From the NCBI GenBank assembly GCA_019695335.1, contig JAIBAF010000038.1, positions 1 to 34,271 on the forward strand: DNA of 34,271 bases. Direction: 5' to 3'. Under the pieces are notes generated by a model, which saw nothing but the letters and a program-made list of their open reading frames with translations, did not search any database and was not told the DNA's origin. Of the stretch, positions 1 to 34,271 are shown piece by piece. Source of the DNA: a bacterium (lineage in GTDB: Bacteria > CLD3 > SB21). Positions within the stretch are counted from its first letter, which is position 1. The number at the start of each line of letters is the position of its first letter. A program made the position numbers and the translations under genes.

Positions 1-683
1 TCATAATTCCCTTTATCTTTAAAAGCTATCCCTATATTAGATAGGATCCTCGCCACGTCATCATTGTCACTGCCAAGATTTTTTTCTATAATCACTAATG
101 CCTTTTTGTACATATCGATCGCTTCATCATTATTGCCTAAGGCATTTTGAATGAGGCCGATATTATTATAACTCCATCCGACGTCGACGTGATTTTCGCC
201 CAGCAACTCTTTTCGTAAAGCCAACGCTTTTTCAAAATTGGCCAATGCGCTGTCGTTTTTCCCGAGCGCCCATTGTACAAGTCCCAATTTGTTGTATGCT
301 GTAGCGACGCCGGTGCTTTTTTCGCCTAGAAATTGTATTCCGTCGCTGATCGATTGTTTGAATAACTCGGAAGCTTTACGGTATTCTCCTTTGTAACGGT
401 AATTTTCTGCGATCATTGTCTGACAATCAATCTGAGCAGCGCGATTACCGTCTTTTTTGTAAAATTCTCCGGCCTTCTGAAAGTAAGCGATTGAGCTATC
501 AAAGGACGACCAATTGAGCAGTGAATCGGCTTTGAGGTAATAATGGCGGGCTAATGTTGTATCCGGAATTGAATCCGTAGACGCAGAAACTTCGCGTTGG
601 TAATTGTACTGCATGGTAATCGTCAGTACCATGGCAATAATCAATAAAAAGAAAATCGGTAACAGCCAAGTTTTCAAATTCAT
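1..683 (-). CDS. TPR-repeat membrane-anchored protein (3' end cut by window)
   Basis: Reading leftwards from an ATG at 681-683, the frame stays open to the window edge, giving about 227 residues with no stop. The first 25 residues start MNLKTWLLP and are a hydrophobic helix, either a signal anchor or a signal peptide. After a short linker come tetratricopeptide repeats: one around RYKGEYRKASELFKQ, one around LGLVQWALGKNDSALANF and one around IGLIQNALGNNDEAIDMY, with a fourth starting at the edge. This is the NB-ARC/kinesin-light-chain style of TPR, a protein-binding scaffold. Such N-termini are often joined to histidine kinase, cyclase or DNA-binding domains, but nothing beyond the edge can be seen, so the effector is unknown. 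No clear Shine-Dalgarno precedes the ATG. A good sigma-70-like promoter lies 34 bases upstream. Confidence 0.8.
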   Translation of the reverse strand, partial: MNLKTWLLPIFFLLIIAMVLTITMQYNYQREVSASTDSIPDTTLARHYYLKADSLLNWSSFDSSIAYFQKAGEFYKKDGNRAAQIDCQTMIAENYRYKGEYRKASELFKQSISDGIQFLGEKSTGVATAYNKLGLVQWALGKNDSALANFEKALALRKELLGENHVDVGWSYNNIGLIQNALGNNDEAIDMYKKALVIIEKNLGSDNDDVARILSNIGIAFKDKGNY

Positions 684-716
684 AATAGGGTCATTGGATG
701 GGGTTGGATGCGCGGT

Positions 717-745
717 AATATATAACGCGAAAGTTTATGAGGCAA
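717..745 (-). promoter_or_regulatory. sigma-70-type promoter of the TPR gene
   Basis: On the minus strand TTGCCT (740-745) and TATATT (717-722) are separated by exactly 17 bases, and the box lies upstream of the TPR start at 683. It is the best promoter match in this gap. Sequence-only prediction. Confidence 0.5.
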
Positions 746-763
746 TAGATGTTATTGGCCTCA
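738..763. promoter_or_regulatory. Inverted repeat over the -35 box (possible operator)
   Basis: TGAGGCAAT (738-746) is mirrored by ATTGGCCTCA (754-763) with one extra G and a 7-base loop. The left arm contains the predicted -35 element of the TPR gene. No T-tract follows on either strand, so an operator is more likely than a terminator. Confidence 0.35.
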
Positions 764-788
764 ACAAGAGAGCATTTCCCAGATATCC

Positions 789-2318
789 TTAATTATCCAA
801 AATCGAACGAATTTTACGAGCTAATTCATCCGGGTCATAAGGTTTGGGAATTATCTGTACGCCTTCGTTTTGAGCAAATTCGACAATATCGTCATCGCTG
901 GTGTAGCCGCTGGTAAAAAGAAATTTAACGCGATTACTCTTTTCAACAATTTCTTCATACACTTGTCTGCCCCCTTTTTTCGGCATAACCATATCCAAGA
1001 GAATCAATCGAATATCATTTTGGTGCTGTTCGTACATTGTTATAGCCTCTTCACCGTTACTCGCTAACAGAATCGTATAACCCATATCTGATAAAATCGT
1101 TTTTAACATCTTTTTGAGCAAATCCGTATCTTCAGCAATCAAGATCGTTTCTTTCCCTTGTGTACCGAATTGACCAAGGGGTTCATCCGGTAACTTGACA
1201 TCCGATTCCGGTAAAGGTAAATACACTTCAAACGTAGCCCCTTGACCAGGCAAACTCACAACATCGATAAATCCTTTATGCTGACGGACAATGCCGTACG
1301 CAACTGACAACCCCAAACCGCTAGCGACGCCATGGCCTTTTGTCGTAAAGAATGGCTCAAACATTTTTTTCTGGACTTCAGGCGCTATACCCACTCCCTG
1401 ATCGGCGAATGTCACACACACATATTTTCCTGATGGAATATAGCTAACCGTTGGTCCGACTATGCGGCGATTCCGTGAATTGTCTTCATTGATCGTTGCG
1501 ATCTTATAGTATAGATCGATTCTCCCGCCTTTGATCATTGCATCGCGGGCATTAGTCAGTAAATTAAAAAATACCTGCTCTATTTGAGAATCATCGACAT
1601 GAAGGAATACAGGTTCAGGATGTTTGACAAAATTTATTTCAATCGTTTCACCCATCAAAGGCTTCATAAATCCCGTCACTTTGGACAAAACTTCACCTAT
1701 ATCAACCTGACGAATGGAAAATATCTGATTACTGCTGAAGGCTAAAATTTGCTTAGTCAAAAGCGCCGCTGTACGGGCTGTCTCATGAATTTCGATAAGA
1801 GTTTCAAGCACTGGTGATTTTTCACCAACCTGTTGTTGCCCGTATTTGGCATACCCGATAATGACCGTCAACAAACTATTGAATTCATGGGCAATTCCAC
1901 CCGCAAAACGTCCGATTGATTCAAGCCTTTGTGACTGGCGTAGCTGATCCTCGCTTTCACGAAGTTTACGTTCCATTTGACCTTTGTAAAGAGCGAGTTC
2001 CATTGATCGCTGTAAATCCGATTCTTCAAATGGAAATGACAAAAACACGAACGGTTCCGTCACATCTAATCGTTTAGATGGCTTATTTGAAACAAAAATT
2101 GTCGGAAGTCCAAACTGCTCGTGGATCTGGTAGGCATACTTCTCAGCTATCTCGTTGTCATCGTCCGTTATAACGAGATCACATGGATTTGAAGGAATCA
2201 TTTTTACGCAGTCTTTGAAGCTATCGGCTTGCGCAACCGTTCTATAATTCAAAGAATTTAAGCATTCCTGTAATTTGGAAATCCCTTTGACAACTAGAAA
2301 TACCCGCCTATTTTCCAT
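789..2318 (-). CDS. Hybrid sensor histidine kinase (degenerate receiver-HisKA-HATPase-receiver)
   Basis: A 509-residue soluble two-component protein with no transmembrane helix. Residues 1-110 resemble a receiver (Asp cluster at 52-54), but the usual Lys-Pro near the end is replaced by SFPF, so this domain is probably a degenerate sensing module. A short coiled linker leads to the HisKA H-box with the phospho-accepting His144 in GGIAHEFNSLL. The ATPase has an N box (NLLTNARDAM), G1 (DQGVGIAPE), F box (FFTTKG) and G2 (GLGLSVAYGI). The last ~120 residues are a canonical receiver with the acceptor Asp in LLDMVMP and Lys in IPKPY. There is no output domain, so the phosphate probably passes to a separate regulator. 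It lies 134 bases downstream of acs on the same strand and has its own predicted promoter. The input signal is unknown. Confidence 0.9.
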   Translation of the reverse strand: MENRRVFLVVKGISKLQECLNSLNYRTVAQADSFKDCVKMIPSNPCDLVITDDDNEIAEKYAYQIHEQFGLPTIFVSNKPSKRLDVTEPFVFLSFPFEESDLQRSMELALYKGQMERKLRESEDQLRQSQRLESIGRFAGGIAHEFNSLLTVIIGYAKYGQQQVGEKSPVLETLIEIHETARTAALLTKQILAFSSNQIFSIRQVDIGEVLSKVTGFMKPLMGETIEINFVKHPEPVFLHVDDSQIEQVFFNLLTNARDAMIKGGRIDLYYKIATINEDNSRNRRIVGPTVSYIPSGKYVCVTFADQGVGIAPEVQKKMFEPFFTTKGHGVASGLGLSVAYGIVRQHKGFIDVVSLPGQGATFEVYLPLPESDVKLPDEPLGQFGTQGKETILIAEDTDLLKKMLKTILSDMGYTILLASNGEEAITMYEQHQNDIRLILLDMVMPKKGGRQVYEEIVEKSNRVKFLFTSGYTSDDDIVEFAQNEGVQIIPKPYDPDELARKIRSILDN

Positions 2319-2382
2319 ATCCGTTTTTCCCTTTTGACTTATTCATTTTCAAAAGGCAATTAACAGGCCCACAAGTAAGCCT

Positions 2383-2412
2383 ATTCTAAATAACAGTTTA
2401 ACTTATTATCAA
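2383..2412 (-). promoter_or_regulatory. sigma-70-type promoter of the sensor kinase
   Basis: Minus-strand TTGATA (2407-2412) and TAGAAT (2383-2388) each match five of six consensus bases, with an 18-base spacer. The kinase ATG is 65 bases downstream. I see no terminator after acs, so read-through from acs is also possible. Confidence 0.45.
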
Positions 2413-2452
2413 AAAATGAAAAATTATGTAAAACAACCCCTAAACATGGAAT

Positions 2453-4450
2453 TTATTCTTCATTGTCCATACGTAGTTTTTCCAAAACAGAATAATCTTC
2501 CAATGTAGTCGTATCACCCACAGTTGTACTACCAGAAGCTATCTCACGAAGCAAACGCCTCATAATCTTACCGCTACGTGTTTTAGGTAAAGCCTCCGTA
2601 AAGCGAATTTCATCCGGCCTCGCCAATGCACCAATTTGTTTTGTAACATGGGTTCTGAGTTCCTCATTTAGTTCTTTACTATGTGGAATGCCCTGTTTCA
2701 GTGTAACAAACGCAACAATAGCTTGACCCTTCAGTTCATCCGGCCGTCCCAGAACAGCCGCTTCAGCCACATTCGGATGATGTACTAAAGCGCTTTCAAT
2801 TTCAGCAGTTCCAAGCCTATGTCCGGCAACATTGATTACGTCGTCTACACGTCCCATCAGCCAAAAATATCCATCTTTATCGCGCCTGGCCGAATCGCCT
2901 GTAAAATAACAATGGTCGATATCGCTCCAATACTGTTTTTTGTACCTTTCATTGTCGCCAAAAATTGTTCTAAGCATTGATGGCCATGGTTTTCGCACAA
3001 CTAAATAGCCACCCTGATCCATACCTACCGATTTACCATCTTTATCTACAACGTCTGCATGGATACCAGGAAATGGGAGCGTGGCTGTACCAGGCTTAGT
3101 TGGCACTGCTCCCGGCATAGGAGTAATCATTATTGCTCCTGTTTCGGTCTGCCACCATGTATCGACTATCGGACAACGTTCTTTTCCAATGATTTTATGA
3201 TACCACATCCACGCTTCAGGATTAATCGGTTCGCCTACGGTTCCCAAAAGCCTGAGCGAACTTAAATCATGTCGCAATGGCCACTGTTCGCCCCATTTCA
3301 TAAACGCACGAATAGCGGTTGGAGCGGTATAAAAGACATTTACTTTATATCGGTCTATAATTGACCAAAAACGATCCGGTTCGGGATAATTTGGAGCGCC
3401 TTCGTACATAACGGTGGTCGCCCCATTAGCCAGCGGACCATAAACAATGTAGCTATGTCCGGTGACCCAGCCGATATCAGCCGTACACCAATACGTATCC
3501 TCTTCCTTCAGATCGAAGACCCATTTGGAGGTAATATAAGTACCTGTCAAATATCCGCCTGTCGTATGAAGTATTCCTTTAGGTTTACCAGTTGAACCGC
3601 TGGTATACAAGATAAATAATGGGTGTTCAGAGTCTAATTTTTCAGGTTCATTTTTCTCACTTACGCCGGCCATACGTTCATGCCACCAATGGTCCCGACC
3701 GCCATGCATGACGATATTATCCCCAATCCGGCGGTAAACAACAACGTTCTCAACTGTTGGACAAGCATTGTTCTCCAATGCAGTATCGACGTTGGCCTTG
3801 AGGGGAATTACCATTCCCCGGCGATAGCTCCCGTCAGCCGTTATAATTAATTTTGCTTTGGAATCGTTAACCCGGTCCCGGATCGCATCTGAACTAAAAC
3901 CGCCGAAAATGACACTGTGCGTCGCACCAATGCGGGCACATCCCAGCATTGCTACAACTAATTCTGGGACCATCGGCATATAAAGTACGACCCGATCCCC
4001 TTTTTCAATTCCAAAGCTTTTGAGAACATTAGCAAATTTACAAACACGTCGGTGTAGGTCTTGATAAGTCAATATGCGTGTTTCACCAAATTTCCCATCC
4101 ACAGCCGGTTCGCCTTCCCAAATAATTGCGGCTTTGTTTTTACGCCATGACATTAAATGCCGGTCCACGCAATTATAGGAGATATTAATCTGACCTCCGA
4201 CGAACCATTTAGCAAACGGTTCTTTCCAATCCAGTACTTTTTTCCAAGGTTTAAACCAATGCAATTCTTTGGCAATTTTCGTCCAAAACTTCTCAGGGTT
4301 TTTGATCGACTCTTTATAAATTTTCTGATACTCTCCCATCGATTTAATATGAGCGGATTTGCTGAATTGATTTGATGGCTTAAAAACGCGATTTTCTTTT
4401 AGAACCGATTCAATATTTTGTGTTTTGGATTTTTTTGACGGCTTAGGCAT
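2453..4450 (-). CDS. acs: Acetyl-CoA synthetase (acetate-CoA ligase, AMP-forming)
   Basis: Activates acetate with ATP to acetyl-AMP and then to acetyl-CoA in the cytoplasm. The 665 residues match the usual family length of about 650. Visible motifs are the adenylate P-loop [11 protein letters not shown], the core motif [10 protein letters not shown], the TGD signature ([16 protein letters not shown]), the hinge [13 protein letters not shown], and the C-terminal [11 protein letters not shown], whose Lys is the catalytic and acetyl-regulated residue in this family. The first ~30 residues are a Lys/Ser-rich extension. I place the start at the ATG at 4448-4450, because AGGAG sits six bases upstream. 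A TTG two codons earlier directly abuts that site and is unlikely to be used. No acetylation or deacetylation gene is next to it. The downstream sensor kinase could be co-transcribed. Confidence 0.97.
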
Positions 4451-4570
4451 AATCAACTCCTGTAAAAGATGGACTGATCGATATGAAATAGATTGGCAAA
4501 AAAGGAAGATACAAAAAATCTATGGGAAGAGGCCACGAATAGCAATAAAAAAATAGATCTCTAAATAAAG

Positions 4571-4602
4571 AAAAGGCGGCTCACTTTAAAGAGCCGCCTT
4601 TT
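4571..4602 (-). terminator. Rho-independent terminator of clpB
   Basis: A perfect 12-base stem (4571-4582 with 4591-4602, core GGCGGCTC/GAGCCGCC) with an 8-base loop starts three bases after the clpB stop. On the minus strand it is followed by a T-rich run. Confidence 0.9.
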
Positions 4603-4604
4603 TC

Positions 4605-7235
4605 TTACGCAACCGATCTTACTTGATCAGGACTTCGATAAAAAACCAATTTATCATCCGTAAAATCAATTATAATCATATCGTTCTTGCTAAATTTTCC
4701 TTCAAGAATCATGGTTGATAAACGATTGATAATCTCTTTTTGCATAAGCCGTTTTAAGGGACGTGCACCAAACACCGGATCATAGCCGTGTTCAGCCAGA
4801 TAAAGCGACGCCTTCTCGTTCAAATGAATTTCCATTTCCTGTCGTTTAAGCAATTCCTGAACATGCTGGAATTGAATCCGAACGATTTGTTGGATATGCG
4901 ATTTAGACAACGGATGAAATACCATGATATCGTCAATGCGATTAAGAAATTCGGGCCGCATCTTCTGACGAAGAAGTTTTAGCATCTGCTCTTTTATTTC
5001 ATCATAGATGCTGTCGCGATTCGAATCGCTCGCACGTTGCATCTGTTCCATTATAAACTGTGCGCCAAGATTGGATGTCATGATAATAATGGTGTTTTTA
5101 AAATTCACTGTATGTCCCTTATTATCCGTCAGCCGTCCGTCGTCGAGCACTTGCAACAGTACATTGAATACCTCGGGGTGTGCTTTTTCAATTTCATCCA
5201 GCAGTATCACTGAATAAGGGCGACGGCGTATGGCTTCGGTCAATTGTCCTCCTTCATCGTATCCGACGTATCCCGGAGGCGCGCCAATTAATCTTGAAAC
5301 CGAATGCTGTTCCATATACTCCGACATATCAATACGCACCAGAGCATTTTCATCATCAAAAAGAAATTCCGCCAACGCTTTGGCCAATTCGGTCTTTCCA
5401 ACACCGGTCGAACCCAGAAAGATAAACGAACCAATGGGCCGTTTTTCATCCGATAAGCCTGCGCGCGAACGAAGAATAGCCTCAGAAACCGATTGAATCG
5501 CATCATCCTGCCCAATGACACGATCTTTAAGCCGATCACTGATTTTAAGAATTTTTTCTTTTTCGCTTTCCAACATTTTGGTAACCGGTACGCCTGTCCA
5601 TTTTGCTACAATTTCGGCGATGTCCTCTTCTCCAACCTCTTCTTTGAGCATACGTGTATGTTTTTGCGCTTCATCAAGCTTTTTGCGCTCGGTTTCTAAT
5701 TTTTTCGCCAGTTCATTCATTTTCCCGTATTTCAATTCAGCAGCACGATTTAAATCACCGTCACGCTCCGCTTGCTCAACCATCGCCTTAGTTTGTTCGA
5801 TTTCTTCCTTTTGTTTCCTGATGGACTCGATGATGCGTTTTTCCATTTCCCAATGCGCACGGAGCCCGGTACGACGTTCTTTTAAATCGGCCAGCTCTTT
5901 GTTCAATTCGGCCAAGCGCTTTTTAGAAGCTTCATCATTTTCTTTTTTAAGCGCCAGTTGTTCGATTTCAAGCTGTTTGATTTTACGTTCAACTTCATCC
6001 AGTTCTTCGGGCATTGAATTAATTTCAATACGCAATTTCGAAGCCGCCTCGTCTACAAGATCGATCGCTTTATCCGGAAGAAACCGGTCAGCAATGTACC
6101 TGTGCGACAACACGGCGGCTGAGACTATAGCGCTATCCTGGATTCGAACGCCGTGGTGAACTTCGTATTTCTCTTTGAGTCCGCGTAAAATCGAAATCGT
6201 GTCCTCGACCGAAGGTTCTTCGACTAAAACAGGTTGGAATCGTCTTTCCAAAGCAGGGTCTTTTTCAATATGTTTTCGGTACTCATCCAACGTCGTTGCG
6301 CCAATCGCACGAAGTTCACCGCGTGCAAGCGCCGGTTTGAGCATATTGGCTGCATCCACTGCCCCTTCGGCCGCCCCAGCACCAACCAAGGTATGCAATT
6401 CATCAATGAACAATATGATCTCTCCATCCGATTCTGTCACTTCCCGCAAAACTGCTTTTAGGCGGTCCTCGAATTCCCCGCGAAATTTGGCGCCAGCGAT
6501 CAAAGAGCCCATGTCGAGTGCAATAATTTTTTTAGTCTTCAAATTTTCCGGGACGTCTCCGGCAATGATGCGATGCGCAATGCCTTCTGCGATAGCTGTT
6601 TTGCCAACACCCGATTCACCGATCAGAACAGGATTGTTTTTCGTACGACGGGAAAGTACTTGCAGAACGCGCCGGATCTCTTCATCTCGGCCGATAACCG
6701 GATCGAGTTTGTTTTGGCGAGCCAGTTCATTTAGATTACGGCCATATTTACTCAGTGCCTGATATTTTACTTCAGGGTTCTGATCTGTAACACGCTGAGA
6801 TCCACGAATATCTTTAAGGGCGCGATAAATCGTATCGCGACTGACACCCATCCCACGTAGTGTTTTTCCAAGTTCAGATGACTCTTCTGAAATGACAATA
6901 AATAGATGCTCGGTGCTGACATACTCGTCCTTCAGCTTTGAAGCTTCCTTGGCCGATTCGTTCAATAATCTGTTCAGCCTCGCGGATACATACACTTGGC
7001 CCGTATCGCCCGAAACTTTTGGCAGTTTATCGATCATTTTTTGAGTCAGTGATGACACGAGTTCTACGGCGACACCCAACTTTTTGAATAATGCTGGTAT
7101 GGTGCCATCCGAATCCTCTATCAACGCCTTCATCAGATGTTCAACTTCAATTTGAGTCTGGCCATATTCGATGGCCAGTTGCTGAGCTTTAGCAAACGCC
7201 TCTTGAGACTTGACAGTTAATTTGTCTATTGTCAT
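4605..7235 (-). CDS. clpB: ClpB disaggregase (Hsp100 AAA+ chaperone)
   Basis: A hexameric ATP-driven disaggregase that works with DnaK to rescue aggregated proteins. The 876 residues fit full-length ClpB. Order: Clp-N domain (1-145), first AAA+ with Walker A GESGVGKT (206-213) and Walker [14 protein letters not shown], the long charged coiled-coil M-domain (about 400-525) that separates ClpB from ClpA and ClpC, then a second AAA+ with [29 protein letters not shown] and [12 protein letters not shown], and the C-terminal D2-small domain. No ClpP-binding loop was recognised, as expected. The ATG at 7235 has AGGGAGAG six bases upstream. A hairpin terminator separates it from the hsp20 operon upstream and another closes it downstream, so clpB is probably a single-gene unit. 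A large inverted repeat lies in its leader/promoter region. Confidence 0.98.
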
Positions 7236-7267
7236 TGCTGACTCTCCCTTATTTTTAATTTTTAGCC

Positions 7268-7314
7268 AATCACATGAAAAAACTTTATGAATTACAAAAT
7301 TTTCACATGTGATT
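7268..7314. promoter_or_regulatory. Large inverted repeat upstream of clpB (candidate heat-shock operator)
   Basis: The arms at 7268-7282 (AATCACATG then A-tract) and 7300-7314 (T-tract then CATGTGATT) pair over 15 positions with one mismatch and one G-T pair, around a 17-base A/T-rich centre. A possible minus-strand promoter, TTGTAA-17 bases-TGTGAT, lies within it. It matches neither CIRCE nor the HspR repeat. It could be a repressor site or a 5'-UTR hairpin. Confidence 0.45.
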
Positions 7315-7320
7315 CGCCGC

Positions 7321-7366
7321 TAAAAAAATGCGGGAATTCAAAAGCTTACGCCAATTGAATTCCCGC
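7321..7366 (-). terminator. Rho-independent terminator of the hsp20 operon
   Basis: A perfect 12-base stem (7330-7341 with 7355-7366, GCGGGAATTCAA and its complement) has a 13-base loop and is followed on the minus strand by ATTTTTTTA. It lies 22 bases after the hsp20 stop. Confidence 0.9.
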
Positions 7367-7388
7367 CGCCTATTCCATTCAAGGATTT

Positions 7389-7841
7389 TTAGAACTTCAC
7401 TTCAATTTCTTTGGCTTTGGCTTCTTCGACCTTCGGCAATGAAATCGTCAATACGCCGTCTTTGTAATTCGCATCAATTTTGTCAGCTTTGACCATCGAC
7501 GGCAAACGGAACGAGCGTGAGAAACTGCCATAGCTTCTTTCGACCCGATGGTAATTGCGTTCTTTCGATTCCGATTCTTGCTTTTTTTCTCCTTGAATCG
7601 TCAATACATTTTCCTGCAAAGTGATTTTCACATCACTCTTATTGATCCCCGGTATTTCAACTTTCACGGTGAATTCTTCTTTACTTTCTGAAATATCGAC
7701 CGAGGGAAACCAACTGCCGAAATTGGATAATTCAGAGTCACCACTCCATAAATTTGACAACATTTTGCTCATTTCTTTTTGAGCGCTGAAGATATCGCTG
7801 AGGATATCTCTTTCTCTTGGGACAAATTTGACGATGGACAT
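7389..7841 (-). CDS. Small heat-shock protein, Hsp20/alpha-crystallin family
   Basis: An ATP-independent holdase that keeps unfolding proteins soluble. The 150 residues contain an N-terminal arm (MSIVKFVPRERDILSD) and an alpha-crystallin domain from about 45 to 140 that starts at PSVDISESKEEFTVKVEIPG, includes the GVLTISLPK strand, and ends in a short tail EIEVKF that can serve as the I-x-I/V oligomerisation motif. AGGAGGG sits just upstream of the ATG at 7841, a strong ribosome site that fits high expression. It is the second gene of an operon, 26 bases after the other hsp20, and is closed by a strong terminator. Confidence 0.95.
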   Translation of the reverse strand: MSIVKFVPRERDILSDIFSAQKEMSKMLSNLWSGDSELSNFGSWFPSVDISESKEEFTVKVEIPGINKSDVKITLQENVLTIQGEKKQESESKERNYHRVERSYGSFSRSFRLPSMVKADKIDANYKDGVLTISLPKVEEAKAKEIEVKF

Positions 7842-7867
7842 AATACCCTCCTTTTTGATTTGGATTG

Positions 7868-8260
7868 TTAATTAAATTGTATGTTAATTTCTTTGGGCTT
7901 GGCCGCTTCAAGTTTTGTAAGCTTTACATACAAAAGTCCATCTTGCCATTTTGCCTCTACCGAATCGGTATTGACAGTTGAAGATAATTTGAAAACACGG
8001 CGATAATTACGTTTGAAAATCTCAGACATTACTAATTCGCCTTCAACATTGTGCTGACTGATTCCCTCGATGACAAGATGCCGGTTTTCGACATACACTT
8101 TTAAACCGTCTTTCGTTACCCCAGGCATTTCAAGCAACACGGTAAAATGATCTTTCGTTTCATAAACATCCGAACGTGGTACTACAACCATAAACTGGTT
8201 TTCTTTTTTCACTAATTCATGGCTGTTAGTTTTAACTTCATCATAAATTTTAGATTGCAT
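7868..8260 (-). CDS. Small heat-shock protein, Hsp20/alpha-crystallin family (divergent paralogue)
   Basis: A 130-residue Hsp20 with a short N-terminal arm. The alpha-crystallin domain begins at PRSDVYETKDHFTVLLEMPG and carries KVYVENRHLVIEG and DGLLYVKLTK. The tail ends EINIQFN, again with an I-x-I motif. It shares the fold with the downstream Hsp20 but is clearly different in sequence, so the two could form mixed oligomers or have different clients. The ATG at 8260 is preceded by GGAG seven bases upstream. It is the first gene of the two-gene operon, and its control region is shared with the divergent pgi/pmi gene. Confidence 0.95.
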   Translation of the reverse strand: MQSKIYDEVKTNSHELVKKENQFMVVVPRSDVYETKDHFTVLLEMPGVTKDGLKVYVENRHLVIEGISQHNVEGELVMSEIFKRNYRRVFKLSSTVNTDSVEAKWQDGLLYVKLTKLEAAKPKEINIQFN

Positions 8261-8313
8261 TTGTTAACTCCTATTTTTCTGATTCGTGTTTTTTATTTTC
8301 AATTTAATGCTTT

Positions 8314-8330
8314 AACAAGTCGTGTGCCAA
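8314..8330 (-). promoter_or_regulatory. Possible sigma-54-like promoter of the hsp20 operon
   Basis: The minus strand reads TTGGCAC, five bases, TTGTT. This matches the -24/-12 sigma-54 pattern with correct spacing except for T in place of the -12 C. The alternative is a sigma-70 reading of the same spot: TTGGCA, 17 bases, TTAAAT. The start of hsp20 is about 54 bases downstream. Sequence alone cannot decide between them. Confidence 0.3.
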
Positions 8331-8412
8331 ATCTCAGTTTTTTGATTTTTCTTAATTTAATTTTCTGATGACTTGAGCAAGAAGCATTTCAGATGCCATT
8401 TTGACTGTTTTA

Positions 8413-8425
8413 ATGAAAATTTCAT
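8413..8425. promoter_or_regulatory. 13-base palindrome in the hsp20-pgi gap
   Basis: ATGAAAATTTCAT is a perfect inverted repeat around a central A. It lies about 85 bases upstream of the hsp20 -24/-35 element and upstream of the pgi promoter. Candidate regulator site. Confidence 0.25.
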
Positions 8426-8445
8426 GAAAAATTTTCGTCAATTGG

Positions 8446-8458
8446 TGACAAATTGTCA
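8446..8458. promoter_or_regulatory. 13-base palindrome TGACAAATTGTCA
   Basis: A perfect TGACAA-A-TTGTCA inverted repeat, 17 bases before the pgi -35 box and about 115 bases upstream of the hsp20 promoter. The placement suits a regulator of either divergent unit. Confidence 0.3.
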
Positions 8459-8475
8459 TTAGAGCGTGATATTTC

Positions 8476-8504
8476 TTGAATTAAAAAAATGAAATGCTTA
8501 TATA
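8476..8504 (+). promoter_or_regulatory. sigma-70-type promoter of pgi/pmi
   Basis: TTGAAT (8476-8481), a 17-base spacer and TATATA (8499-8504) precede the gene. AAAGGA lies shortly before the ATG at 8533. Confidence 0.55.
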
Positions 8505-8532
8505 TATCGCGGATTTTTAAAGGATTAATAAG

Positions 8533-9573
8533 ATGACTGTAGAGCAGATTCGAACGATCGATAAGAATAATTATTTTGAAGTTTTAAAAAATTTTGATCA
8601 GCAGTTGATCGATGCGAAAAATATTGCAGAAAAATCCACTGGAGCGATCAAAGTTTTAGAGGCAGGACTTTTCCATAATATTGTGATTTCCGGTATGGGA
8701 GGCTCGGCTATCGCCGGCGATTTCACAAAAAATATTTTTACGCTTCCAGTCCCAGTGATCGTATCCAGAGATTACGAATTACCTGCTTTTGTCAATGAGC
8801 ATTCGCTGGTAATTATTTCCAGTTACTCCGGCAACACAGAAGAAACGATTTCGGCATTTCAAGATGCTGTCAGAAAAAACGCCACCATTATTTCAATAGC
8901 CACCGGGGGAGAAATCGCAAAATTGGCAATCGGTAATTCCAAATTACATATTCAAATTCCTGCCGGCTATCAACCTCGTCAGGCCATTGGTTTCTCATTG
9001 ATAACTATGGTCAGTATTCTTAATACTGTCTTCAGTGCAGGAATGTCCCCTATCATTGATCGAACAATAGCCAAGATACGCGAGGTAAAAGGCCAAGCTG
9101 CAGAAGTCCATTCAAATAATCCAATGATCCAAATCGCTTCGCAAATCGCTTCGCGACCCGTCATTATTTATTCATCAGAAAAAATGTTTCCTGCCGCGGT
9201 CCGGTTCAAAGGCCAGATCAGCGAAAATGCAAAATTACTGGCCTTTGCCAATACCATTCCCGAAATGAATCATAATGAAATTGTAGGATGGGAAACCGTA
9301 GAAAAAGCTGCGAAAGAAAATTTCAACGTCGTTTTGATTCGTGACAAAAATGATCATGCACAAGTGCAACGCCGTTTCGATATCATTCGATCCATGCTGA
9401 GTGAAAAAACTTTAGTGACTGAAATCCAGACCGAAGGTGAAACTTATTTAGAAAAATTTATTACTTTGATTTATCGCGTGGACTGGATCAGCTATTACAT
9501 GGCCATTGTACGCCGGCAGGATCCAACGCCGGTTGACATTATTACGAAATTAAAAAATGCTTTGGCAAAGTGA
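8533..9573 (+). CDS. Bifunctional phosphoglucose/phosphomannose isomerase
   Basis: Interconverts fructose-6-phosphate with glucose-6-phosphate and mannose-6-phosphate, feeding glycolysis and mannose/GDP-sugar synthesis. The 346 residues have two SIS domains. The first carries ISGMGGSAIAGDF and the sugar-phosphate loop SSYSGNTEETI; the second ends in the bact-PGI C-terminal region. The family signature with the catalytic Glu and His is PEMNHNEIVGWE. The short length and these motifs match the archaeal/FCB dual-specificity family, not classical ~550-residue PGI. The ATG at 8533 has a modest AAAGGA site. It is a lone plus-strand gene, divergent from hsp20 and convergent with the outer-membrane-like gene; I see no convincing terminator in the 32-base gap after it. 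Confidence 0.93.
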   Translation: MTVEQIRTIDKNNYFEVLKNFDQQLIDAKNIAEKSTGAIKVLEAGLFHNIVISGMGGSAIAGDFTKNIFTLPVPVIVSRDYELPAFVNEHSLVIISSYSGNTEETISAFQDAVRKNATIISIATGGEIAKLAIGNSKLHIQIPAGYQPRQAIGFSLITMVSILNTVFSAGMSPIIDRTIAKIREVKGQAAEVHSNNPMIQIASQIASRPVIIYSSEKMFPAAVRFKGQISENAKLLAFANTIPEMNHNEIVGWETVEKAAKENFNVVLIRDKNDHAQVQRRFDIIRSMLSEKTLVTEIQTEGETYLEKFITLIYRVDWISYYMAIVRRQDPTPVDIITKLKNALAK

Positions 9574-9605
9574 TCCGTATTAACTGTGCCTTCAGTAATT
9601 TAGGT

Positions 9606-12600
9606 TTAGAAAAACGCTCTGAATTCAGCCCCACCGATGTGAACAGTGTCAATACCCGGTTCTTTCCTCCCGGAATAGTTAACGGAAGCAGAAACATGGT
9701 TGCTAATGCGATATTCGGCTGTAAAAAACCATCGCGCATTCCATCCCCTGTTGTTGCCATCAATTAATTCAAACGGTAATGCAAAATTTGTTTTCTTCAC
9801 ATACATTCTCGTCAATTCGACATTAAGGTTTGCACGGCCTTTTTCCTTGAACGAAAAAATAATCTCAGGTTGATATGAAAGACTCTTTGCCGTCAGTAAG
9901 CTCAATCTGTCTTTTCCATAACTGACATAAAATTTATTACGCCATTCCCATTCCTGAACCGGACGAAACGATACCAATGGAACGAATTTGATCTTGTAGA
10001 TATTAAAATCAATATTCAATCCAGAAACCTGTATCGTCGAATATTTACGATTGATTTCATATTCCCATTCGCTCTCAATAGCCCATTTTGGCGACAACTG
10101 CTTTCTGATCCGCAGATTTTCAAGCTCGCGTTTTCGCTGTTCGTTGCCATCCACTAATAAATTGGTCATATTTTTTTGTAATTCGTATCTTAGGCGAATT
10201 GAAAAGTCTCTGGATGTCTGAAATCCATAAATGTCCTGTCTGAAAAGCAGAGAACCTTTGATGGTATTTTCTTCATTCTGAAATTTATTTAAATCGATAA
10301 AATAAAAACCGGTTGCCGGATTGGTTTGATTCTCTTCGACACGTAACAAAGTTTCTGTTGACAGGTAACGCATGATGTTTATCCATGTGCCTCCGTTCGC
10401 AATAGACTCTTCAGACAAAAATTTTACAGGTTCAAATCGGAAACGAAATCCAAATTTTAAATCAACAACGGGAGTAAAATTATTACCTCGAACCGAACCT
10501 TGAATATAATCGCCTTGCCCTTGCGGAACTTGTTTAAAACTATCGGCATCAACACGTACAAAATTTCCGGTATTAGGCTGCACCGGAATAAAAATTATTT
10601 TTCGGTCCTGAATGCGTTCTTCCGAAATTTGATAATTCACATCAATTTGTACAGCTCTATTGAAGGGAGAATAATCGATGTCTGAATTAATGAGTCTTGT
10701 AATTTTATCCGGATGGTCGGCTGTTTTGAACGATCCTTCGAATTTTTTTTCACGACGTATGAACTCAATCGACCCATTCAAAGATTTCCAGTCAATAATA
10801 TTAGTATAATATTTTTGAATAGTGCTGACTGAAACACGACCATCTAATGAATCAATTTCATTTTGCTGGCGATCAAAACGCCATTCGTACATAACACCCC
10901 ATCGTATCTTATCAAAACCTGTAAAATCCGCTTTCGGACGAAATATTTGATATCCCGTTCCATAGTTAGAATCGGAAGTGACTGATATCATGTTATCCAC
11001 AACTTCATCTTCGTAGTCCATTCCGAGAGTTGTTTTCCACATTTCATATGCGCTATTCAAATATTGACGGCGAATTTGGGATGAAAATAATCCTGATGAT
11101 GTTTTTGAATCAGAACTGATTTTTTCAACATTATATGCGATAAAAGATTTTGATTTAAAATCATACTGCCCGCCGCCACCATACCGCTCTGATTTCAACG
11201 AGCCGTTACCGCGATTTAGTTGCCCGTAAAATGAAGTCAGTTGCAATTTTTCTATCGGTCTGTATCTTAACAATCCGTCATCAAGTTCTTCGGCATAGTT
11301 TGCATTAAGCGGTAACGCATTCCAGTTACGCGCAAATTCAGCATCATCGACACGATCAATTTGCGTGAACGTACTGTCAACGCGGCGAAACCGTGCAGTA
11401 AAATCCACTTCTCCTAATTCGTTATTTCCAATTTTAATTTTTTGTTTGTCAATATTACCGTGAATATAGTACGCCTGCCCATTTTGTGATTTTGCAGAAT
11501 AGGCATTGCGATCGAAATTACTGAATGCCAATTCGCCTGCAATCAAGATATTTTTGGCAGGACGCACGTCCAGATTAAATACACCTATTTGCGTTTGAGT
11601 CGGTAATGACAGCGGTACCAGCGGCAGATAATTACCATTACCCTGGCCGACATAAATAAATTCCCCGAGAATCGATCCTCGACTATAAGCGCCATTTCCA
11701 TTGCCGAAATCTGTGAAACGAACGTTATAATCCCCGCTACTATCCCGCCCGACATAGACATAAATACTTTCAGCGCTAGCGATGTCAAATGCTTTTCTAT
11801 ACGTACCTTTACCGATATCAGAACGTGTGGCTCCGTCCACTAAGATCGAATTATTCCGTTGAGCTAAACTGTCATCGTCAATCATTGATAATGAATCCAA
11901 GGTAGATTCTGACAGCGACAAATTGATCGGATTGCTTTTGTCATCATACTCGTTAATGAAAAGGCTTCGAAGAGCAATTTTATTGTTGAACCAATTGGCT
12001 CCGGCCCGAAGCGATAAAGTATTCCTTCTAAAGACATCATCGGCATACTCGAAATCGACGACAATGCGGGATTCGGACGTAATCAAGCGTTTGCGTGTGA
12101 ACGTTATTTGTCCGGCGCTATAATCGACGACGTAATCATTGTCTTCGCCGCGAATCAATAGTACACCATTGAGCCAGACTTTTTCCGTTCCGGCAATGAT
12201 CAAAACATTACGTTCACCATTCCGCCCGGTGAGCTCGTACGGCCCTTGAACACCTTCCTGAATCGTCAATGTATTGGTAGCGTATTTACCTTTTGAAGTT
12301 GCAAATGCGGCATCGGCAAACCATCGATCGGTTTTACCCGACGCGCGCACGCCTTGAACTTGCCTGGAATAATTACCGAACTGCGTTCCCGAATAATTCA
12401 CATTAAAATCACCAAATGTCGCAATGTAGCGGTCGGCTTTTTTCACCTCGACAAATACTTTGTCGATTTCCTGTAAATTCTCGGTATTACCTTCGGGTTG
12501 GATCGGCAAATTTTCATCCGTCAATGATGCTTCCAATGTCACATCATCGCTGATGTTACCGGATATTTGAACATTGAGACCCGAATTGAGAGTAAAATCC

Positions 12601-13145
12601 TGGTTGGAACCGACGCTGAATCCGCGCGTAATACTCCCGGACCCTCGTAATTGCGACGTTTCAAAAAGGTTTCCGGATTGTTCATTGACCGTAATGATGT
12701 TCTTTTGAATGGTCCTTTTCAAACTATCGTCATAAAAGGAATGCGTAATCAACTCGCGATGAAACGCCGGCTTCGGAATGCCGAATGGAAATATTTTATA
12801 GACTACCCGTATTTCAACATCGGCTGACAATTCAAAATTAAATTTTATTCCTCCGGTTTTATAATCGATCCGATAATCGTCATTACGCTTTAATAACAAC
12901 TTTCCTGCGTAGATTTCTTCGCTTCCAAGAACAATCATTGAGTCCGGAAGAGAATAACCGGCATCATTGCCCTTACCGACAAATCGATATTCTTTTTTGA
13001 AGAGATTGATTGAGTGCGGTGATGTAATTTGAGGAAAGAAAAAAGCCGAAGAATCGATGGAAAATTGATGAGCCTGATTTTGCGCGAATACCAACGTAAT
13101 ATTTCCCAGAAGAAGCCATAGGAAACACGAGCAAAGCCGACTCAT
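9606..13145 (-). CDS. Large outer-membrane/surface beta-rich protein
   Basis: 1179 residues with a cleavable signal peptide (hydrophobic stretch up to LVFAQ at about 22). I do not recognise a named family. Two copies of a beta motif can be seen, NDDYRIDYKTGGIKF (about 87-101) and DNDYVVDYSAGQITF (about 340); this DY-x-(I/V)-DY-x-x-G-x-I-x-F pattern occurs in large secreted proteins of FCB bacteria. The region RGSGSITRGFSVGSNQD and the long second half are strings of alternating hydrophobic/polar strands with many Tyr, Arg and Asn, and the chain ends in AEFRAFF. A terminal Phe is the usual barrel-insertion signal, so I infer an outer-membrane beta-barrel in the second half. Its ATG touches the stop of the NHL gene (TAAATG), so translation is coupled. 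A distant relation to SprA-type gliding/secretion proteins is possible but not shown. Confidence 0.75.
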   Translation of the reverse strand: MSRLCSCFLWLLLGNITLVFAQNQAHQFSIDSSAFFFPQITSPHSINLFKKEYRFVGKGNDAGYSLPDSMIVLGSEEIYAGKLLLKRNDDYRIDYKTGGIKFNFELSADVEIRVVYKIFPFGIPKPAFHRELITHSFYDDSLKRTIQKNIITVNEQSGNLFETSQLRGSGSITRGFSVGSNQDFTLNSGLNVQISGNISDDVTLEASLTDENLPIQPEGNTENLQEIDKVFVEVKKADRYIATFGDFNVNYSGTQFGNYSRQVQGVRASGKTDRWFADAAFATSKGKYATNTLTIQEGVQGPYELTGRNGERNVLIIAGTEKVWLNGVLLIRGEDNDYVVDYSAGQITFTRKRLITSESRIVVDFEYADDVFRRNTLSLRAGANWFNNKIALRSLFINEYDDKSNPINLSLSESTLDSLSMIDDDSLAQRNNSILVDGATRSDIGKGTYRKAFDIASAESIYVYVGRDSSGDYNVRFTDFGNGNGAYSRGSILGEFIYVGQGNGNYLPLVPLSLPTQTQIGVFNLDVRPAKNILIAGELAFSNFDRNAYSAKSQNGQAYYIHGNIDKQKIKIGNNELGEVDFTARFRRVDSTFTQIDRVDDAEFARNWNALPLNANYAEELDDGLLRYRPIEKLQLTSFYGQLNRGNGSLKSERYGGGGQYDFKSKSFIAYNVEKISSDSKTSSGLFSSQIRRQYLNSAYEMWKTTLGMDYEDEVVDNMISVTSDSNYGTGYQIFRPKADFTGFDKIRWGVMYEWRFDRQQNEIDSLDGRVSVSTIQKYYTNIIDWKSLNGSIEFIRREKKFEGSFKTADHPDKITRLINSDIDYSPFNRAVQIDVNYQISEERIQDRKIIFIPVQPNTGNFVRVDADSFKQVPQGQGDYIQGSVRGNNFTPVVDLKFGFRFRFEPVKFLSEESIANGGTWINIMRYLSTETLLRVEENQTNPATGFYFIDLNKFQNEENTIKGSLLFRQDIYGFQTSRDFSIRLRYELQKNMTNLLVDGNEQRKRELENLRIRKQLSPKWAIESEWEYEINRKYSTIQVSGLNIDFNIYKIKFVPLVSFRPVQEWEWRNKFYVSYGKDRLSLLTAKSLSYQPEIIFSFKEKGRANLNVELTRMYVKKTNFALPFELIDGNNRGWNARWFFTAEYRISNHVSASVNYSGRKEPGIDTVHIGGAEFRAFF

Positions 13146-14066
13146 TTATTCCGATTTCCCGTTAATTTTGAAAACATGGATCGTTGATGTTTTCCCGTCG
13201 AGAACATATAACTGATTATTCCAAATATCGATTGATACCGGCGATTGGAATTCAAAATCCATCAACGATGATTGCCACCCGCCTTTTTCATCGAATATTA
13301 AAATCGTTTTAAGTTCGCTATCGGAAACGTAAACCGTGTTATTGACATCAACCGTGACATCGGTAACTTTCTTTAAAATGTCTTCGCCTGTTGTATACAG
13401 ATAATTGCCAAAATAATCATACACAACGAGCTTATTATCGTCGGCTACATATACCCGATTCTTTGTAACACATAATTTGGATGGTTTAAGCAGATTACCT
13501 GTCCCATTTGTAAATCCTCCGAAAACGGCGTCGACATTTCCGAAGCGATTGATTTTATAGACCGTACCTTTTTCACTTTCTGTAAAAAAAAGATCGCCCA
13601 AAGACGTGACTGCCACCCCTGATGGATAGCTGATTTGTAAAGCGGTCTTTCCTGTTTGATCCGATGCCAATCGATCAATTTTGGAATCGCCTAATGATGA
13701 AATAAATTCAAAATTTTTCCCGTATCGTTGAATACGTTGATTATTATAATCAGCCACGTAGAGATTAAGCCCATCGGCCGTTGCAATGTCTACAGGCGTA
13801 TCGAATTGATTGACTTTCCATCCGAATCCGCCAATATGCTGCACGTATTCTCCTTTTGAATTCAACTTGATAAGCCGGTGATTGCCTGTATCGGCAATAT
13901 AAAGATCGCCGGAAAAGCTGATCGTCAGCGATCGTGCATTTTTAACCGGCGGCGACAGTTCTGGAGCAATCGGAAACGATTCGATCCACTGTACATGAGA
14001 TTGATTTTGCGAAAAAAGAGTTGCGCACGTCAGAAGTAAAAGCGAAAATGCGTTGGTAATTTTCAT
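13146..14066 (-). CDS. Secreted NHL-repeat beta-propeller protein
   Basis: 306 residues with a signal peptide (MKITNAFSLLLLTCATLFSQ). About six NHL blades follow, for example GDLYIADTGNHRLIKLNSKG, NLYVADYNNQRIQRYGKN, GDLFFTESEKGTVYKINRFG, RVYVADDNKLVVYDYFG and TVYVSDSELKTILIFDEKGG, enough for one six-bladed propeller and nothing else. NHL propellers bind proteins or glycans and have no chemistry of their own. The stop codon abuts the ATG of the outer-membrane-like gene, so the pair may act together, for instance as a periplasmic cap or assembly partner; that is inference. The start lies only eight bases after a TATAAT box, so the mRNA may be nearly leaderless. Confidence 0.85.
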   Translation of the reverse strand: MKITNAFSLLLLTCATLFSQNQSHVQWIESFPIAPELSPPVKNARSLTISFSGDLYIADTGNHRLIKLNSKGEYVQHIGGFGWKVNQFDTPVDIATADGLNLYVADYNNQRIQRYGKNFEFISSLGDSKIDRLASDQTGKTALQISYPSGVAVTSLGDLFFTESEKGTVYKINRFGNVDAVFGGFTNGTGNLLKPSKLCVTKNRVYVADDNKLVVYDYFGNYLYTTGEDILKKVTDVTVDVNNTVYVSDSELKTILIFDEKGGWQSSLMDFEFQSPVSIDIWNNQLYVLDGKTSTIHVFKINGKSE

Positions 14067-14082
14067 TCGAAGCCATTATATT
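14053..14082 (+). promoter_or_regulatory. Promoter of the cyclophilin gene
   Basis: TTGGTA (14053-14058), 18 bases, TATATT (14077-14082), followed about 30 bases on by AGGAGG and the TTG start. The -10 overlaps that of the divergent NHL gene. Confidence 0.45.
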
Positions 14083-14097
14083 GGACGATTAATTACA
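14075..14097 (-). promoter_or_regulatory. Promoter of the NHL/outer-membrane operon
   Basis: A perfect TATAAT on the minus strand (14075-14080), with a weak TTTCGT 16 bases upstream. The ATG at 14066 begins eight bases after the box, so initiation would give a leader of about zero to two bases. No Shine-Dalgarno is present. Confidence 0.45.
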
Positions 14098-14121
14098 CGA
14101 AACATAGCAAAGGAGGTCTCC

Positions 14122-14901
14122 TTGTTCAAGTCAATTTTTCGCGTTTCATTCATATGGATGAGCATTTCATGCCTTTTCGTTTTGAGCAGCATGAATGGTT
14201 GTTCTCAGGAAAAAAAAGCTGACGATTTGAAACAAGATGTTCCCAAAAAACAAATCGTCAAAGTTAAATCCACCAAAGAAGTTGCGGTAATCGAAACGAA
14301 ATTCGGTAAAATCGTTCTCTCTTTGTATGAACAAGATGCGCCGAAACACGTTGCAAATTTCAAAAAGCTCATTCAATCCGGTTTTTATAATGGAACGACT
14401 TTTCACCGTGTGATTCAAAATTTTATGATTCAAGGTGGAGATCCGAATTCTAAAGACAACGATCCTATGAATGACGGTATGGGCGGCACCGGCTATACTA
14501 TTCCTGCCGAGATTAAACATTATCATAAACGCGGCGCTCTGGCCGCTGCAAGGCAAAGCGATCAAGTCAATCCGACCAAAGCTTCAAGCGGCTGTCAATT
14601 TTATATCGTACAAAACGGGCCGATGACGTTGGATCAATTGAAACGACTGGAAATGCGCATGCGCGAACAAAAACCCAATTTTACATTGACCCAGGATCAG
14701 ATCGATATTTACACAGCTTTAGGCGGCTCACCTTTTCTTGATAACGACTACACGGTTTTCGGTGAAACCGTAATGGGTTTAGATGTCATCGATCAAATCG
14801 CCGCCGTTGCCAAAGATGCCCGCGACCGCCCCCTCGAAAATATTGTGATTGAAAAAGTTTATTTAGATACGATGGAAGTTGAAGAAACTGTTTTGAAATA
14901 A
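14122..14901 (+). CDS. Lipoprotein cyclophilin-type peptidyl-prolyl isomerase
   Basis: Catalyses cis-trans isomerisation of X-Pro bonds, here probably in the periplasm as a lipoprotein. I place the start at a TTG (14122), because AGGAGG (14111-14116) lies five bases upstream; longer readings overlap the divergent NHL gene. The resulting 259-residue protein has a positively charged N-terminus, a hydrophobic helix and a lipobox-like SSMNGC. The cyclophilin core starts near VAVIETKFGKIVLSLYE and shows FHRVIQNFMIQGGDP, with the catalytic Arg after FH, then GCQFYIVQ and DYTVFGETVMG. About 35 residues are inserted between the last two, a feature common in Bacteroidetes-type homologues. A strong terminator follows. 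Confidence 0.92.
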   Translation: MFKSIFRVSFIWMSISCLFVLSSMNGCSQEKKADDLKQDVPKKQIVKVKSTKEVAVIETKFGKIVLSLYEQDAPKHVANFKKLIQSGFYNGTTFHRVIQNFMIQGGDPNSKDNDPMNDGMGGTGYTIPAEIKHYHKRGALAAARQSDQVNPTKASSGCQFYIVQNGPMTLDQLKRLEMRMREQKPNFTLTQDQIDIYTALGGSPFLDNDYTVFGETVMGLDVIDQIAAVAKDARDRPLENIVIEKVYLDTMEVEETVLK

Positions 14902-14927
14902 TTGACCGTTACTACGAATAAGAATTT

Positions 14928-14965
14928 AAAGCCGGTTGAATTAAGATTCAGCCGGCTTTTTTTAT
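14928..14965. terminator. Terminator between convergent cyclophilin and alcohol dehydrogenase genes
   Basis: AAAGCCGG-t-TGAAT (14928-14941) pairs with ATTCA-g-CCGGCTTT (14946-14959) around a 4-base loop, with one internal mismatch. A run of T follows on the plus strand. The minus-strand side is weaker (TTTAAATTCTTATT), so it mainly stops the cyclophilin transcript but may act both ways. Confidence 0.85.
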
Positions 14966-15990
14966 TCAACAACTAATACTTTTGCTCCACGGATTTCTCC
15001 TTTTTTCATTTCGATCAATGCACGATTGGCATCGGTCAGCGAATAAAGATTGATTTCAGGTTTCGCTTTCATAGATGCCGCGAGCTCCAGATACTCCGCT
15101 ACATCCCTACGTGTTACATTGGCAACGCTTTTGATTTCTTTTTCCATCCAAAGATGCTCGGGATAATTCAACGACAAAAGTTTATTTTGGTCATAGTTCT
15201 CCTTCCGAATGGCATTAATGATCAGACGTCCGCCAGAATTGAGATTCTTCATTGCTTCCACTACCGGCTGCCATGCAGGCGTGGAATCTATGATCGCATG
15301 CAATGCGACCGGTGCCTGATCATTGATGGCACCGGCCCACGAAGCGCCCAATTCCCTCGCAAATGTCCGTTCTTTTTCGCTTCGCGCAAACACGAAAACA
15401 GATGTATCTGGAAATTTAAATCGCACCATTTGAATGACCAGATGCGCCGACGCACCAAAACCCATGAGGCCAAGATTCTGACCGTTATGAATTTCAGTCA
15501 GTCTGAGCGAACGGAATCCGATCGCGCCCGCGCATAAAAGCGGCGCTGCTTCGGTATCGTTGAAAAAATCAGGAATGGAAAAGACCGACGATGCAGGCGC
15601 AGTCATCCATTCCGCGTATCCGCCATACACATCCCGGCCTGTCGCTCTGAATTGACGGCATAAGTTCTCTTTGCCATTTTTACAAAACTCACATTGGCCA
15701 CACGATGAAAATATCCACGCAACCCCAACGCGCTCCCCAACTGTAAAATTATTCACATCGGCGCCAATCGCCTCAATTCTACCAATCACCTGATGCCCGG
15801 GAATCATCGGAAAGAAAGAAGGCGGAGTCCGCCCTTCGATTTCGTCTAACTCGGTGTGACAGATCCCGCATGCAGATACACGAATCAGTACCTCGCCATA
15901 TCCGGGATTGGGCGTTGGCATCTCGACTAAATGTAAAGGATGGGAATTTTGCTGTAGGTCGGTCACATGTGGAATAACCATTGCTTTCAT
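14962..15990 (-). CDS. Zinc-dependent alcohol dehydrogenase (MDR superfamily)
   Basis: An NAD(P)-dependent oxidoreductase interconverting alcohols and aldehydes. The 342 residues have the medium-chain layout: a GroES-like catalytic domain with the active-site Cys44 in CGICHTELD and His66 in IPGHQVIG, a structural zinc lobe with four Cys (CGQCEFCKNGKENLC), a third catalytic Cys in LLCAGAIGFRSL, and a Rossmann domain with LGLMGFGASAHL. It reads most like the AdhA/CAD2-type alcohol dehydrogenases. The usual Glu after the catalytic His is Gln here (GHQ). The substrate cannot be told from sequence. The ATG at 15990 has AAAGG about ten bases upstream. It is the last gene of the minus-strand series, 52 bases after the HD-GYP gene. 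Confidence 0.9.
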   Translation of the reverse strand: MKAMVIPHVTDLQQNSHPLHLVEMPTPNPGYGEVLIRVSACGICHTELDEIEGRTPPSFFPMIPGHQVIGRIEAIGADVNNFTVGERVGVAWIFSSCGQCEFCKNGKENLCRQFRATGRDVYGGYAEWMTAPASSVFSIPDFFNDTEAAPLLCAGAIGFRSLRLTEIHNGQNLGLMGFGASAHLVIQMVRFKFPDTSVFVFARSEKERTFARELGASWAGAINDQAPVALHAIIDSTPAWQPVVEAMKNLNSGGRLIINAIRKENYDQNKLLSLNYPEHLWMEKEIKSVANVTRRDVAEYLELAASMKAKPEINLYSLTDANRALIEMKKGEIRGAKVLVVE

Positions 15991-16042
15991 GGTATTGTGA
16001 CCTTTCGAGAAAAAACTTCAGCAGACTACTGTAATGGCACGG

Positions 16043-17161
16043 CTATCCGATAAAATTGGCATCAAAAAAATCGAGCCCATTGATAATCTCGGAGGGAATC
16101 TCCTGCGTAGCTTTCACGGGAGCCAACTCCTGGCCGCGCGCCGTTTCGAGAACTTCGTCCATTTCTCCGCGCATCGCTACTTCAACAAATACGGGTAAAA
16201 AATCTTCATCAAAATGCGTCTCATTACCTTCGTTCAATATCCGGCAGGCATCGCTGACCGATAGCGCTTTACGATACGGTCGCGTACTGGTTAGCGCATC
16301 AAACGTATCGGCAATTGCAATAATACGCGCTTCGATTGGAATTTCATTACCCATCAGCCCAAACGGATATCCTGTGCCATCCATACGTTCGTGATGATAC
16401 GCGATGATATTAAGCAACGAACGGCTAGTTTTTAATGGCCCGCAAATTTTCAATCCGATTTCAGGATGTTTTTTGATTTCATCGAATTCTTCATCGGTCA
16501 ATTTTCCCGCCTTCAGCAAAACGGAATCGCGTACGCCGATTTTGCCAATATCGTGAAGAATGGCCCCCCGAAAAAGAAATTCACGATAACGTACATCCAT
16601 TCCAAGCGCAATAGCCAGCTTGATCGCGTACATGCCAACTCGCTCCGAATGACCGCGTGTGTAAGGATCGCGGGCTTCGACGGCTCGTGAGAACGCTACG
16701 ATCACTTCATCGATATTTTCCAATCGGGAATGCAAACTCTTGATGCGGAACGCCGATCGAACGCGCGTTTTTAATTCAAGCTGGTCAAACGGTTTTCCGA
16801 TAAAATCGGTGGCTCCCGCTTCGATACCTTTGATTTTATCGTTGGGGCGCGTAAGACCGGTAATGAGAATAACTGGAATATGCTTGGTGTTCGGATCTTC
16901 TTTGACGGTACGACACAATTCAAAACCATTGATATGCCGGATGGCGATTTCAGACATGATCAGGTCAGGCTGGTATTCATGAATCATTTGTGTAGCTTCG
17001 TTGCCATTGGTCGCTATCTGAACGGTATAATCGTCATCTTCCAGTAAAGCTTTGACTTCCTGGGCAATGCGTATTTCGTCGTCAACCAACAAAACCTTTT
17101 TCTTGACGTCTTCGAGCCACTGAATTCGGCTTAGTTTTTTCTTAATTCGCTCTTGATCCAT
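16043..17161 (-). CDS. HD-GYP c-di-GMP phosphodiesterase with pseudo-receiver domain
   Basis: A receiver-HD-GYP protein of 372 residues counted from the ATG at 17161. The HD-GYP half has HSERVG, the metal pair in GAILHDIGKIGVRD, YHHERMDGTGYPFG and IAIADTFDALTSTRPYR, all hallmark ligands of enzymes that hydrolyse cyclic di-GMP to GMP. The receiver retains the acidic pair (VDDE, residues 27-28), Thr101 and Lys123 in GKPF. At the phospho-acceptor site PDLIMSEIAIRHINGFE shows Glu71 where PDLILLDIMMP has Asp, and Arg where Pro is usual. Glu can mimic a phosphorylated Asp, so the enzyme may be always on. A TTG at 17182 would add seven residues, but AGGA sits only one base from it; the ATG has no clear Shine-Dalgarno either, so the start is uncertain. 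Confidence 0.93.
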   Translation of the reverse strand: MDQERIKKKLSRIQWLEDVKKKVLLVDDEIRIAQEVKALLEDDDYTVQIATNGNEATQMIHEYQPDLIMSEIAIRHINGFELCRTVKEDPNTKHIPVILITGLTRPNDKIKGIEAGATDFIGKPFDQLELKTRVRSAFRIKSLHSRLENIDEVIVAFSRAVEARDPYTRGHSERVGMYAIKLAIALGMDVRYREFLFRGAILHDIGKIGVRDSVLLKAGKLTDEEFDEIKKHPEIGLKICGPLKTSRSLLNIIAYHHERMDGTGYPFGLMGNEIPIEARIIAIADTFDALTSTRPYRKALSVSDACRILNEGNETHFDEDFLPVFVEVAMRGEMDEVLETARGQELAPVKATQEIPSEIINGLDFFDANFIG

Positions 17162-17195
17162 AATGTCGGGTCGATTTTTCAAATCCTGAAATAAG

Positions 17196-17224
17196 TTAAT
17201 AAGATACGATGCTGTTTACAACAA
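17196..17224 (-). promoter_or_regulatory. Possible promoter of the HD-GYP gene
   Basis: Minus-strand TTGTTG (17219-17224), 17 bases, TATTAA (17196-17201) lies in the gap after miaA, the largest gap for 15 kb. It suggests that HD-GYP and the dehydrogenase can be transcribed separately. Confidence 0.35.
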
Positions 17225-17228
17225 TAAC

Positions 17229-18152
17229 TTAAAGATATTTTTTAAAATCTTCCACAATTTCATGCGCCGTTTTCGGTAATACATTCGGATCTGTGACATC
17301 AAACCAACGAATACGCTGATCTTTTCGAAACCACGTCAGTTGACGTTTGGCGTAGTTTCGCGATCCTTGTTTAAACTGGCGGATCATTTCATCTTTTGAA
17401 ATTGAACCGTTTAAATACGCACTGATCTCCCGATAACCGAGACTTTCCATCGACACCAAGTTCTGTGAATAGCCTTTGTTAATTAGTCTTTGAGTTTCCT
17501 CAATCACTCCCTCTTCCAACATCCGGTCGATACGCGCTTCAATGCGGCGATACAATTCATCGCGATCACAGTTCAGACCGTAAAAAACGGACTCAAAAGA
17601 AAATTTCGGTTTTGGCGCTTTATGTAATTCCGAAATAGGTTTACCGGTAATTTCGAAAACTTCTAATGCCCGTTCAATACGTTTGGCATCGTTCGGGCTG
17701 ATTTTTTTTGCGCTTTCCGGATCGATATCGGCTAATTGTGCATGCAAAGCCGACGCACCCAATTCAACAATTTTTTCACGAATGTTTTCGCGAATGACAG
17801 GGTCGCTGATTTCTCCGGCAAAAAAACCTTCCGTCAGAGAACGAATATATAACCCTGAGCCGCCCACAACCAAAACGTTTTTATCGCGCGCCGTAATATC
17901 GTCGATGTGTTTCCGCCCCTCCAAACCGAATTGACCTGCATTATAAGTTTCATCAGGATCGACAATATCGATAAAATGGTGCGGTATCTTTTCGCGGTAA
18001 TCGAGCGAAGGTTTTGCCGTCGCAATATCCATGAAGCGATAAATCTGGCGTGAATCTGCGGAAATGATTTCCGCATTTAATGCCTCGGCAATCGCAATGG
18101 AGATGAACGTTTTCCCGACGGCCGTAGGGCCGACCAGAACAAGAATTTTCAT
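17229..18152 (-). CDS. miaA: tRNA dimethylallyltransferase
   Basis: Adds a dimethylallyl group to N6 of A37 in tRNAs reading U-starting codons, the first step towards ms2i6A. The 307 residues match the family. Motifs are the P-loop GPTAVGKT (8-15), SADSRQIYRFMDIATAKP with the catalytic Asp, VGGSGLYIRSL, and the C-terminal RNYAKRQLTWFRKD. The ATG at 18152 begins three bases after the mutL stop. The mutL-miaA order is conserved in many bacteria, and here the pair is almost certainly translationally coupled. No Shine-Dalgarno is visible, which fits coupling. Confidence 0.97.
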   Translation of the reverse strand: MKILVLVGPTAVGKTFISIAIAEALNAEIISADSRQIYRFMDIATAKPSLDYREKIPHHFIDIVDPDETYNAGQFGLEGRKHIDDITARDKNVLVVGGSGLYIRSLTEGFFAGEISDPVIRENIREKIVELGASALHAQLADIDPESAKKISPNDAKRIERALEVFEITGKPISELHKAPKPKFSFESVFYGLNCDRDELYRRIEARIDRMLEEGVIEETQRLINKGYSQNLVSMESLGYREISAYLNGSISKDEMIRQFKQGSRNYAKRQLTWFRKDQRIRWFDVTDPNVLPKTAHEIVEDFKKYL

Positions 18153-18155
18153 ACG

Positions 18156-19943
18156 TCAGGTAATTCTCATAAAACGACGATCCAACTCATCCAGGGTCAA
18201 TTGAATGATGATCGGCCGGCCATGTGGGCAAACATACGGAAATTTACATGCAAATAACTGATCGATCAGGCCATTCATTTCGTCGACAGTCAACGGATCG
18301 CCCGACTTGATGGCCGTTTTACAAGAAAAAGATTTAGCTAAACTATCACGAGGATCAAGATCGTGATTTTCATTTTCTTTATAATGCTGGATCATATCGA
18401 GCAATATCTTCTGCTCGTTGCCAAGCCTGACGTCGGCCGGGACCGCCTCGACGACGATCGTACGTTTGCCGAATGCCTTGACAACAAATCCCAGCTTCTC
18501 CATGAGTGGCAAAATGTGTTCGACAATGCCAAAATCTTCAGGCGTAAATTCGATCGTTTGTGGAAAAAGTAATTGCTGCGAAAAAATCGGATTATGATCA
18601 AACGCGTCCAATGCACGTTCATACAGAATCCGCTCATGAGCCACATGCTGATCGATAATGGCAATTCCGCTTTTAATTTGCGATACGATATACCGGTTAT
18701 GCAGTTGCCACACCAGCGTACTCGGATTGACCGGCTGCCGCTGAACCAATTGCCTTTGAACCTGAGTTTTCTGTTCGTCAGGCGTAAAAAATTGTGCAAC
18801 GCTTTCCTCTTGCCCTGTGCGCGTGGTTTCTTGCGCCGAAACTGTTTGGCCGAATTGAGTCACATGCCGTTGCGTTTCAAGCGGTAATACCGATTGATCG
18901 TTGAAATGCAATGTCGCGGTTTCGGCTGAAGCCTGATTGTCCATCGTTGGTATCAACGCGTCCGTCACCATGGAATCTTGCACTGCATGAAAAACAATAC
19001 GATATAATAATTGTTCATCTTTGAATTTAACCTCCGCTTTCGTCGGATGCACATTGACGTCAAATTCTTCAGAATTCCATTCCAGGAATAAAATGAAAAA
19101 CGGCTTGTCGCCTTTAGGAATCGAATGTCCATAAGCTGAGAAAACAGCATAACTGGCTGTACGATTGGTAATAGGCCGGCCGTTTAAAAACAAAAATTGT
19201 TCGCCGTGCGTTTTGTAAGAAAAACTGGGCTTACTAATATAGCCTTTGATGTAGGCTCCGAATTGATTTTTGTCAACCGGCAATGTGTACGACATCACGT
19301 CTTTGCCGATAACCTTTTCGAGACGCGCAGGAAGATCGGATTTTTTAAGCTGAAAAATTTTTTCATCTTCATGAATGAGCGTAAATTCAATCCGGGGATA
19401 CGCAATGGCAAACTTTTTCATCACGCCGGCAATATGCCGAAATTCGGTATTGTTTGTTTTGAGAAAGTTGCGACGCGCAGGAACATTGTAAAATAAATTT
19501 TTAACCGTAATAGTCGTTCCGGTTAGTCCGGCTTCCTGCGTAACTTCAGAAATTTTTCCTGCATGAATTTTCAGCAATGTCGCTACATCGGATTCTTTAA
19601 TACGGGTTTTAATATCGACGTCGGCAACCGAGCAAATACTGGCAAGCGCTTCACCGCGAAAACCAAAACTTTTGACGTGTTCCAAATCTTCCCAGACGGC
19701 GATTTTACTGGTCGCATGGCGTTCAACGCACAACAGCGCATCTTCCTGTGTCATTCCCGATCCATTGTCTATGATCTGAATGAGATTTTTACCGCCTCCC
19801 TTGATGGTAATTACAATTTCATCCGCTCCGGCATCGATGGAATTTTCAATCAATTCTTTGACGACGGATGCCGGACGCTCGACCACTTCCCCTGCGGCAA
19901 TTTTATTGGCAATATGTTCGGGTAAAATTTTGATTTTAGACAT
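18156..19943 (-). CDS. mutL: DNA mismatch repair protein MutL (endonuclease type)
   Basis: Links MutS mismatch recognition to strand excision. The 595 residues contain the GHKL ATPase (residues 1-330): ELIENSIDAGA, DNGSGM, GFRGEALASI and the GTTITVKNLFYNVPARRNFL region. After a Gln/Thr-rich linker (about 335-405) the C-terminal dimerisation and nuclease domain holds DQHVAHERILYE (metal-binding motif, Val in place of the first Ala of DQHAAHE), SCKTAIKSG and CPHGRP. This set indicates a nicking MutL, as in bacteria lacking MutH. The ATG at 19943 overlaps the end of the methyltransferase gene by eight bases. mutS is not in the window. Confidence 0.98.
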   Translation of the reverse strand: MSKIKILPEHIANKIAAGEVVERPASVVKELIENSIDAGADEIVITIKGGGKNLIQIIDNGSGMTQEDALLCVERHATSKIAVWEDLEHVKSFGFRGEALASICSVADVDIKTRIKESDVATLLKIHAGKISEVTQEAGLTGTTITVKNLFYNVPARRNFLKTNNTEFRHIAGVMKKFAIAYPRIEFTLIHEDEKIFQLKKSDLPARLEKVIGKDVMSYTLPVDKNQFGAYIKGYISKPSFSYKTHGEQFLFLNGRPITNRTASYAVFSAYGHSIPKGDKPFFILFLEWNSEEFDVNVHPTKAEVKFKDEQLLYRIVFHAVQDSMVTDALIPTMDNQASAETATLHFNDQSVLPLETQRHVTQFGQTVSAQETTRTGQEESVAQFFTPDEQKTQVQRQLVQRQPVNPSTLVWQLHNRYIVSQIKSGIAIIDQHVAHERILYERALDAFDHNPIFSQQLLFPQTIEFTPEDFGIVEHILPLMEKLGFVVKAFGKRTIVVEAVPADVRLGNEQKILLDMIQHYKENENHDLDPRDSLAKSFSCKTAIKSGDPLTVDEMNGLIDQLFACKFPYVCPHGRPIIIQLTLDELDRRFMRIT

Positions 19944-20880
19944 GTTGAACTTTTTTAACGATGAATAAAACGGTTGAACTCTTTTTTCCTGTCGATCCGT
20001 AAATAAGCGACCACAAACAAACGAAGGCCGTTCGTAGGCACAAGAATGGAGCTATGATCCATAAACGCTTCCGGATGATTTTAATTTCACTCATTAAACA
20101 ATTAAAAATTGTATCGAGAGGAATTTGTTTCGTTGCCATCACTGAAAACCCGGAACGCTGCAGCAATGTCGTCATCGACTGCGGAGTAAAATGATATAAA
20201 TGCCGGGGCGGATCGAGCGCTATCCAGTCGCAGCCATAAATCGATGCATCAAAACTGCTAATATTCGGTACGGCGATAACTAAAATTCCTTCGGGTTTTA
20301 ACTTAACTGAAATATTTTGCAAGGCTCGTTTCGCGTCGTGCACATGCTCCAATACATGCCACATCGTAATCACGTCAAACGTCTGATCTTGAGCGATCTC
20401 TGTATCAATTGTGCCCGTGGTTACATTCAGTTGCAACTTTTTGCGAGCAAATGCCGCAGCTTCGGCCGAAGGTTCAATACCGGCTACCCGCCAATCGTAT
20501 CGTTTCATTTCGCTGAGAAATTCACCCGTGCCGCATCCTAAATCGAGAATCGATCCTTTTCGAAAGTAATTTTCAATCTTATTTCTTTTCCATCCAACGG
20601 AGTATTGACGTACAGTCCGATATAATTTTGCGAATATATCGTCATGACTGTTCGAACTGAGAAACGGCGTATAGGTGTCGGCGGCATAATACACACCGAT
20701 CGATTGCTGACTCGGACGAGGATTCAGAAAATAAAACCCGCACGTTTGGCATTGTACAACCGAGTAACTTCCGTATTCATCGCGATAAGAAAATTTTGTT
20801 TCACTGATCTTTTCATCGCAAATCAGGCAGCATGTTTGCTCGAAGGCAACGGATTTTTCCGTTTGAATTTCAACTGACAT
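19936..20880 (-). CDS. Class I SAM-dependent methyltransferase with N-terminal zinc ribbon
   Basis: 314 residues. Residues 18-47 contain two Cys-x2-Cys pairs (CLIC and CQTC), a small zinc ribbon. This is followed by FYFLNPRPS, a typical lead-in to the methyltransferase-23/UbiG-like fold, then motif I in ILDLGCGTGEFL, the acidic end of strand 2 (GIEPS) and the post-motif TMWHVLEHVHD. The C-terminal ~50 residues are hydrophobic (FLCLRTAFVCLWSLIYG) and may associate with the membrane. Related zinc-ribbon methyltransferases often act on sugars, lipid precursors or surface polysaccharide, but the substrate here is unknown. It starts one base after the lipoprotein stop and overlaps mutL by eight bases, so it is part of the tightly packed run. 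Confidence 0.88.
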   Translation of the reverse strand: MSVEIQTEKSVAFEQTCCLICDEKISETKFSYRDEYGSYSVVQCQTCGFYFLNPRPSQQSIGVYYAADTYTPFLSSNSHDDIFAKLYRTVRQYSVGWKRNKIENYFRKGSILDLGCGTGEFLSEMKRYDWRVAGIEPSAEAAAFARKKLQLNVTTGTIDTEIAQDQTFDVITMWHVLEHVHDAKRALQNISVKLKPEGILVIAVPNISSFDASIYGCDWIALDPPRHLYHFTPQSMTTLLQRSGFSVMATKQIPLDTIFNCLMSEIKIIRKRLWIIAPFLCLRTAFVCLWSLIYGSTGKKSSTVLFIVKKVQHV

Positions 20881-20881
20881 G

Positions 20882-21256
20882 TTAGTTATAGAAAATTAAA
20901 TCGATCAACACGAAAACGCCTACCGACAAGCCCAGATATAGCAGATACGTACCGGCGCTCGAACCGCTGAAATGCTCACTTTCGATAATCACTTCCGATT
21001 TATCGAATTTGTAATCGATGGGTTCGCTTTTTTGGGATTCCCAGCACTGTGCATAAATAAATTGTTCATCCGTCCGTACTACATTCAGTTTATAAAAATG
21101 TTTAATAACGCCATTAGTAAATTTGACTTTCACATTACGCTGATGTTCGAGCGAGCCGTAAGTGCCTTCATTATAAATGACAGTTTTACTGAAATTGCCG
21201 CACGATGAAACTCCTGCCACCATCAATACCAGAACAATCCACGAAAAACGTTTCAT
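20882..21256 (-). CDS. Small lipoprotein of unknown function with C-terminal membrane helix
   Basis: 124 residues. Residues 1-19 form a lipoprotein signal (MKRFSWIVLVLMVAGVSSC, lipidated Cys19). The middle is a small beta-rich domain (VKVKFTNGVIKHFYKLNVV) that reads like a short regulatory or binding fold, and the chain ends in a hydrophobic helix (TYLLYLGLSVGVFVLIDLIF). No family was recognised. It sits 24 bases after the DUF1634-like gene and one base before the methyltransferase. The lipid anchor and the terminal helix together would give it two membrane attachments. Confidence 0.75.
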   Translation of the reverse strand: MKRFSWIVLVLMVAGVSSCGNFSKTVIYNEGTYGSLEHQRNVKVKFTNGVIKHFYKLNVVRTDEQFIYAQCWESQKSEPIDYKFDKSEVIIESEHFSGSSAGTYLLYLGLSVGVFVLIDLIFYN

Positions 21257-21280
21257 AAAATCCCTTTCCGATAACGGTTA

Positions 21281-21568
21281 CTAATGAACTATGTGCAGCA
21301 GCCAGGTTCCGCCAAACAACAACACAATTAACCCGATAGCCCACCACGCCATAAATAATTTACCTTGTTGAAACAACCGAGCAATTAAAAATAATAGGCC
21401 CGTCAATGGAGTAAGAAACAGTACCAATCCACCCAACTGAAAAAACAATTGTTCATCATTCTTCACAATTCCCAAAACAGGTAAGAATAAACTAATGATG
21501 AAAAATATGACGGTACTTAACGAACCGTACTGCATCAAACGTGCATAGATGTGGCTGAACTCAGTCAC
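21281..21568 (-). CDS. DUF1634-like small membrane protein
   Basis: 95 residues with three predicted transmembrane helices: SLSTVIFFIISLFLPVLGI, FFQLGGLVLFLTPLTGLLF and FMAWWAIGLIVLLFGGTWLL. The size, the helix pattern and the central LTPL motif resemble DUF1634, a family repeatedly found beside TauE/SafE permeases. It follows such a permease by two bases. A subunit or partner role for that transporter is inferred from the association; the assignment is by eye. Confidence 0.65.
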   Translation of the reverse strand: MTEFSHIYARLMQYGSLSTVIFFIISLFLPVLGIVKNDEQLFFQLGGLVLFLTPLTGLLFLIARLFQQGKLFMAWWAIGLIVLLFGGTWLLHIVH

Positions 21569-21570
21569 AT

Positions 21571-22398
21571 TTACTCCTCCGATTTAAGAATTAACCGGAC
21601 AGCCGATACGATCAAAACAGCAACCAAAACTTTGGTGATAACACTGGATTTGAGTCTGACAGCGGCTTTAGATCCGGCATGGGAACCCAGCAGCGTACCT
21701 AAGACCAGTGAAGCGCTGAGGTACCAATCAATTTTTCCAAATAAAGCGTACACCAGAGCTCCAGCCAAACCGGTAAAACCGATCATAAAACTACTCGTCG
21801 CTGCGGCAATTTTTATCGGTACTCCGCAAATCAGGTTCATCATCGGAACCTGTACGATACCGCCACCAACGCCCAGCATACCGGAAAGCCAACCAGCTAT
21901 CGCCGACAACCCGATACCTAGGCGCACCCGTTTAATTTTAAAATATTTTATCCCGGATTCCTTTTCTATTTCGCCATATAAATCCAATACGCCGTTGGTT
22001 GATGGAATGGAATCCATCAGGTTGCCTTCAGAAATTTTCTTTTTCCGTAAAAGCATGTATGCCGCCACCAGCATAAACGACGCAAAAATGATCAGCAAAA
22101 TCTTGGTGTTGAGAAAAACGGCTGTATAACTGCCTAGAAACGAGCCTAAAATCGTTGTGGATACCAATAACAGTCCTAATTGGAAATGCACTAAATTATT
22201 TTTAGCGAGAACCGATACGGTCATTACCGATGTTGAAATCAAGGAAACCAAGCTGGCTCCGATGGCGTTTTTGATATCCATATTTAATACGATGGTTAGC
22301 GCCGGTACGACAATAATGCCGCCCCCAAGCCCAACCAGCGATCCGAGAAACCCGGCCAGAAAACCGATGCCAATGTAGATCAGAAAAAAAAAGTCCAA
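21571..22398 (-). CDS. TauE/SafE (TSUP) family membrane permease
   Basis: 275 residues with about eight transmembrane segments arranged as two half-repeats, each starting with a glycine-rich motif: GSLVGLGGGIIVVPAL and GMLGVGGGIVQVPMM. These are the family marks of TSUP transporters, which export or import sulfite, sulfoacetate and related organosulfur anions; the substrate is unknown here. A charged cytoplasmic loop around residues 120-155 joins the halves. The start is a TTG at 22398: an in-frame stop lies six codons upstream and there is no other plausible start before residue 35. It begins eight bases after the protease stop. Confidence 0.92.
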   Translation of the reverse strand: MDFFFLIYIGIGFLAGFLGSLVGLGGGIIVVPALTIVLNMDIKNAIGASLVSLISTSVMTVSVLAKNNLVHFQLGLLLVSTTILGSFLGSYTAVFLNTKILLIIFASFMLVAAYMLLRKKKISEGNLMDSIPSTNGVLDLYGEIEKESGIKYFKIKRVRLGIGLSAIAGWLSGMLGVGGGIVQVPMMNLICGVPIKIAAATSSFMIGFTGLAGALVYALFGKIDWYLSASLVLGTLLGSHAGSKAAVRLKSSVITKVLVAVLIVSAVRLILKSEE

Positions 22399-22406
22399 TG
22401 GAACCG

Positions 22407-24140
22407 TTACCGTTTAGTCAATATTTTTTTGTATCCGTCCGCGTCGCGAAGAATTTTTACAGCTTCCTGGTATTGATGATCGTACCGGCTCGCCGCCATC
22501 GCGCTTGCTTTATGACCGTAATAACGCGAAATAATTTCCAATTCCAATCCGCGTTTGATCAAATCGTAATTCATATCAAAATCTTTATTTTTGACTTGCT
22601 TCACGGATTGCCCAAGATCGTCCAGTTTCGTCAGAAAGGCCTCATCGTAATCGCTTTTTTTAGAAATGTCCACCAGATTGTTCAGCGCCTTTTCTACAGC
22701 CGGAACATATGAAAATTTCTTCATTGTAAGATACTGCCGGAAATCTTCCATCAATATTGCATCGGCCGTGAATGTCGAATCGATCTTTTTGTGCTGCGCA
22801 ACAAAATGGGTCGCAAAATCAAAGATGATTCCTTTTTTCAAAATTTCCGTAAAAAATGTAGTGAATTCACGCGACGGAATCGCTACGTCCGGTGTAATGC
22901 CTCCATAGGCAAATACGGGTCGACCGGTTTTGGTCTTATACGGTAATACAGGTTTTTCATCTTCGCGCAAAGAGTCTTCAATGACTTCATCGACACCAAA
23001 CGTATCGTAAACCTCTTCATCACGTACAACTGATTGTGAACGGTGATATTTGGCCGAATAATCTTCTTTTTGAATGCAGCGTCCGCTCGGTGTAAAATAT
23101 TTAGCCGTCGTAATTTTCATAACGGCATTTTTTTCAGATAGTGGATACAATGTCTGAACCAATCCTTTGCCAAAAGTAGTCGACCCGATGATCACGGCGC
23201 GATCCAGATCTTGCAAAGCGCCGGCAACGATCTCAGCCGCGCTCGCCGTTCCGCCATCCACCAAAATGGCCAGAGGAATATCCGGAAGCATGGGATCGTT
23301 GGAAGCGGTATAATAGCGATTCGCGTCTGACGAGCGGCCTTTGGTAAAAGTAATCGTCTCCCCTTTTTTTACAAATTGATTGGTAATGTCAATCGCCGCA
23401 TCCAGTAAACCCCCGGGATTGCCGCGAAGATCAATAATCAATCCTTTCATTCCCTGCCGTTTCAATTCCTTCAAAGCCTGCGCCATATCAACGTCTGCTG
23501 TTTTCGAGAATTTGGTCAATTTGATATAACCGATTTGTTCCTGCGATACACTGGCATAGGCAATATTTTCAACGGCAATCATTTCGCGGATCAGTTCAAA
23601 TTCGATAGACGCCGATTCGCCTTCACGCATGATCGTGAGTTTAATTTTCGAACCCGGCTCTCCTTTGACGTAATTGGACATTTCCTGGTATTTCCAGTCT
23701 TTCGTCGAAAGCTCGTCCACCGCGATGATTCGGTCTCCGGGCAAAATACCCGCGCGTTGCCCGGGCGAACCGTCCGATGCTGAAATCACGGTAATGTAAC
23801 CGTTTTTGATACCGATCGATAAACCAATGCCGCCGTATTTACCCATCATCAGTGCATCGAGATCGCTGCTTTCATCGCCTTCGTAATACACAGTATAAGG
23901 GTCGAGTTTCGACAACAACCCGTCAATACCGGAACGGATAAAATCATGCGGCGTAATTTCATCCACATATTTTTCCGTTATGTTTTTATACACGTCGCCG
24001 AATAATCGCAATCCGCGCTTGACTTCATAATAATAATCGCCGCCTAACGACGTTTGGGCAAGCCATCCTCCGGTAAAAGCCGTCATCATCAACGCAACAG
24101 CCGTCATGACCGTTTTGGACTTGAGCGAGGGTAATTTCAC
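22407..24140 (-). CDS. C-terminal processing protease, S41 family (CtpA/Prc-like)
   Basis: A periplasmic serine protease with a Ser-Lys dyad. It has an N-terminal signal or anchor (VMTAVALMMTAFTGGWLAQ), an N-terminal domain, a PDZ domain (GIGLSIGIKNGYITVISAS to GDRIIAVDEL), and the S41 core with LRGNPGGLLDAAI, the catalytic Ser300 in GGTASAAEIVAG and Lys325 in TTFGKGLVQT, 25 residues apart as is usual. A 200-residue alpha-helical C-terminal extension follows. I prefer the GTG at 24140, because the Shine-Dalgarno-like GGAAGGTGAT ends four bases before it; a GTG at 24149 would add three residues. Seven bases or so separate it from the upstream peptidase gene. CtpA enzymes trim envelope proteins, including peptidoglycan hydrolases, so pairing with an M23 peptidase is meaningful. 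Confidence 0.95.
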   Translation of the reverse strand: MKLPSLKSKTVMTAVALMMTAFTGGWLAQTSLGGDYYYEVKRGLRLFGDVYKNITEKYVDEITPHDFIRSGIDGLLSKLDPYTVYYEGDESSDLDALMMGKYGGIGLSIGIKNGYITVISASDGSPGQRAGILPGDRIIAVDELSTKDWKYQEMSNYVKGEPGSKIKLTIMREGESASIEFELIREMIAVENIAYASVSQEQIGYIKLTKFSKTADVDMAQALKELKRQGMKGLIIDLRGNPGGLLDAAIDITNQFVKKGETITFTKGRSSDANRYYTASNDPMLPDIPLAILVDGGTASAAEIVAGALQDLDRAVIIGSTTFGKGLVQTLYPLSEKNAVMKITTAKYFTPSGRCIQKEDYSAKYHRSQSVVRDEEVYDTFGVDEVIEDSLREDEKPVLPYKTKTGRPVFAYGGITPDVAIPSREFTTFFTEILKKGIIFDFATHFVAQHKKIDSTFTADAILMEDFRQYLTMKKFSYVPAVEKALNNLVDISKKSDYDEAFLTKLDDLGQSVKQVKNKDFDMNYDLIKRGLELEIISRYYGHKASAMAASRYDHQYQEAVKILRDADGYKKILTKR

Positions 24141-24156
24141 TCGAATCACCTTCCTT

Positions 24157-26802
24157 TTATTTTGTTAAACCTACTTGTTCTTTTTCCCATTGTCCGATAA
24201 AACGCACTGCGTCAAAAGCGATCGTCCCTTTGCTTTGCCCGGTAGCATTGCTGGTATACACATAGACGTCGTCGTCAGCGTCAAAAGCATACGTACCCAG
24301 CGTCACCCATTCATCGGTAAATTTATTTTGATTTACTTTAACGGACTGAACACCGTTTTTATTATGAACTTCATACGTTGCCATTGCGGTTGCATATTTT
24401 TTCGGAATGTGCACCTGCACTTTATAATCGCCGGATCGCGGTAATTTTGGTTTCCATTTCACTTCGACGGTTTTAAGCGATTTAGTCACATTTACCCAAC
24501 GGTAACTGTGATAATAACCGCGCCTTTCAAACCATGTGTTGGGTATCTGCGGCTCATCGACAACAACGATATACGGCGGCTGATAATAATTATCTGAATT
24601 GAATGTTCCGCCGTTATACACCGTCTGTATGGCTGTAGAGTCGTTCTCAAATACCGGTTCCGGTGCTTGACAAATATCATCGACACGCAATTCCCAATGC
24701 ACATGCGGCGCGCTCGAACGTCCAGTTGTACCGCACGTTCCGAGTTCTTGTCCTTGTTTGACCGTTTCACCGATATCGACGGAAATGGTGGCTAAGTGTG
24801 AAACCAATGTTGTATACTTATGACCGCCGTACATATAATCAATTTTCACGGTCCGCCCGTAGCCCCGCATGTAGCCGGCAAACGCGACAACGCCATCCGT
24901 CGACGCACGAACCGGAAGACCGTAGTCACCGTCACTGCCTTCGTTCGATTCGGTATTGTTCAGATCCAGTGCATAACGAATGCCTCGGATGTGCCAGCCT
25001 TTATTGTAATAACTGCCACCACCACCCGCCGTCCACGCTCCCTGAAAAGGAAATTTATATTTAGGGAAATCTTCAACCACGACTTTAACCACGACGGGAT
25101 TAGACCACTGCCCGTTCTCATCCATAGCTTTGAAAAAAATGAAATGCGTACCGGGAAATAACTGCCGCGGTTGGGTTGTGAAACTCAACTGATCGCTCAG
25201 TTCGCCGTTGATACTGCTGCTCCAGCTAAATTTTACCGGTCGTTTGCCGTCAACGGCATGAACCTCACCTGCAAATCGTAATGTCTTGTACTTCCGGATT
25301 TTGATTTCGCCGGTACGAGCCTCTTCCTTGAGCAAATCCCAGATGCCGTGTTTGGCGCCACGACGAATACGTTTATCAAATACAATAATGCTCGACGCAA
25401 CTGTATCAATGCCGACTGAAAATTTTTTAGAAACGTCCGCTTTGTATTTGGTCACATCAACATTATTGCTGAAACTCAGCGCCAGCAAAGAATCATCTGC
25501 GCTTTCCCAACGGCTGGAATACGTCGTATCACGCGCCAGTTCGTCCCATTCGTCCCCATATGCGAGCGCATCACTTTCCATGCCGTCGGCTTGAGCTTGT
25601 AACGCCACCGATGGCGGTTTCAGAAAATAATTACGAAAATTCACCGATGATAAGGTCCAATTTCGGCCGCTATTGGCGGAATAAAAAATTTCTCCGTCAC
25701 CGCTGCTGCATAGAGCCACGGAAGCCGACAACGTCATAAAATGATACACCGCCTTATTAAATTCCGCGATTTTTGTCCATGTTTTTCCTTCATCATCCGA
25801 GGTAATAAGATTATAGGAAGCGAATTCTTGCGTTGCCGATGCAAAGTAATCCGATGGTACCAAATCTACACCGATCAATTGCCCGGACTGTATTGAAAAA
25901 TTTCCCACCAGTGTTTCGTTTATTTTAGTGTCTTTTTCATACGTTACGCGGCGAGTTTCTGACGAGGCAAATCCGTCGGAAGAATAGATCAGCACCGAAT
26001 TGCCATACTCATCACTGTCTTCGTTAATCGATTTTGCCAGTACATAAACCGTATCATGACTCATCTGCAAATTCGTACCAACCAAATTATAACCTGCATC
26101 GGCTTTCGCCTCTAATGCCGAAATCCATATATCGCCTCCGTCTGACGTTTTTAAAATCGTCAGGTTTTCTGGCGAAGAAACAAGATTGGCGAGAAGATAT
26201 CCCTTGTTTCCAGAAAACCGTAGCGAATGAAAAGTTCCCTGAAAACCTGTCGAAAACGATTTCCATGTTTTCCCGCCATCATTGGTTCTGAAAAGTTCAT
26301 CAGCCTGAGCCAGCGCCGACCCGATCATCCATCCGTTCAATGCATCGGTAAAAAATATTTGCTTCGGCGTAATATCTTCGGTAAAATTCATCGCCTTCCA
26401 CGTCTGTCCGTCGGTGGTAGCCAGGATGAATGTTTTGTCGGCGAAAACACGCGTGGCCACAACCCAGCAATGGCGCGCATCTAGCGCAAACAGATCGCGA
26501 ATTTCAATGCGCTCATCCGCGCTTTGCAAAACGGTCTGCAAAAACCAGCTTTGTCCGCCGTCGGTTGTTTTCAGCAGCATAGTTTTATAAACATTTTGTT
26601 TACCGATTGCATTGGTGAGACTGCTGTCGCCGGGATTTTTTACAACACCGCCGGTTTTGATCAAGCCCGCCGCCCATCCCGTCTGCTCATCCGCAAATGT
26701 AAACGTTACCGGTTTCTCAGCCGGCATCTTTTCCGTTTCACCGCTGTTTTGAAGAGTCAATGGAAAGAACATCAGAATCATTAACAAGAAAAAAACTGGC
26801 AT
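24157..26802 (-). CDS. Secreted propeller - M23 peptidase - golvesin-like multidomain protein
   Basis: 881 residues from the ATG at 26802, which has GAGG five bases upstream; a GTG two codons earlier lies inside that site. After a signal peptide come at least five YCF48/BNR-type propeller blades (TTDGGQSW, TNDGGKTW, TSDGGDIW, SDDEGKTW, SANSGRNW) to about residue 390. A linker and an Ig-like domain (about 500-565) precede an M23 metallopeptidase domain. Its ligands appear to be His604 and Asp613 (WHIRGIRYALDL), the SHLATI His, and His700/His702 in APHVHWEL. M23 enzymes cut peptidoglycan cross-bridges. The last ~135 residues (YYHSYRWVNVTK, GDYKVQVHIP, FDAVRFIGQ) match the golvesin/xanthan-lyase C-terminal fold. 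The first metal His is further from the Asp than in the classic H-x-G-x-D, so activity is likely but not certain. Confidence 0.88.
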   Translation of the reverse strand: MPVFFLLMILMFFPLTLQNSGETEKMPAEKPVTFTFADEQTGWAAGLIKTGGVVKNPGDSSLTNAIGKQNVYKTMLLKTTDGGQSWFLQTVLQSADERIEIRDLFALDARHCWVVATRVFADKTFILATTDGQTWKAMNFTEDITPKQIFFTDALNGWMIGSALAQADELFRTNDGGKTWKSFSTGFQGTFHSLRFSGNKGYLLANLVSSPENLTILKTSDGGDIWISALEAKADAGYNLVGTNLQMSHDTVYVLAKSINEDSDEYGNSVLIYSSDGFASSETRRVTYEKDTKINETLVGNFSIQSGQLIGVDLVPSDYFASATQEFASYNLITSDDEGKTWTKIAEFNKAVYHFMTLSASVALCSSGDGEIFYSANSGRNWTLSSVNFRNYFLKPPSVALQAQADGMESDALAYGDEWDELARDTTYSSRWESADDSLLALSFSNNVDVTKYKADVSKKFSVGIDTVASSIIVFDKRIRRGAKHGIWDLLKEEARTGEIKIRKYKTLRFAGEVHAVDGKRPVKFSWSSSINGELSDQLSFTTQPRQLFPGTHFIFFKAMDENGQWSNPVVVKVVVEDFPKYKFPFQGAWTAGGGGSYYNKGWHIRGIRYALDLNNTESNEGSDGDYGLPVRASTDGVVAFAGYMRGYGRTVKIDYMYGGHKYTTLVSHLATISVDIGETVKQGQELGTCGTTGRSSAPHVHWELRVDDICQAPEPVFENDSTAIQTVYNGGTFNSDNYYQPPYIVVVDEPQIPNTWFERRGYYHSYRWVNVTKSLKTVEVKWKPKLPRSGDYKVQVHIPKKYATAMATYEVHNKNGVQSVKVNQNKFTDEWVTLGTYAFDADDDVYVYTSNATGQSKGTIAFDAVRFIGQWEKEQVGLTK

Positions 26803-26814
26803 GAACACCTCAAA

Positions 26815-29061
26815 TTAATTCCATGAAGAAATATACCACAACGCAAAAGATCGTTTTTGTTCCAGTGCTTCGCGATCCATCGGTCGTTTGGCAACGACCA
26901 GAGCGCGATCATAATAAGTTATAGCTTTTTGCGCATTGAATAAACGAATCGAACTGTCACCGAGTCGTTGAAGCCTGTCTAATTCAAATATAGGATCGTT
27001 AAAACTGATGGTATCTAAAGTTGCCACGGCGTTTCCCCAGTTGCCTTGATTATGCCAAACCCGGCCTTTCCAATATACCGGTAATTTCAGTTTGGGGTTT
27101 TCTATAATTACACGCTCCAGAATATTCAACTGTTCGCCACGATTTTCAGTTTCCAGCAACTGTTTCAATGCGGACACCTGTTCAAGGTTATTAAAAAAAC
27201 TTAATCGTAAGTGGGCGCTGATATAGATATTCCGGATATGGCCATAATTCTTTAGTGCGGATGTGTAAATTGCCAAAGCGGAGTCAGGCTGGCTGAGTTG
27301 TAAAAACATATCGCCTTTCAAAACCATTGCTGAAGCCGACGCAGCGTAATTCATTTTTTTTGAATCGAACAATAAGTTTAGCGCCTCCAAAGCTTCGTCG
27401 AAATAGCGCGAATAATACCAACACCGTATGCGGCTCATTCGCAATCCATAATTATCCGGATCAATTGCCAAAGCCTGATCGAACCATCGGCCGGCTTCTT
27501 CATAATCATTGCGGGCGTACGCTTCAAATGCCTGTGCACTTATTTCGGCAACACGATGCGGGCAACGTCGCTGAAATAAACTCGGTTGAATCAAAAGTTC
27601 GGCAAAGTGAACATCCTGCTCTGTTATAACAATCGAATCCAAATTTTGCGACCACTCGCCGATCAAAGCTTCTCCGGTTTTGCGATACACTTCTTCCAAC
27701 GTGGAATCGTTGTAGGCATGCTTAAATCGTTCAATGCCGTACGTATCGATCAGAAATTTTACAAATGAACCGCTGATAATATAACTCATGCCCGAAGCCG
27801 TCCAAAAAAAATTTTCGCCCTCGATCATCGGTAAAACCGGAGGCAATTTATTTAATCGTTTTAAAGCTGCCGACCACTCGTGCGGCGTGAAATAATTTTC
27901 GTTCCACTCAATCGCTACAGCCAATCCTTCGAGAAAACCGATGCGGCGCGTACTGTAATACCGATTTGCAAATGCGCCTGCAAGAACGTGCACAATTTCA
28001 TGCCGGAGCACCGCTTCCGCTTCGTCAGCATTGACATGAATTTCATTGCGCCAGATTTTTGCGAAGTTGGTTGATCCGGCGCCCATGAGTTTTTTTTTCT
28101 GCTGCGCATCACGGTAAACAAACAGCGTTACCAGTCTGTCGGCTGATAAATTCAATGCCCGGTAATTTTGTCTGTAAAAAAACTCCGACTGCGCCGCAAG
28201 CAATCGTATCGACGTCGAATCAATACCGGGATCAAATTTCAACCGAACGTGCTGCGTCTGAATTTCACCGGCCAATTCAGCTTCGAGCTTGGAATACGAA
28301 ACATCAAAACCGATGGCTTCACGATTCAATTCAATTGCCAAAATTGACAGGGCAATCATTCCAGGCACCATCCATAAACGGCCGAAATCTTGTCCTGACT
28401 TTTTATTCCAACCATAAACGCCAATAAAGCCGAGAAACAATCCCCACAGCACTGTGCCAATGCGAAACCACACCAACGTTGAATCGATCGGTATCAGTTC
28501 GTCATAAATCGGTCCCGCAAAATAACCGAAAAAATTGGAATAAACAAAAATCGGAACGCGGCTGAAAACTATCCAAATATTATACGCAATGGCAACGACG
28601 ATAACAACGTATACGCTTGATTTTTGAAATCGACGAAACCAGCCGCTAAGGCCGTAACCCAAACTGCATCCGAAAATTGTGGCGGGAAGCGGCAACAGTA
28701 AGAACCAAAATAAACCTCGGGTGCCGCCGCATCCATTGGCAAAAAACGAATAGCCGAAAATCGTCAAAAATGACAATCCGGCATTGAGGATGCTTGTGAC
28801 TATAATTATAGAAAAAATATAGAGATTCGTCGTCCTTTTTTCAACGCTTATTTCGGCTAAAATTCTGGCCGATTCGGCAGCCCAGACCGGCGACGTAAAG
28901 ATTAAAATAACCGATAAAATTTCATTGAATTCATAATCAAATTCATTGAATAGCGGCTGAGTCAATAAAAGCAAGGTTGCGGCGAGTTGAAAAACGACGG
29001 ACGCTTTCGTCCAAAACGAACGTTTCCAAATCAGCCTATACGATTGGAGCAACGCGTTCAT
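26815..29061 (-). CDS. Membrane zinc metalloprotease (gluzincin, MA-like) with C-terminal TPRs
   Basis: 748 residues. The first ~260 hold about six to eight hydrophobic segments in an ABC-2-permease-like arrangement. Next is a peptidase-MA-like domain with the zinc motif HEIVH (His354, Glu355, His358) and Glu378 in GFLEGLAVA, the 20-residue spacing expected of gluzincins. After it come TPR-like repeats (AFEAYARNDYEEAGRWFDQA, IRCWYYSRYFDEALEALN, PDSALAIYTSALKNYG, RLFNAQKAITYYDRAL). The protease and TPR parts are probably extracytoplasmic. I do not know a named protein with this order; the joining of a multi-helix membrane domain to a gluzincin and TPRs is unusual. It begins three bases after the lipoprotein stop (TAGCCTATG) and ends 12 bases before the M23 gene. 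Targets unknown. Confidence 0.82.
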   Translation of the reverse strand: MNALLQSYRLIWKRSFWTKASVVFQLAATLLLLTQPLFNEFDYEFNEILSVILIFTSPVWAAESARILAEISVEKRTTNLYIFSIIIVTSILNAGLSFLTIFGYSFFANGCGGTRGLFWFLLLPLPATIFGCSLGYGLSGWFRRFQKSSVYVVIVVAIAYNIWIVFSRVPIFVYSNFFGYFAGPIYDELIPIDSTLVWFRIGTVLWGLFLGFIGVYGWNKKSGQDFGRLWMVPGMIALSILAIELNREAIGFDVSYSKLEAELAGEIQTQHVRLKFDPGIDSTSIRLLAAQSEFFYRQNYRALNLSADRLVTLFVYRDAQQKKKLMGAGSTNFAKIWRNEIHVNADEAEAVLRHEIVHVLAGAFANRYYSTRRIGFLEGLAVAIEWNENYFTPHEWSAALKRLNKLPPVLPMIEGENFFWTASGMSYIISGSFVKFLIDTYGIERFKHAYNDSTLEEVYRKTGEALIGEWSQNLDSIVITEQDVHFAELLIQPSLFQRRCPHRVAEISAQAFEAYARNDYEEAGRWFDQALAIDPDNYGLRMSRIRCWYYSRYFDEALEALNLLFDSKKMNYAASASAMVLKGDMFLQLSQPDSALAIYTSALKNYGHIRNIYISAHLRLSFFNNLEQVSALKQLLETENRGEQLNILERVIIENPKLKLPVYWKGRVWHNQGNWGNAVATLDTISFNDPIFELDRLQRLGDSSIRLFNAQKAITYYDRALVVAKRPMDREALEQKRSFALWYISSWN

Positions 29062-29064
29062 AGG

Positions 29065-29901
29065 CTACCATGCCGGCTGAAAAACACCGGCTGTTTCAAT
29101 GGCATTGACGATGTAGTAATAACGCTTAACGGATAATTTGGATGGCGCAAAAACTTTCAATTCGTATGAACGCCCATCACGGCTGATTTTGAGATGATAT
29201 TCGACCGGATACGAAACCGCGTATGAACTATCACTCGGCAATAACCAAACTTTATAATTTTCTAAAATTCTCCACAATTCCAGATACTCTGTCCAATCTA
29301 CATTAGCCGAACGATTGCCAAACACCTGAACGTTGTTCTCACGGTGAACAAATCGAACGGAATCAATCCGGTTATGTACACGATCCGAAACGGTTAAAAT
29401 AATACTGCTTTGTACAAAATCAAGTTTTTGAAATGTATCTTCGAAATGCTGTAATGCCCATTCAATAAATTTTCGATTATTTTTTTCAGACGGTAAACCA
29501 ACGAACGAAACGTTTTCATCTCCGTCAAACCTCATAACAAATTGATCGCCGGATCCTTCCGAGGCCATACTGCCATCGCCGGATTTCCACATTTCTGTCC
29601 GTGTCCATTCATAAAGATCCGTTGATTGATCGGGCGTCAATTCGAAGGTGTCCAACATGCCCGCACGTAATACTCCGCCTTCGCGGTAATCAAGAAAATC
29701 CGTTGAGGGGTTGGTGCGTACGACATAAAAAAGCGCACGCGTCGAATCCGTATCGCTTCGTTTCCACCCGAGAGTAATTTTGAACGCGTGGGCTGAATTA
29801 CTGACGGTCAATGTACGTTGCCATCCGGGAGGAAACACCGTTGAGGCAGGCCTGCAACTATTCAACACGATAAAGAAAGCAATAATCCATTGGCGTTTCA
29901 A
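29065..29901 (-). CDS. Lipoprotein of unknown function
   Basis: 278 residues if translation begins at the TTG at 29901. That start has GGAG about ten bases upstream, leaves one base after the preceding stop, and yields a clean lipoprotein signal, MKRQWIIAFFIVLNSC, with lipidated Cys. The ATG at 29925 would add eight residues that precede the charged part of the signal and would overlap the previous gene, so it is less likely. The mature part is beta-rich with many Trp, Tyr and Asp; I recognise no domain. Its location between a kinase/CMD pair and a membrane protease suggests an envelope role, but nothing in the sequence states one. Confidence 0.75.
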   Translation of the reverse strand: MKRQWIIAFFIVLNSCRPASTVFPPGWQRTLTVSNSAHAFKITLGWKRSDTDSTRALFYVVRTNPSTDFLDYREGGVLRAGMLDTFELTPDQSTDLYEWTRTEMWKSGDGSMASEGSGDQFVMRFDGDENVSFVGLPSEKNNRKFIEWALQHFEDTFQKLDFVQSSIILTVSDRVHNRIDSVRFVHRENNVQVFGNRSANVDWTEYLELWRILENYKVWLLPSDSSYAVSYPVEYHLKISRDGRSYELKVFAPSKLSVKRYYYIVNAIETAGVFQPAW

Positions 29902-29902
29902 A

Positions 29903-30235
29903 TTACTTGTTCTCCAATATATCATTTACCCAACTCAATGCGGCCATCATTGACGGAAAACCAACCGTAGTCAGAGCCAGAATGGCCACATGCCGGATTT
30001 CATCCGGTTTTGCTCCGGCTTCGAGAGATTTGCGAACATGTGAATGTACCGCACCCTCATGTTTCAATCCGATGGCAATGCCTAATTTAACTAACGCCGT
30101 TGTTTTAACGTTCAGGGGCCCCGCTTCTTTGCTGGCCTTGGAAAGGAGGTTGTAAGCCTTGGCTACATCAGGATAAGTTTTAACGAATTGGGTAAAGTGG
30201 GCCGGAAGTTTTTTCGGAGAAGCTTTTTTGGGCAT
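29903..30235 (-). CDS. Carboxymuconolactone decarboxylase (CMD/AhpD-like) family protein without the Cys pair
   Basis: 110 residues from the ATG at 30235, with a Lys-rich start (MPKKASPKKL). The CMD fold is marked by TTALVKLGIAIGLKHEGAVH, HVRKSLEAGAKPDEIRHV and TTVGFPSMMAAL. AhpD-type members have a CxxC followed by His that reduces peroxiredoxin; here those positions read HEGAVHSH, so no disulfide chemistry is possible, though His residues remain. Other Cys-less members of this type exist. The function is unknown; a small all-helical oligomer with catalytic or binding His is likely. A TTG at 30253 overlapping the kinase stop is an alternative start; neither has a good ribosome site. It lies ten bases after the kinase and one base before the lipoprotein. 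Confidence 0.82.
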   Translation of the reverse strand: MPKKASPKKLPAHFTQFVKTYPDVAKAYNLLSKASKEAGPLNVKTTALVKLGIAIGLKHEGAVHSHVRKSLEAGAKPDEIRHVAILALTTVGFPSMMAALSWVNDILENK

Positions 30236-30245
30236 GATTTTTTTA

Positions 30246-32390
30246 TCATTCAAATTGATATTCGATCTTCGTCGTGTTTAATGCCCTTATACGCAGCGTT
30301 ACTTCGTAGAATTTTTTGAATTGCGGATGTGCCAATCGTAATTTGTGGAATCCGGGTTTGACTTCCATTACGCTCGGCGTGGTCAAGTCTTTGACGCGAA
30401 CGGTGTTCAAATACACTTCCGCGCCTGGCGGCGTCGTGACAAGTTCGATAAATCCATTGGGATTGGAAAAAACAACCGTCACTTCCGTGGTATCGTTTTT
30501 TTCAACTTTCACGGCGCGTGATTTATTTTCGTTGCGGTAAACACCTTTGACGGTATGGTCATTGGCCAGCAGGTGATTCTGATAAAACGGAGTCGTACCG
30601 GAAATCGTTCTGTCATCGTCAAGATAAATTTCCGCGCCGGTCGGATTGGATTTGATCAGCAGCGTGCCGTACGTGGGTTTGAGCGAATCGGCCAATTCAA
30701 GCATCTCATCCGATTTGACTTCGATCGTTTTGTCGAGGTCTTCATATCCTTCAGCATGAATGGTGATATTTTGTTCTCCCACTTCAAGACTGTATGCTCC
30801 CGATCGTGTCCGGATTTGTTTTTTTCCATCGGCTAATAATGTCGCCGTTCCCGGAAAAACTTTATCGACCGATACCAGCCCACGTTGTTTTTCGAGCGAT
30901 AAATTGACATAACTGGTTTTATTTTTCAACAGAGCAACGTCACGTTTTTTATTCGAGAAATCCGGTTTTGAGAACAACAAAGTGTACCGCCCGCTCGGAA
31001 ATGCCAATTTATCAATCGGCGTATAACCTAAAAATTTACCATAACTGGTTTCCACTTTCACCATTTCCGGCACGGATTGAATGCTGAAATACGCCGTGTC
31101 GACATTCGGTGGAATCTCTACCGCCTTGAGTTGCAACGAGACATCAATCTTTTTTTCTTCTCCGGCAGCAAACACTAACGGCGCGGCGTATTCTTCATAA
31201 TGTTCGCGTCGCACGGAAAGAACGTGTTCACCAATATCCAGATTTTCGACGCTGACAACGGCGCCTTGAACATTGACCGGCTGACCGTCAATGGCCACTT
31301 CTGCGTCCGGCACATTTAATTTAACTGTCAACGACGGAGGTTTTCGACCCATCGCCAGTCTCGTAACGGCGTCAAACAAGCCGTGATGATCGCCCGACAT
31401 GAGCAGAATCAGAAGCAATGTGCTTACGCAAGCCCATGCAAAAGAGATCATATTGAAAATGCGGTTAGCAAATAATTTTTCAGTCTCCCGGCGCAAAATT
31501 GCAATCACCGTCCGGTCTTCGGCAAAGGCCAACTCCGTACCGACGGCATTGCCATTCAGAAATTCTTTGACGTTTTTCAAATGACGCGCCAGTTCTTCGA
31601 TCGATGCGTAGCGTTTGTCGGCATTTTTTTTCAACGCCTTCATTACAATATTGCTTAACATTGCCGGCAAAGTGGAATTCAAAGTTGCAGGCGCCGGCGG
31701 ATTATCGTTCACCACTTTGTACATAATCTCCGTCATATTTTTACCGGTAAAAGCTTTTTCGCCGGTGAACAGTTCGTACATCACTGCACCAACTGAAAAA
31801 ATATCGCTACGATAATCAACCGACTTGCCGGTAATCTGTTCCGGTGACATGTATCCGGGCGTACCGAGAATCGTCCCGATCACCGTACGCGTGGAAGTAG
31901 TAACTTTCGCAATGCCGAAATCCATGATTTTCGCCAAGCCCTCGTGACTAACAATAATATTGCCGGGCTTGATGTCACGATGGATCACGCCGAACCGGTG
32001 TGCATAAGTAAGACCTTCACATACCTGCAGCAATATATCAATGATCTTATCGAGAGGAAGATTTGTCTTCGCGCTGAGCATTTTTTCCAGCGTTGTGCCG
32101 TCGACAAATTCCATTGCGATGTACGACAAGTCGCCTTCTTCCTGAACATCGTAAATCGTCACGACGTTGGGATGCGACAGACGGCCGGCAAACTGAGCTT
32201 CGTGAAAAAAACGTTCGCGGAATTCTTTAACCTGAGCCTCCGTCATGTCGGCGCGAATTTGTAATGTTTTGATCGCAACAGTCCGGTTGATCCGGTCGTC
32301 CGATGCTTTATACACCACTCCCATTGCGCCTTGACCTAAAACGTCGAGAATGCGGTATCGTCCGAGTTTTTCTATTTTAAGATCTTGCAT
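30246..32390 (-). CDS. Membrane Ser/Thr protein kinase with five PEGA repeats
   Basis: 714 residues. Residues 10-275 are a Hanks-type kinase: the Gly loop GQGAMGVV (19-26), VAIK with Lys41, HRDIKPGN with Asp139, DFG at 157-159, and GTPGYMSPEQ. A transmembrane helix (about 311-332, FNMISFAWACVSTLLLILLM) should leave the kinase in the cytoplasm and the rest in the periplasm. Residues 350-714 form five consecutive ~70-residue PEGA modules, clearest in the last two (KSNPTGAEIYLDDD, VTTPPGAEVYLNTV). PEGA modules are found in surface or periplasmic proteins and probably bind the envelope. This gene is upstream of twelve tightly spaced genes with peptidases, so those products are candidate targets. 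The ATG at 32390 has no Shine-Dalgarno. Its C-terminus is colinear with that of the partial gene at the window edge. Confidence 0.95.
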   Translation of the reverse strand: MQDLKIEKLGRYRILDVLGQGAMGVVYKASDDRINRTVAIKTLQIRADMTEAQVKEFRERFFHEAQFAGRLSHPNVVTIYDVQEEGDLSYIAMEFVDGTTLEKMLSAKTNLPLDKIIDILLQVCEGLTYAHRFGVIHRDIKPGNIIVSHEGLAKIMDFGIAKVTTSTRTVIGTILGTPGYMSPEQITGKSVDYRSDIFSVGAVMYELFTGEKAFTGKNMTEIMYKVVNDNPPAPATLNSTLPAMLSNIVMKALKKNADKRYASIEELARHLKNVKEFLNGNAVGTELAFAEDRTVIAILRRETEKLFANRIFNMISFAWACVSTLLLILLMSGDHHGLFDAVTRLAMGRKPPSLTVKLNVPDAEVAIDGQPVNVQGAVVSVENLDIGEHVLSVRREHYEEYAAPLVFAAGEEKKIDVSLQLKAVEIPPNVDTAYFSIQSVPEMVKVETSYGKFLGYTPIDKLAFPSGRYTLLFSKPDFSNKKRDVALLKNKTSYVNLSLEKQRGLVSVDKVFPGTATLLADGKKQIRTRSGAYSLEVGEQNITIHAEGYEDLDKTIEVKSDEMLELADSLKPTYGTLLIKSNPTGAEIYLDDDRTISGTTPFYQNHLLANDHTVKGVYRNENKSRAVKVEKNDTTEVTVVFSNPNGFIELVTTPPGAEVYLNTVRVKDLTTPSVMEVKPGFHKLRLAHPQFKKFYEVTLRIRALNTTKIEYQFE
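30406..30497. repeat. Nucleotide repeat unit A (between PEGA genes)
   Basis: By eye these 92 bases align without gaps to 33311-33402 with 80 identical positions (about 87%). They encode the junction of PEGA modules 4 and 5 of the kinase. The match reflects gene duplication, perhaps refreshed by conversion. Confidence 0.7.
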
Positions 32391-32717
32391 GGGTGTGTGC
32401 GATCGTGTGTCGTGGTGAGAACCGTTGGATGTTCCATTACCCGCAAACCAATTGCGGAATTAGTTACACAGATTTTATTGAAATACCACAGGCGAAGACT
32501 TGTGGTTTTGAGTAAAACTCAACATAGCAAAAATCAATATCTTTGGCAAAGATAAAAAAAAATTGTTCAATGCTGTTTTCTTGGAAAAGATTGAAGGACA
32601 AAGCCAAGACGGAAAAAATCATTTCATTGTAATTTTTTAATTGCAAATTCGCTTTTTTTGAATGATACTATAGGAAGAATACATTTTTCATAAACCTAAC
32701 TAATGGGAAAAATAACC
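32391..32717. other. Divergent intergenic region between kinase and SWIB genes
   Basis: 327 bases with no credible gene. It contains three short inverted repeats near the kinase side: CCGCAA/TTGCGG (32441-32457), ACCACA/TGTGGT (32485-32506) and TTGAGT-aaa-ACTCAA (32508-32522). A possible SWIB promoter lies on the other side. No strong kinase promoter was found. Confidence 0.6.
32641..32671 (+). promoter_or_regulatory. Possible promoter of the SWIB gene
   Basis: TTGCAA (32641-32646) and TACTAT (32666-32671) are 19 bases apart, slightly long, but TGA directly before the -10 makes an extended -10 element. The SWIB start is about 45 bases downstream. Confidence 0.4.
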
Positions 32718-33071
32718 ATGGCAAAGAAGAAGAAACCAGCCAAGAAGGCAGCCAAAAAGAAAGCCGTTAAGAAGGCCGTTAAAAAAGCTGCAAAAAAACC
32801 GGCAAAGAAGAAATCAGCGCGTAAGCCCAACGCTGCTTTCATGGCGAAACTGACGCCCAGCAGCACTCTGGCGGAGGTTATCGGTTCACAACCCAGACCG
32901 AGAACAGAAATGATCAAAAAGATCTGGGATTATATCAAGAAAAACGGGTTGCAGGATAAAACGAACAGACGCATGATCAATGCGGACGATAAACTTCGCT
33001 CGCTTTTCGGAGGTAAGGGTCAAGTTTCCATGTTCGATCTTGCCAAGATCGTTTCAAAAAACGTGAGCTAA
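32718..33071 (+). CDS. SWIB/MDM2-domain protein with Lys/Ala-rich histone-H1-like tail
   Basis: 117 residues from the ATG at 32718 (MAKKKKPAKK); an ATG at 32703 would add five residues. Residues 1-38 are almost only Lys and Ala, like histone H1 or chlamydial Hc tails, and should bind DNA without sequence preference. Residues ~42-117 are a SWIB domain (AFMAKLTPSSTLAEVIG, MIKKIWDYIKKNGLQDKTN, INADDKLRSLFGG, VSMFDLAKIVSKNV). Stand-alone bacterial SWIB proteins are known from Chlamydiae and many FCB bacteria and are thought to act on chromatin or topology, but their role is poorly defined. It is the only plus-strand gene in this part, placed between two PEGA genes and closed by a strong terminator. 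Confidence 0.93.
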   Translation: MAKKKKPAKKAAKKKAVKKAVKKAAKKPAKKKSARKPNAAFMAKLTPSSTLAEVIGSQPRPRTEMIKKIWDYIKKNGLQDKTNRRMINADDKLRSLFGGKGQVSMFDLAKIVSKNVS

Positions 33072-33090
33072 TTTTCCCAAAGGCTTACAA

Positions 33091-33120
33091 AAAAACCCGC
33101 TTCTTTCTGAGCGGGTTTTT
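33091..33120. terminator. Bidirectional terminator between SWIB and PEGA genes
   Basis: An 11-base perfect stem (33091-33101 AAAAACCCGCT, 33110-33120 AGCGGGTTTTT) with an 8-base loop and T-runs on both strands. It serves the convergent SWIB gene and the PEGA gene. Confidence 0.92.
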
Positions 33121-33149
33121 TATTTTCCGTTTGGATTAAGTATTTATCA

Positions 33150-34271
33150 TTACTCGAAAACGTAGTTCACACGGTTGGTGCTTTCCGGTCGCACACGCAC
33201 ATTCACTTCATAAAATTTTTTGAATGAAGGATGGACCAACCTGATTTTATGAAATCCCGGTTTGATCTCGAGTTTATAAGGCGTTTTGGAACCGTTACGT
33301 TTGACCGTATTCAAATAAATTTCCGCACCCGGCGGCGTCGTGACGAATTCGATAAATCCGTTAGGATTCGAAAAAACTACCGCCACTTCCGTAGTATCGT
33401 TGGCCGCAACTTTCACCGAACGTTTTTTCTCTTCGCCATCAAGCTTGCCGCGCAGAACATGCGTGTTGGCAATGAGCGATGAAATATATACCGGCGCGCG
33501 TCCGATCGGCGTCGTCGCATCATCAACGAATATTTCTGCGCCGCTTGGATTGGACTGAACTAAAAGCGAACCAAACACCGGTTTGAGTGTATCCCTTAAA
33601 CTAACCGTATCTTCAAACTGAACTAAAATTTTCTTTTCGATATTTTCATATCCATCGGCACGAATGGTTAAAACCTGCTCCCCTACTTCCACGCTGTAAC
33701 GGTTGGATCGTGGTGAGCGTGAGAGTTGTTTTCCGGAAATAAATAACGTCGCGTTATTGGGTGTGACATTTTCAAGCGAAACCACACCGCGCAATTTCTC
33801 AAGCCGGATGTCCATGACATTATTGCGCAAGCTCCGTAATGAGACGTCACGCCTGCGCGTCACGTAATCTTTTTTGGTGAACAACAAGGTATAGCTGCCT
33901 TCGGGAAACGCAAAATCTTCGATCGGCGTGTAACCTATAAATTTTCCTGTACTCGTTTCGATCTTGGCCATAGGCGGATCGGTCCGGATAATAAGAAACG
34001 CAGTATCCACTCCGGCGGGAATTTCCACCGGCAGTAATCGCAAAATTACGTCGATTTCTTTTTTCTCTCCGGCTCCGAAAATCAATGCCGTTTCATAGGT
34101 TTCGTAGAAATCGCGTTTGACAACCAATTTATGTTCACCGACGCCAATGCTGTCGAAGTTCAGCACATCCATTCCCGTCGGGTATTCCTTTCCGTCGATT
34201 GAAACAATCGCATCGGGCACGTTCAGTTTCATCAACAACGCAGCGGGGTGTTGTTTACTCAACGATTGAGC
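33150..34271 (-). CDS. Five-PEGA-repeat protein, probable C-terminus of a second Ser/Thr kinase (5' end cut by window)
   Basis: The frame stays open to the window edge (codons AQS precede a TTG at 34262), so the true start is outside; a start at that TTG would give a cytoplasmic PEGA protein with no signal and is unlikely. The 373 visible residues align without large gaps to kinase residues ~345-714: MKLNVPDAIVSIDG matches VKLNVPDAEVAIDG, and the last 70 residues share 44 identities by eye with the kinase C-terminus. All five PEGA modules are retained, so the missing part is expected to hold a transmembrane helix and kinase domain. The terminator at 33091-33120 follows it. It is convergent with the SWIB gene. 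Confidence 0.85.
   Translation of the reverse strand, partial: AQSLSKQHPAALLMKLNVPDAIVSIDGKEYPTGMDVLNFDSIGVGEHKLVVKRDFYETYETALIFGAGEKKEIDVILRLLPVEIPAGVDTAFLIIRTDPPMAKIETSTGKFIGYTPIEDFAFPEGSYTLLFTKKDYVTRRRDVSLRSLRNNVMDIRLEKLRGVVSLENVTPNNATLFISGKQLSRSPRSNRYSVEVGEQVLTIRADGYENIEKKILVQFEDTVSLRDTLKPVFGSLLVQSNPSGAEIFVDDATTPIGRAPVYISSLIANTHVLRGKLDGEEKKRSVKVAANDTTEVAVVFSNPNGFIEFVTTPPGAEIYLNTVKRNGSKTPYKLEIKPGFHKIRLVHPSFKKFYEVNVRVRPESTNRVNYVFE
33311..33402. repeat. Nucleotide repeat unit B (between PEGA genes)
   Basis: The partner of 30406-30497, about 2.9 kb away in the same orientation. By eye 80 of 92 bases are the same with no gap. It encodes the PEGA 4-5 junction of the truncated paralogue. Confidence 0.7.

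Follow-up and report, generated by a model that had tools for sequence, protein, structure and literature searches.

A protease-containing gene run in the distal part of a putative superoperon, conserved in one family of an uncultured bacterial phylum

Twelve closely packed genes

The window analysed here is an entire 34-kb contig (34,271 bases) from a 3.76-Mb genome assembly in 130 contigs. By ORF coordinates, twelve genes follow one another on its minus strand from 32390 to 17229 with no intergenic gap above 24 bases, exactly as a preliminary description of this DNA had stated. From the head of the run, with two flanking features at the end, they are:

30246-32390, minus strand: KIN, a Ser/Thr kinase with five PEGA domains, an optional head gene (Pfam, motifs, hydropathy)
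29903-30253, minus strand: CMD, a small CMD-family protein devoid of Cys, optional (PF02627; likely start ATG 30235)
29065-29925, minus strand: lipoprotein, lipobox ending at C24 (without Pfam match; translation probably from TTG 29901)
26815-29061, minus strand: gluzincin-TPR protein (Pfam TPR only; HExxH and EG in the sequence)
24157-26808, minus strand: M23-golvesin protein with signal peptide, YCF48/sortilin-like propeller, M23 and Golvesin_C domains (Pfam)
22407-24149, minus strand: S41 carboxyl-terminal processing protease with PDZ domain (TIGR00225)
21571-22398, minus strand: TSUP (TauE/SafE) permease (PF01925, 1.5e-50)
21281-21568, minus strand: small membrane protein, DUF1634-like, encoded next to the permease gene (PF07843, weak, below cut-off)
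20882-21256, minus strand: second small lipoprotein (no Pfam match)
19936-20880, minus strand: SAM methyltransferase (Methyltransf_23)
18156-19943, minus strand: mutL (domain search)
17229-18152, minus strand: miaA (domain search)
32391-32702, no strand: intergenic region of 312 bases separating KIN from a divergent SWIB gene (ORF coordinates)
33150-34271, minus strand: KIN2, a PEGA kinase paralogue truncated by the contig end to its C-terminal part; outside the operon, neighbour of a putative rearrangement breakpoint

From KIN to miaA, the gaps are -8, -23, 3, 6, 7, 8, 2, 24, 1, -8 and 3 bases, and the two larger overlaps disappear with start codons at ATG 30235 for CMD and TTG 29901 for the lipoprotein, the starts to which relatives point. 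Such spacing is not special on its own, because the trpS-scpA-scpB-rluB-cmk run of the same genome is close-packed as well. Several internal promoters and terminators had been named beforehand as evidence that would speak against a common unit; in our scans, both promoter-like sites (34 versus 32.6 expected) and terminator-like sites (26 versus 21.3 expected) stayed at background level. In the window's genus, the operon promoter probably lies in the divergent region 32391-32702. Rfam and tRNA searches found no RNA family or tRNA within the window.

Pfam and family searches bore out the earlier domain labels and added the propeller of the M23-golvesin protein, which the first reading had not listed. 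KIN combines a kinase domain (Pkinase, 1.2e-56) with intact VAIK, HRDIKPGN and DFG motifs, a single transmembrane segment by hydropathy (314-332) and five PEGA stretches on the outer side. With PknB/Stk PASTA kinases it has in common the membrane Ser/Thr kinase architecture, extracytoplasmic repeats and a similar kinase domain, but it carries PEGA instead of PASTA, and its 332.8 bits fall below the 450-bit cut-off of the PASTA kinase model NF033483. CMD clearly belongs to its domain family (PF02627, 8.1e-15; 55 bits versus a cut-off of 23). It is free of Cys, as previously noted, and so are the block copies in two related genomes (G001 and G006); the CxxC redox pair of AhpD is therefore absent.

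The S41 protein exceeds the TIGR00225 cut-off (300.4 versus 218.6 bits), retains the Ser-Lys catalytic pair (GTASAAE at 300, TFGKGLVQ at 325) and a PDZ domain, and has Pseudomonas aeruginosa CtpA among its closest solved structures. The M23 domain (PF01551, 4.9e-22) carries the zinc ligands and the HxH motif, with H606, D615, H671, H702 and H704 invariant in the family. The gluzincin-TPR protein consists of a polytopic N-terminal domain with a GYFxGPIYDE motif, an HExxH motif (354-358), a downstream EG (378-379) and C-terminal TPRs. Because the active-site motifs of KIN, S41, M23 and gluzincin-TPR are intact, all four are expected to be working enzymes. The structural model of the lipoprotein at 29065-29925 (pLDDT 59) gave no usable structure or PDB match.

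Gene order within the family and its superoperon setting

The family sample comprised seven genomes from four genera (the window genome and G001-G006), with G007 and G008 representing the sister family. The gene order is common to all seven, and the run is therefore very probably a true operon, its genes presumably transcribed together. G001, from the window's genus, has all twelve genes in the same order and with similar spacing. So do G004-G006, which form another genus, with identities ranging from about 29% for the lipoprotein to 75% for MutL; here the DUF1634-like gene was missed by BLAST in G004 and G005, yet is visible in its slot. Indeed, a small membrane protein occupies that slot in all genera, and the second small lipoprotein (20882-21256) is likewise kept in all of them. 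G003, of a third genus, retains eleven genes and has its CMD homologues elsewhere in the genome. In G002, of the fourth genus, the set lies in two contig pieces: M23-golvesin through miaA on one contig, and scpB, cmk, lipoprotein and gluzincin-TPR on the other. The same order at similarly tight spacing in G001 and G003-G006 is more than would be expected by chance. Homologues of gluzincin-TPR and of full-length M23-golvesin were not found in G007 and G008, whose mutL lies in another setting.

How much of a kinase-led, self-contained module does this leave? The preliminary description had taken the first six genes to be one, and their conservation in relatives does hold: they stand together in two genera (the window's and that of G004-G006), and G003 has five of the six. 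In G002, however, neither kinase nor CMD lies between cmk and the lipoprotein, an absence read from continuous sequence even though the assembly is 85% complete, and no CMD gene was detected anywhere in that genome assembly. By its distribution, the kinase is thus an optional extra at the head rather than the operon's defining part, and it was either gained after the G002 split or lost in G002.

Nor do the six genes stand alone. In G002-G006 the run extends upstream into cmk, rluB, scpB and scpA, a continuation that we checked gene by gene in G002, G003 and G005. In G003 and G005, trpS, scpA, scpB, a GRDB-like gene, rluB and cmk lie immediately upstream of the kinase, whose start lies no more than a few tens of bases from cmk; G006 shows the same ORF pattern, and G004 has cmk in that position. 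Since the sextet directly follows scpA-scpB-rluB-cmk in three of the four genera and travels with the next six genes through mutL-miaA, it is not self-contained. What remains of the module reading is a conserved co-directional run, which together with scpA-scpB-rluB-cmk would make up a superoperon of roughly 19 genes in those three genera. Its ancestral order may have been trpS, DUF3137, scpA, scpB, GRDB-like, rluB, cmk, KIN and CMD (both optional), lipoprotein, gluzincin-TPR, M23-golvesin, S41, TSUP, DUF1634-like, lipoprotein, methyltransferase, mutL and miaA. The twelve-gene run would then represent the distal stretch of an ancestral superoperon that is confined to a single family within an uncultured phylum.

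The window's genus departs from this arrangement: trpS-scpA-scpB-rluB-cmk forms a separate run, with cmk followed by a DUF58 gene. In G004 the DUF58 gene (58% identity) instead comes after KIN2 (DUF58 loci L159:8587-9900 and L169:15257-16570), and the upstream neighbours of KIN2, namely glgP, bcp, hpnE, hpnD, hpnC, thiO and KIN3, are the same in G004 and in the window genome. This exchange of DUF58 neighbours is most simply explained if the window's genus underwent a rearrangement that had its breakpoints beside two paralogous PEGA kinases and carried the whole block to KIN2. In the MutL tree (FastTree), G002 branches first, followed by G004/G005 and then by G003 with the window's genus (local supports 0.90 and 0.97); a concatenate of four proteins gave the same branching order. 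The cmk-adjacent arrangement is therefore likely to be ancestral. KIN2 itself is split between the end of the window contig (33150-34271) and contig C81 (L032:1-1150), and these two contigs are neighbours in the genome.

Relatives of the gluzincin-TPR protein

The most novel component of the run is the gluzincin-TPR family, which lacks a Pfam peptidase assignment and yet is widespread, including in culturable myxobacteria. At E 0.01, Pfam matched only the TPR part of the protein encoded at 26815-29061 and no peptidase profile, although the protein displays the HExxH motif, downstream Glu and TPR C-terminus that mark M48/BepA proteins. H354, E355, H358, E378 and G379 are invariant in 33 aligned homologues. 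A GTDB scan with a gluzincin-TPR alignment retrieved 187 loci encoding relatives; the best 80 come from Poribacteria, Latescibacterota, Zixibacteriota and Myxococcaceae (Myxococcus, Corallococcus), among others, with HExxH present in all 80 and the GPIYD motif in 78. The AlphaFold model is confident (pLDDT 91.4), and in a fold search its PDB matches were TPR proteins, E. coli BepA among them at a TM-score of about 0.25 by target length, a value so low that the match is no proof of a shared protease fold.

BepA is a periplasmic M48 protein (PMC7950410, PMC8423444) and resembles the gluzincin-TPR protein in having an HExxH metalloprotease domain followed by a C-terminal TPR region and in its location in the envelope. 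The window protein differs in its polytopic N-terminal domain, its GxxxGPIYD-type motif and its lack of a Pfam peptidase match. Gluzincin-TPR appears to be an uncharacterised, widespread family of membrane proteases.

Do its relatives keep the same company? Among the best 80 of the 187 loci, 77 lie outside the family, and near these we found no relative of KIN, CMD, the lipoproteins, S41 or TSUP, nor did any conserved partner emerge. In Poribacteria, within the same best 80, the usual downstream gene encodes a nucleotidyl-transferase/GHMP-kinase protein. Across 386 genomes, the full-length M23-golvesin protein was found in seven, all of them family members, and the full-length lipoprotein (29065-29925) in the family only; a single further genome gave weak, partial hits to it. 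The viral contigs searched yielded no relative. The neighbourhood search proposed in the preliminary description thus did not recover the six-gene set outside the family, either at the best 80 GTDB loci or in the 386 genomes searched for the M23-golvesin protein and the lipoprotein. Except for its widespread membrane protease, which lacks a Pfam peptidase entry, the block holds little that is out of the ordinary. In one distant genome (L031:7287-10870, a single case), a kinase gene and a gluzincin-TPR gene share about 15 bases, and a second kinase with an FGE-sulfatase domain lies upstream of this pair.

A possible envelope-maintenance core and its alternatives

What could such a core do? The long and tidy layout of the operon may suggest a dedicated signalling system, but comparison with relatives trims this to a conserved protease core within a housekeeping superoperon. 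We propose that the conserved core of the distal part encodes envelope maintenance proteins. The CtpA-type S41 protease would limit or process envelope proteins, with the co-encoded M23 wall hydrolase as the first candidate substrate. The membrane-anchored gluzincin-TPR protein might serve as a second quality-control protease or as a partner that holds substrates, comparable to BepA and to the TPR adaptor LbcA, respectively. KIN, one of a family of paralogous kinases, would have an accessory part and would probably sense the envelope through its PEGA domains. That the operon core is an envelope maintenance set, with proteases acting on or beside the M23 wall hydrolase, we regard as the likeliest reading and put at about even odds. 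What the sequences establish directly is the gene anatomy, its conservation and the intact catalytic residues; how the proteins work together is inferred.

The putative link between S41 and M23 draws on the adjacency of their genes and on analogy. In P. aeruginosa, CtpA and its lipoprotein partner LbcA degrade the M23 hydrolases MepM and PA4404 (PMC6050968), and the window run likewise combines an S41 CtpA-type protease, a TPR protein and an M23 wall hydrolase. Unlike in that system, the genes form a single run, propeller and golvesin domains accompany the M23 peptidase domain, and the TPR region is fused into a polytopic membrane gluzincin, whereas LbcA is a separate TPR outer-membrane lipoprotein; neither lipoprotein of the window matches Pfam, so that an equivalent separate partner is not apparent. 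Enterobacteria, too, place a wall hydrolase gene upstream of mutL-miaA, in the amiB-mutL-miaA operon. There, however, the hydrolase belongs to a different family, and the window run has extra genes between hydrolase and mutL. If the protease core works as proposed, control of wall hydrolases by CTP-type proteases would extend to an uncultured phylum. The gluzincin-TPR family, with its members in Poribacteria, Latescibacterota, Zixibacteria and Myxococcota, is amenable to laboratory study.

Not every gene fits an envelope-maintenance role, as mutL, miaA, the methyltransferase and TSUP show no evident link to wall metabolism. Hence the operon could be functionally miscellaneous, with a shared promoter and an order kept by descent only, as in many superoperons that bring together mutL-miaA, scpAB-rluB-cmk and envelope genes with no function in common. 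Its mixed content, in which several genes have no plausible joint role, its clearly housekeeping upstream neighbours and the lack of any grouping of set members outside the family (best 80 of 187 loci; 386 genomes) are in line with this explanation. What it accounts for less readily is that the order of the lipoprotein, gluzincin-TPR, M23-golvesin and S41 genes, of which three encode proteases, is preserved within the family while the flanks rearrange. We therefore hold a miscellaneous operon to be a real possibility, if not one we favour.

A kinase-controlled system of envelope signalling and remodelling, as the preliminary description had it, in which KIN would sense the wall via PEGA, phosphorylate a cytoplasmic part of the module and thereby set protease activity, seems unlikely. 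True, three of the four genera have KIN ahead of the block, its catalytic motifs are intact, and the overlapping kinase and gluzincin-TPR genes in L031 fit such a link. Yet G002 keeps the protease genes without KIN, which hence is not an obligatory controller, and KIN is only one of several to many kinase paralogues per genome. Moreover, most of the module's proteins are predicted to be exported and offer little cytoplasmic surface, and no KIN relative lies near the 77 non-family loci within the best 80 of 187. The literature on PEGA kinases and golvesin peptidases, as searched, yielded nothing on such a system. We similarly doubt the more far-reaching version, namely that gluzincin-TPR constitutes an undescribed class of polytopic metalloproteases with a TPR scaffold and forms a wall-control pathway with S41 and M23-golvesin that is gated by the PEGA kinase. 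Finally, a mobile or horizontally moved cassette is highly improbable: although the block changed place in one piece in the window's genus, a rearrangement beside two paralogous kinases accounts for its relocation, the domains found in it include no integrase or transposase, the window contains no tRNA or Rfam element, the GC content of the block resembles that of the surroundings, and in the MutL tree the sister family is separate from the family genomes.

Other features deserve a brief mention. L168 (G004:C8) and G002:C250 contain several Ser/Thr kinase genes arrayed in tandem, many of which encode 700-1000 residues. Divergent from KIN, 32703-33071 encodes a SWIB-domain protein with a Lys/Ala-rich, histone-like N-terminus. 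Further along the window, 9606-13145 encodes a 1179-residue protein without a Pfam match that is 44% conserved in G003, where it lies beside an NHL gene.

Follow-up and report, generated by a model that had tools for sequence, protein, structure and literature searches.

A predicted periplasm-facing gluzincin protease joined to an ABC-2-fold membrane domain and TPR-like repeats, in a family seldom accompanied by an ATPase gene

A minus-strand gene of 748 codons encodes a protein in which an N-terminal membrane domain with the fold of an ABC-2 permease is followed by a gluzincin protease domain and a TPR-like tail. The same protein order recurs in relatives across many phyla, with an invariant protease site. 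On balance, we think it probable that the 748-aa protein is a zinc metalloprotease of the inner membrane, faces the periplasm and stands on an ABC-2 (type V exporter) base that has lost its ATPase. The open reading frame (ORF) is uninterrupted, begins with ATG and is single-copy in its own genome in full-length and membrane-domain searches. Its features are listed below with positions in the window, i.e. the whole stretch of 34,271 nt that was analysed; fractions of 102 refer to distinct sequences (115 rows minus duplicates).

26815..29061, minus strand: gene of the 748-aa protein, with ABC-2-fold membrane domain, gluzincin domain and TPR-like tail
28312..29061, minus strand: membrane domain (aa 1-250), with an N-terminal helix, six ABC-2-like helices and TM7, from fold models, VIA-align and positive-inside counts
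28729..28731, minus strand: Cys111 (periplasmic loop 2), which may form a disulfide with Cys500; Cys in 101/102
28468..28560, minus strand: periplasmic loop 3 (aa 168-198; GYFAGPIYDE here, GYFPGPIYD in the family), the best-conserved part of the membrane domain (mean 2.82 bits)
27592..28299, minus strand: gluzincin domain (aa 255-490) with M9-collagenase-like fold, from a structure match; PF13485 below cut-off
27988..28002, minus strand: HEIVH zinc-binding motif (aa 354-358); H354, E355 and H358 invariant (102/102)
27928..27930, minus strand: Glu378 (in EGLAVA), presumed third zinc ligand judging by the fold; E378 and G379 invariant (102/102)
27562..27564, minus strand: Cys500, where the protease meets the TPR tail; Cys in 102/102
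26821..27561, minus strand: TPR-like tail (aa 501-747), from Pfam TPRs, the model and TPR/BamD-like structures

Hydropathy and AlphaFold2 give seven membrane helices (residues 16-32, 43-71, 79-107, 113-141, 143-167, 194-222 and 231-250), where a preliminary description made from the sequence had counted six to eight segments and likened them to an ABC-2 permease. The full-length model has a pLDDT of 94.1 and a pTM of 0.91, and that of residues 1-262 alone 91.4 and 0.90. The fold bears out the likeness: all 50 VIA-align matches listed for the membrane-domain model are ABC-2/ABCG/ABCA/ABCH-type transporter domains, the best being NosY (7o12_E; Z 14.7, rmsd 3.5, 212 residues aligned, target of 246 residues). 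Matches of ABC-2/type V exporters to the TM1-6 fold have Z values of about 12-14.7 over about 210 residues, where helical bundles can reach values near 13-14 by chance; we take the match as true because the list is uniform and one whole domain is covered. The assignment rests on a re-examination of the Foldseek list, because Foldseek by itself gave weak matches to the membrane domain (best E 0.049, to ABCG1).

Lysine and arginine residues number 3, 3, 3 and 3 in the inside loops and 0, 0 and 1 in the outside loops, and these positive-inside counts place the N-terminus in the cytoplasm. TM7, which falls beyond the ABC-2-matching range (1-225), should lead the chain into the periplasm, so that the protease and TPRs are predicted to be periplasmic. 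The counts thereby displace the earlier suggestion of a ‘membrane-embedded’ protease, and the 748-aa protein is not an intramembrane protease.

The gluzincin site, described beforehand as intact, holds up well. HExxH and the downstream glutamate, 20 residues past His358, are present in 102/102 sequences within a thermolysin-like fold, which assigns the domain to the gluzincins (clan MA), with zinc binding predicted; Y427 and G431 are likewise invariant (102/102). The nearest solved fold for residues 255-480 is that of M9 collagenase peptidase domains from Vibrio, Grimontia and Clostridium (7esi_A: Z 15.9, rmsd 3.2, 217 aligned), although identity is 8-13%, there is no Pfam or profile match to these enzymes and the 748-aa protein is not secreted. 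We rejected a chance HExxH, as HExxHx18-20E appears in 0.125% of 20,000 composition-preserving shuffles of the protein, and also retrieval bias, as the patterns used to search for relatives did not contain HExxH. The motif and its order are far above chance because HExxH and the glutamate are invariant in relatives retrieved without HExxH.

Neither the membrane part nor the protease part has a Pfam or NCBIfam name at curated cut-offs, the TPRs alone being named, in line with the preliminary description. A weak profile match to PF13485 (Peptidase_MA_2) runs across the HExxH...EG...YxxxGSF core of the family, with 13.0 bits (E 0.091) in the 748-aa protein against a Pfam cut-off of 32.4; E is <= 0.1 in 5 of 10 relatives scanned, the best reaching 28.1 bits, and none of the 11 proteins scanned exceeds the cut-off. 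Pfam M9 has no match at E <= 1 in the 748-aa protein or at E <= 0.1 in the ten relatives, Pfam M1 and M48 domains have none at E <= 1 in the 748-aa protein, and a PDB sequence profile search with the protease alone gave no meaningful match.

The TPRs reported after the protease are confirmed. TPR models exceed the Pfam cut-off at about residues 510-606, helices continue to residue 747 in the AlphaFold2 model, and TPR matches are among the best 60 of 304 in a PDB sequence profile search with the full protein. Their proposed use as substrate docks is plausible by analogy. At the head of the tail, Cys500 could pair with Cys111 in a disulfide clamp that holds the base to the protease. The sole exception among the 102 distinct sequences (L010 / G003) has Leu at 111 and keeps Cys500, and provides a natural test of the proposed C111-C500 disulfide.

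A first search found matches in 12 of 60 genomes, 5 of the 12 lying outside the window's family. A scan of named genomes produced 205 pattern matches, with 188 confirmed relatives, of which the best 80 were used as loci. About 50 of the 80 loci are labelled Poribacteria; other labels are Latescibacterota, Myxococcus/Corallococcus/Pyxidicoccus, Deltaproteobacteria, Gemmatimonadetes, Zixiibacteriota, Nitrospinota, Planctomycetota, Bacteroidetes and others. The alignment contains the window protein and 73 of the 78 proteins extracted from these loci; it omits the near copies L056, L061, L062, L066 and L071, and L070 and L089 were not among the extracted proteins. The whole architecture is kept, since 71 of the 74 aligned proteins are 723-873 aa long; two of the three shorter ones (494, 508 and 606 aa) stop at a contig edge.

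A profile of the membrane domain without the protease matched 33 of 290 genomes. The same ORF has HExxH...E at all 30 loci inspected, and the remaining three matches are two weak ones (frames of 136 and 531 aa) and G277, where the protease is present (L163). With a protease-only profile, the outer relatives L155, L157, L159 and L163 were found to have multi-helix N-termini too; the more distant gluzincins of the superfamily (L158, L161, L165 and L164) are without them. The outer members G105, G147, G230 and G277 were assessed by eye and are excluded from the counts. The fusion of membrane domain and protease is kept wherever tested. The literature searched, which covered few subscription papers or preprints, yielded no account of an ABC-2/gluzincin/TPR architecture. 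An unnamed protein with an invariant protease site in many phyla makes a strong candidate for a general role in the envelope, and homologues in cultivable myxobacteria make it experimentally accessible.

Two properties beyond the preliminary description were newly recognised, a missing ATPase and an inverted pattern of conservation. No ATPase-motif ORF occurs in the window. Within about 1.8 kb, such an ORF is found at 1 of 78 family loci (L064), and at none of the 61 loci whose flanks are complete in both directions; the figure for genuine ABC-2 controls is 16 of 20. Over the whole length of the fetched loci, the family count is 6/78. The controls are PF12679 (ABC2_membrane_2) ABC-2 permeases from the relatives' genomes, chosen by ORF length (~240-300 aa). 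A wider signature motif was applied to controls and family alike for these proximity counts, and a narrower ATPase motif gives 11/20 controls and 2/78 family loci. The ABC ATPase at L064:2967-3875, two genes upstream, is the only one close to a relative and could be either chance or a surviving partner.

In the family, mean conservation is 2.62, 1.99 and 2.82 bits in the periplasmic loops, 1.77 bits in the middle cytoplasmic loop, 0.99 bits in the last, 0.86 bits in the N-terminal helix and 2.35-2.73 bits in the protease. The TM2-TM3 cytoplasmic (ATPase-docking) loop has 1.04 bits in the family and 2.62 bits in the ABC-2 controls, where it is highest and the outer loops are lowest (1.32-1.88 bits), a comparison of patterns and not of absolute values, as control conservation is unweighted and family conservation weighted (effective number 28.5). 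A conserved TM2-TM3 coupling loop, a type V exporter trait, is thus absent from the family, and in some members the loop is shortened. On the outer side, Gly179 (102/102), Tyr186 (101/102) and Asp187 (98/102) stand out in loop 3, followed by R200 (102/102). Read most simply, the base has retained and refined its protease-facing side and lost ATP coupling.

The 748-aa protein shares the arrangement of an N-terminal helix and TM1-6 with ABC-2/type V exporters such as NosY, ABCG1 and ABCG2; unlike them, it has no nearby ATPase gene or conserved docking loop, and it adds TM7, a periplasmic protease and TPRs. ABC-2/M1 fusions are defined by an M1 domain, two ABC-2 halves and an ATPase alongside. 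Genomes of four relatives contain ORFs of 1163-1347 aa (L227-L230) with about 12-13 hydrophobic segments, ABC-2-type double membrane domains, a C-terminal M1-type HExxH domain and an adjoining ABC ATPase gene, which we take to be of the architecture named ‘ABC-2 permease fused to M1 aminopeptidase’. These fusions likewise place a gluzincin behind an ABC-2-type membrane domain. They differ from the 748-aa protein in having about 12 helices instead of 7 and an M1 instead of an M9-like domain; an ATPase gene adjoins them, whereas the 748-aa protein is without an ATPase and carries TPRs. An ABC-2 domain with a C-terminal gluzincin therefore has a precedent, from which the 748-aa family is set apart by its number of helices, its type of peptidase, the TPR tail and the lack of an ATPase.

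The gene lies in a tightly packed run of minus-strand genes, with the lipoprotein gene 3 bp upstream and the next gene 6 bp downstream.

30246-32390, minus strand: Ser/Thr kinase with PEGA domains (Pfam)
29903-30253, minus strand: carboxymuconolactone-decarboxylase-family protein (Pfam)
29065-29925, minus strand: lipoprotein of 286 aa with a lipobox-like LNSC (read by eye), upstream of the 748-aa ORF
24157-26808, minus strand: M23 peptidase with BNR and golvesin domains (Pfam)
22407-24149, minus strand: S41 protease (Pfam)

The lipoprotein has no Pfam match, and an internal duplication was rejected since its halves lack BLASTP similarity (E 15). As cluster 16, it is present at 6 of the 80 loci, adjoining the protease gene in each, and only in the window's own family. 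The order lipoprotein, 748-aa homologue, M23-golvesin and S41 is intact in L017-L019 and partial in L008 and L010. Clustering of the neighbours of all 80 loci found no partner gene common to several phyla; the neighbours vary by phylum. A candidate family-wide partner, a neighbour at 31 loci that looks by eye like a sugar-kinase/nucleotidyltransferase-like protein, was rejected as it is restricted to the poribacterial group. The lipoprotein, M23 and S41 genes are conserved neighbours in the window's lineage but not in other phyla; in this lineage the 748-aa protein probably serves envelope maintenance, in one operon with the M23 murein hydrolase and the S41 protease. The preliminary description had raised phosphorylation of the 748-aa protein by the kinase, and the upstream lipoprotein as a substrate. 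The topology argues against phosphorylation: the kinase domain, N-terminal with a hydrophobic helix after it, would for that reason be cytoplasmic, and it should not reach the protease, TPRs or lipoprotein on the predicted periplasmic side.

We propose that the ABC-2 base dimerises as ABC-2 half-transporters do. Its conserved outer face (E44, C111, the GYFPGPIYD loop and R200), together with the putative C111-C500 disulfide, would fix the protease above the base's membrane exit and so set the active site near the bilayer. The TPR tail may dock substrates, partner proteins or assembly machines, by analogy with that of BepA and LptD/BAM. The protease would then act without ATP, processing or degrading lipoproteins, the ectodomains of membrane proteins or envelope proteins in transit. 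Envelope proteins are the likely substrates, and the 748-aa protein probably trims or removes proteins immediately outside the inner membrane. If this reading is right, the family shows a transporter fold that shed its ATPase but retained its outer face, a case relevant to the conversion of transporters into scaffolds or proteases. More tentatively, and we consider it doubtful, an ABC exporter fold was converted early to an ATP-independent protease platform, in which an exit gated by the outer loop and an E44/R200 charge pair feeds membrane- or lipid-linked substrates to a disulfide-locked gluzincin; if true, membrane proteases would gain a new class.

Other explanations share some of this evidence. 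The membrane domain could be a mere anchor without a catalytic role, and the protein, like BepA, a protease for processing or quality control in the periplasm. BepA (M48 and TPR, periplasmic) has the same order of HExxH protease and TPRs and appears (6ait) among the Foldseek matches; according to PMC8423444, BAM and LptD are contacted by its TPR domain. However, BepA belongs to family M48, lacks such a membrane domain and has no sequence-family match to the 748-aa protein; an anchor would have no need of the (near-)invariant outer-loop residues C111, G179, Y186 and R200, and the seven-helix domain is retained across phyla. We judge this explanation unlikely.

Quite improbable, in our view, is a working ABC exporter half whose ATPase is encoded elsewhere, with the protease trimming departing cargo as the ABC-2/M1 fusions might. 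The ABC-2 fold, the ATPase genes beside those fusions in four genomes and the L064 ATPase all favour it, but the near absence of ATPase genes within 1.8 kb, set against the controls, speaks against it, as does a docking loop that is among the least conserved parts and shortened in some members. In NlpI-Prc and LbcA-CtpA, a TPR adaptor brings murein hydrolases to a C-terminal processing protease, and a lineage-specific partner of this kind for the M23 hydrolase and S41 protease would fit the gene order that L017-L019 have in full and L008 and L010 in part. Yet those neighbours are confined to the window's family while the protein is more widespread, and it has an intact active site of its own, making this explanation very unlikely. 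An ATP-independent, periplasm-facing protease on an ABC-2 base is the reading that we prefer.

Some further observations concern the window and its genome. Two PEGA-repeat proteins are encoded close together on the minus strand (33150-34262 and 30246-32390), one of them the membrane Ser/Thr kinase, and an ORF of 1179 aa at 9606-13145 (minus strand) has no Pfam match at E <= 1. The window's genome also contains a second gluzincin of the Peptidase_MA superfamily, below the Pfam cut-off, at a contig end (L164; G000 contig 10), fused to a WD40-like/TolB propeller (PD40) and an Omp85-type barrel. The protease-only profile also matches many long ORFs similar in size to L164 in other genomes.
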